DNA from: Cyclobacteriaceae bacterium
GTDB taxonomy: Bacteria > Bacteroidota > Bacteroidia > Cytophagales > Cyclobacteriaceae
DNA: 64,000 bases
Direction of reading: 5' to 3'
Assembly: GCA_020832305.1 (NCBI GenBank)
Contig: JAFIEV010000089.1
Span: 434,001-498,000 of the forward strand
Position numbers and translations under genes: made by a program. This document shows, piece by piece, positions 1-64,000 of this stretch (its first letter is position 1; each line of letters starts with the position of its first letter). Below the pieces are notes generated by a model that saw only the letters and a program-made list of their open reading frames with translations, made no database searches and had not been told where the DNA came from.

Positions 1-183
1 ATAAAAAGGCAAAAGCCAGATGGCTGTTACCCCCAGGTCTTCAAGATAGTCGAGTTTTTCAAGCAATCCTTTAAAATCGCCGATACCATCTCCATTTTTG
101 TCGTGGAAGGCCTTAATGTGCAATTCATAAATAATGGCATCTTTATACCATAAAAGATCCTTTTCGATTTCTTTTTTCGACAT
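1..183 (-). CDS. treS: Trehalose synthase (maltose glucosyltransferase), N-terminal 61 residues
   Basis: This is the 5' end of a gene that runs off the left edge of the window. Translating the minus strand from the ATG at 183 gives an open frame that contains [17 protein letters not shown], then [11 protein letters not shown] and [12 protein letters not shown]. These are the first beta-alpha unit and conserved region I of GH13 trehalose synthases, which interconvert maltose and trehalose in the cytoplasm. The full enzyme is normally about 550 residues, or about 1100 when fused to a maltokinase, so most of it is missing here. Other GH13 enzymes share NGDGIGD, but the WYKDA(I/V)IYELH start and WLLPFYPSP-like end are typical of TreS. 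A perfect FNR-type palindrome lies 31 bp upstream of the start. Confidence 0.85.
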
Positions 184-213
184 GAAAAATTGATTTTTTA
201 TTTCAATGTACAA

Positions 214-227
214 TTGATAATCATCAA
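214..227. promoter_or_regulatory. FNR/CRP-type palindrome TTGAT-N4-ATCAA upstream of treS
   Basis: The sequence TTGATAATCATCAA is a perfect TTGAT-N4-ATCAA dyad, the consensus for FNR-type regulators. It lies in the non-coding gap upstream of the minus-strand treS start. A Crp/Fnr-family regulator is encoded at 12215-12874, but a link between the two is an inference. A perfect dyad of this length can occur by chance in AT-rich DNA. Confidence 0.45.
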
Positions 228-230
228 ACC

Positions 231-244
231 CTGATTATAATCAG
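231..244. promoter_or_regulatory. Second perfect palindrome CTGATTATAATCAG upstream of treS
   Basis: CTGATTATAATCAG is a 14-bp perfect inverted repeat only three bases from the FNR-type dyad. It shares the TGAT...ATCA half-site letters with a different spacing. Two adjacent dyads suggest a composite operator or tandem sites for one regulator. No transcription start can be assigned. Confidence 0.3.
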
Positions 245-468
245 ACAAGCAGACTCGCGTATTTAATATTTTGCAACGAGATGTTTGATGAAGAAAAATG
301 ATCAGTAAACCCGCAGGTATACTACATTAAACCCTAAAACAGCGTAAATGGATTCAAATAATTTTCAATATTTTGCTTTGAATATAAAATAAGCAATTAG
401 ATTTTACTGTTTTTTCGCATAAAAACTTGCTCTGAGCGCTCAATTAGCTCGATTTGTATGTATCTGAT

Positions 469-1023
469 TTACAAATATAAATATAAAAAAACAAGTGGTA
501 TTAGTATTCCGGCAGCTACAAACCATATACCCCGTCGTTTCAAACCGTTTTTTCCCTGTAACATAAGGATACCACTTATGGCCATAATGACAAGGCCTGC
601 ACCAAAAAAATCTGAAAACCAGGTCCATAAAAACAAAGGTTTATTATAGTGGAGGAAATTCATTTCATAAAAAACAGGCCTCCTTTTTATGACTTCAAGT
701 TCACTTTTTCCATTATTGAGATCGATGACTACAGAACCTTCCCTGAAAAAAACTTTAATGGTCTCAGCAGACGGATAATAATGATTACGCATGCGCAGAT
801 CAGGGAATAATTTTGATATCACTTCCTGTACCGCCTCTCTCGACATATTTTGTACAAAAAGGGTTGCATCGAGTTGAATTTCCGCTGTTCGGATGATATA
901 ATTAGGATTCCAGTCGTCACGATGATTTAATGCTATCCCTGAAATGCCATAGATCACAGCCATTCCAAAGAAAAAATAGCCCAGGTCACGATGAATGACC
1001 CGGTTGAATTTTCTCCATTTCAT
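469..1023 (-). CDS. PepSY-associated membrane protein
   Basis: A 184-residue membrane protein of the PepSY-associated TM helix type. The N-terminus (KWRKFNRVIHRDLGYFFFGM) carries the family hallmark of a His-Arg motif just before the first hydrophobic helix (about residues 15-33). A soluble central region of about 100 residues resembles a PepSY fold. Two hydrophobic helices follow at about residues 133-154 and 164-184, with the C-terminus ending in the membrane. Larger relatives are linked to iron or flavin reduction; short ones like this are of unknown role. It ends 17 bp downstream of the aminopeptidase P gene on the same strand, so the two are probably cotranscribed. Confidence 0.75.
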   Translation of the reverse strand: MKWRKFNRVIHRDLGYFFFGMAVIYGISGIALNHRDDWNPNYIIRTAEIQLDATLFVQNMSREAVQEVISKLFPDLRMRNHYYPSAETIKVFFREGSVVIDLNNGKSELEVIKRRPVFYEMNFLHYNKPLFLWTWFSDFFGAGLVIMAISGILMLQGKNGLKRRGIWFVAAGILIPLVFLYLYL

Positions 1024-1040
1024 TATTTACAAAAAATTAA

Positions 1041-2336
1041 TTAACGGGCAGCATTCATCAATTCCTCAATCTCTTCAGCTTCTATTGGAATATTGGCCAT
1101 TAAATCCTCTGTACCCTCATTGCGGATGACAACATCGTTTTCCAACCTTATTCCAAGTGATTCCTCCCTGATGTATATGCCCGGTTCAACCGTAAACACC
1201 ATACCCGGTTCAAATGCCCTGTAAACATCGCCGTAATCATGTACATCGAGACCCAGGTGGTGTGAGGTTCCATGCATAAAGTATTTTTTATAGGCAGGAT
1301 AAGCAGGATTCTGATTCTTAATGTCTGTCTGCGTGATTAAACCCAGGCCTAGCAATTCACTTTCCATGATTTTACCAACTTCTTTGTGATAAGCGGTTAT
1401 TGTATTACCCGGTGTAAGCATTTTCATTGCTTCTCTTTGCACCCTGAGTACCGCATTATAAACATCCTTTTGTCTTTTGGTAAACCTGCCATTTACAGGA
1501 ATCGACCGGGTCATATCTCCGGCATAGTTTGCAAAATCAGCACCGAAGTCCAACAGCAATACATCGCCATCCTTGCAAATTTCTTTATTGCTGATGTAGT
1601 GTAATACACATGCATTAAAACCAGATGCTATAATGGGCTCGAATGAGAATCCGGTCGCCTTATTTCTGAGAAATTCATGAATGATTTCTGCTTCTATTTC
1701 ATATTCATGTACACCTGGCTTTACAAATGACAATACCCTGTGAAAAGCTTTACCTGTGATTTCTGCTGCTTTTTGAATCAGATCTATTTCAACCTCAGCC
1801 TTTATGGCACGCAGGCGATGCATTAGCGGAGCGAGTCTTTCATATTTATGCAAAGGGTATTTTTCTTTACACCAATTAATAAAACGGGCATCCCGGGTTT
1901 GAACCTCTGTACTTGCGCGAAGATGCTCATTGGTATTGAGATAAATGAATTCAGCCTCAAAAACAATTTGCTGCAATATTTTTAAAAACTGGCTGTTCCA
2001 CTCAACCCTTTGCACGCCCGAAGCTGCTATGGCTTCTTCCTGTGTATATTTATGCCCTTCCCAGATGGCAATGTCTTCATTAGTCTCCCTGAGAAACAGG
2101 ATTTCCCTTAATCTTTCATCAGGATGATCAGGTGCCAACAGCAAAATGCTTTCTTCCTGATCAATTCCTGTAAGATAAAATAAATCAGTTTGTTGCTTAA
2201 ACCGCATGGTGCCATCTGCATTGGTTGGCATAATGTCGTTGGAAAACAAAATGGCCACTGCCCCGGTTTTGAGTTCTTTGACTAGCTTTTTTCTGTTTTC
2301 TGTAAACAATTGAGGTATTGTAGGAAGATATTTCAT
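1041..2336 (-). CDS. pepP: Xaa-Pro aminopeptidase (aminopeptidase P, M24B)
   Basis: A 431-residue cytoplasmic metallopeptidase that removes N-terminal residues preceding proline. The N-terminal half is the creatinase-like AMP_N domain (FSNDIMPTNADGTMRFKQQTDLFYLTG). The C-terminal pita-bread domain shows the dimetal ligands in order: Asp in LLLDFGADFANYAGD near residue 261, Asp in GDMTR near 272, His in HGTSHHLGLDVHD near 358, Glu in FTVEPGIYI near 382 and Glu in RLENDVV near 397. Length and motif order are those of the PepP family. The gene is divergent from the M16 peptidase gene and upstream of the PepSY gene. Confidence 0.93.
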   Translation of the reverse strand: MKYLPTIPQLFTENRKKLVKELKTGAVAILFSNDIMPTNADGTMRFKQQTDLFYLTGIDQEESILLLAPDHPDERLREILFLRETNEDIAIWEGHKYTQEEAIAASGVQRVEWNSQFLKILQQIVFEAEFIYLNTNEHLRASTEVQTRDARFINWCKEKYPLHKYERLAPLMHRLRAIKAEVEIDLIQKAAEITGKAFHRVLSFVKPGVHEYEIEAEIIHEFLRNKATGFSFEPIIASGFNACVLHYISNKEICKDGDVLLLDFGADFANYAGDMTRSIPVNGRFTKRQKDVYNAVLRVQREAMKMLTPGNTITAYHKEVGKIMESELLGLGLITQTDIKNQNPAYPAYKKYFMHGTSHHLGLDVHDYGDVYRAFEPGMVFTVEPGIYIREESLGIRLENDVVIRNEGTEDLMANIPIEAEEIEELMNAAR

Positions 2337-2387
2337 GGCAAAAAGTACTTAAAACCTGATATAATATTAGTTTTCAGATGTAAATCA

Positions 2388-2395
2388 CAAAGGTA
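2388..2395 (-). promoter_or_regulatory. Possible -7 box for pepP
   Basis: The minus strand reads TACCTTTG here, a match to the Bacteroidota -7 consensus TAnnTTTG. It lies about 50 bp upstream of the pepP start. No convincing -33 TTTG was seen at the right distance, so this rests on the -7 box alone. Confidence 0.3.
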
Positions 2396-2405
2396 AGGCA
2401 AATCC

Positions 2406-2440
2406 TTTGATTAGGAATAGAATTGAATTGTATAAATTTG
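2406..2440 (+). promoter_or_regulatory. Bacteroidota-type promoter for the M16 peptidase gene
   Basis: TAAATTTG (2433-2440) matches the -7 consensus TAnnTTTG. A TTTG at 2406-2409 lies 23 bp upstream, at the long end of the accepted -33 spacing. The start codon is only 10 bp past the -7 box, so the 5' leader would be very short. Confidence 0.5.
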
Positions 2441-2450
2441 TCCCCGGATT

Positions 2451-3698
2451 ATGGAAGGAATGATTGATCACGAAATTTTCGAATTATCAAACGGGATAAG
2501 GGTAGTATACAAATCTATAAACAATTCAAAAATTGTTCACTGTGGTTTTGTACTTGACATAGGAAGTAGGGATGAAAAGCCCGCTCAATGGGGAATCGCA
2601 CATTTCTGGGAACATATGGCCTTTAAAGGTACTGCCAAAAGAAAAGCATACCACATCATTAACCGGCTTGAATCGGTGGGAGGGGAAATTAATGCATACA
2701 CTACCAAAGAAAAAATATGTTTTTATGCCAGTGCGCTTTCTCAACACTTTGAAAAATCGGTTGAATTACTTACCGATATAACCTTTTTTTCCACTTTTCC
2801 CGAAAAGCAAATCGAAAATGAGAAAAGTGTAATTTTAGAGGAAATGGCCTTATATCTCGACAGCCCCGAGGACGCCATACAAGACGATTTCGAAGATATA
2901 ATTTTTAAAGGCCATAGTTTGGGTCGAAATATTATTGGCAGTAAAGAGAGCATTATATCTTTCGAGAGAGATGATTTCAGAAAATTTATAGATGAAAATC
3001 TTGACAACAGACGATTGGTATTTTCGGTTGTGGGCGATATCGGTAAAAAGGAATTATTTAAAATTGTCAAAAAATATCTTGAAACACTCCCTGAAAAAAT
3101 ATCTCAAAGATCACGTGAACCATTCAATGATTATATAGCCAGAACCCAGATTTTCAAAAAGCCGATTCATCAGGCTCATTGTGCTATGGGATGTACGGCT
3201 TATGCCATTGACGACAACAGGCGGCTTCCCTTTATGATGATTTGCAATATTCTCGGAGGCCCTGGATTAAACTCCAGACTCAATCTTGAAATAAGAGAAA
3301 GGCATGGTTATGTATATGCCATAGATGCCAGCTACGGTTCCTATATAGATACAGGGGTTTTTACTGTCTATTTTGCTACCGAATCAAAAAAAATGAGCCG
3401 TTGCATTGACATGATCATCAAGGAGTTAAATAAGCTCAAAACGAAAAATCTGGGAACTCTGCAACTACACAGAGCCAAAGAGCAATATATCGGTCAGATG
3501 GCGATGTCTGAGGAAAATAATGTAAACATAATGCTGATGCTAGCAAAAAGCCTCCTTGACCTCGGCACAATTGAAACCTTTGAAGAAGTAGTGCAACAAA
3601 TACAGCAAATTAAAGCTGGAGATTTGTCTGAAATTGCCAACGACATTTTCAGGGAGGATCAATACAGCTTCCTCTATTTTTTACCCTACCGGAAATAA
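2451..3698 (+). CDS. M16 family zinc peptidase
   Basis: A 415-residue pitrilysin/insulinase-family peptidase. The inverted zinc motif HxxEH is seen as HFWEHMAFKGT at residues 51-61 (His51, Glu54, His55). A downstream acidic stretch (ENEKSVILEEMALYLD, about 124-139) supplies the third ligand. The C-terminal half has the usual inactive M16 repeat, including GGPGLNSRLNLEIRERHGYVY. No signal peptide is visible, so it probably acts in the cytoplasm. It is a single-copy 45-kDa form like mitochondrial processing peptidase-beta or YmxG, not the long fused form. The next ATG (Met4) is an alternative start. It is followed seven bases later by the methyltransferase gene, suggesting an operon. Confidence 0.9.
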   Translation: MEGMIDHEIFELSNGIRVVYKSINNSKIVHCGFVLDIGSRDEKPAQWGIAHFWEHMAFKGTAKRKAYHIINRLESVGGEINAYTTKEKICFYASALSQHFEKSVELLTDITFFSTFPEKQIENEKSVILEEMALYLDSPEDAIQDDFEDIIFKGHSLGRNIIGSKESIISFERDDFRKFIDENLDNRRLVFSVVGDIGKKELFKIVKKYLETLPEKISQRSREPFNDYIARTQIFKKPIHQAHCAMGCTAYAIDDNRRLPFMMICNILGGPGLNSRLNLEIRERHGYVYAIDASYGSYIDTGVFTVYFATESKKMSRCIDMIIKELNKLKTKNLGTLQLHRAKEQYIGQMAMSEENNVNIMLMLAKSLLDLGTIETFEEVVQQIQQIKAGDLSEIANDIFREDQYSFLYFLPYRK

Positions 3699-3705
3699 GC
3701 CCGCA

Positions 3706-4353
3706 ATGGAAGAATTAATCACCCGTAAACTGCAGAAATACCTGGAAAATCATTGTAGTGCAGAAGATGATCTTTTGTACAGGCTGAGGCGCGAAACACA
3801 TCTAAAGGTTATGCATCCTCATATGATTTCCGGCCCCGAGCAAGGCAGATTTCTTGCCTTTTTATCACAAATGATTCAACCAAAGTATATACTTGACATA
3901 GGTACATTTACCGGGTATTCGGCTTTATGTCTTGCCAAAGGTCTCCGGAATGACGGGAAACTCATTACCATTGACATAAATGAAGAAATAAATGATTTGG
4001 CTGTGCGTTACTTTCGGGAAGCCGGATTTGACAATAAAATACAAAAACTTACAGGTGACGCCGCTGTATTGATTCCTCAAATATCTTTGTGTTTCGATTT
4101 GGTATTTATCGATGCCGATAAAATTAAATACCCGGTCTATTATGAACTGGCGCTGGAAAAAATGAAACCCGGTGCTTTCCTGTTAATCGACAATGTATTA
4201 TGGTACGGAAAAGTAGTGGAAGATGATATTCGGATCAATGATAAAGAAACTTTGATATTGAAGAAGTTTAATGAAATGGTGCAACAAGATAAGAGAGTAG
4301 AAAATGTGATCATTCCATTAAGGGATGGCATAAGTATTGTAAGAAAATTATAA
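3706..4353 (+). CDS. SAM-dependent O-methyltransferase (class I, family 3)
   Basis: A 215-residue cytoplasmic methyltransferase of the caffeoyl-CoA/catechol O-methyltransferase type. SAM-binding motif I is ILDIGTFTGYSALCLAKGL (about 65-83), followed by ITIDINEEIND, and the metal/catalytic motif FIDADKIKYPVYYE (about 130-143). IDNVLWYGKVVED is the typical family-3 motif. The frame is open farther upstream into the M16 gene, but the ATG at 3706 gives the usual family length and avoids a 65-bp overlap, so it is chosen. The natural substrate cannot be told from sequence. Confidence 0.88.
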   Translation: MEELITRKLQKYLENHCSAEDDLLYRLRRETHLKVMHPHMISGPEQGRFLAFLSQMIQPKYILDIGTFTGYSALCLAKGLRNDGKLITIDINEEINDLAVRYFREAGFDNKIQKLTGDAAVLIPQISLCFDLVFIDADKIKYPVYYELALEKMKPGAFLLIDNVLWYGKVVEDDIRINDKETLILKKFNEMVQQDKRVENVIIPLRDGISIVRKL

Positions 4354-4397
4354 GGTTTCAGGTATTGATTTCAGTATGGTATAAGTGATATTTACAT

Positions 4398-6347
4398 ATG
4401 CGTTTTTTTAATGTTTTCCGTTTTTCTCTTTTTGTAACGATCTTCTTCGGGCTTAATTTCAGTTATGTAAAGGCTCAGTCTGTTCCGAAAGTGCCTGCTG
4501 TAATGTACCTGGGTGATTTGGAACTCAATATAAAAGAGACAGCAAGGCGTCAGATTCAAAGTGATGTCGATGCGCTCCACAGACATACAGGATACTTTCA
4601 GCGCAAAGTAGATCAGATAGATCTGTATTTTCCAATAATTGAACGTATTTTCAGACAGGAAAATGTACCGGAGGAGTTTAAGTATCTGGTTATACAGGAA
4701 AGCTCACTGGTTGCCGATGCTGTTTCCACTTCTAATGCCGTTGGTTTCTGGCAATTTAAGCAGGAAACTGGCTTGGAAGTAGGTTTGAGAATCGATAATC
4801 TCGTAGATGAGAGAATGAATATTGTATCATCTACGCATGGAGCCGCCAGGTATTTGAAAAAAAACTATTTCTTTTTCAATAACTGGATTTATTCACTTAT
4901 GGCATATAATACCGGTGCCGGAGGCGCTGAACGTTTCATAGAGAATAAATACAGGGGCGCAAAAAAAATGGACATAGACCAGGGCACGCATTGGTACGTA
5001 AAAAAGTTTCTGGCGCATAAGGTTGCCTTCGAACCTTTTGTTGGGAAGAATCCAAACCAAAACCTCTTTCTTTTTGAATACACCGATGGCAGCAACCAGA
5101 CCCTGAATCAAATAGCTTCTGAATTTAATTTATCTTCAAATGCTGTAGCCGACTATAATAAATGGCTTAAAAAGGGCCGGATTCCAGATGATAAGCCATA
5201 CACTGTGATTCTGCCTATGCCAGCATCAGAGCGTGAAATGCTTGCCAGAAAGTATTCTCCAAAAGAAACCAGAGAGTCAAGATCCTCAGAAACAGTAGTA
5301 GCTACGGAAACTGATCATCGTCGCTCTTCCAGATATAATTCCTTCCAGGCAATGGATGAAAGTAAAAAATTTCCCATACTCAAAAGCCATAAAATTACTG
5401 GCAACGTTACAGTCAACGGCATTCCTGGAATGGTGGCAAAACCAAACCAGAAAGTGCAATCTGCATTGGTTGAGTCTGGATTGGATGAACGCAGATTTCG
5501 AAAATATAACGACATGACTTATGATGACCCAATGGTAGAGGGTCAGGTATACTATTTCAAAAGTAAAAAGGGCAAGGCAGGAACACATTATCACGTTATG
5601 AAACCAGGTGAAACCCTATGGGATGTTAGCCAGCAATACGGTGTGAAAATGAAAAAAATCATTAGTAAAAACCGTATGGAAACAGAACTGGAAGCCAGAG
5701 CAGGCCGGGTTTTATGGTTGCGTTTTATAAGACCAGAATCTATACCGGTAGAATATCAGAAAACCGAAGTGGCCCAGGCTGCACCCGTAAAATCAAGCAG
5801 CCCAATACAAGCTAAACCTGATGAAAACCTTCCTGTGAAAACTGTAGAAAAACCATCTAACCCAAAAGTGATCTACACATTGGAAGAAATTGAAGAAAAA
5901 GATAAAAACCTTACAAGCACCAAAGAAAGTACAAGATTGCAAACAGATCAAAATGTCAAGAAGGAACCGATTACTGCAAGAAATCAAGAGTCTGTACCTC
6001 CTATGCCCCTTCAGTCAGATAAGCATATTGTACAAAAGGGTGAAACATTGTTCTTTATAGCGAGAAAATATAATCTCAGTGTTGATGACCTGCGACTATG
6101 GAATCAACTTAATGAAAATGATGTATTGAGCCCGGGCCAATCCTTACACCTGAATAACACGCAAATCAGTCATATTATCAAAACTGACGGAAGCCCTTCA
6201 GAGATAATTTATATAGTACAAACGGAAGACACCTTGTACGGTATTGCCAGAAAACACAACGTAAGCATTAAGCAAATCCTGGAGTGGAACAACAAAGAGG
6301 ATTTTGTAATTAAACCGGGAGAAAGACTAAAAATCATTACATTTTAA
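4398..6347 (+). CDS. Lytic transglycosylase with LysM repeats (MltD-like)
   Basis: A 649-residue exported murein-degrading enzyme. A signal peptide ends near residue 27 (FGLNFSYVKAQS). An SLT/GH23 domain spans about 85-225, with catalytic Glu in VIQESSLVADAVS, then AVGFWQF and the closing MAYNTGAGG. A degenerate LysM-like segment follows at about 225-275. Three clear LysM modules bind peptidoglycan: YHVMKPGETLWDVSQQYG near 397, HIVQKGETLFFIARKYN near 543 and YIVQTEDTLYGIARKHN near 607. A Lys/Glu/Pro-rich linker separates the first from the last two. It acts in the periplasm on the glycan strands. It follows the methyltransferase by 44 bp. Confidence 0.93.
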   Translation: MRFFNVFRFSLFVTIFFGLNFSYVKAQSVPKVPAVMYLGDLELNIKETARRQIQSDVDALHRHTGYFQRKVDQIDLYFPIIERIFRQENVPEEFKYLVIQESSLVADAVSTSNAVGFWQFKQETGLEVGLRIDNLVDERMNIVSSTHGAARYLKKNYFFFNNWIYSLMAYNTGAGGAERFIENKYRGAKKMDIDQGTHWYVKKFLAHKVAFEPFVGKNPNQNLFLFEYTDGSNQTLNQIASEFNLSSNAVADYNKWLKKGRIPDDKPYTVILPMPASEREMLARKYSPKETRESRSSETVVATETDHRRSSRYNSFQAMDESKKFPILKSHKITGNVTVNGIPGMVAKPNQKVQSALVESGLDERRFRKYNDMTYDDPMVEGQVYYFKSKKGKAGTHYHVMKPGETLWDVSQQYGVKMKKIISKNRMETELEARAGRVLWLRFIRPESIPVEYQKTEVAQAAPVKSSSPIQAKPDENLPVKTVEKPSNPKVIYTLEEIEEKDKNLTSTKESTRLQTDQNVKKEPITARNQESVPPMPLQSDKHIVQKGETLFFIARKYNLSVDDLRLWNQLNENDVLSPGQSLHLNNTQISHIIKTDGSPSEIIYIVQTEDTLYGIARKHNVSIKQILEWNNKEDFVIKPGERLKIITF

Positions 6348-6433
6348 TCAAAAATACCTGAAAAAGTACTTTGAAGGCAGGGCAAAAAGTGGATTGAATT
6401 AATACCCGACAGGATTTTTTATATTTGAAAGGC

Positions 6434-6441
6434 TATCTTTG
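6434..6441 (+). promoter_or_regulatory. Possible -7 box for the response regulator gene
   Basis: TATCTTTG matches TAnnTTTG and lies 62 bp before the ATG at 6504. No clear TTTG was found at the -33 position. Confidence 0.35.
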
Positions 6442-6503
6442 TTTAAAAGATCTAGCAGTTAAGTGTTGAATTGAATCATTGGGTTAATAAACCAGAGAAT
6501 GCC

Positions 6504-6908
6504 ATGTCGGATAATATGATAGATTTAGTTTTGTTGGTTGATGATAATGATACAGATAATTTCATCAGCAAACGCATCATTGAAATTACCCATTTTGCAA
6601 AGGACGTCGAAATAAAAAACTCCGGAAAAGGCGCGCTGGAATATCTTGAACAAAATAAGGACAAGGAAGAAATGCTTCCTGATTTCATCTTTCTGGATAT
6701 CAATATGCCAATAGTAGATGGTTTTGTGTTTTTATACGAGTTTGAAAAATTCAGTGAACTTGTTAAAAATAAATGCAAAGTGATCATTTTATCCAGCTCC
6801 GACAACAAGCGGGACATTGACAAAATAGTTAATAATGAGAACGTTGTAAAATTCATTACCAAACCACTCACCGAAGCTGCACTGATGGATATTAAAAAGA
6901 TGTTTTAG
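6504..6908 (+). CDS. Single-domain response regulator
   Basis: A 134-residue stand-alone receiver domain. The acidic pair is in LVDDNDTDNF, the phospho-acceptor Asp in FIFLDINMPIVDGF, the switch Ser in VIILSSSDN and the conserved Lys in FITKPLT. There is no output domain. Proteins like this are common in Bacteroidota near histidine kinases, but no kinase is adjacent here. A TTG at 6471 would extend the protein by 11 residues; the ATG at 6504 is preferred because the receiver fold begins right after it. It probably relays phosphate in an unidentified pathway. Confidence 0.88.
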   Translation: MSDNMIDLVLLVDDNDTDNFISKRIIEITHFAKDVEIKNSGKGALEYLEQNKDKEEMLPDFIFLDINMPIVDGFVFLYEFEKFSELVKNKCKVIILSSSDNKRDIDKIVNNENVVKFITKPLTEAALMDIKKMF

Positions 6909-7015
6909 TTATTTGCTATACACAATATTTTACAACAACTTTGATGTCAATATTAGATATAACTTCCCCGTTGTATCAATCAGATGTCAGTTGTATTTAT
7001 GCATTGTGTAGGAGG

Positions 7016-7954
7016 ATGAAGAGATTCATTTTTTTATTTATTCTTTTTATGATATCGGCTAATTATGCCATGGCTCAACAGCCACAAATCGATACCTTGA
7101 TCTTCAAGTACATTCCTCCGGAAGATACCATAAAGTATTGGAAAACAGGCGGACTCATAAGTGCAGATCTTAGAACTGTATTTCTTTCAGACTGGACACG
7201 CGGAGGTAATTCTAATATAGCCTTTGGTTCAGCGCTTAATATTTTTGCCAGCAAGGCAAAAAATCGCCATACATTGGAATTAAAGCTCGATGCTGCCATT
7301 GGTGTTATGCGTGAAGGAGATGCCACCTACAGGTTTAAAAAAAATAATGACTTTATAATTTTCAATGGAAGGTATGGTGAAAAATTAGTCAATAATTGGT
7401 TTCTCTCCGGTCTGCTCGACGTTAGAACACAATTCACAAAAGGTTACCGGTATTTCAGGGTAGCCGGTGAAGAACAAAGGGAATTGCAAAGTGATTTTTT
7501 ATCACCTTTGACTATGTTGCCCTCCCTTGGTGTAAGTTTAAAAGAAAAAAACTTTGCCGTGACAGTATCACCAATATCCGGAAAATTCACTTTTTATCTC
7601 GAGGATTCCCTGGCCATCAGGGCACGGGTACCTGGAGGACGGAATATCTTGCCGGAGGCAGGTCCAAGTTTTGTTATAGAGGATAAACGGCCTTTTTTAA
7701 AAAATTCTGAACTCAGATACCGAATACAAGGCTTTTCGAGATTTACACGTATTGTTTACCATTGGGACATCAACGCAGAACTTTGGATGCGATTCAGGAT
7801 TCATAAATATGTAAGCCTTATCTATAACCATTTGATCATTTATGATGATGCCAATAAACTAAAACGTTCAGACGGCCGCTCATATACACCTTGGCAACAT
7901 AACCAGGCTTTTAATATTGGATTTGCTATGGATATTCTCGGAAATGGTAAATAA
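7016..7954 (+). CDS. DUF3078 exported outer-membrane-type protein
   Basis: A 312-residue exported protein. The chosen ATG follows GGAGG closely and opens a clean signal peptide (KRFIFLFILFMISANYAMAQ), whereas upstream in-frame starts would bury it behind 25 extra residues. The mature part shows the DUF3078 signature: a LSDWTRGGNSNIAFGSALNI segment, then an alternating hydrophobic/aromatic pattern (LDAAIGVMREGD, NNWFLSGLLDVRTQF) expected of beta-strands, probably an outer-membrane barrel. The function of the family is unknown. It is convergent with the DUF2256 gene 24 bp away. Confidence 0.82.
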   Translation: MKRFIFLFILFMISANYAMAQQPQIDTLIFKYIPPEDTIKYWKTGGLISADLRTVFLSDWTRGGNSNIAFGSALNIFASKAKNRHTLELKLDAAIGVMREGDATYRFKKNNDFIIFNGRYGEKLVNNWFLSGLLDVRTQFTKGYRYFRVAGEEQRELQSDFLSPLTMLPSLGVSLKEKNFAVTVSPISGKFTFYLEDSLAIRARVPGGRNILPEAGPSFVIEDKRPFLKNSELRYRIQGFSRFTRIVYHWDINAELWMRFRIHKYVSLIYNHLIIYDDANKLKRSDGRSYTPWQHNQAFNIGFAMDILGNGK

Positions 7955-7978
7955 ACATATTAGATCTTCCACAGGACA

Positions 7979-8119
7979 TCACTTAGCGGCCCTGCAGCGT
8001 TGACTACAGTATCTGACCTCATCCCAGACTTTTTCCCACTTTTTACGCCATGTAAAAGGCCGGCCACATCTTTGGCAGGTTTTAACAGGCAAATCAGATT
8101 TTCTAACTCCTGTGGGCAT
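7979..8119 (-). CDS. DUF2256 small zinc-finger-like protein
   Basis: A 46-residue protein read on the minus strand. It begins [20 protein letters not shown], continues [19 protein letters not shown] and ends QRCRAAK. This is the whole DUF2256 pattern: a KSDLP start, CxxCGRPFxWRKKW, then YCSxRC. The two Cys pairs suggest a bound zinc. Function is unknown. Its start overlaps the last 17 bp of the glycosyltransferase gene in another frame, so it is the last gene of the regulator-kinase-glycosyltransferase operon and probably translationally coupled. It is easy to miss because of its length. Confidence 0.85.
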
Positions 8120-9215
8120 CAATAAGATTTTCTAATATTTCTGGTATTCGGGATTCAGTTTGTTCCTCCCAATTGGCAAAACCGCTGTCATCGGCCTGAT
8201 ACTCAGGTATAAATTCAATCAGTCTGCTAATATTGAATTCAGTATCACTTATTCCCGCCCCTGAATCTACAGCGTCAAGGGCGTTACAGGCTTGCTCATA
8301 TTGGCCAGCGACGGGGATCATTAAAACCGGCTTTTTCAAAAACATGGCCTCACAAATAGATTCGAAACCGGCGGTACTCACATAACCCTGACACCTGCGC
8401 ATAAAATCCAGAAATTTATCTGCGTTCACATGATGCATGGTCAGGTTCTCATGAGGACTGTAACCATCTGGATGTGATTTGTTATCCCAAAAAACAAGCA
8501 TTTCAATTTCTTTGTTCCTTGCATGCCATTCAATTATTTCATATCCATATCCTGCATTTACCACATAACCCAGAAGAAAGGGTTCCGTTGAAACCTCCAG
8601 CTTTTTAACTTCCTGCCTGACCAGGGGAGGAACTACAAATATATTGCCTTTTTCAAGCGGCTGATAAGGCCTGAATGATAAGGCAAGTAAACATTTTGAG
8701 CCCATGGCTGTAATGGCATTATTGGTTTTAAACAATATTTTATCCAGCGGCTTTCCTGGTGCAAAGGGAAAAGAAGGATGACCTGCGAGAAACTGATGAC
8801 CAATTACCACATGCTGAGTGGCTGGTTTGAAGATCTTAAAATAAAAACCCCCGAGAAAATCGTAGAAGTTGATCAGAACATCTGGTTTGTGTTTTTGAAC
8901 CTCCTGGTGTATGGTTCTGAGTGAGGCATAATATCTTCTTAGAAAAAAAGTATTGTAGGCAATACTGCTAAATAGACGAATCTGCTTGTTATCCTTATCT
9001 GTAACAAAATTCGGACTGGCAAGAGTAATAATTTCGGTGGGCACCGAAGTAAAAAAATATTCAGGAATTTCCCTTCTTTTGCTTGTGCCAATAAAAACAC
9101 AAGGCACCTCATGCCCTCTTTTAGTTAGTATCTGAAACATCGTAATAGCCTGTGTCATATGGCCACGACCTTCTCCCTGTACCAGAAAAACAAATTTCTT
9201 CTTTTCTGAAGACAT
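8103..9215 (-). CDS. MurG/UGT-like glycosyltransferase (GT-B fold)
   Basis: A 370-residue cytoplasmic glycosyltransferase-like protein. The N-terminal Rossmann motif is [15 protein letters not shown] (about 10-24), a variant of the GxGGHxxxA loop. The C-terminal nucleotide-sugar site is seen in [20 protein letters not shown] and [11 protein letters not shown]. That pattern is shared with MurG, monogalactosyldiacylglycerol synthases and the GT28 C-terminal family. The acceptor and donor cannot be read from the sequence; a lipid or exopolysaccharide product is possible. It starts 5 bp after the histidine kinase gene, so it is probably expressed with the two-component pair. Confidence 0.8.
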
Positions 9216-9220
9216 GGATA

Positions 9221-10585
9221 TTATAAGTTATTAAACCTCATGATAAACTCTGTTCCTTCTCCCACTTTGGATTTCACAGATATTGAACCGTTGTGTCTTC
9301 TCATGATCTGTCGTGATAAACTTAAACCTATACCAGACCCTGTTTTCTTTGTGGTAAAGAAAGGGATGAATATTTTGCTTTGCGCTTCATCGTCTATACC
9401 ACTGCCATTATCTTTGACGGCAATAAGATAATTATTTTTCTCATCCTGATACGCATACATCCAGATGTTTTTGTTTTCCTGTTCATCAAATGCCTGAATG
9501 GCATTTTTGAGCAGGTTGATCAATACCTGTTGTATCAGTTCAGGGTCCATAGTTACCATCAGATTTTCAGGTTCTACATTTACATCAAACTTGATTTTAT
9601 TGGATTCCATTTCATGTTTGAGAAGCAATCTTACCTGCTCGAGCAATAAAGCTACTTCAACAAATTGGAATTTGGGTTCAGGCGTCTGGGTCAGGCTTCT
9701 GAAATCAGACACAAAGCGGATGAGCCCTTCACTTCGTCTTTGAATCGTTTGTACCGCCAAATGAATATCTGAAAGATCTTCCTGCCTTATTTCGCAGACA
9801 TCTTCACCACAATCGAGATAGGTTACCAGATCTGCTTCAACAGTAGTAGCCAGCGATGAAATTGGCGTAACAGAATTCATGATTTCATGTGTGAGCACCC
9901 GTACCAGCTTTTGCCAGGCCTCCATTTCATTTTCCTCAAGTTCTGATTGAATATTTTGCAGAGATATTAATTTAAAATTTTCACCACTCATACTCAGTTC
10001 AATGGCATAGACCGAAAGTTGGCGAATTTCATCTTCTGTTTCGAGTTTTATCAGTACCCTTCCTCCAGTTTTAAGCTCGTAAAAACTGTCGACAAGGTGC
10101 TTAGAAATTTGGCGCAATTCCTCGATGTTTTTGGTGTGGTCTGTTTTCAGTAGCCTTTTGGCAGCAATGTTCATAATTTGGATATCACCTTTATTATCAA
10201 AAGTTATCAAACCTATGCCCACATGCTGAACTATGGTGGTAAGATAATGCTGGCGTTCCTCACGACTATGCCTTGCCTTTCTCAGGCTGTTTAAGACCCC
10301 TGAAAATTGTTGCTTTAAGTACAGTTGGTAGCTTTCCGGGACATTGCTGAGATCAGGTTCTGAAAAATCATTATTTTGAACGCTTGTAAAAAACTTATGT
10401 ATTTCAACATGTATTCTTTCGATATATTTAATCAACGCTACCACCTGGGCTAATGCCAGTACCAGAACCAAAACCACTGTGAGGGGAAATGCATTGTTAC
10501 TTGCCAGACTAAACATGAGCATGAAAGTCAGTACAATGGCTACTACCCTTACGATGATTTGGGTTCTGATTTGTTTATAATCCAT
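9221..10585 (-). CDS. Membrane sensor histidine kinase, NtrY-like
   Basis: A 454-residue kinase. Two N-terminal hydrophobic helices lie at about 12-28 and 32-52, with almost no periplasmic loop. A linker and PAS-like domain follow (QHVGIGLITFDNKGDIQIMN, about 132-151). The H-box is LVRVLTHEIMNSVTPI, the N-box QVLINLLKNAIQAF, the G1 box VKDNGSGID, the F-box FIPFFTTKKTGSG and the G2 box GIGLSLSRQI. The layout resembles NtrY/AtoS kinases. Its 5' end overlaps the 3' end of the regulator gene by 11 bp, so the two form a cognate pair that is translationally coupled. Confidence 0.92.
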   Translation of the reverse strand: MDYKQIRTQIIVRVVAIVLTFMLMFSLASNNAFPLTVVLVLVLALAQVVALIKYIERIHVEIHKFFTSVQNNDFSEPDLSNVPESYQLYLKQQFSGVLNSLRKARHSREERQHYLTTIVQHVGIGLITFDNKGDIQIMNIAAKRLLKTDHTKNIEELRQISKHLVDSFYELKTGGRVLIKLETEDEIRQLSVYAIELSMSGENFKLISLQNIQSELEENEMEAWQKLVRVLTHEIMNSVTPISSLATTVEADLVTYLDCGEDVCEIRQEDLSDIHLAVQTIQRRSEGLIRFVSDFRSLTQTPEPKFQFVEVALLLEQVRLLLKHEMESNKIKFDVNVEPENLMVTMDPELIQQVLINLLKNAIQAFDEQENKNIWMYAYQDEKNNYLIAVKDNGSGIDDEAQSKIFIPFFTTKKTGSGIGLSLSRQIMRRHNGSISVKSKVGEGTEFIMRFNNL

Positions 10586-11951
10586 GTTTTTCCAACCTAC
10601 GGTATAAAGATGCCCTGGTAAGTCCTAATTCCTTAGCTGCTTTAGAAATATTTCCTCCATGCTTATTGACTGCCTTTTGAATGATATTCCTTTCAACTTC
10701 ATCGAGGTTGAAGCTGTCACTGACCTTCTCCTCGGTATCACTACCTTGCCTGAGAAAAAAGAAATCGTCTTGGGAAAGGGTATCATGATCACACATGATT
10801 ATAGCTCTTTCCAAGGCATGCTGCAATTCCCTGATGTTTCCAGGCCATGAATATTTCTGTAACCTTTTGACGGTAGTCTGAGGTACCTGCTTAATATTTT
10901 TCCTGTATTTTTTGCTATACATAGAAACAAAATGATCAACCAGTTCCGGTATATCTTCGCTACGCTCTCTGAGTGGCGGCAGGTGTAATTCAACGGTATT
11001 GATTCGATATAGCAAATCCTGTCTGAAGCTGTTTTCTTTTACCATATCATAAATAGGCATATTGGTTGCACAAACCAATCGGATGTCTATGGGTACCGCT
11101 TTATTGGATCCAATGCGGGTTACTTCCCTTTTTTGAAGCACGGTTAAGAGTTTTGACTGGAGTGGTAAACTCAGGTTTCCTATTTCATCGAGGAAAAGGG
11201 TCCCTCCATTGGCCACTTCAAACCTGCCTGCACGATCTTCTTTGGCATCGGTAAAGGAACCCTTTTTATGACCAAATAATTCACTTTCAAAAAGTGTTTC
11301 GGTAATGGCCCCCATATCTACACTGATAAAAACATTGTCCTTGCGCAATGATTTTTGATGCAGCGCCCTCGCAACCAACTCTTTACCGGTACCGTTCTCA
11401 CCCAGGATCAAAACATTGGCATCGGTTTGACCCACCTTATCGATGATGCTGAATACCTGTCGCATCCCTGGCCCGTCGCCTATTATGTCTTTAAAGGGCT
11501 GATTGCTGTCTTCCTGTAACTGTTTTTTGGTTTGCCGTAACTTATCAACCTCCTTATACGACTGTCTAAGCTTGATAGCTGCTGAAATGGTTGCCAGCAA
11601 TTTCTCATTTTGCCATGGCTTTAATACAAAATCAGTTGCGCCTTCCTTAAGTGCTCTTACGGCCATCTCTACATCACCAAAAGCTGTAATCATAATAACC
11701 ACCGCTGAAGGTTCACGCTCCATAATCTGATTTAACCAGTGAAATCCCTCTTTGCCACTTGTAGTATCATGACTAAAATTCATATCGAGCAAAATGACAT
11801 CATAGGAGTCATTATTTAATAAAAAAGGCAACTTATTGGGATTCTTCTCAATAATAACCTGATGTGCGTGCCGCTTCAGCAGCATTTTGGCCGCCAATAA
11901 AACATCTTCATCATCGTCTACAATGAGTATCTTACCAATTTCTTTTTCCAC
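10575..11951 (-). CDS. NtrC-type response regulator with altered GAFTGA loop
   Basis: A 458-residue regulator. The receiver domain has VDDDED near the N-terminus, Asp56 in DVILLDMNFS as phospho-acceptor and Lys111 in FVLKPW. The AAA+ domain has a Walker A (GENGTGKE), the loop GSFTDA in place of the canonical GAFTGA, Walker B (GGTLFLDEIG) and an arginine-finger region FRQDLLYRIN. A Fis-type helix-turn-helix ends the protein (GGNISKAAKELGLTRASLYR). The loop normally contacts sigma-54, so the change matters for how it activates transcription. It is the first gene of the operon that continues into the kinase. Confidence 0.92.
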   Translation of the reverse strand: MEKEIGKILIVDDDEDVLLAAKMLLKRHAHQVIIEKNPNKLPFLLNNDSYDVILLDMNFSHDTTSGKEGFHWLNQIMEREPSAVVIMITAFGDVEMAVRALKEGATDFVLKPWQNEKLLATISAAIKLRQSYKEVDKLRQTKKQLQEDSNQPFKDIIGDGPGMRQVFSIIDKVGQTDANVLILGENGTGKELVARALHQKSLRKDNVFISVDMGAITETLFESELFGHKKGSFTDAKEDRAGRFEVANGGTLFLDEIGNLSLPLQSKLLTVLQKREVTRIGSNKAVPIDIRLVCATNMPIYDMVKENSFRQDLLYRINTVELHLPPLRERSEDIPELVDHFVSMYSKKYRKNIKQVPQTTVKRLQKYSWPGNIRELQHALERAIIMCDHDTLSQDDFFFLRQGSDTEEKVSDSFNLDEVERNIIQKAVNKHGGNISKAAKELGLTRASLYRRLEKHGL

Positions 11952-12214
11952 CTCTTACAATTTAAAATGTACGTAAATATTGACCAAATTCATGCCATAA
12001 TCAACAATTGCTGATCTTTAGGCTTTTATACGACCAGGATGTGTCCTGACTGTCCGGTATTAATACAAATCTAATAAACCACATGTACAATATCGGACAT
12101 TTTTTTGATAATATTTCAGAAGTTTTAAATTTGATGTATTATTTTATCAGTCTCATGGTATCTTTTTGCCTGTTTTAAGAGTTATTGTTATGTGACTAAA
12201 TCTTTAATGCAAAC

Positions 12215-12874
12215 ATGATTGATATATCAACATTGAAACAAACCTTGCCGGGAATTAGTGATATGGCATTGCTAGAGGCAATTTTAAATAGTTGCCAATA
12301 CAAGACCATAGAAAACGGCCAGGTCATCATAGAGCCGGGACAGTATGTGAAAATGGTCCCAATAGTGCTGGAAGGTGGTGTAAAAGTTATGCGCACCAAT
12401 GAAGAAGGTCATGAATTGTTTCTTTATTATCTCAATCCCGGGGAGACCTGTGCTGTTTCCCTCACCTGTTGCAGCAACCATAAACCGGCAGAAATCAAAG
12501 CCGTAGCCGAAGGTCGGACTACAATCATATCCATACCGGTTAATCTCCACGAAAAATGGACCGATGAGTACAGACAATGGAAAGAATATGTAAGTCAGAC
12601 CTACCAGGACCGTTTTCAGGAACTTTTGTCAACCATCGATGAAATAGCTTTTAAAAAAATGGACGAGCGGTTGCTCAAATATATAATGGTAAAGGTGCGC
12701 CAGCTTAAAAGCAATGAAATTGCAATTACACATCAGGAAATTGCTATGGAACTGAGCACATCCAGAGAGGTTGTTTCCCGATTGCTTAAACAGCTTGAAA
12801 AGAAAAGGCTAATTGAGCTGGGACGTAATAAAATTTACGTGCGCGACGACTTTGAAGAAGTAGTAAGTCGCTGA
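12215..12874 (+). CDS. Crp/Fnr family transcriptional regulator
   Basis: A 219-residue regulator with an N-terminal cyclic-nucleotide-binding-like beta-roll (about 20-125) and a C-terminal winged helix (EIAITHQEIAMELSTSREVVSRLL, about 168-191). A Cys cluster occurs in the beta-roll (GETCAVSLTCCSN), but the N-terminal cysteines that hold the iron-sulfur cluster of true FNR are absent. It could sense a small molecule or redox state. A TTGATATATCAA palindrome overlaps the first codons (12219-12230), which might be an autoregulatory site. The perfect TTGAT-N4-ATCAA site upstream of treS is a candidate target. Confidence 0.88.
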   Translation: MIDISTLKQTLPGISDMALLEAILNSCQYKTIENGQVIIEPGQYVKMVPIVLEGGVKVMRTNEEGHELFLYYLNPGETCAVSLTCCSNHKPAEIKAVAEGRTTIISIPVNLHEKWTDEYRQWKEYVSQTYQDRFQELLSTIDEIAFKKMDERLLKYIMVKVRQLKSNEIAITHQEIAMELSTSREVVSRLLKQLEKKRLIELGRNKIYVRDDFEEVVSR

Positions 12875-12884
12875 TGATAAAACA

Positions 12885-12919
12885 AAAACAGGAGAACGCT
12901 GCATAAAGTCTCCTGTTTT
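12885..12919. terminator. Bidirectional terminator between the Crp/Fnr and phosphohexomutase genes
   Basis: An 11-bp perfect stem (AAAACAGGAGA / TCTCCTGTTTT) encloses a 13-nt loop. A-rich sequence on one side and T-rich on the other let it work for both convergent genes. Confidence 0.8.
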
Positions 12920-12940
12920 GTTAGTACATGCTTTTATTTA

Positions 12941-14671
12941 TTACTTTAATTTCAATTCATCGATTATCCGCTGAATTTTGTCATCTAAGTCTGCTTCTGC
13001 CTTTCGGTATTCTTCTCTTGAGGTCAATTTACCTTTTACACTAAAGTAAAATTTGATTTTGGGTTCAGTGCCAGAGGGTCTTGCAGAAATTTTAGAGCCA
13101 TCCTCTGTGAGAAACTGTAATACATTGGAAATAGGATAATCTATGCTTTTTGATGTCCCCTCGATAAGATTTTTCTCAATGCTTTCCTTGTAATCAATTA
13201 ATTTAACTACAGCTGAACCATCGATGGTTGCCGGAGGATTTGCCCTGAGTTCCAGCATCATTTCCTGAATTTCTTCGGCTCCTGATTTACCCTTCTTTGT
13301 AATGGATATCAAGCCCTCTTTATACAAACCAAATTCTTTGTACATTTCAAGCATCATATTAAATAATGTCATACCCTGATCTAACGCCCAGGCTGCCATC
13401 TCAGCAATTACGGCACAGGAGGCAATAGCATCCTTATCCCTTACAAAATCTCCCGGCAGGTAACCGTAACTTTCTTCCCCGCCGGTAATGTATTGCTTTT
13501 TACCTTCATTGGCGCGTATAATGTCTGCGATATATTTAAAACCTGTGAGTGTACTGTAATATTCTACATTGTAATGCCTTGCAATATCGAGAATAAGATC
13601 TGTGGTTACCACGGTATTGACGATATACTGATTTCCATTAAGTCTGCCAAGTTCTTTCCATCTCCTGAGCATGTACCAGGTAATCAGAGCACCAGTCTGG
13701 TTTCCATTGAGCAATTGAAAATCGCCTTTTTCATTTTTAACACCAATTCCCACCCTGTCGGCATCCGGGTCTGTGGCCATAACCAGGTCTGCATCAATCG
13801 ATGCGGCTTTTTTAAGCGCCAGTGTCATGGCTTCGGTTTCTTCAGGATTGGGGTAAACTACTGTAGGAAAATTGCCATCGGGAGTTGATTGCTCATCGAC
13901 CAGAACCACATTATTAAATCCCATCCGCTTCAACATTTCCGGTACCAGGGTAATTCCGGTACCATGCAATGAAGAAAAAACAATTTTGATATCTGCATTT
14001 TTTTTGACAGCTTCTGGAGATAGAAATAGAGTCTTCACCTGATCGAGGTATGCATTATCGAGCTCCTCTCCTACCCATTCTATAAGATTTTCGTTGGCTT
14101 CGAAACGAATCTGTGAAAAGTCAGTAATGGCTTCTACTTCAGCAATAATATTGGTATCATGGGGAGGCACCACTTGTGCACCATCATTCCAGTAGGCTTT
14201 GTAACCATTGTATTCTTTTGGGTTGTGCGAGGCAGTTTGTACCACTCCGCTGTGACAACCATAATATCTAATGGCAAAAGACAATAAAGGCGTAGGCCTG
14301 AGAGCACGGCAAAAATACACCTTAATGCCATTAGCCGAAAAAACTGCAGCACTTATTCTGGCAAAAGCATCGCTTTTGTTGCGACTGTCATATGCAATGG
14401 CAACTTTGATTTGCTCATCGGGAAAGGCTTTTTTCAGATAATTACTCAAACCCTGCGTGGCTTTACCAATGGTGTATTTATTTATTCGGTTTGAACCTAT
14501 ACCCATAATTCCTCTGAGACCCCCGGTGCCAAATTCGAGGTCTTTGTAAAATGCATCAGTAAGCTCGGTGCCATTTTCATCGTTGAGCATTTTTTGAATT
14601 TCTGCTTTGGCATCCTGGTCTATATTGCTTTGCAACCATTGCTCAGCTTTTTCACGTATCGCAAAATCCAT
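12941..14671 (-). CDS. Phosphoglucomutase/phosphomannomutase, long form
   Basis: A 576-residue cytoplasmic alpha-D-phosphohexomutase. The active-site phosphoserine loop is VVQTASHNPKEYNGYK (about 146-161), the metal loop DPDADRVG (about 302-309), the sugar-binding loop GGEESYG (about 400-406) and the phosphate-binding loop RPSGTEPKIKFY near the C-terminus. Length and the N-terminal GTGGLRGIMGIGSNRIN segment match the PGM2-like/phosphopentomutase-type subgroup. It interconverts hexose 1- and 6-phosphates for glycogen, trehalose or envelope sugars. It stands alone on the minus strand. Confidence 0.92.
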   Translation of the reverse strand: MDFAIREKAEQWLQSNIDQDAKAEIQKMLNDENGTELTDAFYKDLEFGTGGLRGIMGIGSNRINKYTIGKATQGLSNYLKKAFPDEQIKVAIAYDSRNKSDAFARISAAVFSANGIKVYFCRALRPTPLLSFAIRYYGCHSGVVQTASHNPKEYNGYKAYWNDGAQVVPPHDTNIIAEVEAITDFSQIRFEANENLIEWVGEELDNAYLDQVKTLFLSPEAVKKNADIKIVFSSLHGTGITLVPEMLKRMGFNNVVLVDEQSTPDGNFPTVVYPNPEETEAMTLALKKAASIDADLVMATDPDADRVGIGVKNEKGDFQLLNGNQTGALITWYMLRRWKELGRLNGNQYIVNTVVTTDLILDIARHYNVEYYSTLTGFKYIADIIRANEGKKQYITGGEESYGYLPGDFVRDKDAIASCAVIAEMAAWALDQGMTLFNMMLEMYKEFGLYKEGLISITKKGKSGAEEIQEMMLELRANPPATIDGSAVVKLIDYKESIEKNLIEGTSKSIDYPISNVLQFLTEDGSKISARPSGTEPKIKFYFSVKGKLTSREEYRKAEADLDDKIQRIIDELKLK

Positions 14672-14841
14672 CTTTTATATTTTAATTGTGATTCAAATAA
14701 TACATTTCACTCCAGATAACAGATTTAATTACCCCATTTGTTCAGTTGTCAAAGGAGAAAGGACTGAAAAATTATGGCTGAAATATATCTTCTTTTTTTG
14801 AAAGGCAGAAGCTTTTTATAACCAAATCAATGAAGTTTTAA

Positions 14842-15819
14842 CTATTTTAATACGTATCCCAATGTTTTTTTCAGGCGCTGTAAAACCTGATGACCAATTT
14901 CTCTGGCTTTTGCTTCACCTTCTTCCAGTTTTCTGTTGAGCTCGGTCCGATTTTCCATATAGTAGACAAATGTTTCCCGCTGGCTGGCGTATTTTTCCTT
15001 TATCAATTCAAAAAGTGCCTGTTTGGCATGGCCATAGCCATAATTACCCTGCAGGTAATTACTTCGCATTTCTGCCACCTGCTCTTCAGTACCCAATAAT
15101 TTGTACAGGGCGAATACATGGCAGGTATCAGGATCTTTAGGGGCTTCCAAAGGCGTTGAATCTGTAATTACGCTCATAATATTTTTTCGCAGCGCCTTAT
15201 CTTTCTGAAAGATATCAATGGTGTTTCCATAGGATTTGCTCATTTTTTGCCCATCAGTTCCCGGGATTATCATCACCGATTCATCGAGCAGGGCTTCAGG
15301 TATTACGAGTACCTCACCAAAATGATGGTTTATGGCACCACCAATATCTCTTGTCATTTCAAGGTGTTGAATCTGGTCCTTACCAACAGGAACAAAATTT
15401 GCATCATACATTAAAATATCGGCGGCCATCAATACAGGATAAGTAAAAAGACCGGCATTTACATCAGAAAGCCGGTTGGACTTGTCCTTGAACGAATGGG
15501 CATTGGTGAGCATGGGATATGGTGTAAAACAATTCAGATACCATGTAAATTCTGTCACCTCGGGTATGCGCGACTGACGGTAAAAAATATTTTTATCTGT
15601 ATCAAATCCAAAAGCCAGCCATGCCGCAGCCACGGCATCAGTATTTTCCTTTAAAACATCCGGTTCTTTAATAGTGGTAAGGGAATGCAAATCGGCTATA
15701 AAAAACAATGATTGGTTTCCCGTTTGCTCCGATAATTTTATCGCCGGTATTATTGCACCTAAAATATTACCTAAATGGGGCCTTCCCGAACTTTGAATTC
15801 CGGTTAAAATTCTTGCCAT
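14842..15819 (-). CDS. trpS: Tryptophanyl-tRNA synthetase
   Basis: A 325-residue class I aminoacyl-tRNA synthetase that charges tRNA-Trp. The HIGH-like motif is in TGIQSSGRPHLGNILGAI (about 6-23), and KMSKS is exact (DGQKMSKSYGN, near 195). The specificity region AWLAFGFDTDKNIFYRQS is typical. The frame is open for 67 codons upstream, but MARILTGIQ is the standard start and gives the normal family length, so the ATG at 15819 is chosen. It sits about 18 kb from the trp operon with no visible attenuation leader. Confidence 0.95.
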   Translation of the reverse strand: MARILTGIQSSGRPHLGNILGAIIPAIKLSEQTGNQSLFFIADLHSLTTIKEPDVLKENTDAVAAAWLAFGFDTDKNIFYRQSRIPEVTEFTWYLNCFTPYPMLTNAHSFKDKSNRLSDVNAGLFTYPVLMAADILMYDANFVPVGKDQIQHLEMTRDIGGAINHHFGEVLVIPEALLDESVMIIPGTDGQKMSKSYGNTIDIFQKDKALRKNIMSVITDSTPLEAPKDPDTCHVFALYKLLGTEEQVAEMRSNYLQGNYGYGHAKQALFELIKEKYASQRETFVYYMENRTELNRKLEEGEAKAREIGHQVLQRLKKTLGYVLK

Positions 15820-15845
15820 GACAATATTAAATCTTATTTGAGGCG

Positions 15846-15853
15846 CAAATATA
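15846..15853 (-). promoter_or_regulatory. Possible -7 box for trpS
   Basis: The minus strand reads TATATTTG, an exact TAnnTTTG, 26 bp upstream of the trpS ATG. No clear -33 box was found. Confidence 0.4.
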
Positions 15854-15927
15854 GAAAATTGAAACAATGGGATATTACATTGTGCGATAATTCGATGCTT
15901 TGATATAAAACTAATGATGTGAAACGT

Positions 15928-15935
15928 TATTTTTG
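15928..15935 (+). promoter_or_regulatory. Possible -7 box for the DUF1573 gene
   Basis: TATTTTTG matches TAnnTTTG and ends 18 bp before the chosen ATG. A TTTG at 15899-15902 is 25 bp upstream, slightly longer than the usual spacing. Confidence 0.4.
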
Positions 15936-15953
15936 CAAAAAGGAAAAAACCCC

Positions 15954-17039
15954 ATGGTATATCGTCGTCTATTTGTCTTTTTATTTTTGGTTTTGTTATC
16001 TGCCCATTTTCTGTATGCACAACAGGCTAAAATCCATTTTCCGGAAACCACCTATGAATTTGGCAGCCTCAAAGAAGAAATGGGCACTGTAGACTACAAT
16101 TTTTCATTTGTAAATACCGGAGACGCTCCTCTTGTAATTCAAAGTGTATCTGCTTCCTGCGGTTGCACAACACCTGGTTGGACCAAAGAACCTGTGATGC
16201 CGGGTGATTCGGGTTTTATAGCAGTACGATACAATCCTTACAACCGACCTGGTGCCTTCAGGAAGTCATTATCCGTGAATTCTAATGCGCAAACCGCTGC
16301 TGTTCAGTTGTTTATTACTGGCACGGTAATGCCACGACCGAAAAATGCTGCCGATAGATTTCCCATCAAAATCGGGCAACTTCGCACCCCTTACCGTTCT
16401 TTTAATTTTGGAAAAATCACTACCGAAAAACCTTTCACCAAATATTTCGACGTATTAAATGATGGAAATACGCCACTGAAATTTGTCGACAAAGCCGCGC
16501 ACGCTAAATATATAAGCATTCGATACGAACCCATGGAATTAAAGCCGGGAGAAAGTGGACATATCGTAGTGACTTATGATGCCAAACAAAGAAATGACCT
16601 GGGTTTCGTTACAGATAACATTACTATTTATACAAATGAAGAAACCCAGTTTGAAAAACATTACAGGCTTGTGGCAACCATTGAAGATTATTTTCCTCCC
16701 ATGACACCTGAAGAGCTTGCTCAGGCCCCAAAACTGAGGCTGGCAAAAAAGGAACATGATTTTGGAAGCATGAAAGAAGGTCAAAAAGCAGAAGTTCAGA
16801 TTATGCTCATAAATGAAGGAAAAAGTGAACTGGAACTTCGCAAAATTTTATCGAATTGCAATTGTGTAAAGACAGATGTGCAAAAGCAATCACTCAAAGC
16901 GGGAGAAAGTATACCGATGATCTTGACTTTTGATACAAGCGGAAGAAAAGGCCCGCAAACTAAGTCTGTAACATTTTTCAGTAATGACCCTGGCAATGCC
17001 ATTCAGCAATTTACAGTAAAAGCAAGAATAAACGACTGA
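15954..17039 (+). CDS. Exported DUF1573 repeat protein
   Basis: A 361-residue exported protein. The ATG at 15954 opens a strong signal peptide (RRLFVFLFLVLLSAHFLYAQ). The mature part holds three Ig-like DUF1573/ASPM-SPD-2-Hydin-type units: about 35-125 (with SASCGCTTPGW and the closing PGDSGFIAVRYNP), about 145-235 (no Cys motif) and about 260-358 (LSNCNCVKTD then LKAGESIPMILTF). The CxC motif in units 1 and 3 is typical of Bacteroidota DUF1573 proteins, whose role is unknown; they are thought to be periplasmic or surface proteins. Confidence 0.85.
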   Translation: MVYRRLFVFLFLVLLSAHFLYAQQAKIHFPETTYEFGSLKEEMGTVDYNFSFVNTGDAPLVIQSVSASCGCTTPGWTKEPVMPGDSGFIAVRYNPYNRPGAFRKSLSVNSNAQTAAVQLFITGTVMPRPKNAADRFPIKIGQLRTPYRSFNFGKITTEKPFTKYFDVLNDGNTPLKFVDKAAHAKYISIRYEPMELKPGESGHIVVTYDAKQRNDLGFVTDNITIYTNEETQFEKHYRLVATIEDYFPPMTPEELAQAPKLRLAKKEHDFGSMKEGQKAEVQIMLINEGKSELELRKILSNCNCVKTDVQKQSLKAGESIPMILTFDTSGRKGPQTKSVTFFSNDPGNAIQQFTVKARIND

Positions 17040-17192
17040 TAAAAACCAGAACAAAGCACAATCCGGTAAGAGGGCATATTCCAGACTACCATGATAAATT
17101 AATCTTTAGTCAATTGTAAATTCCGCAAATATGCTCTGAAAATTGCAGGAGATTTTTTAATTTCGCGTGAATTTTTTTCGCAATCGAACACT

Positions 17193-18161
17193 GTGGCTGT
17201 TATTGGTAAAGACATTTTTGTAGCCAAAGAACTCCTGGAAAAAGGACAATTGGTAGCTATTCCAACCGAAACTGTTTACGGCCTGGCTGCCAATAGTTTA
17301 AATGCCAGAGCTGTTGCCCGGATTTTCGAAGTCAAAAAAAGGCCTTTCTTCGACCCTCTGATACTTCACCTTCCCTGCTACAGCAAGATTGAAAACTATG
17401 TTGAGTATATTCCGGAGAAAGCAAAAATGCTGGCTGAAGCTTTCTGGCCCGGGCCTTTAACCATGATTTTCAAAAAGAAAGAAATCATACCTGATTTGGT
17501 CACTTCAGGACTCGACACAGTTGCCATCAGGGTTCCAAAACATCCACTTACACTGGAATTGCTAAACCAACTTGATTTTCCATTAGCAGCTCCCAGTGCA
17601 AATCCATTCGGTTATATTAGTCCGACACAGGCCCTTCATGTGGAAGCTAAGCTGGGCACTGCGATCGATTATATTTTAGATGGCGGGCCTTGTGAGGTAG
17701 GTATTGAATCGACCATCGTTGGTTTTTATGAAGAAAAAATTGTGGTTCACCGACTAGGCGGACTATCTGTAGAATCTATTAATAACTGCATCGGTGAAGT
17801 AGAAGTTATGAAAGAATCTGTATCGAACCCCGTGGCACCCGGCATGCTTAAAAGTCATTATGCGCCAAAAGCGCGAGTGATGCTTGGAAATATTGAGGAT
17901 CAACTGGGAAAATACCAAAGTGCCAAAACCGGCATTTTATCTTTTCGTAAAAACTATAATACCGAAGGCAAGTTTCAACAGGTTATACTTTCTGAAACTG
18001 GAGATATGGAAGAGGCGGCAACACGACTTTTTTCTGGTTTAAGGCAATTAGATAGTTTACATTTGCAATATATTTTGGCAGAGTTTGTCCCCGATCAGGG
18101 TCTTGGCAGGGCCATAAATGACCGGTTAAGACGGGCTTCGGCCATTGAAAATGATTTTTAA
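17193..18161 (+). CDS. Threonylcarbamoyl-AMP synthase (Sua5/YwlC type)
   Basis: A 322-residue cytoplasmic enzyme making threonylcarbamoyl-adenylate for the t6A37 tRNA modification. The YrdC domain covers about 10-195: IPTETVYGLAANS, then KKRPFFDPLILHL and SAPSANPFGYISPT-like residues. A C-terminal Sua5 domain (about 215-320) follows the linker VAPGMLKSHYAPKARV, so it is the long Sua5 form and not the short TsaC. No in-frame ATG precedes the fold, so a GTG start is used. It ends 15 bp before pgk and is probably cotranscribed. Confidence 0.92.
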   Translation: MAVIGKDIFVAKELLEKGQLVAIPTETVYGLAANSLNARAVARIFEVKKRPFFDPLILHLPCYSKIENYVEYIPEKAKMLAEAFWPGPLTMIFKKKEIIPDLVTSGLDTVAIRVPKHPLTLELLNQLDFPLAAPSANPFGYISPTQALHVEAKLGTAIDYILDGGPCEVGIESTIVGFYEEKIVVHRLGGLSVESINNCIGEVEVMKESVSNPVAPGMLKSHYAPKARVMLGNIEDQLGKYQSAKTGILSFRKNYNTEGKFQQVILSETGDMEEAATRLFSGLRQLDSLHLQYILAEFVPDQGLGRAINDRLRRASAIENDF

Positions 18162-18176
18162 ACCTAAATTTATCTT

Positions 18177-19361
18177 ATGAAAACCGTAGAATCATTTAAT
18201 TTCAAAGGAAAAAAAGCGTTGATCAGGGTTGATTTTAATGTTCCCCTGAATGATAAATTTGAAATCACAGACGATAACCGTATCAGGGCTGCATTGCCAA
18301 CCATAAAAAAAATTCTGTCTGATGGTGGTTCAGCAATATTAATGTCACATCTTGGCAGGCCAAAAGAGGGGCCAACTGAAAAGTACTCACTTAAGCACCT
18401 TGTAAACCACCTGAGCGAAGCCATTGGTGTGCAGGTGCAATTTGCCGATGATTGTATAGGCAAACAAGCCGAAGAAAAATCTGCAGCCTTGCAACCTGGT
18501 GAAGTATTGCTGCTCGAGAACCTGAGATTTTACAAGCAGGAAGAAAAAGGAGACAAAGAGTTTGCCGCAAAGCTGGCTTCCTACGGCGATGTGTGGGTTA
18601 ATGATGCCTTCGGTACCGCACACCGTGCCCACGCTTCTACTGCTGTTATGGGTGAATTTCTAAAAGATCGCGTTTGCGGATATGTTATTCAGGCAGAACT
18701 CGTCAACGCAGCTAAGGTTCTCAGCAATGCCACCAAACCCTATACAGCCATTATGGGAGGAGCCAAAATCAGCGATAAAATACTTATAATTGAAAACCTG
18801 CTCGATCGAGTAGATAACCTGATCATAGGTGGTGGTATGGCATATACATTTTTTAAAGCTCAGGGTGGCAAAATAGGATCTTCACTGGTTGAAGAAGACA
18901 AACTCGAACTGGCTGCGCAACTCATTAAAAAAGCAAAAGACAAGGGAATTAACCTGTTGCTGCCTGTAGATTCTGTTATTGCCGACGCTTTTAAAAACGA
19001 TGCCAATATTGAAATGGCCGACAATATGAATATCAAAGATGGATATATGGGACTCGACATAGGCCCCAAAGCAGTTGAAGCTTTCAGCAAGGTAATAGAA
19101 TCATCTAAAACCATACTATGGAATGGTCCAATGGGCGTTTTTGAGATGTCCAACTTTGCCAATGGAACCAATAAAATTGCTGAAGCTGTGGTAGCTGCTA
19201 CCAAAAACGGGGGCTTCTCATTAATTGGCGGGGGCGATTCTGCCGCAGCCATTAATACACTAGGCTATGGAAATGACGTTTCATATGTTTCAACTGGCGG
19301 AGGCGCTTTGCTTGAATATATGGAAGGAAAAGTTTTACCAGGTGTAAAGGCATTAGAATAA
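18177..19361 (+). CDS. pgk: Phosphoglycerate kinase
   Basis: A 394-residue glycolytic enzyme that transfers phosphate from 1,3-bisphosphoglycerate to ADP. The N-terminal substrate site is [10 protein letters not shown] with the later [10 protein letters not shown] and [15 protein letters not shown]. The hinge and nucleotide site include [18 protein letters not shown] and the C-terminal GGGDSAAAI. Length matches the family. A strong terminator follows 19 bp after the stop. Confidence 0.97.
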
Positions 19362-19380
19362 AACTCCTTCAACTTAAATT

Positions 19381-19420
19381 AAAAAACGGTTTTGTCTGAA
19401 AAGGCAAAACCGTTTTTTTT
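19381..19420. terminator. Bidirectional terminator between pgk and the ABC exporter
   Basis: A stem AAAACGGTTTTG / CAAAACCGTTTT with a 10-nt loop is flanked by A's on the left and T's on the right. It serves both converging genes. Confidence 0.88.
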
Positions 19421-19427
19421 ATCCCGT

Positions 19428-21179
19428 TTAAATCCTTGCCTGATAAGTAAATAACTCATAATACCTTCCTCCAGCGTTTATCAGCTCTTCATGGGTTCCT
19501 TTTTCGACAATCTGACCATTTTCAACTACCAGAATCTGGTTGGCTTTTCTAATGGTACTCAATCTGTGTGCTATAACAAATGTTGTTCTGCCTTGCATTA
19601 GCCAGGAAAGACTTTTTTGAATAAATGCCTCACTTTCTGCATCAAGGCTCGAGGTTGCTTCATCGAGAATTAGTATCCTGGGATTGGCAAGTATGGCGCG
19701 TGCAATGGCTACACGTTGCCTTTGACCACCAGAGAGCTTTACCCCTCTTTCTCCTATCCTGGTATCAAGGCCCTCCGGAAAGCGCTTGGTGAATTCATCC
19801 ACATAAGAAAGTCTTACTGCGTCCATCAGATCCTGTTCTGTGGCATCGGGCCTGGGAAACAAAATGTTTTCTTTTATAGAACCTTCAAACAGAAAATCAT
19901 CCTGTAACACCACACCAAGATGCGATCGGTAACTATCGAGACGCACTTCACTCAAATCAATACCATCGAGGTATATATGACCTGTCTGTGGTTGAAGAAA
20001 ACTTGCCACCAAACCCGCAATGGTTGTCTTTCCTGAACCAGAGCTCCCGACCAGTGCCGTAACCGAACCTGTCGGTGCAGAAAAACTTACTTCATGAATT
20101 ACTTCTTTGTCGGGTTCATAGGCAAAAGACACATTTTGAAAACGTATATCTCCTTTTATATTTTGCAGGATTCTTACCCTTTTTTCATCATCGTGCTCCC
20201 GAGGCAGGCTCATAAGCTCTTCTGTACGGTCGAGACCTGCAAAAGCCTCTGTAATTTGCGTGCCAATATTACTCATCTGAACAATGGGAGCAATGAGGAA
20301 ACCCAGATACAACGTAAATGCAATAAAATCTCCCACGCTCATGGATTCAATCATAATCAAATAACCACCAATACCCATAATGCCGGCACCGGCAAGTCCC
20401 AGTAGCAAAACAGATGCACTGGTCACCAGGCTGGTGGTTGTGAGTGTTTTCTTTACATTTTTAAATAGCCTTTCCACACCTTGCTCAAACATATTCACCT
20501 CCTGCTGCTCAGCGTTAAAACCTTTAATGACCCGTATACCATTGAGTGATTCGGTAAGCCTTCCGGTTACTTCTGCATTGATTATGCTTCTTGCCCTGAA
20601 AATCGGGCGTATGAATTTAAAGGCTTTTAATGATATTAAACCAAAAATGATCAAAGGCACCAATACATACAAGGTAAGCTGGGGACTTATTTTTAGCAGT
20701 AGTACCAATGCAACCACAGAAGTGAGCAATCCTCCCACCAGTTGTACCAGTCCGGTTCCTATGAGGTTTCTCACCCCTTCAACATCTGTCATTATACGCG
20801 AGACCAACTCACCCGATTTTGAATTGTCAAAAAACCGAACGGGCATCTGCACGATTTGTCGTTGTACTTCAACCCTGAGTCTTGCGATCAGATGTTGTGC
20901 TTCAACACTGAGTAATTGGGTAAGGGCATAAGAAGTTACAGATTGTACCAGGAGCGCTGCTACGACAGCCAGAATCAGCCATTTCAAAAGCTCCAAATCT
21001 TTATTTGCCACTACTTCGTCTATTAGGAACTTACTCGCTCCCGGCAATACCAAACCCGATAAGCGGTTTATGATTATAAGGCCAAGGCCTGCCAACAATA
21101 GCCCTCTTCTGGGCCAGATAATACTTTTAAAAACTTTTCGAAAAGAAGCTCCTGATTCTTTCATATAGTAATCAAACAA
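19428..21179 (-). CDS. ABC exporter, MsbA/multidrug type half-transporter
   Basis: A 583-residue fused permease-ATPase. Six transmembrane helices fill about residues 25-310. The ATPase domain starts near 345 with Walker A GSSGSGKTT, Q-loop VLQDDFLF, signature LSGGQRQRVAIARA, Walker B ILILDEATSSLD and the switch His in FVIAHRLST. The layout matches MsbA, LmrA and other lipid or drug exporters that work as homodimers in the inner membrane. The substrate is not evident. It is transcribed alone, convergent with pgk. Confidence 0.92.
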   Translation of the reverse strand: MFDYYMKESGASFRKVFKSIIWPRRGLLLAGLGLIIINRLSGLVLPGASKFLIDEVVANKDLELLKWLILAVVAALLVQSVTSYALTQLLSVEAQHLIARLRVEVQRQIVQMPVRFFDNSKSGELVSRIMTDVEGVRNLIGTGLVQLVGGLLTSVVALVLLLKISPQLTLYVLVPLIIFGLISLKAFKFIRPIFRARSIINAEVTGRLTESLNGIRVIKGFNAEQQEVNMFEQGVERLFKNVKKTLTTTSLVTSASVLLLGLAGAGIMGIGGYLIMIESMSVGDFIAFTLYLGFLIAPIVQMSNIGTQITEAFAGLDRTEELMSLPREHDDEKRVRILQNIKGDIRFQNVSFAYEPDKEVIHEVSFSAPTGSVTALVGSSGSGKTTIAGLVASFLQPQTGHIYLDGIDLSEVRLDSYRSHLGVVLQDDFLFEGSIKENILFPRPDATEQDLMDAVRLSYVDEFTKRFPEGLDTRIGERGVKLSGGQRQRVAIARAILANPRILILDEATSSLDAESEAFIQKSLSWLMQGRTTFVIAHRLSTIRKANQILVVENGQIVEKGTHEELINAGGRYYELFTYQARI

Positions 21180-21741
21180 AAGCTGTTTAGATTTAAAAAT
21201 TTACAAACTTCCATAGAAACAATATAAACCTGCTCTTGTTATTTAAATTCTTATATATTTGATTATAAGTAATTTGCAAAATAAAAAAACAGCAATTAAT
21301 GGAGGAGAACAGAAATATCCATCACATTAACTGGTGCAATAAAACATAAAAGGAGTAAATGAAAAATTTCCCCCCTGCTGTAAATCGCAAGTTAGAATAT
21401 AAAAACAGAATACAGAAGAGCTACTCGCAATTAATCCAAAACCTCTAAAAAGAGTAAAGCAAAAAATCAATATTCAAAAAGCAGTAAGGATATCTGCACA
21501 GTGGTACATTAAACCTGGTTGATAACTTCAATCTCAAGGTATACTTTGTTGAGTTGTTTATGTAAAATGAAGAACCAACTAAAATGTCCTCCCCCGCAAG
21601 ACAGGTTCAAATAGCCGGTTTTCATCCACGGTTACTTTTAAAATCTTTGTAACTTGCTACATTATAGATAATCCTTAAATTTCAAATTTCGATGACTGTT
21701 CGATTATTGAATCAGTATCTTTGGCAAAATTCCTGCAAAAT
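21180..21741. other. Intergenic region, divergent ABC exporter and LacI regulator
   Basis: About 560 bp of AT-rich DNA with no convincing gene. A 29-codon frame at 21359-21448 follows AGGAG but has no family resemblance. The only regulatory signal I trust is a -7 box at its right end. Confidence 0.5.
21716..21723 (+). promoter_or_regulatory. Possible -7 box for the LacI-family regulator
   Basis: TATCTTTG matches TAnnTTTG and ends 18 bp before the chosen ATG at 21742. The -33 region is weak. Confidence 0.4.
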
Positions 21742-22773
21742 ATGAAGCAACGCACATCAATAAATTTAAAAGAGTTAGCTTCTCAACTTAATCTATCAGT
21801 TACTACAGTTTCGAGGGTATTAAATGGCAAAGCAAAACAATATCGCATCAAGGCCGAAACTGAGCAAAGAGTACGCGAAGCTGCGAACATCTTTCATTAT
21901 TCCCCCAATCAGTTTGCGCGCAGCCTAAAGCTTGATAAAAGCGAAACAATTGGTGTGATCGTTCCGGATATTTCAAATCCGTTTTTTTCTGAGATCGTTA
22001 AAAACATTGAACGTGAAAGTAAAAACAGAGGTTATGCGGTGTTTATTGGTGACAGCAGCGACAATACCACCCAGGAAATTGCTTTGATCAATTATTTTAC
22101 CAGTCGTAAAGTAGACGGACTGATCATCGCACCTGTTGGGCTGTCATCGTCTCATCTTAATAACATTTATGAGTCAGGAATGCCTGTTGTAATTATTGAC
22201 CGCTCTTTTAATGATGTGGATTTTCCGGTTGTAACTTCCAATAATTATCAAGGCGCATTTGATGCCACCTTCGAACTCCTCAAAAACGGACATACGAAAA
22301 TAGCCTTAATTCAAGGGCTGCAAAATAGTCAACCCAACACAGACAGGGTTATGGGATATGTTGATGCCATGAAACAATGGAACATTCCGCATGATAAACT
22401 AATAATTGTTGGAAACAGCTTTTCTATCGAAAACGGATTCATTCAAGCGACAAAACTCCTGCAAGCAGCTGACCCTCCTACAGCTATTTTTGCTTTAAGT
22501 AATTTAATTACCTTGGGTGTTTTAAAGGCAGTATCTGATCTTGGTCTTGTATGCCCTGAAAATGTTTCATTGGTTTCATTCGACGAACAAGCATATTCAG
22601 CATTCTTAAACACCCCTATGACAACAATTGAGCAAAACAGAGAGGAAATCGGGTTGCGGGCTGTCAACTATGTATTGGATCAAATTAATGGCCTAAGACT
22701 TAAAAAAGGCTTGTTTTTGAAGATAGATACCAAAATACATCTTCGTAAATCAATAAAAAACCTAAATATATGA
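21742..22773 (+). CDS. LacI-family transcriptional regulator
   Basis: A 343-residue regulator. The LacI helix-turn-helix is LKELASQLNLSVTTVSRVLN (about 9-28), followed by the hinge YSPNQFARSLK. A periplasmic-binding-protein-like effector domain runs from TIGVIVPDISNPFFSEIVKN (about 62-81) to the end. The open frame continues seven codons upstream to a TTG; the ATG at 21742 is the usual family start. A perfect CAAACGTTTG operator lies just downstream in the promoter of the next operon, so it very likely represses the three sugar-related genes that follow. Confidence 0.93.
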   Translation: MKQRTSINLKELASQLNLSVTTVSRVLNGKAKQYRIKAETEQRVREAANIFHYSPNQFARSLKLDKSETIGVIVPDISNPFFSEIVKNIERESKNRGYAVFIGDSSDNTTQEIALINYFTSRKVDGLIIAPVGLSSSHLNNIYESGMPVVIIDRSFNDVDFPVVTSNNYQGAFDATFELLKNGHTKIALIQGLQNSQPNTDRVMGYVDAMKQWNIPHDKLIIVGNSFSIENGFIQATKLLQAADPPTAIFALSNLITLGVLKAVSDLGLVCPENVSLVSFDEQAYSAFLNTPMTTIEQNREEIGLRAVNYVLDQINGLRLKKGLFLKIDTKIHLRKSIKNLNI

Positions 22774-22792
22774 GTGAATAAACATTTTTTTA

Positions 22793-22800
22793 TATATTTG
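22793..22800 (+). promoter_or_regulatory. -7 box of the LacI-controlled operon
   Basis: TATATTTG matches TAnnTTTG and is directly abutted by the palindromic operator. No good -33 box is seen, which fits a weak or activated promoter. Confidence 0.55.
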
Positions 22801-22815
22801 CACAAACGTTTGCGC
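22800..22815. promoter_or_regulatory. LacI-family operator GCACAAACGTTTGCGC
   Basis: The core CAAACGTTTG is a perfect 10-bp dyad with a central CG, as in most LacI-family operators, and the outer bases are palindromic except one position. It starts on the last base of the -7 box, so it covers the expected transcription start and bound repressor would block initiation. I saw no second copy of the full 10-bp core in the window. Confidence 0.75.
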
Positions 22816-22951
22816 AATAATTTTTTAATAACCGAAAGGTAACACAAGTTAAGGAACCCTGGTACTGAGATTTTTTCCATTGTTTAAATGGCTCATGTAT
22901 ACGGATACCTGATAAATGATTGGAAAAAAGAACATATAAACGCAATATTGA

Positions 22952-25042
22952 ATGAATATTTTAAGAAACCTGGTCAGCTTACTTTTAGTAAGTATTTGCT
23001 TCCATGCAACATATTCACAAAACAGGGGTAGTTGTCAATTGCCCGCTTACGAGGGCGACCCGTTTGCTAATACCTATGTTATACCCACACCACAAGATCC
23101 TGCAAAATGGGATCAATGGAGAGATAAACTTTTTGAATGGCGAGAGAAAGCGATGATGGCTTCAAATCACAGTGATTCACTTTACAATTTGCCGGAATTC
23201 GAATTTGTAAAGTCATCTTTTGTATCAACAAAAATAATACTATGGGATGAGGAATTTTTTGATTGGAAAGCAGGTAAATATACACCTGAGAAGTTTATTG
23301 AAGAGGGTAAAAGAAGATTCGGTGGTTATGATAATGTGCTGCTTTGGCACTCGTATATCAGATTGGGCTTTGATGAGCGAAACCAGTTTGATTTTTACAG
23401 GGATATGCCCGGAGGCCTGGAAGAGCTTAAACGATTGGTTAAAATTTTTCATGACAATGGCATTAATGTCACTATTAATTACAATCCATGGGATATTGGA
23501 ACAAAACGTGAAGATAAAAACGATTTCGACGCATTAATTGAAGTACTAAAAACCATCAATGCAGATGGTGTTTACCTCGATACATGGCATAATGGACCAG
23601 ATGAATTTTTTGTACAAATGAACAAAGAGGTGAGACCAGGAATGATCTATGAAACGGAAAACAATCAATGTATAGCGAATTTGAAAAACCACCATTTTGA
23701 ATGGCTCGAAGAGTACTATACAGATAGTTATGTTCCAGGCATAATAAGAAACAAATGGTTTGAGCGTAAACATATGATGCATATTGATCTTAGAAATCAA
23801 AAAGATAAGATTCCATTTTTACACCTGGCATGGATGAATGGAACGGGAATTCTTGTATGGGAAAATGTTTTTAGCCAATGGATGGGATGGAGTAAACAAG
23901 AAGAACAGATTCTAAAAAGCATGGTGCCTGTACAACGCAGATATGTAGATGTTTTTACAGGTGAAGGATGGGAACCGTTTATTCCTACATTGGAAGATGG
24001 TGTATTTGCCAATAAATGGTATACTGATGCTTTGCAGATATGGACGGTTGTAAATAGAAACAGCGTAAAGGTTGAAGCCTCAATACTGGAGATTAAACAA
24101 CAAAAAGGTCAAAATATCCATTATTTTGATTTGATAAGCGGAAAAAAATTAGAAGTAGTCAAACTAACGACTGAAACGATACGAGATGAAAGAGGTCTCG
24201 AAAAAACATCGGAAAATGACAACATTGAACAGATCACTTTAAAATGTTCACTTATGCCAAGAGGAATTGCTGCCGTTATAGCAATCGATGAAAAAGATAT
24301 AGATAATGATTTTAGATATTTTCTTTTTCAACAAAGCATTATTGCATTGAACAATCATAATTACTATAACTCAGAGAAAAAAGAGCCTTTGGAAGCATTG
24401 AATTTCCCTGCTCCTACACCTAAGTACGCAATGAATAAATTGCCTTCAGGGATGATACTTATGCCGCATGGTAAACATCCAGTCATTATCGAAAAAGTTG
24501 ATAGACCAATTTTTTATTTATACCTAGATACACCGATGGAGCGAATTACAGACTTTACTCTATTTGCTATAGATACGAAGCCTGTAACAAACCTTGAATA
24601 TTATCAATTTCTTCAAAGCAGTGGGTATGAGCCCGAATTCAAAGAAAATTTCCTGGTCCATTGGAATGGAGCCCGGCCGCCTAAAAGCATTGAAAATGAA
24701 CCGGTTGTATATGTGGATTTAAATGATGCCCGCGCGTATGCATCATGGATGAAAAAACGTCTCCCGACTGAAGAGGAATGGGTCCTGGCTATGAATACTA
24801 AAAAGCCGGATTATCATAATAAAAGGGTTTGGGAATGGAATGAAAGTGAACGCAGCAATGGGCAAAGTCGATGGTGTACATTACATGGGGGTTCATTTTA
24901 TAATGCAACAGGATCTATACATTATGCAGATGGAGGCCCCATGGAACCAAAAATGGGATCAAAATATATGCTCATGTGGCCGGGTCTTGATCGGTGCTCG
25001 ACCATCGGATTCAGATGCGTTGTAGATGTATTAAATAAGTAA
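22952..25042 (+). CDS. Exported TIM-barrel-like protein fused to a sulfatase-modifying-factor (SUMF1) domain
   Basis: A 696-residue exported protein with a signal peptide ending near residue 22 (LVSICFHATYSQ). Residues about 70-400 look like a glycoside-hydrolase TIM barrel: VLLWHSYIRLGFDERNQ, NGINVTINYNPWDIG, then NADGVYLDTWHNGPDEF, whose Asp sits where clan-D hydrolases keep a nucleophile, and MIYETENNQ. A beta-rich segment follows. The C-terminal region (about 535-695) is an FGE/SUMF1 fold: DTKPVTNLEYYQFLQSSGY, KKRLPTEEEWVLAM, LHGGSFYN and GFRCVVDV. SUMF1-like domains may modify sulfatases or simply bind ligands; no sulfatase is in the window. The hydrolase assignment is by pattern only. 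Confidence 0.65.
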   Translation: MNILRNLVSLLLVSICFHATYSQNRGSCQLPAYEGDPFANTYVIPTPQDPAKWDQWRDKLFEWREKAMMASNHSDSLYNLPEFEFVKSSFVSTKIILWDEEFFDWKAGKYTPEKFIEEGKRRFGGYDNVLLWHSYIRLGFDERNQFDFYRDMPGGLEELKRLVKIFHDNGINVTINYNPWDIGTKREDKNDFDALIEVLKTINADGVYLDTWHNGPDEFFVQMNKEVRPGMIYETENNQCIANLKNHHFEWLEEYYTDSYVPGIIRNKWFERKHMMHIDLRNQKDKIPFLHLAWMNGTGILVWENVFSQWMGWSKQEEQILKSMVPVQRRYVDVFTGEGWEPFIPTLEDGVFANKWYTDALQIWTVVNRNSVKVEASILEIKQQKGQNIHYFDLISGKKLEVVKLTTETIRDERGLEKTSENDNIEQITLKCSLMPRGIAAVIAIDEKDIDNDFRYFLFQQSIIALNNHNYYNSEKKEPLEALNFPAPTPKYAMNKLPSGMILMPHGKHPVIIEKVDRPIFYLYLDTPMERITDFTLFAIDTKPVTNLEYYQFLQSSGYEPEFKENFLVHWNGARPPKSIENEPVVYVDLNDARAYASWMKKRLPTEEEWVLAMNTKKPDYHNKRVWEWNESERSNGQSRWCTLHGGSFYNATGSIHYADGGPMEPKMGSKYMLMWPGLDRCSTIGFRCVVDVLNK

Positions 25043-25063
25043 GGCGATATTTACCTGACTAAC

Positions 25064-27088
25064 ATGACTTCAAAAAGTAAAACTATAGGTTTTTTTATTT
25101 TTCTTTTCCTCACTTCGACATATGCAAATTGTCAGAAAAAAGAGATCTCTTTTGAAACCTATCAGCAAAAAGTATATGATTCCTGGATCGGTCAAATAGT
25201 AGGCAATGTTATAGGAATGAACTATGAATGTGTATACAATGAAGAACCTTTTACAGGAGAATTCAAATTTGAATATGCTGGCTGGCCATTGGATATGACC
25301 CTTAAGCACAGAGGTGCATACGTCAACGATGACACTTTTGTGGAATATATGTACTTGCTGACCATGCAGAAATATGGTGCAGAACCAACCTACCAACAAT
25401 TGGCTGAAGGTTGGATTGAACGTATGAGAATAGGCATTTGGTTAGCAAATCGTTCTGCGAGAGGCAATAGCATGAATGGAATATATCCTCCGGTTTCCGG
25501 AAGTAAAAACCACAATCCGTTTTGGTCTGAAATTGATGCTCAGTTGATCAATGAAATATTTGCTGTTACAGCTCCGGGTATGATACAATATGCCATTGAG
25601 AAAACTGACTGGGCCTCGCAAATAATGGTCGATGATTGGGGAAAAGAACCTGCAATTTTTTATGGTGCCATGTATGCTGCGGCATTTTTTGAAAGTGATT
25701 ACTTGAAATTACTGGCTATTGGCGAAAATGCTTTACCCCTTGGCAGTAGATTTAGAAATACCATAAATGAAATTAAAAAAATATATGCCGAGTTTCCCGA
25801 TCCTGATGATTGGCAAAAAGCACGGGCTAAAATGGCAGAAATGTATTATTTTAATGAGCCGGTTTTAACGCGGTCTATTTTTAATGCAAATTTAAATGGT
25901 GCTTGTGCTGTTTTAGCCATGTTGTATGGTAAAGGAGATATTGCTGAAACACTAAAGTACACTTGTATCCTGGGCTTTGATGCAGACAATCAGGCGGCAA
26001 CGGTAACAGGTCTTTATGCGCTTGCCCAAGGTTTAGATGGAATTCCACGCAACCTTGTTTATCCGATAAAGGGAGCAAAAATGCCGTTCAATGACAGGTA
26101 TGTCAACATCTCAAGAGATTGGGGTCAAGCCGAGGACACATTGTTGTTGAATGATATCTCACTTACTGAAATGGCAGAAGGTATGGCTTCGTTAGGCAGA
26201 GAAGTTGTCTTAAAAAATGGCGGAAAAATAATCAGGAAAAATAACAAAGAATACCTTCAAATCAATACAAATGCTTCATTCACGCCCCCTTTGGAACTAC
26301 CCTCCTATCAACTGCCTTATCTGTTAAAGGGCGATTCAATCAATCATAATATTGTTATTACAACAAAAAATAAACCTATTCGCTGGAAAATTTCTGGTAC
26401 AATTCCCAAAGGCCTTGTCTTCAGGGATGGAAAACTGATAGGAAAGCCTGTGGAATCGGGGATTTTCAATTTTACCTTAGAAGCTAAGCACAAAAAAGAA
26501 AGAGGAGTGTGCAACTACCAATTGATTGTGAATGAAAAAAACCTGGCCTTTACAGCAAATGAAGTGATCACCAATGTTGAGCAGGATTCATCCATTTATG
26601 CTAAAGTACAATTGCAGATGTCAAAAGAATACCACGCATATGACATTAATTCGATACGAGATGGAATTCATCGTGGAGAAAAATCAACTTACTTATCTCT
26701 TTCCTCTGACACAACTAAAAAAGTGCATTTTTTTGGATATATATGGGACGATATTCAGCAAATAGGGACATTGCAGTTTATGTCAGGTGGGTTAGAACAC
26801 ATGGGCGGTTGGTTCAATGACATAGCCGTTGAACATTTAGATGAAAAAGGAAATTGGATCCGGGTTAATAACCTTACCATTAGACCATCAATATCCGGCA
26901 AAAACACTCAATTGGACAAGGGTCATTTTATAACCTATTTGCTCACTTTTGATCCGATATCTTCTAAAGGAGTCCGGATTATTGGAAACGCCGGAGGTAC
27001 AGGTTTTTCCAAAAAATATAATTTTTATTTTTCGCCCTTTGTTTCTATAGCCGAATTGTGTGTTGATCAGCAGTTAAACAAAAAATGA
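25064..27088 (+). CDS. Exported ADP-ribosylglycohydrolase-fold protein with an Ig-like domain
   Basis: A 674-residue protein with a signal sequence ending in a Cys near residue 23 (FLFLTSTYANCQKK), so it is exported and may be a lipoprotein. Residues about 35-370 follow the ADP-ribosylglycohydrolase fold: IGQIVGNVIGMNYE, the metal motif VNDDTFVEYMYL and the C-terminal metal loop GFDADNQAATVTGLYALAQG. About 405-480 is a putative Ig-like domain (PIRWKISGTIPKGLVFRDGK). A beta-rich C-terminal domain ends it. Because ADP-ribosyl proteins are cytoplasmic, an exported member more likely acts on a sugar substrate. It is 21 bp after the previous gene and in the same operon. Confidence 0.75.
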   Translation: MTSKSKTIGFFIFLFLTSTYANCQKKEISFETYQQKVYDSWIGQIVGNVIGMNYECVYNEEPFTGEFKFEYAGWPLDMTLKHRGAYVNDDTFVEYMYLLTMQKYGAEPTYQQLAEGWIERMRIGIWLANRSARGNSMNGIYPPVSGSKNHNPFWSEIDAQLINEIFAVTAPGMIQYAIEKTDWASQIMVDDWGKEPAIFYGAMYAAAFFESDYLKLLAIGENALPLGSRFRNTINEIKKIYAEFPDPDDWQKARAKMAEMYYFNEPVLTRSIFNANLNGACAVLAMLYGKGDIAETLKYTCILGFDADNQAATVTGLYALAQGLDGIPRNLVYPIKGAKMPFNDRYVNISRDWGQAEDTLLLNDISLTEMAEGMASLGREVVLKNGGKIIRKNNKEYLQINTNASFTPPLELPSYQLPYLLKGDSINHNIVITTKNKPIRWKISGTIPKGLVFRDGKLIGKPVESGIFNFTLEAKHKKERGVCNYQLIVNEKNLAFTANEVITNVEQDSSIYAKVQLQMSKEYHAYDINSIRDGIHRGEKSTYLSLSSDTTKKVHFFGYIWDDIQQIGTLQFMSGGLEHMGGWFNDIAVEHLDEKGNWIRVNNLTIRPSISGKNTQLDKGHFITYLLTFDPISSKGVRIIGNAGGTGFSKKYNFYFSPFVSIAELCVDQQLNKK

Positions 27089-27493
27089 ATTATCCATTAT
27101 TTTAGAAAATTTTGTGTCTGTATTGAATGCGATTTAATTTTTAAACAAAGTAAGATTTTAGAGGGCCAATTTCTAAAGTTGAGGTGATAAAAAAGGAGGC
27201 CCTTGCGAGACCTCCTGTATATTATATAAAAATCATAGTTACCAATACCGAGAAAAAAGTCGGCTCATTTAAGTTCAAAAAATACATCAGAGCTTGTGCA
27301 GAACAAAATCATGCTTCTGTACCAATAACACCAGATGGCAAAAAAAAATTCCCGTAAATCAGATTTTTTTTAAATTTATCTTTTTTAGGAACTGAAAAAT
27401 ATCAGAAACGTAAAATAAAGCAATTACGATAGGCATAAAATATGCTTTTGAAGTATCTTAGTTGTTTGAATCATTTTTTTTAAACCCATTAAG
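27089..27493. other. Intergenic region with an AGGAGG hairpin
   Basis: About 400 bp without a convincing gene. It contains an imperfect hairpin (AGGAGG 27194-27199 pairing with CCTCCT 27211-27216) preceded on the plus strand by A's. In the minus direction it would be followed by a T-run, so it could stop antisense transcription. The rest is AT-rich, and no TAnnTTTG box was found for the DUF1080 gene. Confidence 0.4.
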
Positions 27494-28756
27494 ATGAATA
27501 ATATTATAAAGCTGGAATTTCTAAAGACCTGCCTGCTGATAACAACCATATTACTCAGCGCGTACAATACTCAGGCTCAACACAATGTTCTCACAGAAAA
27601 AGAGATGAAAGAAGGCTGGCGTCTTCTTTTCGATGGCCAAACGCTTAATGGTTGGCGAAGCTTCAAGGAAGAAGGTGTAAGCGGCTGGAAGGTTGACAAT
27701 GGCACCCTGATGGCCTTAGGAGTGGGTAGTGATCCGGATGGAGATATTATTACTGAAGAAACATTTGAAAGTTTCGAACTTGTACTGGATTGGAAAATTT
27801 CACCCGGCGGTAACAGTGGAATATTTTTCCATGTGGTCGAAAACGATCAATTTAATACCATATATGAGACTGGGCCGGAATACCAATTGTTCGATGATTT
27901 AAGTCGAGGCAAAGGTTCTCTCGGTATGAATGGAGTTTCAGGTAATTATGGTATGCATGCTCCAAAAAACCCTCCTCTTAAAAAAGCCGGTGAATGGAAT
28001 ACTACACGTATTGTAGTCAACCAGGGTGCCGTTGAACATTGGCTCAATGGAAAAAAAGTTCTAAGTTATCAGCTAGGTTCAAATGAATGGAATCATTTGG
28101 TGCAAAATGGGAAATGGAAAGACTATCCTGCATATGGAGTAGCAGGCCGAGGACACATCGCTTTACAAGACCACGGATATAAAATATGGTTTAGGAATGT
28201 CAAGCTAAAGCCATTGGCTGTTACTTCCCTTTTCAACGGCAAGGATCTGAGCGGATGGAAGATTCATGGAACAGAGAAGTGGTATGTACAAAATGGAGAA
28301 TTGGTTTGCGAAAGCGGGCCAGATAAAGCCTATGGTTACCTGGCTAGCGTTAATGACTTCAAAAACTTTGAACTTAATATTGAATTTCTGCAGGAATCTG
28401 ATGGCAACAGTGGCATTTTCTTCAGATCTAACCTGGATGGTACAAAAATAAGTGGTTGGCAGGTAGAAGTAGCACCCCCGGGCAAAGATACTGGTGGTAT
28501 TTATGAATCCTATGGTAGGGGTTGGCTGCAAAAAATACCTGATGAAAAAGAAGATGTATTGCAAATGGGAAAATGGAACCACATGAAAATCATTGTAAAA
28601 GATGACCATGTGCAGTCCTTTTTAAATGGTGTAAAAATGGCCGACCTCAAAGACACAAAAATCGGGGAGGCAAATGGAAAAATTGCCTTGCAAATTCACG
28701 ATGGTGGCGGTATCAAAGTAAGATGGAGAAATATAAAAATAAATGAATTGAAATAA
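27494..28756 (+). CDS. Exported protein with two DUF1080 (3-keto-glycoside-active) domains
   Basis: A 420-residue exported protein with a signal peptide ending near residue 28 (LLSAYNTQAQH). Two tandem DUF1080 domains follow: about 35-235 (WRLLFDGQTLNGWRSF, GNSGIFFHV) and about 238-418 (TSLFNGKDLSGWKIHG, DGNSGIFFRS, NHMKIIVKDDH). Members of this family act on 3-keto sugars in glycan breakdown, and the concanavalin-like jelly roll is expected. It is the last gene of the sugar locus, but 405 bp separate it from the preceding gene, so it may have its own promoter. A hairpin lies just past its stop. Confidence 0.85.
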   Translation: MNNIIKLEFLKTCLLITTILLSAYNTQAQHNVLTEKEMKEGWRLLFDGQTLNGWRSFKEEGVSGWKVDNGTLMALGVGSDPDGDIITEETFESFELVLDWKISPGGNSGIFFHVVENDQFNTIYETGPEYQLFDDLSRGKGSLGMNGVSGNYGMHAPKNPPLKKAGEWNTTRIVVNQGAVEHWLNGKKVLSYQLGSNEWNHLVQNGKWKDYPAYGVAGRGHIALQDHGYKIWFRNVKLKPLAVTSLFNGKDLSGWKIHGTEKWYVQNGELVCESGPDKAYGYLASVNDFKNFELNIEFLQESDGNSGIFFRSNLDGTKISGWQVEVAPPGKDTGGIYESYGRGWLQKIPDEKEDVLQMGKWNHMKIIVKDDHVQSFLNGVKMADLKDTKIGEANGKIALQIHDGGGIKVRWRNIKINELK

Positions 28757-28773
28757 ATCGGAAAAAAAGAAAA

Positions 28774-28796
28774 AAGGAGGCGAGGGAAGCCTCCTT
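28774..28796. terminator. Hairpin AAGGAGGC / GCCTCCTT after the DUF1080 gene
   Basis: An 8-bp perfect stem with a 7-nt loop. The A-run lies on the plus-strand upstream side, so only the minus direction has a classic T-run; on the plus strand just two T's follow. It resembles the stem at 27194-27216. Confidence 0.5.
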
Positions 28797-29191
28797 CAAG
28801 GGATAATTGTAGGTAGTTAAGCGGAAGAGGAAGTGTAATAAAAATATACTTACTCAAAATTGCTTGTCAGAGTGTATCTCCAATCGTTTATCAGCAGATA
28901 CAAAATAAATAGAACCAAATTAATGCCAATTTGAAGTACACACACTAAGTAATTAATATTGAGAACTATAGAGTAAATATGAAATTGCCATTTTACAAAA
29001 ATGTGTTGACAAACTCTACAATTTGAGTACACAAAATGTGGCTTCTGTACTATTCGTTTTTGTTAAGCTTCAGATCGTTTTTTTATCATTTCTAAAAGCT
29101 CTTTATCTTACAAAAATACCGGCCATCAACAATAATTGACATTGGTCTGTGAATCCCGTATAATATACAATACGATTAAACCATTATATCT
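28797..29191. other. Intergenic region, nothing recognisable
   Basis: About 395 bp of AT-rich DNA. A 60-codon hydrophobic minus-strand frame (28850-29032) has no recognisable motif and is probably chance. No tRNA-like or promoter signal was seen. Confidence 0.45.
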
Positions 29192-30109
29192 ATGCAAACT
29201 ATTCTCGGCGCCGGTGGAAATATAGGTAAGCTTTTGGCAAATGACCTTTCCAAAGGTAATTCTACCATTCGGCTGGTTAGTCGCAATCCACAGAAGGTAA
29301 ATGAAAGCGACCATCTTTTTCCGGCAAATCTTTTGAATTCCGAAGAAACAGAAAAGGCAATCGCCGGATCAGAAATTGCCTATCTGGTAGCAGGAATTCC
29401 TTATAAAGCAAAGACCTGGCAGGAACAATGGCCGGTAATTATGCGCAATTGCCTGGATGCTTGCACCAAACATAAAGTGCGGCTGGTGTTTTTTGACAAC
29501 ATGTACATGTATGATCACAGCCAAATAAATAAGCTTACCGAAGATACACCTGTAAATCCATTAAGTAAAAAAGGAAAAGTGAGGGCCCAAATAGCCCAAA
29601 TGCTTATGGATGATGTTGAAAAAGGGAAATTAGATGCAATGATATGCAGGGCAGCTGATTTTTACGGACCCAATGCCATAAATAGTTTTCTCAATGAATC
29701 AGTAATTAAAAGGATGCTGGAAGGTAAAAAACCACAGGCCCTCATAAATGCCAATGCAAAACATTCATTTACCTATACGCCCGATGCATCTTCCGCCACG
29801 GCTTTTTTAGCCAGCCAATCTGATGCGTGGAACCAGGTATGGCACCTGCCTACCTCTTCTGAGTACCCGTCGATACAACAGGCCGTTGACATTATTGCCA
29901 AATTCTTAAAAACTGATAATAAAATCAGCATACTTCCTTCATGGTCTATGGGAATTGCTGGTCTTTTTATCCCGGTTTTAAAAGAAATTCCTGAACTATC
30001 CTATCAACTCGAAAAAGACTACTGCTTTGACTCTTCAAAAATTGAGAAAAAATTTGGACTGAAAGCGACACCTTTTGAGATGGGTCTAAAAGCTTGTTTA
30101 GAAACCTGA
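29192..30109 (+). CDS. NAD(P)-binding epimerase/atypical SDR
   Basis: A 305-residue Rossmann-fold protein. The nucleotide loop is ILGAGGNIGKLLANDL (about 4-19), with VSRNP at the end of beta-2, typical of extended or atypical SDRs. RAADFYGPNAINSF is the conserved motif after the active-site strand. The usual Tyr-x-x-x-Lys pair is not clear near MYMYDHSQINK, so it may be an atypical oxidoreductase or a binding protein. Substrate unknown. It stands alone on the plus strand. Confidence 0.8.
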   Translation: MQTILGAGGNIGKLLANDLSKGNSTIRLVSRNPQKVNESDHLFPANLLNSEETEKAIAGSEIAYLVAGIPYKAKTWQEQWPVIMRNCLDACTKHKVRLVFFDNMYMYDHSQINKLTEDTPVNPLSKKGKVRAQIAQMLMDDVEKGKLDAMICRAADFYGPNAINSFLNESVIKRMLEGKKPQALINANAKHSFTYTPDASSATAFLASQSDAWNQVWHLPTSSEYPSIQQAVDIIAKFLKTDNKISILPSWSMGIAGLFIPVLKEIPELSYQLEKDYCFDSSKIEKKFGLKATPFEMGLKACLET

Positions 30110-30328
30110 AGTATGGTTTAAAATTTTTCTGTTTAAAGTTGCAGATATCATCCCGGAAAAATCCATGACTGCCCGTGAAGATTAATGAGCTGCTATTCCT
30201 GATACTGAAAAAAGAACCGGCTAATCTGATTTAACCACAGAATGATTTCTGCGATTTTTTTAAATTATTGCACAATTTAATCAAAATATTTGTTGATATT
30301 TGCATAATATTTATACGCTTATCAAAAA

Positions 30329-30541
30329 ATGCCAGCATGGAATGTAAAAAAGTTTGTTAAAAATGAGTTGTATTACTTCTTGCTTAGTGCTTTCATAATA
30401 CTGCTGGTATTGGTAACCGCAGGAATATTGTTGGACAAATGGGAAAAAGACAGTATGTTAATTTTAAAACTGACCAGTCTTATATACATATGTACATTTG
30501 TGGTAAGACTTTTCAAACAAGTATGGCACACCAAAAAATAA
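30329..30541 (+). CDS. Small two-helix membrane protein
   Basis: A 70-residue protein with two hydrophobic stretches, about 13-34 (YYFLLSAFIILLVLVTAGIL) and 43-60 (LILKLTSLIYICTFVVRL), both flanked by Lys/Arg. This is the pattern of a small inner-membrane hairpin protein. I do not recognise a family. It lies between the epimerase and DUF2461 genes on the same strand with 120-220 bp gaps. Confidence 0.5.
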   Translation: MPAWNVKKFVKNELYYFLLSAFIILLVLVTAGILLDKWEKDSMLILKLTSLIYICTFVVRLFKQVWHTKK

Positions 30542-30661
30542 ATTCATAATAAAAGTAGTAAAATTTAAGAGTATCAAAGTATTATAAATAAAGAAGCTTA
30601 TAGGGATATATAATTTACAGGAGAGTTCGGTAGTATTGAGTTTTAATAACGTTGGAGAATT

Positions 30662-31360
30662 ATGCCCTATTTTGGAGAAGATTTTGAAAAGTTCCTTATT
30701 GAACTGGAGGGAAACAATAAACGCGAATGGTTCGCTGAAAACAGGAGAAGATACGAAAATAATGTAAAGGAACCTTTCAAGAATTTTGTTGAAAGTATTT
30801 ATCCTTTAGTGAAATCGCTGGACCCTGAGATTGCTGAAAACCCAAAAGACAGTGTTTACAGAATAAACCGTGATACGCGTTTTAATTCTGACTTATTGCC
30901 CTATTTTACCTACATGCGCGCCTTTTTTGCCAAAGGAGGAAGAAGATCTCCTTTCGCAGGCTTTTTTCTTAAGATTGGAGCAGATTTTATGACGCTGGGT
31001 GGTGGTACATATTTCCTTGAAAAGGAAAATTTGAAAAAAATCCGCATAGAAATAGCGTTTAACGAAGAAGAGTTTGATGAACTCATCAACGAGACCCTGT
31101 TTAGATCGATGTTTGGCAAAATACAGGGAGAAAAGAGTCAACATGTACCAAAGGAATTCAGGGAGGCTTATGAAAAACAGCCCATAGTTGGCAATAAACA
31201 GTTTTATTATTTAAAAAAGTACAGTATTGATGAACTGCCATCCGTCGACAGGGTTAGTTCATTTATCATGCAACATTATCAAACAGGTTTGGCCATTAAT
31301 CAGTTTCTAAAACGTGCGCTGGAAAAAACCAATCAAACTGTATTTATGCCCATGTACTAA
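30662..31360 (+). CDS. DUF2461 (TIGR02453) protein
   Basis: A 232-residue soluble protein. The family pattern is clear: an N-terminal FLIELEGNNKREWFAENRRR, then YRINRDTRFNSDLLPYFTYM and GRRSPFAGFFLKI, with the C-terminal helical half ending in LKRALEKTNQT. The function of this widespread family is unknown. No signal peptide or membrane helix is present, and its neighbours suggest no pathway. Confidence 0.85.
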   Translation: MPYFGEDFEKFLIELEGNNKREWFAENRRRYENNVKEPFKNFVESIYPLVKSLDPEIAENPKDSVYRINRDTRFNSDLLPYFTYMRAFFAKGGRRSPFAGFFLKIGADFMTLGGGTYFLEKENLKKIRIEIAFNEEEFDELINETLFRSMFGKIQGEKSQHVPKEFREAYEKQPIVGNKQFYYLKKYSIDELPSVDRVSSFIMQHYQTGLAINQFLKRALEKTNQTVFMPMY

Positions 31361-31554
31361 TACGGCGACAAATGAAAAATCATGATGTCTGCATTTGCTT
31401 TAAGTACTTGCAATGAAATCAGGAGTAACCTGATTATGCCAACTTCCTTTTATCATATAAATTCAGGCAGTATGGTTTAATACGTGGCGATGATGTCCAT
31501 TAGCATCAGGTTATTTCCTTGTCATAGATATTTTGATGTATTAGCAAAAAAACA

Positions 31555-32454
31555 TCAGGAATTATCTAATTCAAACTCTTTGAGAAAGCGGCTGGCCTGT
31601 TCGGTATTGGGGAAATCATAAATTTTCTTCTGGTTCTTTCCAATATAAATCTCGACTGTAACCGACCTTACCCTGTCCTCTTCCTTAAAATGCAATTCAT
31701 CGGGAAGTTTATAATTATCCAGGTCTTGAGAAAGTCGTGCTACTTTCAAAACCTTGTGACGCCGTGCTCCACAGTATCCACATTCATAAAACCTTTCGAT
31801 TTCACCATCGGTATTTTCTGTGGGGGCCAATAATATCTCTTCTTTGATTTGACGCATCGTCTGAAAGCCACAGGTATTACATTGGTACGCCTGCAGGTGT
31901 CCCGGATACTTTTCGATATGCACGTCTCCGGTAAGTTCGTCTACCCAAACATCATAATCTACTGAAAAAACATTTTCTTCTGCCTGCATGCCTTCATCAA
32001 GATGCACATCCTCTTCCTCTTCGCTTAAAAGTTTCATGTAATTTCCCGTTTTCGGATTTATCCTGGGCGTATACCTGAGTTTTTGTAGCTTTTTGTGCAA
32101 TCTGGCTGGATATGAATACTTGAGCATTAGATAACCTATATAAAGAATCAAGGTACCTACACCTACAGAGATAAACAGACGAAGGAAAAACCAAACAACA
32201 CTTAATACAACCGTTTCAGTTTGCAAAGTATTAACCACCAAAGTTACGGCTACTCCAAAATATATAACTGTATAAAAAATAGCTTTTGATTCATTATCCC
32301 TTATAAAATCATGCTTGTCTTTGTATGTTTTTCGTCGTGCAAGCCGTGTGTAATATCTGAAAAGGTTGATAATACCTGTCAGCACCATTATACCAGAAAT
32401 TGCCCAAAGAAGGAAATTCCATATTGTTAGAAAAGAGCCGTAATTACTTTCCAT
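31555..32454 (-). CDS. Membrane protein with a zinc-ribbon C-terminal domain
   Basis: A 299-residue protein. Hydrophobic segments near residues 8-32, 58-78 and 84-106 form a membrane region. The soluble part has a four-Cys zinc ribbon, CNTCGF and CGYCGARRH, about 35 residues apart (about 195-240), and an acidic/basic C-terminus. The open frame reaches a TTG eleven codons upstream; the ATG at 32454 (MESNYGSF) is preferred. I do not recognise a named family. Confidence 0.6.
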   Translation of the reverse strand: MESNYGSFLTIWNFLLWAISGIMVLTGIINLFRYYTRLARRKTYKDKHDFIRDNESKAIFYTVIYFGVAVTLVVNTLQTETVVLSVVWFFLRLFISVGVGTLILYIGYLMLKYSYPARLHKKLQKLRYTPRINPKTGNYMKLLSEEEEDVHLDEGMQAEENVFSVDYDVWVDELTGDVHIEKYPGHLQAYQCNTCGFQTMRQIKEEILLAPTENTDGEIERFYECGYCGARRHKVLKVARLSQDLDNYKLPDELHFKEEDRVRSVTVEIYIGKNQKKIYDFPNTEQASRFLKEFELDNS

Positions 32455-32621
32455 AATAAATAAGTTTTTCAAATGTAAAAAATCCAAGGATAAACCGCCT
32501 CAAAATTAAAGCAGCTAATCACCCATTGCAGAAAAGACACTTTTATCTTCAACCTGCCAGGTAAATTTTAATACCGGAATTTCATAAAATTACTTGTTTT
32601 TGTCAATAAAAATCAAAGAAT

Positions 32622-32672
32622 ATGAAAAAACTTAAATTTTCGATTACATCTTCAATACTTGCAGTGAGCTGA
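32622..32672 (+). pseudogene. Possible remnant of a small lipoprotein signal sequence
   Basis: A 16-codon frame MKKLKFSITSSILAVS is stopped by TGA and then continues in the same frame with CWTLNSFGL before another stop. The basic start, hydrophobic run and a Cys right after the stop look like a lipoprotein signal with a nonsense codon. It is very short and could be chance. The surrounding gap (32455-32781) otherwise holds only the terminator below. Confidence 0.2.
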
Positions 32673-32696
32673 TGTTGGACATTGAACTCATTTGGT

Positions 32697-32719
32697 TTAA
32701 AAAAACCGGCAAAAGCCGG
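32697..32719 (-). terminator. Terminator of the YtxH gene
   Basis: On the minus strand ACCGGC-TTTT-GCCGGT forms a 6-bp GC-rich stem with a 4-nt loop and is followed by a T-run. It lies 62 bp downstream of the YtxH stop, on the right strand to end that transcript. Confidence 0.8.
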
Positions 32720-32781
32720 TATTTCACATTGAAAGACGTTTTCAATAAAATGATAAACAGTATAACTTAATTGATTTCTAC

Positions 32782-33060
32782 TTAATTTTTAGAGGTGGCA
32801 GATTCCAACGTTTTTTTTGCATTATCGGTAACTTTTTTTGCGCCTTCCATCCATTCATGCAATTTTTCATTTCCTGCAACTTTTGCCTTTTGAAATGACT
32901 CTTCCAGGGCTTCCAGGGCATCCTGTGTTGTATCACTCGCTTTGCGGTACAATTGCTTTCTGGTTTTCTTACCACTGTCAGGGGCTATTAAAATACCTGT
33001 TAATAATCCGGCCATGGCACCAGCTACTACACCCAAAATAACTTTAACTTCAGTTTTCAT
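32782..33060 (-). CDS. YtxH-like small membrane/stress protein
   Basis: A 92-residue protein. The N-terminal hydrophobic helix with glycines (ILGVVAGAMAGLLTGILIAP, about 8-27) is followed by DSGKKTRKQL and a long amphipathic, charged helix. This is the YtxH/gas-vesicle-like pattern, found in general-stress proteins of many bacteria. It is anchored in the inner membrane; its role is unknown. It has its own terminator and is divergent from the trp leader. Confidence 0.8.
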   Translation of the reverse strand: MKTEVKVILGVVAGAMAGLLTGILIAPDSGKKTRKQLYRKASDTTQDALEALEESFQKAKVAGNEKLHEWMEGAKKVTDNAKKTLESATSKN

Positions 33061-33442
33061 ATAAGATGTGCTTTTAGTTTAGAAGAATATATTTAATTAT
33101 TAATAAGAAATAATCGGGCCGTTTTAAAAGTCTTTTTGGCTTTGACCCGCAAAATTGCCCTACAAGGCAAAACGCATATTAATTTATACATGATTTTTGC
33201 CAATTGGGTTGTACTTTTTCATGCATAATGTTGTATAGATTCCACAAATTGTAGAAATTTTTCCGCTTTTATATACAATTTTCGCACAGAATCAGAGACT
33301 TAAATACAAAATGAACGAATACAAAATCAGAAAAACACATATTTTTATATTGAATATTTTAGATATATATGATCGTTTGCTTGTTTAATTGGGTTGATGC
33401 AAAATTTTTTTTTCAAAAACAGCGAAAAAAAAGGCACAATGC
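33061..33442. other. Intergenic region between YtxH and the trp promoter
   Basis: About 380 bp of AT-rich DNA without a gene. The 15-bp sequence AAAAACACATATTTT occurs at 33331-33345 and again at 33490-33504, inside the trp leader peptide frame. I see no operator for a Trp repressor and no T-box or riboswitch core. Confidence 0.45.
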
Positions 33443-33473
33443 TTTGCGATTTTGCCAGGCTATTCTAATTTTG
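33443..33473 (+). promoter_or_regulatory. Promoter of the trp operon
   Basis: A TTTG -33 box at 33443-33446 and a TAATTTTG -7 box at 33466-33473 are separated by 19 bp, an ideal Bacteroidota promoter. The leader-peptide ATG begins only seven bases after the -7 box. Confidence 0.75.
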
Positions 33474-33480
33474 CCGCATC

Positions 33481-33546
33481 ATGAAAAGAAAAAACACATA
33501 TTTTGGTCTCTGGTGGTGGCACAATGTTCTTTGGGACACTGAATAG
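33481..33546 (+). CDS. trpL: trp operon leader peptide
   Basis: A 21-codon frame, MKRKNTYFGLWWWHN followed by VLWDTE and a TAG stop. It has three consecutive Trp codons and a fourth five codons later, the hallmark of a transcription-attenuation leader. A Rho-independent hairpin begins 28 bp after its stop, and trpE follows at once. Ribosome stalling on the Trp codons at low charged tRNA-Trp would prevent the terminator from forming. The start codon may lie at or next to the 5' end of the mRNA. Confidence 0.9.
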   Translation: MKRKNTYFGLWWWHNVLWDTE

Positions 33547-33573
33547 GGATCTATATGTCAAATTATAAACATA

Positions 33574-33600
33574 AGGCTCACTGTTCGGTGGGCCTTTTTT
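33574..33600 (+). terminator. trp attenuator terminator hairpin
   Basis: AGGCTCAC / GTGGGCCT forms an 8-bp stem (one G-T wobble) with a 6-nt loop, followed by a run of T's. It lies between the leader peptide and trpE. I could not define the competing antiterminator pairing by eye; a weak CACTG (33536-33540) to CGGTG pairing is possible. Confidence 0.88.
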
Positions 33601-33614
33601 ATTTATGAATTACG

Positions 33615-35033
33615 ATGAAAAAATTTACATTTTCCGGCAAGTCTGAAAAACTGATCGCCGATGTGGTAACTCCGGTGAGTATTTATCTCAAACTCAGGGA
33701 TAGGTTTTCAGGGAGTATCCTGCTTGAAAGCTCTGATTATCATGGAGATGAAAACAGTTTTAGTTATATATGCTGCAATCCCATTGCGACTTTTCAGCTT
33801 AAAAATGACACGTTGACTACTGAATTCCCCGATGGCACTCAACATTTAAAGACCCTTAATCAACGTAAAGATGCCATTTCTGCTCTTAATGAATTTACCA
33901 GTCATTTTTACTACCCTTCCAACGAGCATCGCTTTATAACCAATGGTTTTTTTGGCTTTATATCTTATGATGCGGTAGCGTATTTCGAAGATATTTCCAT
34001 CAATGAAAACAAGCCAGATGAATATGATATCCCTCAAATGTTGTACAAAACCTACCGGAATGTCATCGCCATAAACCACTTTAAAAATGAAATGCACATT
34101 TTCGATCATATGATTGAAGGTGTACATCATAAAAGTAATCTTGAAGAAATTAAATCACTTGTGAAGAGTAAGAACTTTCCACATTATGATTTCCAGACAT
34201 CAGGTGACGAATTCTCCAACCTCACGAATGAGGAATATCTCGAAATGGTTAGTAAAGGAAAATCGCATTGTTTCAGGGGAGATGTATTTCAAATTGTTCT
34301 TTCACGGAGATTTCAAACGCATTTTACCGGAGATGAATTTAATGTTTACCGTACACTTCGTTCCATTAACCCATCACCATATTTGTTTTATTTTGACTAT
34401 GGCAATTACAAAATATTCGGCTCATCACCCGAGGCACAGATCGTAATTAAAAATAATAAAGCCATCATATACCCTATAGCTGGCACCTTCCGGCGAAGTG
34501 GAAACGATGAGGCAGATGCAGAATTGGCTAAAAAACTTTCTGAAGACCCTAAAGAAAATGCCGAACATGTAATGCTGGTCGACCTGGCGCGCAATGACCT
34601 GAGTCGCAATGGATCTGAAGTCACTGTAGAAACTTTTAAAGAAATACAATACTACTCACATGTTATTCACCTGGTTTCAAAAGTCTGTGGTGCACTTAAC
34701 CACAGCTCCGATACTTTACAGGTTGTGGCAGATACATTTCCGGCCGGTACGCTATCAGGCGCCCCAAAACACAAGGCCATGGAGCTTATAAATGCCTATG
34801 AACCTACAAGAAGAGGTTATTATGGTGGAGCTATAGGCTTTTTTGGTTTCAATGGTGAATTTAATCATGCAATCATGATCAGGTCTTTTCTAAGTAAAAA
34901 TAACTGGTTGTTTTTTCAGGCCGGCGCTGGCATTGTAGCCAAATCAGTTGAGCAAAGTGAGCTGGAAGAAGTCAACAATAAACTGGCAGCACTTCGCAAT
35001 GCTATTGAAGCTGCCCAAAGAATTAAAAATTAA
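33615..35033 (+). CDS. trpE: Anthranilate synthase component I
   Basis: A 472-residue enzyme that, with TrpG, converts chorismate and glutamine to anthranilate, the first committed step to tryptophan. The Trp feedback site LLESSD is present near residue 35, so end-product inhibition is likely. Chorismate-binding motifs follow: FRGDVFQIVLSRRFQT, ARNDLSRNG and the catalytic PAGTLSGAPK near 377. Length is normal. It starts 15 bp after the attenuator and three bases separate its stop from trpG. Confidence 0.96.
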   Translation: MKKFTFSGKSEKLIADVVTPVSIYLKLRDRFSGSILLESSDYHGDENSFSYICCNPIATFQLKNDTLTTEFPDGTQHLKTLNQRKDAISALNEFTSHFYYPSNEHRFITNGFFGFISYDAVAYFEDISINENKPDEYDIPQMLYKTYRNVIAINHFKNEMHIFDHMIEGVHHKSNLEEIKSLVKSKNFPHYDFQTSGDEFSNLTNEEYLEMVSKGKSHCFRGDVFQIVLSRRFQTHFTGDEFNVYRTLRSINPSPYLFYFDYGNYKIFGSSPEAQIVIKNNKAIIYPIAGTFRRSGNDEADAELAKKLSEDPKENAEHVMLVDLARNDLSRNGSEVTVETFKEIQYYSHVIHLVSKVCGALNHSSDTLQVVADTFPAGTLSGAPKHKAMELINAYEPTRRGYYGGAIGFFGFNGEFNHAIMIRSFLSKNNWLFFQAGAGIVAKSVEQSELEEVNNKLAALRNAIEAAQRIKN

Positions 35034-35036
35034 AAA

Positions 35037-35609
35037 ATGAAAATACTTGTACTCGACAATTACGATTCCTTTGTATATAACCTGGTACACATTATCAGAG
35101 AACTGGGATACGATGAAGCACTGGATGTATACCGAAATGATAAAATTGAGGTCGCACAAGCTGAAGCTTACGATAAGATTTTATTGTCACCAGGACCCGG
35201 CATTCCATCAGAAGCAGGTATAATGATTCCATTGATTGAAAAAATGGCAGACCATAAAAGTATTTTAGGTATTTGTCTGGGACATCAGGCCATCGGAGAG
35301 GTTTTCGGAGCAGAATTAATTAACCTGACCAATGTGTATCACGGCGTGGGAACACCCATACATCGTACCAATGAAGAAGATTATATATTTCAACATGTGC
35401 CTGTGACGTTTAATGTTTGCAGATACCATTCATGGGCAGTGAAAAAAGAGACAATACACGGATCGCTTGCCATAACGGCCCTCGACGAGGATCAGATTGT
35501 AATGGGATTACGGCATAAAGAATATGATGTGCGTGGTCTTCAGTTCCATCCTGAATCCATACTTACAGAACATGGTAAAATATTGATAAAAAACTGGCTT
35601 GAACATTAA
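35037..35609 (+). CDS. trpG: Anthranilate synthase component II (glutamine amidotransferase)
   Basis: A 190-residue class I amidotransferase that feeds ammonia to TrpE. The oxyanion strand is LSPGPGIPSEAG, the catalytic Cys is in LGICLGHQAIGE (about 79-90), and the catalytic His-Glu is in LQFHPESILTEHG (about 167-179). It is a stand-alone subunit, not fused to trpD. Some bacteria share this subunit with p-aminobenzoate synthesis, which cannot be judged here. Confidence 0.95.
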   Translation: MKILVLDNYDSFVYNLVHIIRELGYDEALDVYRNDKIEVAQAEAYDKILLSPGPGIPSEAGIMIPLIEKMADHKSILGICLGHQAIGEVFGAELINLTNVYHGVGTPIHRTNEEDYIFQHVPVTFNVCRYHSWAVKKETIHGSLAITALDEDQIVMGLRHKEYDVRGLQFHPESILTEHGKILIKNWLEH

Positions 35610-35620
35610 TTGCTTTTTCA

Positions 35621-36631
35621 ATGAAAGAAACTCTAAACGACTTATTTGAATATAAATCCCTCGATCGGGCCAGGGCAAAGGAAATCCTGACCAATCTGGC
35701 ACAGGGGAAATATAATATTTCTGAAATGGCTGCCTTTATGACGGTATTTCTTATGCGAAGCATTACCGTTGAAGAGCTCACAGGTTTCAGAGATGCTATG
35801 CTGGATCTGTGCATTCGACTCGATCTCGAAGGTATCGACGCCATGGACTTATGCGGAACAGGCGGTGATGGAAAAGATACATTTAATATCTCCACACTAT
35901 CTTCTTTTGTGGTAGCTGCTGCGGGCCAGCCGGTAGCAAAACATGGAAACAATGGCGTATCTTCGATTTGCGGTTCATCTAATCTATTGTCACATTTTGG
36001 CTATGAATTTAAAAATGACAAAGACTCTTTGCTCAGGGAAATTGAGAATTGCGGCATCTGTTTTCTGCATGCGCCATTATTCCACCCGGCTATGAAAAAT
36101 GTTGCACCGGTAAGGAAAGACCTTGGTGTAAAAACTTTTTTTAATATGCTTGGTCCTATGGTAAATCCAGCTTTTGTTAAAAAGCAAATAGTCGGTGTTT
36201 TTAACCTTGAACTGGCACGGCTTTACAATTATTTGTATCAGCAGGGAGAAACCCGTTACATAATTATCCATTCTCTGGATGGATATGACGAAATTTCACT
36301 GACATCACAGGTAAAAATGCTGGGAAATGACCTTGACCTTTTGTTAAAACCCGAAGATCTGGGCTCAGCACCTCTTAATAATGAAGAACTAAAAGGTGGA
36401 AAAAGCATTGAAGATTCAGCACGAATTTTTCTAAACATTCTTGAAGGAAATGGCACAAATGCACAGAAACAGGTAGTATATGCGAATGCAGGAGTGGCCC
36501 TATTTTGTGCTGGTAAAACTGGTAACATTGAAGATGCCATTGATTTAGCCAAAGAAACCCTCGATTCAGGAAAAGCACTTGGCACCTTCAAGAAATTTAT
36601 AGACAAACCGGCAACTACAATTTCTATCTGA
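35621..36631 (+). CDS. trpD: Anthranilate phosphoribosyltransferase
   Basis: A 336-residue enzyme joining anthranilate to PRPP. The PRPP loop DLCGTGGDGKDTFNIST (about 79-95) and VAKHGNNGVSSICGSSNLL (about 106-124) are diagnostic. The later FNMLGPMVNPAF segment is the substrate-binding stretch. It starts 11 bp after trpG within the operon. Confidence 0.95.
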   Translation: MKETLNDLFEYKSLDRARAKEILTNLAQGKYNISEMAAFMTVFLMRSITVEELTGFRDAMLDLCIRLDLEGIDAMDLCGTGGDGKDTFNISTLSSFVVAAAGQPVAKHGNNGVSSICGSSNLLSHFGYEFKNDKDSLLREIENCGICFLHAPLFHPAMKNVAPVRKDLGVKTFFNMLGPMVNPAFVKKQIVGVFNLELARLYNYLYQQGETRYIIIHSLDGYDEISLTSQVKMLGNDLDLLLKPEDLGSAPLNNEELKGGKSIEDSARIFLNILEGNGTNAQKQVVYANAGVALFCAGKTGNIEDAIDLAKETLDSGKALGTFKKFIDKPATTISI

Positions 36632-36651
36632 AAGAAAATATAAAAATAATC

Positions 36652-37485
36652 ATGAATATTCTACAAAACATCGTACAAAAAAAGAGAGAAATCGTCGCAG
36701 AGCGACGCGAACTCATCCCTGTGAAGCTGTTGGAAAAAAGTATATTTTTCCCATCACAAACTGTTTCACTTAAAAAGTATTTACTCAGACCCGATAAATC
36801 GGGAATTATTGCAGAATTTAAAAGAAAATCACCGTCCAAAGGTCTGATTAACAAAAATGCAACGGTCGAAAAAACATCCATTGGTTATATGCAGGCAGGT
36901 GCTTCAGCCTTGTCAATTCTTACCGACACAGATTTTTTCGGTGGCAAAAATGAGGATTTAACAACAGCCAGAAAATTTAATTTCTGCCCGATTCTGCGAA
37001 AGGACTTTATTCTGGAAGAATATCAGATCATCGAAGCTAAATCAATCGGAGCAGATGCCATCCTGTTGATTGCTGCCATTCTCGATCCTGACAAGGCCAG
37101 ATCCTTGAGTGCATTTGCACATTCTTTGGGCATGGAAGTATTGCTGGAAGTGCACTCCGCAAGTGAATTGCAAAAATTTCTTGATACCGACCCCGATCTT
37201 ATTGGCGTGAACAACAGGGATTTGAGTACATTTCAGACCAAAGTACAAACTTCTTTAGACCTGGCTTCATTAATACCTGACGAAATGGTCAAAGTATCTG
37301 AAAGTGGTATTGATGATCCTCTCAAAATAATTCAGTTGAAACAAGCCGGTTATAAAGGATTCCTGATTGGTGAATATTTCATGCAACACGGACGACCAGA
37401 GGGCGCCTGTCAGGAATTTATTAGGAAGCTAAAATTACTGAATACCGATCAACCGGTATCAGTAAATCACAAAATGACGTCATGA
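36652..37485 (+). CDS. trpC: Indole-3-glycerol-phosphate synthase
   Basis: A 277-residue TIM-barrel enzyme that closes the indole ring. Conserved strands are IAEFKRKSPSKG (near 54), ALSILTDTDFFGG, PILRKDFILEEYQI (near 111) and VNNRDLSTFQ, ending in VSESGI. Length is normal and it is not fused to trpF. Its stop overlaps the trpF start by four bases (ATGA), so the two are translationally coupled. Confidence 0.96.
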   Translation: MNILQNIVQKKREIVAERRELIPVKLLEKSIFFPSQTVSLKKYLLRPDKSGIIAEFKRKSPSKGLINKNATVEKTSIGYMQAGASALSILTDTDFFGGKNEDLTTARKFNFCPILRKDFILEEYQIIEAKSIGADAILLIAAILDPDKARSLSAFAHSLGMEVLLEVHSASELQKFLDTDPDLIGVNNRDLSTFQTKVQTSLDLASLIPDEMVKVSESGIDDPLKIIQLKQAGYKGFLIGEYFMQHGRPEGACQEFIRKLKLLNTDQPVSVNHKMTS

Positions 37486-38126
37486 AAATCAAGGTATGCG
37501 GCATGAAAGATCCGCAAAATATTGCGGAAATTGCAGATTTGAATCCTGATTATATGGGTTTTATCTTCTTTGAAAAATCACCTAGATATGCAGAAACGCT
37601 CAATCCGGAGGTTATGAAAAGTATAAACCCCAATATAAAAAAAGCAGGCGTTTTTGTAAACATGGAAACTGAACAGATTCTACATACCGCAAAAAAATTC
37701 CATCTAGACGCCCTGCAATTGCATGGTAATGAAAAACCTGAACTTTGCCGGAAATTAAAAGATCATGGTTTTGAAATTATCAAAGCTTTTCAGGTTGATG
37801 ATAAATTTGATTTCGATACCACCCGTTCTTATGCAGGAGTTAGCGACTATTTCCTGTTCGATACGAAATCTACTGGCTGGGGTGGGTCAGGTGTTAAATT
37901 TGACCATGAAATTCTGAACAGATACGATTTTTATAAACCCTATTTTATCAGTGGTGGGATAGAATTGAAGGATATCCCTGTGATTTTGTCAGGAGATTTT
38001 CCTTTACCTGCAACTATTGACATCAACAGCCGGTTTGAATTGAGTCCGGGTATGAAAGACGTAGCTCTAGTCGCGCGGGCCATTGAAAATGTAAAACAAT
38101 ATAATGCACAATATTATGAAAGTTGA
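37482..38126 (+). CDS. trpF: Phosphoribosylanthranilate isomerase
   Basis: A 214-residue TIM-barrel isomerase. KVCGMKDPQNI at the N-terminus carries the catalytic Cys, the barrel strand LDALQLHGNE follows, and the catalytic Asp is in YFLFDTKSTGWGGSG. ISGGIELKDIP and IDINSRFELSPGMKD form the C-terminal phosphate site. Its 3' end overlaps the trpB frame. Confidence 0.95.
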   Translation: MKIKVCGMKDPQNIAEIADLNPDYMGFIFFEKSPRYAETLNPEVMKSINPNIKKAGVFVNMETEQILHTAKKFHLDALQLHGNEKPELCRKLKDHGFEIIKAFQVDDKFDFDTTRSYAGVSDYFLFDTKSTGWGGSGVKFDHEILNRYDFYKPYFISGGIELKDIPVILSGDFPLPATIDINSRFELSPGMKDVALVARAIENVKQYNAQYYES

Positions 38127-39300
38127 AGTAGATGAAAGAGGTTATTATGGCCAATTTGGCGGTGCATATATACCTGAAATGTTATATCCCAACGTCGAAG
38201 AATTGAGACTCAATTATCTCGACATAATACATCAGGATGATTTTCAAAGGGAATTTCATTATTTGCTGACTGAGTACGTTGGCAGGCCAACCCCCCTGTA
38301 TCTTGCCGAGCGTATTTCTGAGAAATACCAGACCAATATTTATCTGAAAAGAGAAGACCTTAACCATACTGGTGCTCATAAAATCAACAATACTATTGGA
38401 CAGATACTCCTTGCCAAAAGGTTGGGTAAACAACGCATTATTGCAGAAACCGGAGCAGGTCAGCATGGCGTAGCCACAGCAACAGTATGCGCCCTAATGG
38501 GTATTGAATGTACAGTTTTTATGGGAGAGCTGGATATGAGTCGTCAAAAACCCAATGTGGCCAGAATGCGACTTATGGGGGCAGAGGTCATTCCAGCAAC
38601 CAGTGGTAATAAAACCCTGAAGGATGCTACCAACGAAGCTATGCGGCACTGGATCAATCACCCGGAAGATACACATTATATTATAGGATCTGTGATTGGC
38701 CCTCACCCCTATCCCGAAATGGTAGCGATTTTCCAATCGGTGATAAGCGAAGAAATGAAAAAACAACTGTTGGAAAAGACGGGGCGGGACTATCCCGACC
38801 ATATACTTGCCTGTGTGGGGGGCGGCAGCAATGCGGCTGGAGCTTTTTATCACTATTACAATGACCAACGGGTAAACCTGATTGCAGCGGAGGCAGCAGG
38901 ACATGGTATTCATTCAGGAGAGTCGGCAGCGACAACTGTGCTGGGAAAACCCGGTATACTACACGGAACCCGTACACTTTTTATGCAAACCGAAGATGGA
39001 CAAGTGATTGAACCCTATTCTATTTCAGCAGGGCTCGATTATCCGGGTATCGGGCCTGTTCATGCCCATTTATTTGATACAGGCAGGGCAGAATTTTACA
39101 GCGCTACCGATGATGAGGCTATGGAGGCTGGTATGCTTCTGAGTAAACTGGAGGGCATTATTCCAGCCATAGAAACGGCTCATGCACTGGCAGTATTTGA
39201 AAAGAAAAAATTCTCAAAAGAAGATATTGTCGTAGTAAACCTTTCAGGAAGGGGCGATAAAGACCTTGAAACCTACATTTCCTGGGCCAAATTGGTATAA
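38116..39300 (+). CDS. trpB: Tryptophan synthase beta chain
   Basis: A 394-residue pyridoxal-phosphate enzyme joining indole and serine. The PLP Lys is in NHTGAHKINNTIGQ (near 85), the phosphate site in GGGSNAAGAFYHY (near 234) and the beta-chain start is YGQFGGAYIPEMLYPNVEEL. The chosen ATG at 38116 gives the usual MKVEVDERGYYG start; an in-frame ATG at 38104 adds four residues. Either overlaps trpF by 11-23 bp. It forms an alpha2-beta2 complex with TrpA, the next gene. Confidence 0.95.
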   Translation: MKVEVDERGYYGQFGGAYIPEMLYPNVEELRLNYLDIIHQDDFQREFHYLLTEYVGRPTPLYLAERISEKYQTNIYLKREDLNHTGAHKINNTIGQILLAKRLGKQRIIAETGAGQHGVATATVCALMGIECTVFMGELDMSRQKPNVARMRLMGAEVIPATSGNKTLKDATNEAMRHWINHPEDTHYIIGSVIGPHPYPEMVAIFQSVISEEMKKQLLEKTGRDYPDHILACVGGGSNAAGAFYHYYNDQRVNLIAAEAAGHGIHSGESAATTVLGKPGILHGTRTLFMQTEDGQVIEPYSISAGLDYPGIGPVHAHLFDTGRAEFYSATDDEAMEAGMLLSKLEGIIPAIETAHALAVFEKKKFSKEDIVVVNLSGRGDKDLETYISWAKLV

Positions 39301-39323
39301 TGTAACGAATAACACAGAAAACA

Positions 39324-40118
39324 ATGCAAACTGAAACTACCATTGATAACAGATTAGACCAACTTTTCAAAACGAAAAAGAGCAGCATTCTGTCAATTTA
39401 TTTCACGGCCGGATATCCGAAGTTAAACGATACCGTTCCAATTATGGAATATCTGCAAGACTCCGGCGCTGATATTATCGAAGTAGGTATTCCTTTCTCT
39501 GATCCGATCGCTGATGGCCCAACCATACAAGCAAGTGGTAACCAGGCCATCTTACAGGGAATGTCTGTACGTACCCTGCTCGATCAACTTCAGGACATCA
39601 GAAAAAAAATACATATACCCATTCTTCTTATGGGATATCTGAATCCAGTACTTCAATATGGGTTTGAAGCATTTTGTGAAAAATGCAGGCAAATAGGCAT
39701 TGACGGTTTGATTATCCCAGATATGCCTTTGGCTGAATACCAGGAAATCTATAAACCCAATATGGATGCCAATGGCTTATTCAATATATTCCTGATTACG
39801 CCTCAGACACCTGAATCAAGGGTAAGGGAAATCGACAACAGCAGCAGGGGCTTTATTTACATGGTCTCCTCTGCCAGTATTACAGGTGCAAAAAAAGGCA
39901 TATCAGATCATCAGATTCAGTATTTTCAACGAATCCGCGATATGGATCTGAAAAATCCTGCTTTAATTGGTTTTGGGATTTCCGACAAACAAAGTTTCGA
40001 AAAAGCCTGTGAATTCAGCAGAGGCGCGATAATTGGCTCTGCCTTTATTCAGGTTTTAAGTAAGTCGGTAAATCTGAAAGAAGACACACAGAATTTTATT
40101 ACTTCTATTATAGCTTAG
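39324..40118 (+). CDS. trpA: Tryptophan synthase alpha chain
   Basis: A 264-residue TIM-barrel subunit that releases indole from indoleglycerol phosphate. The catalytic Glu is in IIEVGIPFSDPIADGP (near 51-66), the catalytic Asp in LIIPDMPLAEYQE, and the substrate loop in MVSSASITGAKKG and GFGISDKQSFE. It works with TrpB. It is followed 15 bp later by the DAHP synthase gene. Confidence 0.96.
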   Translation: MQTETTIDNRLDQLFKTKKSSILSIYFTAGYPKLNDTVPIMEYLQDSGADIIEVGIPFSDPIADGPTIQASGNQAILQGMSVRTLLDQLQDIRKKIHIPILLMGYLNPVLQYGFEAFCEKCRQIGIDGLIIPDMPLAEYQEIYKPNMDANGLFNIFLITPQTPESRVREIDNSSRGFIYMVSSASITGAKKGISDHQIQYFQRIRDMDLKNPALIGFGISDKQSFEKACEFSRGAIIGSAFIQVLSKSVNLKEDTQNFITSIIA

Positions 40119-40133
40119 AAAATTAAAATAATT

Positions 40134-41144
40134 ATGATAATACAATTGAACCCCGATATTGATAATGGCCAGAAAGAAGCCATAGTCAATAAAATTAATC
40201 AACTAAAGTACTCCACTACAGAGGTTAAAACCCAACAAGGCGATTATCTGGTGGGTATAGGCAAGTCAGATTTTGATATCCGCGAAATCGGATTTATGCC
40301 GGGCATTCGGGATATTCATATTGTTTCTGACAGTTACAAACTGGTAAGCAGAAAATGGAAAGTTGACTATACCTCTATCGACCTTGGTGATGGTGTAAAA
40401 ATAGCCAACGGTGATCTGGCCATAATTACAGGCCCATGTTCCATTGAAGGCGAACAGCAAATTAAAGAAACACTTGAGCATTGCCGTGAAAATGGGGTAA
40501 AAATGATGAGGGGTGGTGTATTTAAGCCGAGATCTTCTCCCTACTCCTTCAGGGGTTCGGGCATTGAAGGGCTTAAACTATGGTACGAACTTGCCAAAAA
40601 AGATGGTGTAAAAATTGTTACCGAGGTAATGCAGGTATCTCAGATCGCTGAAATGTACGACTATGTCGACGTATTTCAGGTTGGTGCCAGAAATACCCAA
40701 AACTTTAATTTACTGGACGAACTCGGTAAAATAGATAAGCCCGTTATGATTAAAAGAGGGATCTCAGGAACCATCGATGAGCTGTTGTATTCTGCTGAAT
40801 ATGTTTTCTCAGGAGGTAATGAAAAACTTATACTTTGCGAAAGAGGTATCAGAACTTATGAAACCGCAAGCAGAAATACCCTGGATCTCAATGCTATTCC
40901 AATTCTTAAAGAAAAAACACATTTACCGGTTATTGCTGATCCTTCGCACGGTATCGGAATAAGAAAGCACGTGGAGCCAATGGCACTGGCTGCGGTAATG
41001 GCAGGCGCTGATGGAATTATATATGAATCACATTGTATACCGGAAGAAGCTATGTCAGACGGTCAACAAACGCTCGACTTCAGAGAATCGGCAAAACTCA
41101 TTAGTCGTATGAGAAAAGCCCATGAACTTAAAAAAGTCTTCTGA
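40134..41144 (+). CDS. aroF: DAHP synthase, type I-beta (AroF-like)
   Basis: A 336-residue 3-deoxy-7-phosphoheptulonate synthase, the first step of the shikimate pathway that supplies chorismate to TrpE. An N-terminal ferredoxin-like regulatory domain (about 1-70) is followed by the catalytic barrel: ITGPCSIEGEQQI (near 100), MMRGGVFKPRSSPYSFRG, VFQVGARNTQNF and IADPSHGIGIRKHVEPMA. Its place at the end of the trp operon means aromatic precursor supply is tied to Trp attenuation. A terminator follows the stop. Confidence 0.93.
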   Translation: MIIQLNPDIDNGQKEAIVNKINQLKYSTTEVKTQQGDYLVGIGKSDFDIREIGFMPGIRDIHIVSDSYKLVSRKWKVDYTSIDLGDGVKIANGDLAIITGPCSIEGEQQIKETLEHCRENGVKMMRGGVFKPRSSPYSFRGSGIEGLKLWYELAKKDGVKIVTEVMQVSQIAEMYDYVDVFQVGARNTQNFNLLDELGKIDKPVMIKRGISGTIDELLYSAEYVFSGGNEKLILCERGIRTYETASRNTLDLNAIPILKEKTHLPVIADPSHGIGIRKHVEPMALAAVMAGADGIIYESHCIPEEAMSDGQQTLDFRESAKLISRMRKAHELKKVF

Positions 41145-41174
41145 AAACAAAAATGTTTCCAAATTACATTTTAT

Positions 41175-41206
41175 AAAGGCCTTGCTAATGCATGGCCTTT
41201 TTTTTT
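41175..41206 (+). terminator. Terminator of the trp operon
   Basis: AAAGGCC / GGCCTTT forms a 7-bp stem with a 12-nt loop and is followed by a long T-run. It lies 31 bp after the DAHP synthase stop. Confidence 0.85.
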
Positions 41207-41239
41207 ATCATTCCATTTTTCATATTTGCTTAAAAAACC

Positions 41240-42934
41240 ATGAATACCCTTATTATTCAAATTGTAAACAAATCAATTTCCTTCCATATAATCCTTTGGT
41301 TTGTCGTTTTTGCCTGTCAATCGCCGAGGAATGAAGAAGATCAGGTGTATTATGAATTCCCTGCCTGGGATGAAACAGAAGAAATACAACTCCAGCAACA
41401 ACACACCAATGAGCGAATGCGCTTTAAGCTCCTTCAGTCAAAATATCAACAACGCGATTTTTGGAATCACCTCAATAAAGAACTAAACGGTTTTAATCCT
41501 GATAAGTACGAAGTTTTGCGCGAACTGATTCTGGAAAAAGATATTCCAGATATTCAAAATTCAATTGAAAAGGGAAAATTAACCTATGAAGAACTCACGC
41601 TTTTTTACCTTTACAGGATCAGACATTATGAAAGTGATCCTTCTAAAGCTACACTTAGTATAATTAGTCTTAATTCAAAGGCAGTAGAAGAGGCGCGTAA
41701 AAGAGATAAAGAGGCAGCTAAAATAAATAATAAACACCCCCTCTACGGCATGCCTGTTTTGGTCAAGGATAATATAGGAACAGATGCAATGCCAACCACA
41801 GCCGGCGCCATTGCATTGGCTGATAATTATGCTAAAGATGCCTTTATCATTAGCCGGTTAAAGGAACATGGCGCCATCATACTCGGTAAAACTAATCTGA
41901 GTGAGTGGGCCTATTTTTTTTGCGATGGATGTCCTTTGGGATACAGTGCTGTAGGTGGTCAAACGCTTAATCCGTATGGCAGAAAAGTATTTGAAAGTGG
42001 CGGATCAAGCTCAGGCAGTGGTGTCGCGGTTGCATTAAATTACGCTACCGCCGCTATAGGCACTGAAACTTCCGGTTCAATTCTCTCGCCCTCAAGTCTC
42101 AATTCAGTTGTAGGTTTAAAGCCAACAGTTGGTATGTTGAGCAGAATTGGCATAGTACCCATTTCTGGCACCCTGGATACGCCTGGTCCAATGGCTAAAA
42201 ATGTATCAGATGCCGCAATATTGTTTTCAGCGATGATGGGATATGATGATGAAGACCCTGCTTCAAGGCAATTCGATTTGGAGGTTGATTTTTATAATCA
42301 GCTTTCATCCTCCACCTTGGGCAACAAACGCATTGGCGTGCTCCAATCCTTGCTTGATGCCGATACCTTATACAATAATACAGTAAAAATCATGCATGAA
42401 GCCGGTGCTTCAGTAATTGTCATAGAACCTCCCTTAGCCCCATTAGATGGTTTCCTTAATCTGCTTATAACTGAAATGAAAAATGATTTGCCAATATATC
42501 TCGAATCGCAGGCATCTGAAAATATCACATTTAAAAACATTGATGATATCAGAGCATTTAATAATGAAGATATTGAATTGCGGGCACCCTATGGACAAAA
42601 ATGGTTTGAAAGCATGGTGGCTGACAGTACAGACTCTGAAACCCTCGAAAAATTGAAATCTAAACTCAGTGCAGAGGCTATTAAATATTTTGAAACCCCC
42701 ATGCTAAAGGATAAGCTAGACGCATTTTTATCTGTAAACAATATGCATGCAGCCTATGCAGCAGTAGCATTTTATCCCTGCCTCACACTGCCCATGGGAT
42801 TCAGATCAGATGGCAGTCCTGCCAATGTTACCTTTATCAGTCCGTCGGGTAAGGAGAAGACATTATTCGAGCTGGCCTGGGCTTTGGAGAAGATACAGAC
42901 AAAGCGAAAACCACCTGCTGGTTTTTTGTATTGA
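41240..42934 (+). CDS. Amidase-signature family protein, predicted lipoprotein
   Basis: A 564-residue protein. The N-terminus has a hydrophobic run ending VVFACQSPRNEED, a plausible lipoprotein signal with Cys near residue 26. The amidase-signature catalytic triad is present: Lys in MPVLVKDNIG (near 175), and the Ser pair in GGSSSGSGVAVAL (near 254) and GTETSGSILSP (near 274). GLKPTVGMLSRIG and the closing YPCLTLPMG are typical. Exported amidases of this sort resemble peptide amidases; the substrate is unknown. It starts about 95 bp after the DAHP synthase, past a terminator, so it is likely transcribed separately. Confidence 0.88.
   Translation: MNTLIIQIVNKSISFHIILWFVVFACQSPRNEEDQVYYEFPAWDETEEIQLQQQHTNERMRFKLLQSKYQQRDFWNHLNKELNGFNPDKYEVLRELILEKDIPDIQNSIEKGKLTYEELTLFYLYRIRHYESDPSKATLSIISLNSKAVEEARKRDKEAAKINNKHPLYGMPVLVKDNIGTDAMPTTAGAIALADNYAKDAFIISRLKEHGAIILGKTNLSEWAYFFCDGCPLGYSAVGGQTLNPYGRKVFESGGSSSGSGVAVALNYATAAIGTETSGSILSPSSLNSVVGLKPTVGMLSRIGIVPISGTLDTPGPMAKNVSDAAILFSAMMGYDDEDPASRQFDLEVDFYNQLSSSTLGNKRIGVLQSLLDADTLYNNTVKIMHEAGASVIVIEPPLAPLDGFLNLLITEMKNDLPIYLESQASENITFKNIDDIRAFNNEDIELRAPYGQKWFESMVADSTDSETLEKLKSKLSAEAIKYFETPMLKDKLDAFLSVNNMHAAYAAVAFYPCLTLPMGFRSDGSPANVTFISPSGKEKTLFELAWALEKIQTKRKPPAGFLY
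42907..42928 (+). terminator. Hairpin with T-run inside the amidase 3' end
   Basis: AAAACCA / TGGTTTT with a 5-nt loop and a following T-run lies in the last codons of the amidase gene. It could be an embedded terminator. The stem is AT-rich and weak. Confidence 0.4.
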
Positions 42935-43002
42935 AAATAGGAGGTTTAGCACCATAGGACACCGAAAACCAGGATGTGTGATTATTCTACGACAGATACT
43001 GG

Positions 43003-46000
43003 TTAATATAAATCCTTCATAACCACAACCTTTTTCACGAGCACTATACCATCTGCATCGAAGAGTAGAAGGTTATGGACTCCTTCTGAAAGGTCACCGG
43101 TTTGGAAAATATGCATATCTGAACCTTTTGGCAACTTACCTTTTGCAATGGCCACGCCACGCATATCCACAATTTGCCAATCCATATCTTTGTGAAGTGT
43201 CCTTCCAAGGTCAAGTTTAAAATAGTCTCTTGCAGGGTTGGGATATAATCTGGCCTCACTGAAAGATTCATTCAATAGTATGTCTGGCAATGAGGTGACC
43301 CTGTCAGGATACTTTATTGGCAAATCAATCATTGCAGCCTGATAAATCTCTGATTTTGATTCATTGGTAACCCTTTGCACAAAAACCGCCATAGCAAGGG
43401 TTGTTGAATCATAAATGGTTCTTCCGTTGAGGTCCCAGGTTTCTTCAAAAGTCACCTGATCTCCACGCTGCCAGGTTCTGGAGAAAATTGTTCCTCCCGG
43501 ATCAGGCAGCATATCTTTCACCACATTTCTCAAAACACCAGCCTGAAGGAAGAATTCTGTAACATTTTTCTCTACAGGTACTACATGAACTACAATCTGA
43601 TTTGAAAGACTGTCTCTGGCCGTCAAACCTATTCTAACTGTTGCAAGGTTACTGGCACTCTCCTCCACAAGAGATAAATCAATATCAAAAAGTGGTGAAA
43701 CCAGCGACCTGTTAAGCACATCCCTTTGCGTGATAGGTACAGGCTGAAAATCAAAATTTCTGATTCCATCCATCACCGTTCTTGGAGCCTGAGTCAGGTT
43801 GTAAACACTACCCCTTGTGTTTGATGGGTTCGGATTCTTTTCAAAGATTACATCAGGCCTGGGTGAGCTGATATGATATTGCAAGGATATTGCGTCAAGT
43901 GGACGCGCCTGCAATACATTATTAACTACCTGATTAGCATTATTACTACTGAGGCTCAATAGGTTGGTAAAGTGCTCTACGAGTACTATGCGCTCTCTTT
44001 CTCCAATCTGAAAAGCATCAAAGGCAAAGCCATTAAAATCAGACTCTGGTGGATTGGTGGCATCACTGCCAAACGCAATTCTAAACCGAACTGCTGATTG
44101 GTCGCCAATTTCATCTAATGGAAATCTTGCGATTCTCCAACCTTCCTGTACACCACTCCAGCCATTAGACCCTTCATTAAAATCACCACCTGGTCTGCCA
44201 ATAAGTCCCTTTTCTGTATACCAGTTTAAACCAATTGCATCATCAACATTGCCCAGACTTCTCCATATTAGTCCGCCATCCAGGCTATACTGAACGACTG
44301 CACCATCAAAACCAACCTGCGTGTGCGTCCAGATGGCCATGCTCATCATGGGCCGGTTCAAAGGTGTCAGGTCAAAAGACGGTGTATTGATAAAAGATTG
44401 TTCCATCGGATTATATTCTCCACTTAAATTGGTAACCCATGCATTGTTTCCGTTAAAAGGACTGTTAATAACTGAGCCCGACGGAAATCCAAGTTCCCAT
44501 GAAGAATTGGTTCCTTCAACAACCCAACCTGATTCACTTTCAAAATCCTGAAAATATGGATAGCTGGTAATAGAAGGTATAATAAATACCGGCTTGGTAA
44601 TTTCTCCGCGGCATCCAAAATTACTGACAACTCTCAGCCTTACATCAAATCTTCCACTGTCGAGAAATTGATGGTTAACTACCGTGAAACCTGATGCAAT
44701 TCCTGATAAAACTGTTCCATCTCCAAAGTTCCATTCCAGTGATGCTACATTACTTGGCGGTCCTGATTCAAAACGTGTTCGGTCTTCAAAACGGGTATTA
44801 TCTCCAAAAGCAATAGCCTGAAATGTAAAATCAGTTACCGGAACAGCTCCAACTGCGATTATGGAATCTCTAAAGCTTGCACATCCATATCTGGTGGTAA
44901 CTTCAAGACGCACATTATAGGTACTGGCCGCCTGGTATAAATGCATTGGGTCTTGCTGTGTATTAACAACAGAGTTGTCACCAAAATCCCATCTCCATGA
45001 CACTACATCGTCATCAGCAAAAGCTGTTTGTAAAGGTTTGGTAGCATCTCTGAACTGAACCGGATCACTAACACAATTACTCAGGACATTAAAATGTACC
45101 CTGGGTGTGGCATCGACCCTAACAATTTCACTCACAGTAAGAACTACCCCGTTGGGATCGGTGTAGGTATAAAAGATTTCATGATTATTTGCCCCAGCTG
45201 TAGACGGGCTGAAGAAGTAATCATCTCCAAGTCTATATACCCCGGTACCGGTAAATAAACCACCAGTAGGAATTGCCTGTAGTATTATATCACTGTTTCC
45301 GGTGCACAGATCCTCCGGAACAATAATTTCAACATCTGGCAATGGGAATACAAAAGTAGATCGTCCTCTGGAATTGGTGCAACCATTGGCGTCTGTAAAG
45401 GTATATACAATTACGTGTGGTCCCTCTCCGGCAATAGAAGGATTAAATGTGTTGCCAACAACCCCCGGACCTGAGAAAATTCCACCTTCTGGGGCACCAT
45501 CAAGGTTTACCGCTCCATCGTCTTCCTGGTAGTTTGGATTGAGACCAAAGAAATTAACTGTGGGTAAAGAATTTACCTGAACAATAGTTGATTGTACATC
45601 GGCAGGACAAGGACCTTCAGGGTCGTCTGTTCTGAATATCAGGGAAACATTTGTTCCTGCTTCAATAGGACTGGGGGTATAAATAGTATTTATACTGTTT
45701 GGATCAGAAAATGTACCTGAACCACCCTGCCAAAAACCGGTAGTTGCGGAACCACCTATGGTTCCTGAAAGATTAACTTCACCATCAATACAAATCGGAT
45801 CATAATTGCCTGGTATAGCAATGGCCCTTGAATTGATTTGAATGCTTAAATTATCAAATACTGCCGGACAAGGCCCTTCTGGGTCATTGGTAGTTAAAGT
45901 CAGCATTACCATTCCGGCAGATTTATCGTTGGTACCTGGTGTGTAAGAAGCGTTTAAATCACCGGCAAAGCTGAAAACTCCATCTCCTGATGTTGACCAG

Positions 46001-49000
46001 CTTGCCGAAGTAGCAGATTGACCAATAACACCACTCAGGGTAGCTGGAGTGGTTTCACAAATGATCTGATCCATGCCAGCATCGACAAAAGCTGCACGGT
46101 TTATTCTTATTACCATTTCATCACTCACAGCCGGACAAGTAGAATTATCACTGGCAATCATTTGCAAAACAGCTATGCCAATTTCATCTTCTCCCGGCAA
46201 ATAAGATGGTGTAAGGGAATTGGGGTTAACTATGCTTCCCGAACCACTGATAAGGTTCCAGTTGGCTACAGAAGCGCCGCCACCTAAGCTTGCTTCAGTA
46301 ATTTCGACAGTAGTTGTGCCCTGGCAAACGACGATATCCGGACCTGCATTGGCAATATTAGGTGCATCAACGGTCTGAACCACATCAATAGACTGGCCAA
46401 CACATGATAAAGCTGTAGGTGTTATTCTGTAAGTAATACCCAGAGGGCCTGATGTATTGTTAAATAAAAGCTGACTTATGTTATTTCCAACACCACTGGC
46501 ACCTACAGTTGTACCCGTAATGCCTGCGTCAATTGCAACGACCTCCCAGCCAAAGTTTGTAAAGGGCACAAGATTTTGGTTCACAATTTGAACCTGAGTT
46601 AAGGTACCACTGCATATATCCGGTGCCGATGCTGTAACCACAGGAATTGGATTAACCCTTACCCGTACATTGCGAAGCTCTGAATTTACACATGTTAAGG
46701 CAGAAACCCGGAAATTGTATTGCACTTCAATAGACTCGTTCGTCGGATTGATTAACAAGTCCTCAATTTTATCGCCTGGGTTAAAGGTAGTATTGTTGCT
46801 AAGGGTACCATTTACTGCACCATAGATTACTGAGCTTAAGGTAATGATGGCATTATCGGTTTCACTAAATACATCTATATCCGTTAGTCCATTCGAACAC
46901 AAAGTCGGCATATTATTGCTCACTGTAATATCGGGAATTGGATTTACAATTACCTCAGCTAATACATTCTCAGTATTAAGACATCCGTTGAGAGAGGCAG
47001 AAAAAACATAGGTAACCGTTTGGGGGCTCAAGGTAGGGTTAGATAAAACCTCAGTTATCCTGTTACCACTTATAAAGGTTTCTCCACCGTTGAATGTTCC
47101 AGTAATTTCACCATATGAAACAGAGTTTAACGATATAATAGTGCCAGCTACTGGTGAATTTAGTGAAATATCAACGCCCGTCTGTTCGCATATTTCCGGC
47201 CTGTTGTTGCCAACTGTAAAAACTGGCTGTGGATTTACCGTTACTTGTGTTGATTTTGGAACAGGCAAAGCACATCCCGGTGTGCTAACCTGAAAATTGT
47301 AAGTTACCACTACCGGATTATTGGTAGTATTCTGAAGGACTTCCGTAACTGAACCTGAACTTCCGAATGATGTGCCCGGGGTCAGGCTACCTGCCACTGG
47401 TCCGTAATTTACAGAACTCAAAGTAATTTCAGCCCCAAAAACATCACTGAACAGATCAATATCTACAGCCTCTCCGGAACAAATTAACGGGCTGTTGTTT
47501 ACGACGTTGAAATCGGGAGTTGGATTCACTACAACCTCCGTAAAATCATCTACCGGACCGCATATACTTGCATTTACCCTGAAAGTATACCTGACTGTGA
47601 TGGGATTTTCAGTTCCATTAACTATGTTTTCACGTATCACGCTACCGGGAAGGAAAGCCTGGTTAGGTAATAATGTACCTGTACCACCTCCATAATCAAC
47701 ATTAACCAATGTAAAAATAGCACCTTCAGTACTACTGACCAGCTCAATATTGGTAAGCGTTCCTTCACATATATCCGGAGTACTGTTGATGAAGGCAATT
47801 TCCGGATTTGGTCTGACCAGCACCTGAGCAGTTGCAGGATTGTTATTAACACATCCAGAGGCAACAGCCGTAAAACTATATGTAACACTTAAAGGGGCAT
47901 TGGTCGTATTGATCAGACTTTCATTTATTACCTGATTATTTAAATATTCCACCGGTGGCACCAGGGTACCTTGCACAGCACCATAATTAACAGAATTTAA
48001 AATAACCCTCGCATTGGCGGTGGGACTATTTAAACGAATATTGGCATTATTTCCGGAACATATATCCGGCTCAAAATTACTTACTGTAAATGTAGGATTT
48101 GGTTTGACTAATACAGAAGCCGTCAGATCAAGATCATAAGGACAACCGTTTGATACCATACTGAAAACATACGTTACCGTAACAGGGTTATTTGTGAGGT
48201 TTCGAACTGATTCTGTAATACTTGCACCGCTGCTATAAGATATACCAGCACTCAGGCTGCCTGTGGCCGCTCCATAATCCACACTTTTTAAGGTGATAAC
48301 AGCGCCGGTAACAGGACTTGACAAATTAATTTGTACAGTTTCGTCACTGCAGATCTCATCTTTTAAATTAGTTACGGTAAAAAATCCTCCCGGATTTACT
48401 ACTACCTGAGCAGTCCTTATTACAGGTATAGGACATACCGGTGATGGGATAGTAAAAGTGTAAGTAACAGTTACAGGGTCATTTGTAGGATTACTTAGTG
48501 TTTCTTCAATGAATGATCCGTCAATGAAGGTAGCGCCTGGAACTAGTGCTCCTCCATTTACAGATCCATAATCCACATCTTCTAAGATTATATCAAATCC
48601 AACATTCGGTGTTGACAACAGAACCCTGGTATCTTCTCCTGAGCAAATTACCGGCCGTTGATTAATTACATTTAAAGTGGGTGCAGGAAACAAGGTAACC
48701 TGAGTAGTTTGTGTTACCGGATTTACACATCCGTTGGCAGATACACCAAAAGTATACTGGATGCTTGCCGCTTCAAATCCCGGGTTATCAAGGATTTCAG
48801 TTATTCTGTTGCCGCTTACAAAAACCTGACCCGGAGATAAAGTGCCATTGGCAGTGCCATAATCAACATCCAGCAATGTAATTAAGCCACCAGTAGTCGG
48901 GCTGGTTAATCCGATGTCCACAGGAAAACCTTCACAAATTTCTGGTGTTAGATTGTTAATGCTAAATACAGGTTGCGGATTAACAGTTATGGTCGCCGTT

Positions 49001-52000
49001 CTGGTAACAGGATTAACGCAGCCTGTTGCTGAAACCCTGAACTCATAAACCAATTGCTGAGGCACATTGGAAGTATTTTGAATTGCGTTATTAATTTTGA
49101 AAGGAAAACTGTCAAAAACAGTTCCAGCCACCATTTGACCTGTGATATCAGGACCTGCTGTAACGTTTACAATTTCTACTTCTGCTCCGGCAGTATTGGA
49201 ATTTAAATCAATATCCAAATTGCTGCCTGAACAAATAACTGGCGCATTGTTGGTTAAAACGAACTGAGGTGCAGGGTTAACAGTTACGGTTACTTCAACT
49301 GGTAAACCTTGACAACCACCGGCAATAGGTTGAATACTGTAAACAACAGACCCTGGATTATTAGGATTGGTATTGGTGAGCAACTGGCTGATGCGATTTC
49401 CATTGCCTGCTGATGCGCCATTTACGTTTGTCGAAGCTACTACCGTCCAGTTATAGGTTGTGCCAGGAACCGCATTCGGATTGCTTATCGGTATATCGGT
49501 AGTCTGGCCACTGCAAATGGTAGCATCAGCCGCCAGCGCATTGGGCACAGGCGTCACGGTAACAATCACTTCTCGCGGTGTACTGGTGCATCCGGCCGGA
49601 CTCACCCCCAAAATATTAAAAGTAGCAGTGCCACTAACATTTTCCTGAATCAGACTCAGACTTTGTGAAATTGGTCCGGCCACTGGTGTCACCTGGTTAG
49701 ATGCTCCGGCAACGCCTTCAGCGCTCACCGACCATGTATATAAGGTCCCTGCAATATTGTTAGGATTGCTTAGATTAAGTGTTGTATTCGAGCCACTGCA
49801 AATTGTTTGCTGTACAGGTACCACTGTGATTGTTGGTCTTGGGTTTACCGTAACTTGAATTGTTTGAGTGGTGCCTACACAACCATTGGCGGAAATGCTG
49901 AATTCATACTCAACAATCACGGGACTATTACCTGTATTTGTTATAAGCTCATTAATTTTAGATCCTGGGGTAAATGTTGCACCCGGCACAAGGCTTCCAG
50001 AACCAGTTCCATAATTTACTGATAAAAGTGTTATGACAGAGCCGGCAAACGGAGAAGCAATATCTATATTTACATTTTCCCCTGTACAGATAATGGGTGA
50101 ATTATTGTTAAGTGTAAATGTTGGCTGTGGATTAACCGTAATGTTGGCCGTTTGGGTCATCGGGTTTACACAGGTACCGGTTCTTACCTGAAATTCATAT
50201 TGTAAAATAAGAGGTGCATTTGTAGAATTAATTATACTGTTACCCAAAACCACAGGAAAGGTATTATAAGTAGCACCCGGGCTAAGCTGACCGCTTATGC
50301 CTGTCGCGGCCGATACTGAAATCAGTTCAACAATCGCTCCTGTGGTTTCAGAGTTAAGATTTATTTGTGTCTCATCACCCGAACAAATGGCCGTTGCGTT
50401 GTTTGTCAGAGTAAATACAGGAACTGGCGCCACAGTAATGCCGACATCTGTTGTTGGGCCGACACATCCATTAGCACTGCGTGGGCTGATTCTGTAAATA
50501 ATGGTTTGAGCAGTATTGCCGATATTTGATAATGTCTGGGCTATGGTAGCGCCACTGCCTGACCCTGCACCTGTTATGCCTCCGGGATTTGAAAAAACCT
50601 CCCATGTATAGGTTGCGCCTACCCCATTCGGATTGGTAATGGCAACATTACTGGTTGCACCACTGCATATCTCCTGGGCCGTTGCAGCTGCATCAGGAAG
50701 GGGATTTACTGTTACTTCCACAATAACCGGGGTGCCTGAACATGTTCCGGCAGACGGAGTAATGGTATAAATGGCAGTTCCCGCAGTTGCAGCTGTTGTA
50801 CTTAAAGTCTGAACTATTGAGGTACCACTTCCATTTGCCGAACCAGCAACACCGCTTTGCGTGACCGTCCAGTTAAAAACTGTACCAGCAACGTTATTAG
50901 GATTACTAAGGTTGATCCCGGTTTCGGTACCTGAACAAATAATCTGTGCGGCTGGCTGGGCCAATACAGTTGGAGTTGGATTAACGGAAATAACTACATC
51001 TGCAGTTGGGCCATTGCATCCCGATGCACTCCTGGGGGTAATACGGTAAGTAATTTCCTGCACTGCGTTGGTCGGATTCACCAGTTGCTGGGCAATCGTT
51101 GAACCACTGCCTGATCCTGCACCTGTTATTCCTCCCGGATTTGAAAAAACCTCCCATGTATAGGTTGCACCTACCCCATTCGGATTGGTAATGACAACAT
51201 TGCTGGTTGCACCACTGCATATCTCCTGGGCCGTTGCAGCTGCATCAGGAAGAGGATTTACTGCTACTTCCACATTAACCGGCGTGCCTGAACATGTTCC
51301 GGCAGACGGAGTAATGGTGTATAAAGCAGTTCCTGCAGCTGCAGCTGTCGTGCTTAAGGTCTGAACTATTGAGACACCACTTCCATTTGCCGCACCAGCA
51401 ACACCACTTTGCGTGACCGTCCAGTTAAAAACTGTACCAGCAACGTTATTAGGATTACTAAGGTTGATCCCGGTTTCAGTACTTGAACAAATAATCTGAG
51501 CGGCTGGCTGAGCCAATACATTTGGCGTTGGATTAACTGTTACTGCCACGGTTACAGGTACTCCAGAGCAACTATTGGCAGCTGGCGTAATACTATATTC
51601 AACAATTCCACCTGTTGTAGAACTAAGAGTCTGATTAATGCTGGCCCCCGAGCCGGCACTATGTCCGTTAACACTTCCAGAAATCAAATTACTTGTCCAT
51701 GTAAATGATGTGCCAGTAATGCCATTTGCCACGCTGATCTCTAAATTAGTGGTCTCCCCGCTACAAATCTCTGTATCCCCGCTAACAGTGGCTTCAGGTA
51801 TTGGATTTACAGTAATTACTGCATCCTCTGCTGCGCCGATACAACCATCAGCTGTCGCTCGTATACGATATCTTACGACACCACCTGTGGTGGAACTGAG
51901 CGTCTGTTCAATACTGTTTCCTGTTCCATTGGCGAGGCCTGTCACGGCACCGTTAATCACAGTAGCTGTCCAGTTAAAAACCACGGGAGACAGGCCATTT

Positions 52001-53679
52001 GGTTCGGAAAGAACAATACTGGTAGTTTCGTTACTACATAATTCGTCTACGGCAGGTATTGCTTCAACCAGTGGTAGTGGTTTTACAATTACATCATACT
52101 CCAGGGGTAATCCTGTACAAGAGCCGGCTGAAGGAGTAATGGTATAACGTACCTCAGCACCGGCAGCATCTGTATTTAAAACCTGAGAAATTACATTGCC
52201 TGTAAATGGTCCCTCTGATGAGCCACTCACATTACCATTTAAAGTAGTTCTGGACCAATTAAAGCTAGTACCAACTATAGTGCTATTCAGTGTCAGTTCT
52301 AATATAGCGCCACTGCAGACCTCATCGTCTCCCGCAACCGAAGCAATGGGTGAATCACTTACGGTTATGGTAGCAGAACCTGAAAGCCCTGTTCCAGCAC
52401 AACCTTTACTATCCGAAACCGAGTTAAGCGTATAGGTAGTAGTTGTAGTGGGTGAAACAACGATATCCGAACCACTTACATAATCATTAATTACACCAAG
52501 GTTTTCAATATCGAGTGTAAAAGGTCCTGTACCACCGGTAATATTTACCCGTATGGCAGTATTATCTCCCTCACAAATCACCTCATTTCCAATGATATTC
52601 GAAGCGGTGGATGGTAAATTTACAGTTATTACTGCACTACCGGTGAGGGAGGTAGCATTACAGTCATTGGCATCAGTCACACTTACGAGAGTGTATGTAG
52701 TATTTAACGCTGGAGAAACGGCTACGATATGTCCGTCTGAAATGCCGGTAAGATCAAAATTTGTACTTCCATTGGTGTAGGTCACATTAAATGGGCCGGT
52801 TCCTGAAAGTCCAAAGGTTAAGTTGGCCGATTCACCGGAACAAACCTCTGCTGTCCCGGAAATACTTCCGGTGGGCAATGGATTTATGCTTAATGTTGCT
52901 ATATCTGAAGTGATTATACATCCGCCTGCTCCACTCACCTGGCATCTGTATTGTGCCCCATCAAGTCCATTTACATTGCTTATACTGAGCTCATTGGTGG
53001 TTTCGCCAGTATAGGGCGCGCCTGAGACCGGTATCCAGTCTGATCCGTCCCATCTTTGCCAGACATACATTAAAACTGAGCCGGTTGCCTGTATTATAAA
53101 GGAGACAGTACCATCACTACAGGCAGTTTCATCCTGAGGCTGGGTAGTAATAGACGGTTCATCAAAACTCTGAAGATTTCTCAATGCGGTACCATCAGGT
53201 AATCCATTAACGACAGCTGTCCCTCCCTGCCTGATTATGGCGCCTGATGAGGCGGTATTAATTGCCTGAACCTGTAAACCCGAAACATTCAATACATCCA
53301 GTTCAACCTCATCGGTAACATCAAATTCAATTGACAGGTTTTGTTCATTTGTGTAACTAAAAGAAAAATTCCCTACTTCTGATCCAGGTCCCGAATTACT
53401 GATGACCGGTGTAGCAGAGATATCAAATTCAAAACCAGCAGGTAGTTGAAAAATAAGGGTTAGTCCTGTGCCAGATTCAAAATCATCAGGACTGGTTTCA
53501 GTAATTGCAATATCTGGTATCAATTGAAAGTCACCATCCACGCAAAACTCTGATGCAGGTGTTATTGGGGAGACAGAAACCTGTCCAATGGATTGAAAAG
53601 AACAAATCATTAAACCAAGCATCATTATAATGCCTGGAAATCGCATGAGTCGTATTTTATTAAGTAAATCTATGTTCAT
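43003..53679 (-). CDS. Giant T9SS-secreted cysteine-rich PKD/Ig repeat surface protein
   Basis: A 3558-residue exported protein. A signal sequence ends near residue 33 (MICSFQSIGQVSV). A beta-rich head (about 35-180) and an Ig-like domain (about 180-272) are followed by about 23 repeats of 90-98 residues (about 272-2447), each with a Cys near the start (for example EICSG), a second Cys toward the end and a VTVNPxP junction. Two types occur: one with a TxxW core (PKD-like) and one with an ITLxSVxYG...LxPGxxF core. Three more degenerate repeats, two short units and two classical PKD domains (WRWDFGDNS near 2893) come next. A lamin-G/MAM-like region follows, and a T9SS sorting domain (LYPNPARDYFKLDL, near 3480) ends it. 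A surface adhesin or scaffold is likely. Ligand unknown. Confidence 0.88.
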   Translation of the reverse strand: MNIDLLNKIRLMRFPGIIMMLGLMICSFQSIGQVSVSPITPASEFCVDGDFQLIPDIAITETSPDDFESGTGLTLIFQLPAGFEFDISATPVISNSGPGSEVGNFSFSYTNEQNLSIEFDVTDEVELDVLNVSGLQVQAINTASSGAIIRQGGTAVVNGLPDGTALRNLQSFDEPSITTQPQDETACSDGTVSFIIQATGSVLMYVWQRWDGSDWIPVSGAPYTGETTNELSISNVNGLDGAQYRCQVSGAGGCIITSDIATLSINPLPTGSISGTAEVCSGESANLTFGLSGTGPFNVTYTNGSTNFDLTGISDGHIVAVSPALNTTYTLVSVTDANDCNATSLTGSAVITVNLPSTASNIIGNEVICEGDNTAIRVNITGGTGPFTLDIENLGVINDYVSGSDIVVSPTTTTTYTLNSVSDSKGCAGTGLSGSATITVSDSPIASVAGDDEVCSGAILELTLNSTIVGTSFNWSRTTLNGNVSGSSEGPFTGNVISQVLNTDAAGAEVRYTITPSAGSCTGLPLEYDVIVKPLPLVEAIPAVDELCSNETTSIVLSEPNGLSPVVFNWTATVINGAVTGLANGTGNSIEQTLSSTTGGVVRYRIRATADGCIGAAEDAVITVNPIPEATVSGDTEICSGETTNLEISVANGITGTSFTWTSNLISGSVNGHSAGSGASINQTLSSTTGGIVEYSITPAANSCSGVPVTVAVTVNPTPNVLAQPAAQIICSSTETGINLSNPNNVAGTVFNWTVTQSGVAGAANGSGVSIVQTLSTTAAAAGTALYTITPSAGTCSGTPVNVEVAVNPLPDAAATAQEICSGATSNVVITNPNGVGATYTWEVFSNPGGITGAGSGSGSTIAQQLVNPTNAVQEITYRITPRSASGCNGPTADVVISVNPTPTVLAQPAAQIICSGTETGINLSNPNNVAGTVFNWTVTQSGVAGSANGSGTSIVQTLSTTAATAGTAIYTITPSAGTCSGTPVIVEVTVNPLPDAAATAQEICSGATSNVAITNPNGVGATYTWEVFSNPGGITGAGSGSGATIAQTLSNIGNTAQTIIYRISPRSANGCVGPTTDVGITVAPVPVFTLTNNATAICSGDETQINLNSETTGAIVELISVSAATGISGQLSPGATYNTFPVVLGNSIINSTNAPLILQYEFQVRTGTCVNPMTQTANITVNPQPTFTLNNNSPIICTGENVNIDIASPFAGSVITLLSVNYGTGSGSLVPGATFTPGSKINELITNTGNSPVIVEYEFSISANGCVGTTQTIQVTVNPRPTITVVPVQQTICSGSNTTLNLSNPNNIAGTLYTWSVSAEGVAGASNQVTPVAGPISQSLSLIQENVSGTATFNILGVSPAGCTSTPREVIVTVTPVPNALAADATICSGQTTDIPISNPNAVPGTTYNWTVVASTNVNGASAGNGNRISQLLTNTNPNNPGSVVYSIQPIAGGCQGLPVEVTVTVNPAPQFVLTNNAPVICSGSNLDIDLNSNTAGAEVEIVNVTAGPDITGQMVAGTVFDSFPFKINNAIQNTSNVPQQLVYEFRVSATGCVNPVTRTATITVNPQPVFSINNLTPEICEGFPVDIGLTSPTTGGLITLLDVDYGTANGTLSPGQVFVSGNRITEILDNPGFEAASIQYTFGVSANGCVNPVTQTTQVTLFPAPTLNVINQRPVICSGEDTRVLLSTPNVGFDIILEDVDYGSVNGGALVPGATFIDGSFIEETLSNPTNDPVTVTYTFTIPSPVCPIPVIRTAQVVVNPGGFFTVTNLKDEICSDETVQINLSSPVTGAVITLKSVDYGAATGSLSAGISYSSGASITESVRNLTNNPVTVTYVFSMVSNGCPYDLDLTASVLVKPNPTFTVSNFEPDICSGNNANIRLNSPTANARVILNSVNYGAVQGTLVPPVEYLNNQVINESLINTTNAPLSVTYSFTAVASGCVNNNPATAQVLVRPNPEIAFINSTPDICEGTLTNIELVSSTEGAIFTLVNVDYGGGTGTLLPNQAFLPGSVIRENIVNGTENPITVRYTFRVNASICGPVDDFTEVVVNPTPDFNVVNNSPLICSGEAVDIDLFSDVFGAEITLSSVNYGPVAGSLTPGTSFGSSGSVTEVLQNTTNNPVVVTYNFQVSTPGCALPVPKSTQVTVNPQPVFTVGNNRPEICEQTGVDISLNSPVAGTIISLNSVSYGEITGTFNGGETFISGNRITEVLSNPTLSPQTVTYVFSASLNGCLNTENVLAEVIVNPIPDITVSNNMPTLCSNGLTDIDVFSETDNAIITLSSVIYGAVNGTLSNNTTFNPGDKIEDLLINPTNESIEVQYNFRVSALTCVNSELRNVRVRVNPIPVVTASAPDICSGTLTQVQIVNQNLVPFTNFGWEVVAIDAGITGTTVGASGVGNNISQLLFNNTSGPLGITYRITPTALSCVGQSIDVVQTVDAPNIANAGPDIVVCQGTTTVEITEASLGGGASVANWNLISGSGSIVNPNSLTPSYLPGEDEIGIAVLQMIASDNSTCPAVSDEMVIRINRAAFVDAGMDQIICETTPATLSGVIGQSATSASWSTSGDGVFSFAGDLNASYTPGTNDKSAGMVMLTLTTNDPEGPCPAVFDNLSIQINSRAIAIPGNYDPICIDGEVNLSGTIGGSATTGFWQGGSGTFSDPNSINTIYTPSPIEAGTNVSLIFRTDDPEGPCPADVQSTIVQVNSLPTVNFFGLNPNYQEDDGAVNLDGAPEGGIFSGPGVVGNTFNPSIAGEGPHVIVYTFTDANGCTNSRGRSTFVFPLPDVEIIVPEDLCTGNSDIILQAIPTGGLFTGTGVYRLGDDYFFSPSTAGANNHEIFYTYTDPNGVVLTVSEIVRVDATPRVHFNVLSNCVSDPVQFRDATKPLQTAFADDDVVSWRWDFGDNSVVNTQQDPMHLYQAASTYNVRLEVTTRYGCASFRDSIIAVGAVPVTDFTFQAIAFGDNTRFEDRTRFESGPPSNVASLEWNFGDGTVLSGIASGFTVVNHQFLDSGRFDVRLRVVSNFGCRGEITKPVFIIPSITSYPYFQDFESESGWVVEGTNSSWELGFPSGSVINSPFNGNNAWVTNLSGEYNPMEQSFINTPSFDLTPLNRPMMSMAIWTHTQVGFDGAVVQYSLDGGLIWRSLGNVDDAIGLNWYTEKGLIGRPGGDFNEGSNGWSGVQEGWRIARFPLDEIGDQSAVRFRIAFGSDATNPPESDFNGFAFDAFQIGERERIVLVEHFTNLLSLSSNNANQVVNNVLQARPLDAISLQYHISSPRPDVIFEKNPNPSNTRGSVYNLTQAPRTVMDGIRNFDFQPVPITQRDVLNRSLVSPLFDIDLSLVEESASNLATVRIGLTARDSLSNQIVVHVVPVEKNVTEFFLQAGVLRNVVKDMLPDPGGTIFSRTWQRGDQVTFEETWDLNGRTIYDSTTLAMAVFVQRVTNESKSEIYQAAMIDLPIKYPDRVTSLPDILLNESFSEARLYPNPARDYFKLDLGRTLHKDMDWQIVDMRGVAIAKGKLPKGSDMHIFQTGDLSEGVHNLLLFDADGIVLVKKVVVMKDLY
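50419..51522 (-). repeat. 552-bp tandem duplication inside the giant surface-protein gene
   Basis: Two adjacent units, 50971-51522 and 50419-50970, each encode two repeats (184 residues, 92 + 92) and differ by only scattered bases. The first half begins VLAQPAAQIIC and the second DAAATAQEIC in both. The period is exactly 184 codons, so the frame is kept. This is a recent in-frame duplication or a site of gene conversion. Confidence 0.9.
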
Positions 53680-53795
53680 AGATTATCAGCTTCGTAGAAA
53701 GTAGTATAACATTTGACAAATTATATTAAAAGCCGGAAACATATCAAGCCGCAAAGACAAAAAACATCCTGATGTAATATTTATCATAACTTTGT

Positions 53796-55034
53796 CTATT
53801 CCACAGTCAGCTGTCCATTCCGGTTTACTTTTATTAAAGTCATTTTTAAATTTTCAGTAATGGTTGCTCCAATATTAAATGCCATAGAACCTGCAATCAC
53901 GTAACTGCCATCATTTAGCTGAACTACTGCACCTGCGAAATCATCTCCTTCACTTCCAAATTGATTTTGCCATTCAAAAAAACCTGCAGGGTCAAATTTG
54001 ATGAGGCCTATTTCCCTGCCCAGGTTAACTTCTGAAGTTGTTACAACGGCAATATAACCTCCATCTCGTGTTGGCAACACAGATTCCACTCGTGTATTTA
54101 CTTGTGTGGAATAGGCCCTTGTATAGGGCACCTCCCATTCCAGGAGTCCGTTAACATTGGTTTTCACAAGATAGGGTTGCTCTCTGCCTCCAATTACTGC
54201 ATATCCCCCGATCAGGAACCCCTGATCAGGAGTGCGCACAACAGAAGTAGCTGTTTCATTATTGGAGGTACCATAAAATCGTGGTGAGATCGCACTTTCA
54301 CCCAGTGGGTCAAATTCAAAAAAATAGTAATTTCTTGAGTTCTTGCTGGCTTCTACATCTGATTCGGTACTGGTTCCAAAACAAAAATACCGAGTTTCAT
54401 TTCTTCTTATAGAGCCCGCACCTAAATTGACAAAACCATCCTGGCCAATACCAGATTTTTCTTTACCAGGTTTTGGGTTTAGATTATTGTCTAGCTCGGC
54501 AAGATAGATTTTGGCTGAATCAACATTATTTCCTGTTACGAAATACCCTCCGTCGGGCAGGGTTATAACGTGCATTCCCATTTCATCTCTGCCGGGTAAT
54601 CCAAGCCGGTTACTGGTTTGCAAATTTCCGGAAGCATCGGTTTTTATTAAATAAATATCCCTTTTTCCACCGATCTCCTCTTCGTAATCTCCGCAAATGA
54701 TGAAGCCGCCGTCATTGGTCAATTGTATATTTCTGCCTATATCATTACCAGCACCTCCAAAACTTTTTTGCCATATTTGATTACCTCCCGGGTCAGTGCG
54801 CACCAGGTATACATCCTTTCCCCCACTTCCAAAAGAAGTAGTTGTACCTACAATAACAAAGCCTCCATCTACTGTTTGTTTCACATCAAAACCTTCCTCA
54901 GAACCAGCGCCTCCAAAAGTTTTTATAAACACCTGCTCTTTAAAAGACATCAATGCATCGATAGATTCGCAGGAAAAGAAAAAAAATCCTGACAAGGTGG
55001 CTAAGATTAAAAATATGTAGATATTGGATCGCAT
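53796..55034 (-). CDS. Lipoprotein with DGG-type repeats (beta-propeller-like)
   Basis: A 412-residue protein with a hydrophobic start ending FFFFSCESID, so Cys21 or so may be lipidated. Six or seven repeats of about 50 residues each include FGGAGSEEGFDVKQTVDGGF and FGGAGNDIGRNIQLTNDGGF, followed by VRTDPGGNQIWQKS-like strands. The pattern is common in exported Bacteroidota proteins and fits a beta-propeller. No catalytic motif is seen. It lies between the giant T9SS gene and the barrel gene on the same strand, 116 bp before the giant gene, so it is probably in the same transcription unit. Confidence 0.75.
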   Translation of the reverse strand: MRSNIYIFLILATLSGFFFFSCESIDALMSFKEQVFIKTFGGAGSEEGFDVKQTVDGGFVIVGTTTSFGSGGKDVYLVRTDPGGNQIWQKSFGGAGNDIGRNIQLTNDGGFIICGDYEEEIGGKRDIYLIKTDASGNLQTSNRLGLPGRDEMGMHVITLPDGGYFVTGNNVDSAKIYLAELDNNLNPKPGKEKSGIGQDGFVNLGAGSIRRNETRYFCFGTSTESDVEASKNSRNYYFFEFDPLGESAISPRFYGTSNNETATSVVRTPDQGFLIGGYAVIGGREQPYLVKTNVNGLLEWEVPYTRAYSTQVNTRVESVLPTRDGGYIAVVTTSEVNLGREIGLIKFDPAGFFEWQNQFGSEGDDFAGAVVQLNDGSYVIAGSMAFNIGATITENLKMTLIKVNRNGQLTVE

Positions 55035-55045
55035 AGGTCTATCTT

Positions 55046-56134
55046 CTATTTCTTAATTTTCCTGGGCTGATATATGGGTTTAGTAAAGCCAACTGACAAC
55101 ACAAACCTGTCGAGTCTGAAATCATCATCTATATAGTGTTGTGGCATTTTTACCCTGCGATCGTCGATAGTTTGAAAATCCATTCTGGTTTTAACATTTG
55201 TGAAGTTCCTGAGTGCACTCATATATCTGAATTCCAGGGTAATATAATTGATACCTATTTTATATTGCAGACCGGCGGCAGCAGATAACTGCAGGTTGAA
55301 ATTATTTCTAAGATTGATAAGATTGATATCTGCACCATCAAGTGGCCTGACATTTAACAGGCTGTCTACAAGTGATCCTTCATATCTTCTTCCGGCAGCT
55401 AAAAGCATAAAAGAAGGAGCAGCACCAATTGCCAGGTAAGGTTTGAGGGTTTTATCTGCAAACGTATATTTTAGCATTATAGGCATATCAAAAAAGTTGT
55501 AAACCTGGTCAAACTGTGTGAAAAAGCCATAATCAGGTAAGTTTTCGAGTTGATAGTGGGCATCAAATATGCGAAAGCCTGCACGTGAAAAGGATCCTTC
55601 TACCTGAAGGCTGAAATTTTTATACAGAGCAAGTTCGATACCCAACCCTAGGTCAATCCCTGTAAAAGATTTCACCGATTTAGAGTTGTTATTATCCTGA
55701 GTGATGCTGTATTCCAATAATGTATTGTAGTGCACGCGGTTTAGACCGACTTTTCCAAGGTGCAGTATTATTTTTGGTCTTGTTGTAAATTTTTGATGGT
55801 GAAGAAACAGTTCCAATGGATCATATTCACGGTTGACCTCATACTCTGGGGAAAGCCTCAACAGGTTGAGATAATTATTGTCTGCTTCCTGTTCATAATC
55901 GAGGTACAAAAAAACCAGTGTCAAAATTCTGTAGGCTTCTATTTTTTGTTCTTTGGAAAAGCCTGATTCGAGACAGGGTGATAGTATTTTTGGTATATCA
56001 TACAACCTGCCCTGGTTCAAGCGAGTTCTGGCTTGTTCCAGTCTTTGACTGCACTGTTCTTGTCCGTAGGACATGGTGCCGACAAAAATGAAAGCGAATA
56101 AAAAAAAGAAAGACAATCTACTCATCATATGCAA
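55046..56134 (-). CDS. Outer-membrane beta-barrel protein with helical N-terminal region
   Basis: A 362-residue exported protein with a signal peptide ending near residue 24 (FIFVGTMSYGQE). Residues about 25-115 are helical and TPR-like (EAYRILTLVFLYLDYEQEAD). From about 120 on, alternating hydrophobic/aromatic strands (IDLGLGIELALYKNFSLQVEG, MPIMLKYTFADKTLKPYLAIG, AAAGLQYKIGINYITLEFRY) and the C-terminal FVLSVGFTKPIY fit a PorT-like barrel. It could be the outer-membrane element of the neighbouring surface proteins. It ends 11 bp before the lipoprotein gene and begins 48 bp after the STAND gene. Confidence 0.75.
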   Translation of the reverse strand: MHMMSRLSFFFLFAFIFVGTMSYGQEQCSQRLEQARTRLNQGRLYDIPKILSPCLESGFSKEQKIEAYRILTLVFLYLDYEQEADNNYLNLLRLSPEYEVNREYDPLELFLHHQKFTTRPKIILHLGKVGLNRVHYNTLLEYSITQDNNNSKSVKSFTGIDLGLGIELALYKNFSLQVEGSFSRAGFRIFDAHYQLENLPDYGFFTQFDQVYNFFDMPIMLKYTFADKTLKPYLAIGAAPSFMLLAAGRRYEGSLVDSLLNVRPLDGADINLINLRNNFNLQLSAAAGLQYKIGINYITLEFRYMSALRNFTNVKTRMDFQTIDDRRVKMPQHYIDDDFRLDRFVLSVGFTKPIYQPRKIKK

Positions 56135-56182
56135 ATTATCTTTTACAGCTTAGATACCATAATAAAAAAGCACAACACATAA

Positions 56183-59100
56183 TTATCTCCTACCTATATT
56201 ATCACAAGTTTCTTCATAAGGAATATCAGATCCGACAAAACGTACCCATTCCCGTTGGTTCATATTTTTGACTAACCTTCCACAGATTTCATTAGCCAGC
56301 AATTCAGGACGTGTAGGCCACAATTTTACCGAACCATCACGGGCGCCAGCCAGTACATAATTACCAGATGGATCGAAGTCGATGCTCCATACATAATCAT
56401 TGTGATCATCGAATGAAAGGGGGAGGTTATCGAGTTCTTTCATGAACCATAATTTCACACTGCCATCATAAGAGGCAGTAGCCATGAGAGATCCGTCCTT
56501 GCTAAATTGAATTTTACTTATCCTGGAGCCCTGCCCACTAATGGACCGCACAATTCTAAAATCTTTGGTTCCTTCGGCAAAATCACATAAGGCTACGAGA
56601 CCCTCTTCATTGCCAATGGCCAGTTGCCGGTTATCCGGGTGAAAAGCAATGGAATGTATTGGCGATTTTGAAACCTCGGTTTCTAAAAGTTTTTGTTCAA
56701 GGTTTTTCATATTCCAAACGTACAACATTCCATTTTCATCGGCGGTAAGCAATACATCTCCGGAATGGTTTAATGCCATTGCTGTCATACGGGAATCAAA
56801 TTTTTTAAGTATTTTGGTCTCATCCAGGGTATTGATTTTGAGCGTATTATCTCTAATGCCTAGTGAGAGAAAACCTTTATTGCCAGGTAATTGCAGCAGA
56901 TGTGACACCGGGCCGGTATGGCCTTGCAGCTTTGAAAACTTTTTATTTTCAAGATCAACAGCCAAAATATAAGGCGCAGTACCCCCTACATAAAGCCATT
57001 TTCCATCGTCGCTCAATTCCATTACATAATTTATGTATTCAGCGTCTTTATCTTTAAAAATGGTTTGGGGTTTCATAGAGCGGGTATCCCATCGCAAAAT
57101 GCGGCCATCGCTGCCGGTTGAGAAATAGGAAGCTCCATCTGACGCGTATTTTACTGCTCTAACGATATCTTTATGGCCAATTTCACGATAGATATTACCA
57201 CCTTCCAGGTCGCGAAGGGCATAGTAAAGACCATCGTATATATAATTGTCATAGACATTCCCTCCATAGCGCTTATGAAATTGAAATGCTTTCATTGCCA
57301 GGTTTCCTTTAAGTTCCTGGTCATTGTTGATATTTAGCGATTTAACAGCCATGGACTGTGAAATGGAGAGCATCCGCAGTCTTTCTGCCCTGTCACGTTC
57401 ATTGCTTGCAATTTTCTCTGCGTTTTCTGCAATTTTTCGTTGATTATCTGCTATTTCTCGCTGTTCTTCGGCGACTCTGGCCTGTAGTTTTGCCCTGTTT
57501 TCACTGTTCATAGCCAAATCTTTTTGCAGAAGAGCTTCCAGGTAATTTTCATATGCGATTTTTTCCTGTTTTTCTGCTTCAAGTCGGCTTAATTCAGCAA
57601 GTTCTGCTTGTCTTTCTGCCCTTTCCCTTTCTTCTTCTGCTCTTGAACGTTGTTGCTCAGCTTGCTGCCGATTCATTTCGGCAAGTTGTGCCTTTTCATC
57701 GGCTTCACCTTTTTTGATCCATCCATATAAAAAGAACAAAAGTGCCACGATGGCAAAAGCGCCTAAAACGATTGAAGTGGCTTTTGTACGTTCATATCGT
57801 TTTTTAGATTCAATTTCTTTTCTCCGCTGTTCCAGTTCGAATTCCCGCAAACTGGTATTAAGGAAGTTCATGGTTCTCTCATAGAACCTGTCATATCTAA
57901 GTGCCCAGGCAAGAGTTGGCTTGTAGCTATCTCTCCAATTTCTGGCAATTTGTAAATCTGGTGGGCGCCAAAGGCTTGATTTTCCTTCCTGATGTCTGGC
58001 AGCCGCCTCAGAGAGCCTCGTATATATTTTTGCCGATTCACTTTCTTCTCTTACCCAATCCTTTAATCGATCCCAAATCCGCATTAAGCTTTCATGAGAT
58101 ATTTCGATTACCGATTCATCATTTAGAGGAACTTCATGAGGGGGCATCAATAAAGATCTGCCGGGTTGCCTGAAAGTTTCTACAACTTTAATAACTTCTT
58201 CTGCAGGAGCGGAAGCGATGGCTGCTATTTGAGAAATGCGGGCAGAAACGCGAATTCCGTAACTATCTGAGCCACTTTCTGTAAGCGCCTTGAATAACTT
58301 CTCGCAGATATCTCTTTGCTCCTTATTAAGCTCTTCATAAGCCTCATCTGCATGTTTTGACAGCGCTTCCTGAACTTTCCCAATGGCAATATAATGCCTC
58401 AGGTCAATAGGCTCATTACCTTCATGATTACTAACCCAGTAATCCCAGGTTCGCATAAGTGCATGCTGAAGTACCGGTAGCTGATCAGGGTTGGTGCCTA
58501 CATCATTCAGCAATTGCTGAACCAATCGTCTCGAAATAGTGCCTCCTCCTACTGCAACAGGACCTTCAATGGCCAGGCGCAGCTGATCACGGGTCATCTG
58601 TGGTATAAGGTAGTGGCTTTTATTGATCAGATGGGTTAGTTCCGGAAATTGAGAGCAGTCTCCTATAAAATCTGCCCGCATGGTTAAGGCTATATAAACC
58701 GGAAGCTCGCGCTGAGAAATTGCTGTAATCAGCAGGTTAACGTAATTAATAGCCTCATCTTTGGCTTCCTGACTTTTTTCTGAATTTATAAATCGAAATA
58801 ATTCCTCAAATTGATCAACCATTATAAAGAAATTTGACTTTTTCTTTTTGCGGTTGATTTGCCGCAGTGCGTCGATTATTCCCATGGAACTTCTCCTCAG
58901 TGCGGCAAGGGTAATTTTTTTAACAGCTTCTTTTTCCACCTCCAGCAATGCCGAAGATGATTCATCATGGCTTAGTAAGGTTTGGCAAAGATTATCAATG
59001 GGTGATATACCAGGCCTTGTTACCAATACAGTCCAATCACTTCCTGCCGATGTGATCATTCCTCCGTATAATACCGGTATGACACCACAATACATAATAG

Positions 59101-59305
59101 AAGATTTACCACTACCCGATGCCCCAAGTACTGCGGTAAATCTGTGATGATGCAGATTATTTAGAATTTCATCACTCTGGCCTTCTCTGCCAAAGAATAA
59201 ATGACTTTCCTCAAAACCGAAAGGACGTAATCCTGGGAATGGATTTATAACTCGCTTTTGCCGAAGCGTAGTAAAGGATGATGTATGGGTTTCATTTTGG
59301 CTCAT
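56183..59305 (-). CDS. nSTAND1-type NTPase with membrane helix, coiled coil and WD40 repeats
   Basis: A 1040-residue protein. The nSTAND1 N-terminal motif is NPFPGLRPFGFEESHLFFGR (21-40), Walker A is GASGSGKSS (61-69) and Walker B is FFIMVDQFEELF (159-170). A helical arm follows to about 490. One transmembrane helix lies at about 507-529 (SIVLGAFAIVALLFFLYGWI), with Lys/Arg-rich flank on the N-terminal side, so the ATPase is predicted cytoplasmic and the rest periplasmic. A Glu/Arg-rich coiled coil runs about 530-645. Seven or so WD40 repeats fill about 695-1015 (for example IQFSKDGSLMATASYDGSVKL). Such STAND proteins sense a ligand and oligomerise. It overlaps the TIR gene by 4 bp, so the pair is coupled. 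Confidence 0.88.
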   Translation of the reverse strand: MSQNETHTSSFTTLRQKRVINPFPGLRPFGFEESHLFFGREGQSDEILNNLHHHRFTAVLGASGSGKSSIMYCGVIPVLYGGMITSAGSDWTVLVTRPGISPIDNLCQTLLSHDESSSALLEVEKEAVKKITLAALRRSSMGIIDALRQINRKKKKSNFFIMVDQFEELFRFINSEKSQEAKDEAINYVNLLITAISQRELPVYIALTMRADFIGDCSQFPELTHLINKSHYLIPQMTRDQLRLAIEGPVAVGGGTISRRLVQQLLNDVGTNPDQLPVLQHALMRTWDYWVSNHEGNEPIDLRHYIAIGKVQEALSKHADEAYEELNKEQRDICEKLFKALTESGSDSYGIRVSARISQIAAIASAPAEEVIKVVETFRQPGRSLLMPPHEVPLNDESVIEISHESLMRIWDRLKDWVREESESAKIYTRLSEAAARHQEGKSSLWRPPDLQIARNWRDSYKPTLAWALRYDRFYERTMNFLNTSLREFELEQRRKEIESKKRYERTKATSIVLGAFAIVALLFFLYGWIKKGEADEKAQLAEMNRQQAEQQRSRAEEERERAERQAELAELSRLEAEKQEKIAYENYLEALLQKDLAMNSENRAKLQARVAEEQREIADNQRKIAENAEKIASNERDRAERLRMLSISQSMAVKSLNINNDQELKGNLAMKAFQFHKRYGGNVYDNYIYDGLYYALRDLEGGNIYREIGHKDIVRAVKYASDGASYFSTGSDGRILRWDTRSMKPQTIFKDKDAEYINYVMELSDDGKWLYVGGTAPYILAVDLENKKFSKLQGHTGPVSHLLQLPGNKGFLSLGIRDNTLKINTLDETKILKKFDSRMTAMALNHSGDVLLTADENGMLYVWNMKNLEQKLLETEVSKSPIHSIAFHPDNRQLAIGNEEGLVALCDFAEGTKDFRIVRSISGQGSRISKIQFSKDGSLMATASYDGSVKLWFMKELDNLPLSFDDHNDYVWSIDFDPSGNYVLAGARDGSVKLWPTRPELLANEICGRLVKNMNQREWVRFVGSDIPYEETCDNIGRR

Positions 59306-60798
59306 ACCTCTTTATTTAAACTTGCCAAAAAAGGTCCCAAAAAATTATTGTCTAATTGATTATCCTGCTTTTGAAGAATCAATGTTTCAAAAGGCGCCGT
59401 TGTAGTATCGATATTTAAATCAGAATCATCTGTAATGATGGCTTGTGGAAAAATTGGCTTTTCTCTGCCAAGGCCCAGCGCTTTTGCCAAATCCTTTAAT
59501 TTACTTTTTACCCAGCGATCATTATCATTTCCATGATAAATCAAAGTAGCGTCACAATACTTTAAGCTCTCATTGTGTTTTGATCTAACTTCCTCCGGAG
59601 TACCCTGAAAATCACTTAGTATTACTTTATGTCCATTCTTCATGAGCAGGTCTCTGATTTCAAAAGCTTTATCATGATCGTCCTGATCGAAGATTAAATA
59701 TACAAGTTTTCCGTTATAATCTTGTTTAACCACATCATCTTTAATGCTGCCCCCGTTAATCAATTGTGAAACTGACTTGAGTAAAAATGATTTAAATTCT
59801 TCGATAGAGCATTCCAGTATTTCAACAGAATGATGATAATCAGCATGCTTTCTAATATTTTCAAGATAAATCCTTTGGCTAAGTGTCAAATGTTCAAGTT
59901 CAGGCGCAATCCAAATAATACGGCCAATACCTTCTGATTCAAGGTTATGATTTTCCTTATATAAATCGTTGAAATACTTTATAGCAATCTGATTTTGAAC
60001 TTCTGTAATTGATTGACCTGTAAATTTTCGATTCAGTAAATCAGTTCCCACAAGATGAACAGACAATTTGCATTGTTTTAGTTGTTTCAGTACAACTTTT
60101 TCCAAAGCATCAATATCATCTGGTAAACGCCTGTCAGGCACAACGTTTACACCAAGACGGCCTAATTCTCGCTTAATCATGTCTCTTTCCTTATTAAGCG
60201 ACAGCCCTGTTTCTGCGAGATAGACGGTTAATGCATTTAAATTTCTTGTTATTTCTTGTAATTCAACTTCTGGCGCCTTGATTACTTCAATAATTTTCCA
60301 CAAATCATAAGCGAGATCATACAAACGCATCCAAAAAGTTTTTTCTGAATCAGGGCCTGTAAAATCTGTGTAACGAATGATTTCACCTGTTGAGATCTCC
60401 TGATGATAGAAATTATATCCAACTGAATTATTTAAAAAATCGAGGAGATAATGTCCATCTGCTGGTTCTTTAAAAATTTTAAACACCCTCGACTCCCAGG
60501 AAATATTATTATGACTCTTGTGTATTGCACGCTCATGGAAAATTTTTATCTCCTCTTTAAAAAAATGGCTGTTTAACAACTCTTCAGAGATAACAGGTAA
60601 CAATATAGTGCTCACAGAATATATTTCCTGTACATTAAGTTCTTGGTCAGATCTACTATTAACATTAATGAATTCTCCTGATATCCTACCAAGCAACATT
60701 TCCAACAGTTTTTGCAAAGTAAAAACCCAGCCATTACCGTCGGTTGCATCAGGATCTTTTGCACTGTACACCAAATAAATTTCAAAATTCTCTTCCAT
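59302..60798 (-). CDS. Triple TIR-like domain protein
   Basis: A 498-residue cytoplasmic protein without signal or membrane helix. The N-terminal domain (about 1-150) begins FEIYLVYSAKDPD and has SHFFKEEI at 77-84, where Glu83 sits at the catalytic-Glu position of NADase TIR domains. A second Rossmann-like domain (about 190-345) starts LTVYLAETGLSLNKERDMIK and contains CKLSVHLVG. A third (about 365-480) starts KLVYLIFDQDDHDKAFEIRD and contains YCDATLIYHG. The second and third are TIR-like or DUF4062-like and may be degenerate. The ATGA overlap with the STAND gene is the usual sign of a coupled receptor/effector pair. Confidence 0.82.
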   Translation of the reverse strand: MEENFEIYLVYSAKDPDATDGNGWVFTLQKLLEMLLGRISGEFINVNSRSDQELNVQEIYSVSTILLPVISEELLNSHFFKEEIKIFHERAIHKSHNNISWESRVFKIFKEPADGHYLLDFLNNSVGYNFYHQEISTGEIIRYTDFTGPDSEKTFWMRLYDLAYDLWKIIEVIKAPEVELQEITRNLNALTVYLAETGLSLNKERDMIKRELGRLGVNVVPDRRLPDDIDALEKVVLKQLKQCKLSVHLVGTDLLNRKFTGQSITEVQNQIAIKYFNDLYKENHNLESEGIGRIIWIAPELEHLTLSQRIYLENIRKHADYHHSVEILECSIEEFKSFLLKSVSQLINGGSIKDDVVKQDYNGKLVYLIFDQDDHDKAFEIRDLLMKNGHKVILSDFQGTPEEVRSKHNESLKYCDATLIYHGNDNDRWVKSKLKDLAKALGLGREKPIFPQAIITDDSDLNIDTTTAPFETLILQKQDNQLDNNFLGPFLASLNKEV

Positions 60799-60975
60799 CT
60801 ATAATACTAAATGGCTTATGATAATTAAAAAACTGTTAAATAAACGAGGACTCTTCAAATTTTGCCAAAAGGTATGTATAAGCTTTGAATTGCACAATAA
60901 TTTGCAAGATTTAGTTGAATATTTAATTAAAATACATCTAATTACCAGTCTATTTATCAACGTTTTATACAAAGC

Positions 60976-63900
60976 TCACACTTCGATTAATTTGCCATCC
61001 GAAAGTGCCTCAGGACGTTTATAAAGCCCCAATGCCGATGAAACTTTCAACAATATGTTTAAATCGTCTGTTATCAATTCATAAAATTTAATATGATCTA
61101 TCGCCAAAAAAATTGTGTTTGCTGAAATTTTAACGGTGTAAGTTCCTGTTAAATTATAAGCATTTAACTGTTCACCGATAAGATCACCCTGACCGAAATC
61201 TTCAACAATCTCTTCATTTTCATCAACAATACATGCATATCCCTGGTAAATCCATAAAAATTGGTTTTTTGGAAACCTTCCTAGCAGTGTAGTCTGGTCC
61301 TTTTCTATCGTTTTTACTTCAACACTCTCTACAAGATTAGCTAAAAAATAGCCATACAATCTCGACAAGAGCGTCTTTTCTTTAAAAAAATCAATAAGTT
61401 CAAATCGAGGGTAAATCACCAGATAATGTTGGCGCGTCGTAATAAATTTTTCTTCAAATAACTTGTCTACATCTCTAATGTGGTTCCTTTGACAAAAAAT
61501 ATTATTTATATCTGCGTTGATTTGTGCCGCCGTTTTCCATGAAACTTCAAAAATAAAAGAGTCTGGGTTAAAAAGATTGGCCATTAAAATATCATCAAAA
61601 TAATACTCCTCATTGTCAATATGTGCGGTACAGTTAATAGCACATGCCCGGGTATATCTGTTAGATTTATTGAGATCGCGATTTATGATGTGAACTAAAA
61701 TTGCCGCAATGCTTTCCTCCTTTTCTATAGGGTAATATTGAATGAGCTTGTCAATCTTTTGTTCGTCGGATATATCGTCAAGGAAATAAATAACCTTGTG
61801 TTGTAAATCCTCACTAAGTATAATGTCAAGTAATTCCAGTGCATTGTTCAATCCTTCGCCTGTTCCTTTCTCAATATTCTCTTTGGCCAATAAAATAGAC
61901 TCCCTGTCAAAAACAATTTCCAGAAGTGTAAAAACATGATAAACTTTCTGTTGGTTTTCTTCCCTTAAGGCCTGTATCAGCATTCTGAAGGAATCAGTTT
62001 CCTGCAACATAAGCAACTGAATGGCCATGAGGTTGTATAAATATACCTGAATATCATCCTCAATAAACGTTTTAAATTTACTTCGCTGAGATTCACTGGC
62101 CACCATTCCACACCTCGATAATTCCTGTATCACTTTAAATCCAACATTAAAATCCGGATAATCAATTTTATCCCAAAGAAGATCAATGGCCTTTTTACCG
62201 CCTATTCTTCCATAAATACCTATAATTTTAAGTTTTATTTTATAATTATCTTCCCTTCCATAAAATACTGACTCCAGACTAGGAAAGCACTTCTCACCAA
62301 AATTAACCAGGGCATCGGCAGCATATCCCATAAAATCTTCCTGATGTAAAAAATCTATGATAACCGGCAACAAATCCATTTTTTCACAATTACCGGTTGC
62401 TGCAATAGCTGATTTTATAACCTGTGGATCAGAGTCTGAAAGCAATTCATTGAGAAAAACTGAACTTTCTTCATCCATACCTAAACCAATCATCTCTGCC
62501 AGAAACCTTCTGTCTTCAGGTTTTGCGCTTTTCAAATATGATTTAAGATTATGATCTTCTTTTGATTCATGACTTTTTTCCAAAGGCTCTCTGCCATATA
62601 GAGATCCAGTGAGATGTACAAAAGTGACATCATCTTCAAGGCAAGATAGTGCCATGTGACCGTATAGATTTTTTCTCTGCGATCTTATCGTATCTACCAG
62701 TAATCTGAATTGTTCAGGAGAATATCTCGCTAATACCTTAAGCAAAAATATTAGATGATGCAAGTTTTCACTATTATTGATTTGCAGTGCTTGCTTTTTG
62801 ATCTGACTTAAATCATGATGTTGTTGCTGTTCTTCAAACTCGTGCTTTTGTTCTTCAAGGCGCTTTTTTATGCTATCCCTGTAATATTTATAAATTGTAA
62901 AAATAAGTGCGAAGTATGGAATCAGTATAAAGTAGAGTACAATAGTATAATCTATCAGCCTGAAAATGGTAATCAGGCCAAAAATAAAAATTAAAGTCCC
63001 TGAAACAAGCCTAGCTATTTCATTAACCATCCCCTCTACCCTGGTCTGAATGTCAAATCTAAAACGAGGATCAAGGGGCATAAAGAAAATTTTGAATACA
63101 GGGTTTTCCAGGGCATCCCTCAGAATTGACCCCAACAGGTAGCTAAGAGTTATAAATAAAAAGAAATAAATAAAATCCGGTGATTCAGGTGTATATCCAA
63201 AACTGAAACCGGCAACTAAACTCAATCCTATAAATATGGATAAAACCACCGGAAGCAGCTTTAGGCATGTGCGAAGACCATACATTGAAATAAGCTTTTC
63301 ATTTACAAAAGTTTGCATGATAAGGCTCACAAACAATATAGAACCATGGGTCATACTCAGGAAGGTCATAAGTTTGGCTTCATCAGCATATTGCAAACTT
63401 GTTACCTTTTGAAATGAAAACATAAGAAAGCTGTATGCCAGCATAGAGAAAAACAGAAAGGAAGATAGTAATACGATATATCTGCTTTTAAAAACATTGA
63501 AGAGTCTGGTTTCTTTAGGAACTTCCTGTCCCCTGCCAATATGATAACTGCCCAGATGCACCTGTTTGTTAATCACGACCAGGGTAATTAGGGCAAAGAC
63601 CAAACCGATTTCACCAATACTGAGTAAACTCAGCTGACTTTTAAAATAATTTTGCAGAAATGGCACAGAAAACAATCCTAATATGGTGGCAATTAATTGA
63701 CCTGCATCTATACCACCTATAATTCTTTTCGATTGTCTGAGATCAAAAATACGACCAAATATGCCCCAGAAGCTCAACATGCATATAGCAAAGATGGGCT
63801 TAAACATTATGTAAAGCAGAAAAATCAACCAGTCGTTTTGTGTATATTCTATCATCAACCGAAGCATCACAATGAAAGAAAATACAAGAACTATATTGAT

Positions 63901-64000
63901 ATTAACCAGATGGGAAAATTTTAGCCTTCTTTGAAGCCATGCAAATGCGCCTGTTGATATAACGCCCGCCAAGCCTGAAGCAAACATTGCTTCAGTTAGG
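60976..64000 (-). CDS. Nucleotide-translocase-like / HEAT / cyclic-nucleotide-binding-like fusion, 5' end cut
   Basis: The gene runs past the right edge; at least 1007 residues are seen (the frame is open to 64000 with no in-frame stop). The N-terminal half has about ten hydrophobic helices (up to about residue 375) resembling the ATP/ADP translocase Tlc/NTT family, for example FFSMLAYSFLMFSFQKVTSL. A charged coil (about 370-400) leads to HEAT-like repeats (about 480-750). The C-terminal domain (about 890-985) resembles a cyclic-nucleotide-binding beta-roll (FLWIYQGYACIVDENEE, GDLIGEQLN). The usual Arg of the phosphate-binding cassette is absent, so it may not bind cNMP. It lies 177 bp upstream of the TIR gene. 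Confidence 0.8.
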   Translation of the reverse strand, partial: LTEAMFASGLAGVISTGAFAWLQRRLKFSHLVNINIVLVFSFIVMLRLMIEYTQNDWLIFLLYIMFKPIFAICMLSFWGIFGRIFDLRQSKRIIGGIDAGQLIATILGLFSVPFLQNYFKSQLSLLSIGEIGLVFALITLVVINKQVHLGSYHIGRGQEVPKETRLFNVFKSRYIVLLSSFLFFSMLAYSFLMFSFQKVTSLQYADEAKLMTFLSMTHGSILFVSLIMQTFVNEKLISMYGLRTCLKLLPVVLSIFIGLSLVAGFSFGYTPESPDFIYFFLFITLSYLLGSILRDALENPVFKIFFMPLDPRFRFDIQTRVEGMVNEIARLVSGTLIFIFGLITIFRLIDYTIVLYFILIPYFALIFTIYKYYRDSIKKRLEEQKHEFEEQQQHHDLSQIKKQALQINNSENLHHLIFLLKVLARYSPEQFRLLVDTIRSQRKNLYGHMALSCLEDDVTFVHLTGSLYGREPLEKSHESKEDHNLKSYLKSAKPEDRRFLAEMIGLGMDEESSVFLNELLSDSDPQVIKSAIAATGNCEKMDLLPVIIDFLHQEDFMGYAADALVNFGEKCFPSLESVFYGREDNYKIKLKIIGIYGRIGGKKAIDLLWDKIDYPDFNVGFKVIQELSRCGMVASESQRSKFKTFIEDDIQVYLYNLMAIQLLMLQETDSFRMLIQALREENQQKVYHVFTLLEIVFDRESILLAKENIEKGTGEGLNNALELLDIILSEDLQHKVIYFLDDISDEQKIDKLIQYYPIEKEESIAAILVHIINRDLNKSNRYTRACAINCTAHIDNEEYYFDDILMANLFNPDSFIFEVSWKTAAQINADINNIFCQRNHIRDVDKLFEEKFITTRQHYLVIYPRFELIDFFKEKTLLSRLYGYFLANLVESVEVKTIEKDQTTLLGRFPKNQFLWIYQGYACIVDENEEIVEDFGQGDLIGEQLNAYNLTGTYTVKISANTIFLAIDHIKFYELITDDLNILLKVSSALGLYKRPEALSDGKLIEV

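Follow-up and report, generated by a model that had tools for sequence, protein, structure and literature searches.

The target gene (22952–25042, plus strand) lies in a window of 64,000 nt, by which we mean the whole stretch of Cyclobacteriaceae DNA analyzed here, and encodes a protein of 696 aa that begins with ATG. Four parts could be distinguished in the product. A hydrophobic stretch at residues 1–23 (22952–23020) was judged by eye to resemble a signal peptide and forms a helix (residues 2–22) in the AlphaFold2 model; it is followed by a glycoside hydrolase (GH)-type (beta/alpha)8 barrel (residues about 76–335; 23177–23956), delimited from the model and from structure matches, by a C-terminal beta-sandwich seen in the model behind the barrel (residues about 340–448; 23969–24295), and by an SUMF1, or FGE-fold, domain (residues about 498–693; 24443–25030), recognized by PF03781 as well as in the model. 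The only match to the target in its own 6.5 Mb genome is the target itself.

The gene is preceded by a LacI-family regulator (21721–22773, plus strand; called by both Pfam and NCBIfam), which is likely to control it, and followed 21 bases past its stop codon by a probable partner, an ADP_ribosyl_GH (PF03747) gene (25064–27088, plus strand; 674 aa) with a signal-like N-terminus, giving the order LacI, target, ADP_ribosyl_GH. A palindrome of LacI-operator type, CAAACGTTTG (22803–22812, plus strand), is located 139 bases before the start codon, and is a weak candidate in that such palindromes occur at chance level when up to one mismatch is allowed. A gene with a 3keto-disac_hyd match (PF06439) and a weaker match of Laminin_G_3 type (27494–28756, plus strand) starts 405 bases after the ADP_ribosyl_GH gene and may or may not form one unit with it and the target.

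Elsewhere in the window, a giant protein of 3558 aa (43003–53679, minus strand) contains nine PKD_5 stretches and a CHU_C-associated Ig-like match, with an outer-membrane barrel gene (55046–56134) nearby. A 1040-aa nSTAND1 NTPase with WD40 repeats (56183–59305, minus strand) adjoins genes at 59302–60798 (no family) and 60976–63987 (weak HEAT match), a region in which PADLOC yielded no more than a marginal match to mad3, 20 residues long.

Sequence, predicted fold and putative active site of the barrel

PF03781 (FGE-sulfatase/SUMF1) covers target residues 522–637 (E 7e-20; 72.2 bits against a cut-off of 23.3), in agreement with the C-terminal SUMF1 fold proposed in the earlier note. No other Pfam family matched the target at E≤1, leaving the first ~490 residues without a match, and NCBIfam returned far sub-threshold matches only, all of them in the SUMF1 region. 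We extended the search to 24 diverse barrels of the family, scanned against Pfam, NCBIfam and PDB sequences. In Pfam, searched at E≤10, a setting at which the HMMER filters drop most matches above ~0.1, GHL6 was matched by three barrels (best E 0.097) and Melibiase_C, which models a C-terminal rather than a catalytic domain, by one (E 0.064), alongside four other weak single matches. The catalytic Pfam models of GH36, GH129 and GH66 (Melibiase and GH129 included) matched none of the 24 barrels, and PF00128 (GH13) matched neither the target at E≤1 nor any of the 24 at E≤10. NCBIfam contributed one weak match. The search of PDB sequences matched a designed protein over two short stretches (E 0.00036) and gave two further matches with E above 1. 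The barrel forms a sequence family that neither Pfam, NCBIfam nor the PDB sequences cover. The earlier note could name no GH family for it and had suggested a new one; as searches of Pfam-A, NCBIfam and PDB sequences linked the barrel to no established GH family with confidence, this suggestion stands against these collections as a proposal. Neither the GH–SUMF1 fusion nor the barrel family was described among the matches listed from titles and abstract starts of mainly open-access literature.

An hhalign comparison of the barrel with GH13, represented by six proteins encoded in the same genome, gave E 0.0027 (for one comparison) and a probability of 11%. It set the stretch ADGVYLD210T on VDGFRLDAAKH of GH13, and E236 on the VGE glutamate. 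The score is weak and hence supports this register without proving kinship. Sequence kinship with GH66 was rejected, as hhalign aligned no more than 54 columns, which lie outside the active-site strands. A search of 296 Bacteroidota genomes for GH129 sequences to compare gave no match, but its control gave none either, so that this blank carries no weight.

The AlphaFold2 model of the target, built from 43 sequences (42 of the best 80 loci plus the window), had a mean pLDDT of 88.8 and a pTM of 0.89. It predicts eight barrel strands in order, at residues 91–96, 128–132, 172–177, 206–209, 232–236, 249–252, 275–279 and 299–302. The N-terminal half, previously described as TIM-barrel-like, is thus a (beta/alpha)8 barrel in prediction, and the sequence GVYLDTWHN, singled out before as a hydrolase-like strand, sits on strand 4. 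All 50 Foldseek PDB matches listed were alpha-amylase-type enzymes (best E 4e-13; TM by query 0.32–0.37). In VIA comparisons, target residues 55–448 were spanned by at least one fifth of the rows, and Z values were 19.3 for 1jf5 (332 aligned residues, 3.6 Å rmsd), 18.4 for 3vmn (a dextranase), 18.2 for 5opq (GH129) and 17.0 for 9ayu (a galactosaminidase); we take 1jf5 to belong to GH13, 3vmn to GH66 and 9ayu to GH36. As rows within 1 Z of each other count as tied, no single GH family is singled out. The likeness to GH13 enzymes of the neopullulanase/TVA II type (Z up to 19.3) extends to both the barrel and the C-terminal beta-sandwich, yet identity amounts to just 8–15% in the structural alignments listed; GH129 3,6-anhydro-D-galactosidase and GH36 alpha-galactosidase resemble the window form at the Z values of 18.2 and 17.0 given above. 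In the best reading of the model, the target barrel belongs with the alpha-amylase/alpha-galactosidase-like folds (GH13, 36, 66 and 129).

GH36 and GH129 enzymes consist of an N-terminal sandwich followed by the barrel. A long-form relative, L072 (939 aa; model pLDDT 88.3), carries an extra N-terminal beta domain, which the window form lacks. Foldseek alignments of L072 with GH36 and GH129 proteins (661–723 columns, rmsd 11.5–13.2 Å, query TM about 0.3, 10–12% identity) are long enough to include this domain, but the VIA rows for L072 leave it out, spanning only residues 216–592 and 686–939, mainly the barrel and SUMF1 parts.

Conservation was assessed over 89 aligned rows, comprising 73 of the best 80 loci, 13 hits from Bacteroidota genomes, two plasmid copies and the window (L078, L079 and the short pieces L080, L087, L095, L097 and L098 were left out), with identities to the window protein down to 25%. 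The putative nucleophile D210 (23579–23581), directly after strand 4, is kept in 88 rows and the putative acid/base E236 (23657–23659), at the end of strand 5, in 87; W180 and D181 (23489–23494), directly after strand 3, are each kept in 88 of the 89, as is R143. Structure prediction, put forward earlier as a check on the barrel and its catalytic acids, yields a predicted TIM barrel with conserved D210 and E236 at strands 4 and 5. GH13-like retaining enzymes carry their Asp nucleophile after strand 4 and their Glu acid/base at strand 5, an arrangement that the target matches in position only. The GH13 motif RxD further places an arginine two residues before the nucleophile, whereas arginine at position 208 is found in 0 of the 89 rows of the family. 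A third catalytic Asp follows strand 7 in GH13; the window's D279, on strand 7, varies across rows and may or may not be its structural equivalent. Two relatives deviate at the putative acids: L048 has Q in place of E236, and L084, which aligns well in the rest of this stretch, replaces both D181 and D210 with E and E236 with S, and is probably an inactivated copy. The active site of the target itself looks intact from its sequence. From position and conservation, D210 and E236 are likely to form a retaining pair, and the target would resemble GH13-like enzymes in its working, yet without the GH13 RxD arginine or a sequence match.

A SUMF1 domain without the FGE cysteine pair

PF03781 was present in 43 of 43 full-length rows, where the one other match was a marginal TOBE (E 0.071). 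The family shares this domain with the FGE-fold proteins (FGE, SUMF2, CalU17, EgtB, PvdO and TvpA), and the C-terminal domain of the long-form relative L072 gave VIA Z values of 22.9 to CalU17 and 21.5 to SUMF2 (19–23 across FGE-fold proteins). The active site of FGE is assigned to Cys336/Cys341, a C-x4-C pair (PMC4505483). An RGGS-type motif could be located in 79 of the 89 rows, and none of these has the pair; unlike in FGE, the domain is fused behind a GH-type barrel. On the target, the NCBIfam models for EgtB (42.6 bits, cut-off 360) and SenA (54.6 bits, cut-off 420) scored far below threshold. Within the domain, segment 582–646 is 65–68 residues long in the window (65), L035 and L026, and 99–104 residues in the other nine of the 12 rows listed.

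The SUMF1/FGE fold is reported to serve generally in ligand binding, with enzymatic function as a further possibility (PMC5006420). Given the missing cysteine pair and this general role of the fold, ligand binding is a reasonable function for the domain, which, with good confidence, we read as non-catalytic and distinct from FGE. Sulfatase activation was rejected as a function on account of the missing pair and of a window without a sulfatase match. The absence of a nearby sulfatase, remarked upon in the earlier note, extends well beyond the window: the 6.5 Mb genome has 102 PF00884 matches, counting fragments, and on the contig of the target the closest one ends at C13:289948, ~167 kb off. 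In spite of these 102 matches, no C-x4-C was found in the frames examined of the genome's seven other PF03781 ORFs. The barrel and SUMF1 domains are separable, since L004, L005 and L006, all from one genus, have the barrel without the SUMF1 ending.

Family spread and gene neighborhoods

A single-sequence query located the barrel in 15 of 395 Bacteroidota genomes and a profile in 11 of 296, i.e. in about 4% of two overlapping draws that each include the window's own genome. A scan of genome contigs used SUMF1 motifs as patterns and retained the best 80 of at least 513 loci; members without SUMF1 are therefore under-sampled (the three above were seen). By record title, these 80 loci, many of them metagenome bins, represent at least ten phyla, among them Bacteroidota, Verrucomicrobiota, Acidobacteriota, Pseudomonadota, Planctomycetota, Chloroflexota, Armatimonadota, Ignavibacteriota, Hydrogenedentota and Calditrichota. 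A quick tree, in which L017 forms a long branch and the letter make-up of the window is unlike that of the alignment, placed the window in a nine-row clade (support 99) together with four Verrucomicrobiota, Bacteroides stercorirosoris, an Acidobacteria bin, a Chloroflexi bin and a Spirosoma plasmid copy. This mixture of phyla is suggestive of gene transfer. Plasmids accounted for 16 records; a match over most of the protein was limited to those from Spirosoma and Sphingopyxis, both naming the relative an 'SUMF1/EgtB/PvdO family nonheme iron enzyme'; in each of five loci on viral contigs, the SUMF1 part alone was matched.

Neighboring genes were counted by tblastn in the flanks of 83 loci including the window (1.16 Mb of flank), with some matches at only 31–36% identity. 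Ribokinase-like genes flank 20 of the 83 loci (six phyla by title), GH127-like genes 18 and ADP_ribosyl_GH-like genes four, against expectations of about 0.3, 0.8 and 0.2, respectively; these expectations are rough, since densities came from 23–24 genomes picked partly for such neighbors, near relatives were counted separately, and ribokinase density was taken by HMM at E≤1e-40, the 20 loci by tblastn at E≤1e-15. GH172-like genes flank eight loci. Ribokinase was the best NCBIfam match for all eight kinases tested of the 20 found; four passed the TIGR02152 cut-off, the other four scoring 243–266 of 299.65 bits. Kinase, target and GH127 genes lie contiguous on one strand in L018, L031, L049, L053, L055, L059 and probably L061, all from Pseudomonadota, and a kinase is directly 5′ of the target also in L029, L036 and L054. 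A permease-like gene occurs in seven of the 83 loci, each of which also has the kinase, the L029 copy matching both Ureide_permease and Sugar_transport. In L040 (Terriglobia, a different phylum from that of the window), ADP_ribosyl_GH follows 58 nt after the target, succeeded by a permease-like gene and a ribokinase fragment. ADP_ribosyl_GH genes are also found within about 4 kb of a ribokinase in genomes G411 and G416 and, away from the target, on contig C47 of the window's genome (G000), as open frames of 533–658 aa. In the window's own subclade, no ribokinase-like gene was seen in the flanks of the nine rows, three of which are loci under 7 kb.

Pfam was run on 129 of the 199 listed flanking ORFs plus a few more of L035, with the first 25 families listed. 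The locus of Bacteroides stercorirosoris (L035) is of SusC/SusD type and holds three DUF2961 (GH172) genes, a GH26 gene and a GH43/32-like gene. A GH63/MGH1-like gene lies beside six loci, for which mannosylglycerate-type substrates were considered. In seven loci (L018, L031, L043, L045, L053, L055 and L059), a gene from a CoA-transferase family III cluster is conserved two or three ORFs past the target; it is annotated as such in L018, PF02515 was found in five of 72 flanking ORFs, and the cluster has no explanation in a sugar pathway.

Candidate function and competing readings

The interpretation of the target given in the earlier note is supported as essentially right, and neither outcome that the note had set against it, a confident match to a GH family or a (predicted) fold other than a TIM barrel, came up. 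We consider the target very probably a glycosidase, by its N-terminus apparently a secreted one, and, with more reserve, favor the view that it is a retaining enzyme whose SUMF1 module is non-catalytic and that it takes part in pentofuranoside catabolism. In the proposed mechanism, an alpha-type glycosidic bond would be cleaved with retention by double displacement, D210 serving as nucleophile and E236 as general acid/base. The SUMF1 domain would most likely shape or supplement substrate binding. The enzyme would work beside GH127-, GH172- and ADP-ribosylglycohydrolase-like hydrolases and ribokinase-like kinases. With furanosidase-type hydrolases and ribokinase-like kinases as neighbors, the sugar delivered would probably be a pentofuranose, and the presence of ADP_ribosyl_GH near the target as well as near ribokinase makes D-ribose the leading candidate. 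That ribose is the sugar released is drawn from gene order, constitutes the weakest step and is a tentative guess; lacking a flanking ribokinase in the window subclade, the ribose reading is carried over from other branches. Also against ribose are the arabinofuranosides tied to its neighbors, since GH127 has its name from L-arabinofuranosides rather than ribosides and GH172 enzymes act on D-arabinofuranosides, and the L035 locus with its GH172 genes. The Rus ribose-use locus holds kinases and hydrolases, whereas the window copy has no adjoining ribokinase. Rus (BT2803–2809 in Bacteroides thetaiotaomicron) is required for ribose use (PMC12596196).

A possible but doubtful alternative is an enzyme of arabinofuranoside chains, acting on L- or D-arabinose glycans together with GH127 and GH172 types, with the kinase working on a sugar other than ribose. 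The GH127-like (18 of 83) and GH172-like (8 of 83) neighbors would fit such a role, as would the L035 locus with its three GH172 genes, GH26 and GH43/32-like gene, GH172 members being exo-D-arabinofuranosidases (PMC10115798), and just half of the eight kinases score above the TIGR02152 cut-off. Yet ribokinase is the best NCBIfam match for every one of the eight, the kinase is present in all seven loci with the permease-like gene, and ADP_ribosyl_GH lies about 4 kb or less from ribokinase in G411, G416 and the window's genome. At the other end of the range, the ribose reading can be sharpened, with a low chance of being right, to a new alpha-amylase-like branch that splits O-ribosides, perhaps alpha-ribosyl links as in ADP-ribose chemistry or ribose-bearing bacterial glycans, in concert with secreted ADP-ribosylglycohydrolase-like enzymes and ribokinase and with a retired FGE domain as sugar binder.

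GH13-type barrels include many transglycosidases and phosphorylases, and GlgE, trehalose synthase and branching enzymes are among the Foldseek and VIA rows of the target. That it is a transglycosidase or phosphorylase instead of a hydrolase is nonetheless improbable, as the signal-like N-terminus speaks against cytoplasmic phosphate or sugar phosphates and several neighbors are hydrolases. We rate as very improbable that the SUMF1 domain is a second enzyme, either an oxidase or a sulfatase activator, fused to the barrel: the clear PF03781 match, the 'nonheme iron enzyme' of relatives' records and the genome's many sulfatase matches are countered by the missing cysteine pair in all 79 rows, the EgtB and SenA scores and the sulfatase-free window. 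A binding protein with a dead barrel has equally little to recommend it; losses do occur, as L048 lacks the putative acid/base and L084 both acids, but both acids are kept in 87 of the 89 rows, down to 25% identity, and both are present in the window.

Should the target be a glycosidase, the name 'nonheme iron enzyme', which two annotated records derive from the C-terminal domain, would be misleading. The order of kinase, target and GH127 genes offers a concrete substrate class for the target family. If the target is a glycosidase, a conserved pentose pathway would have been overlooked, its barrel spanning at least ten phyla yet missed by Pfam and NCBIfam.
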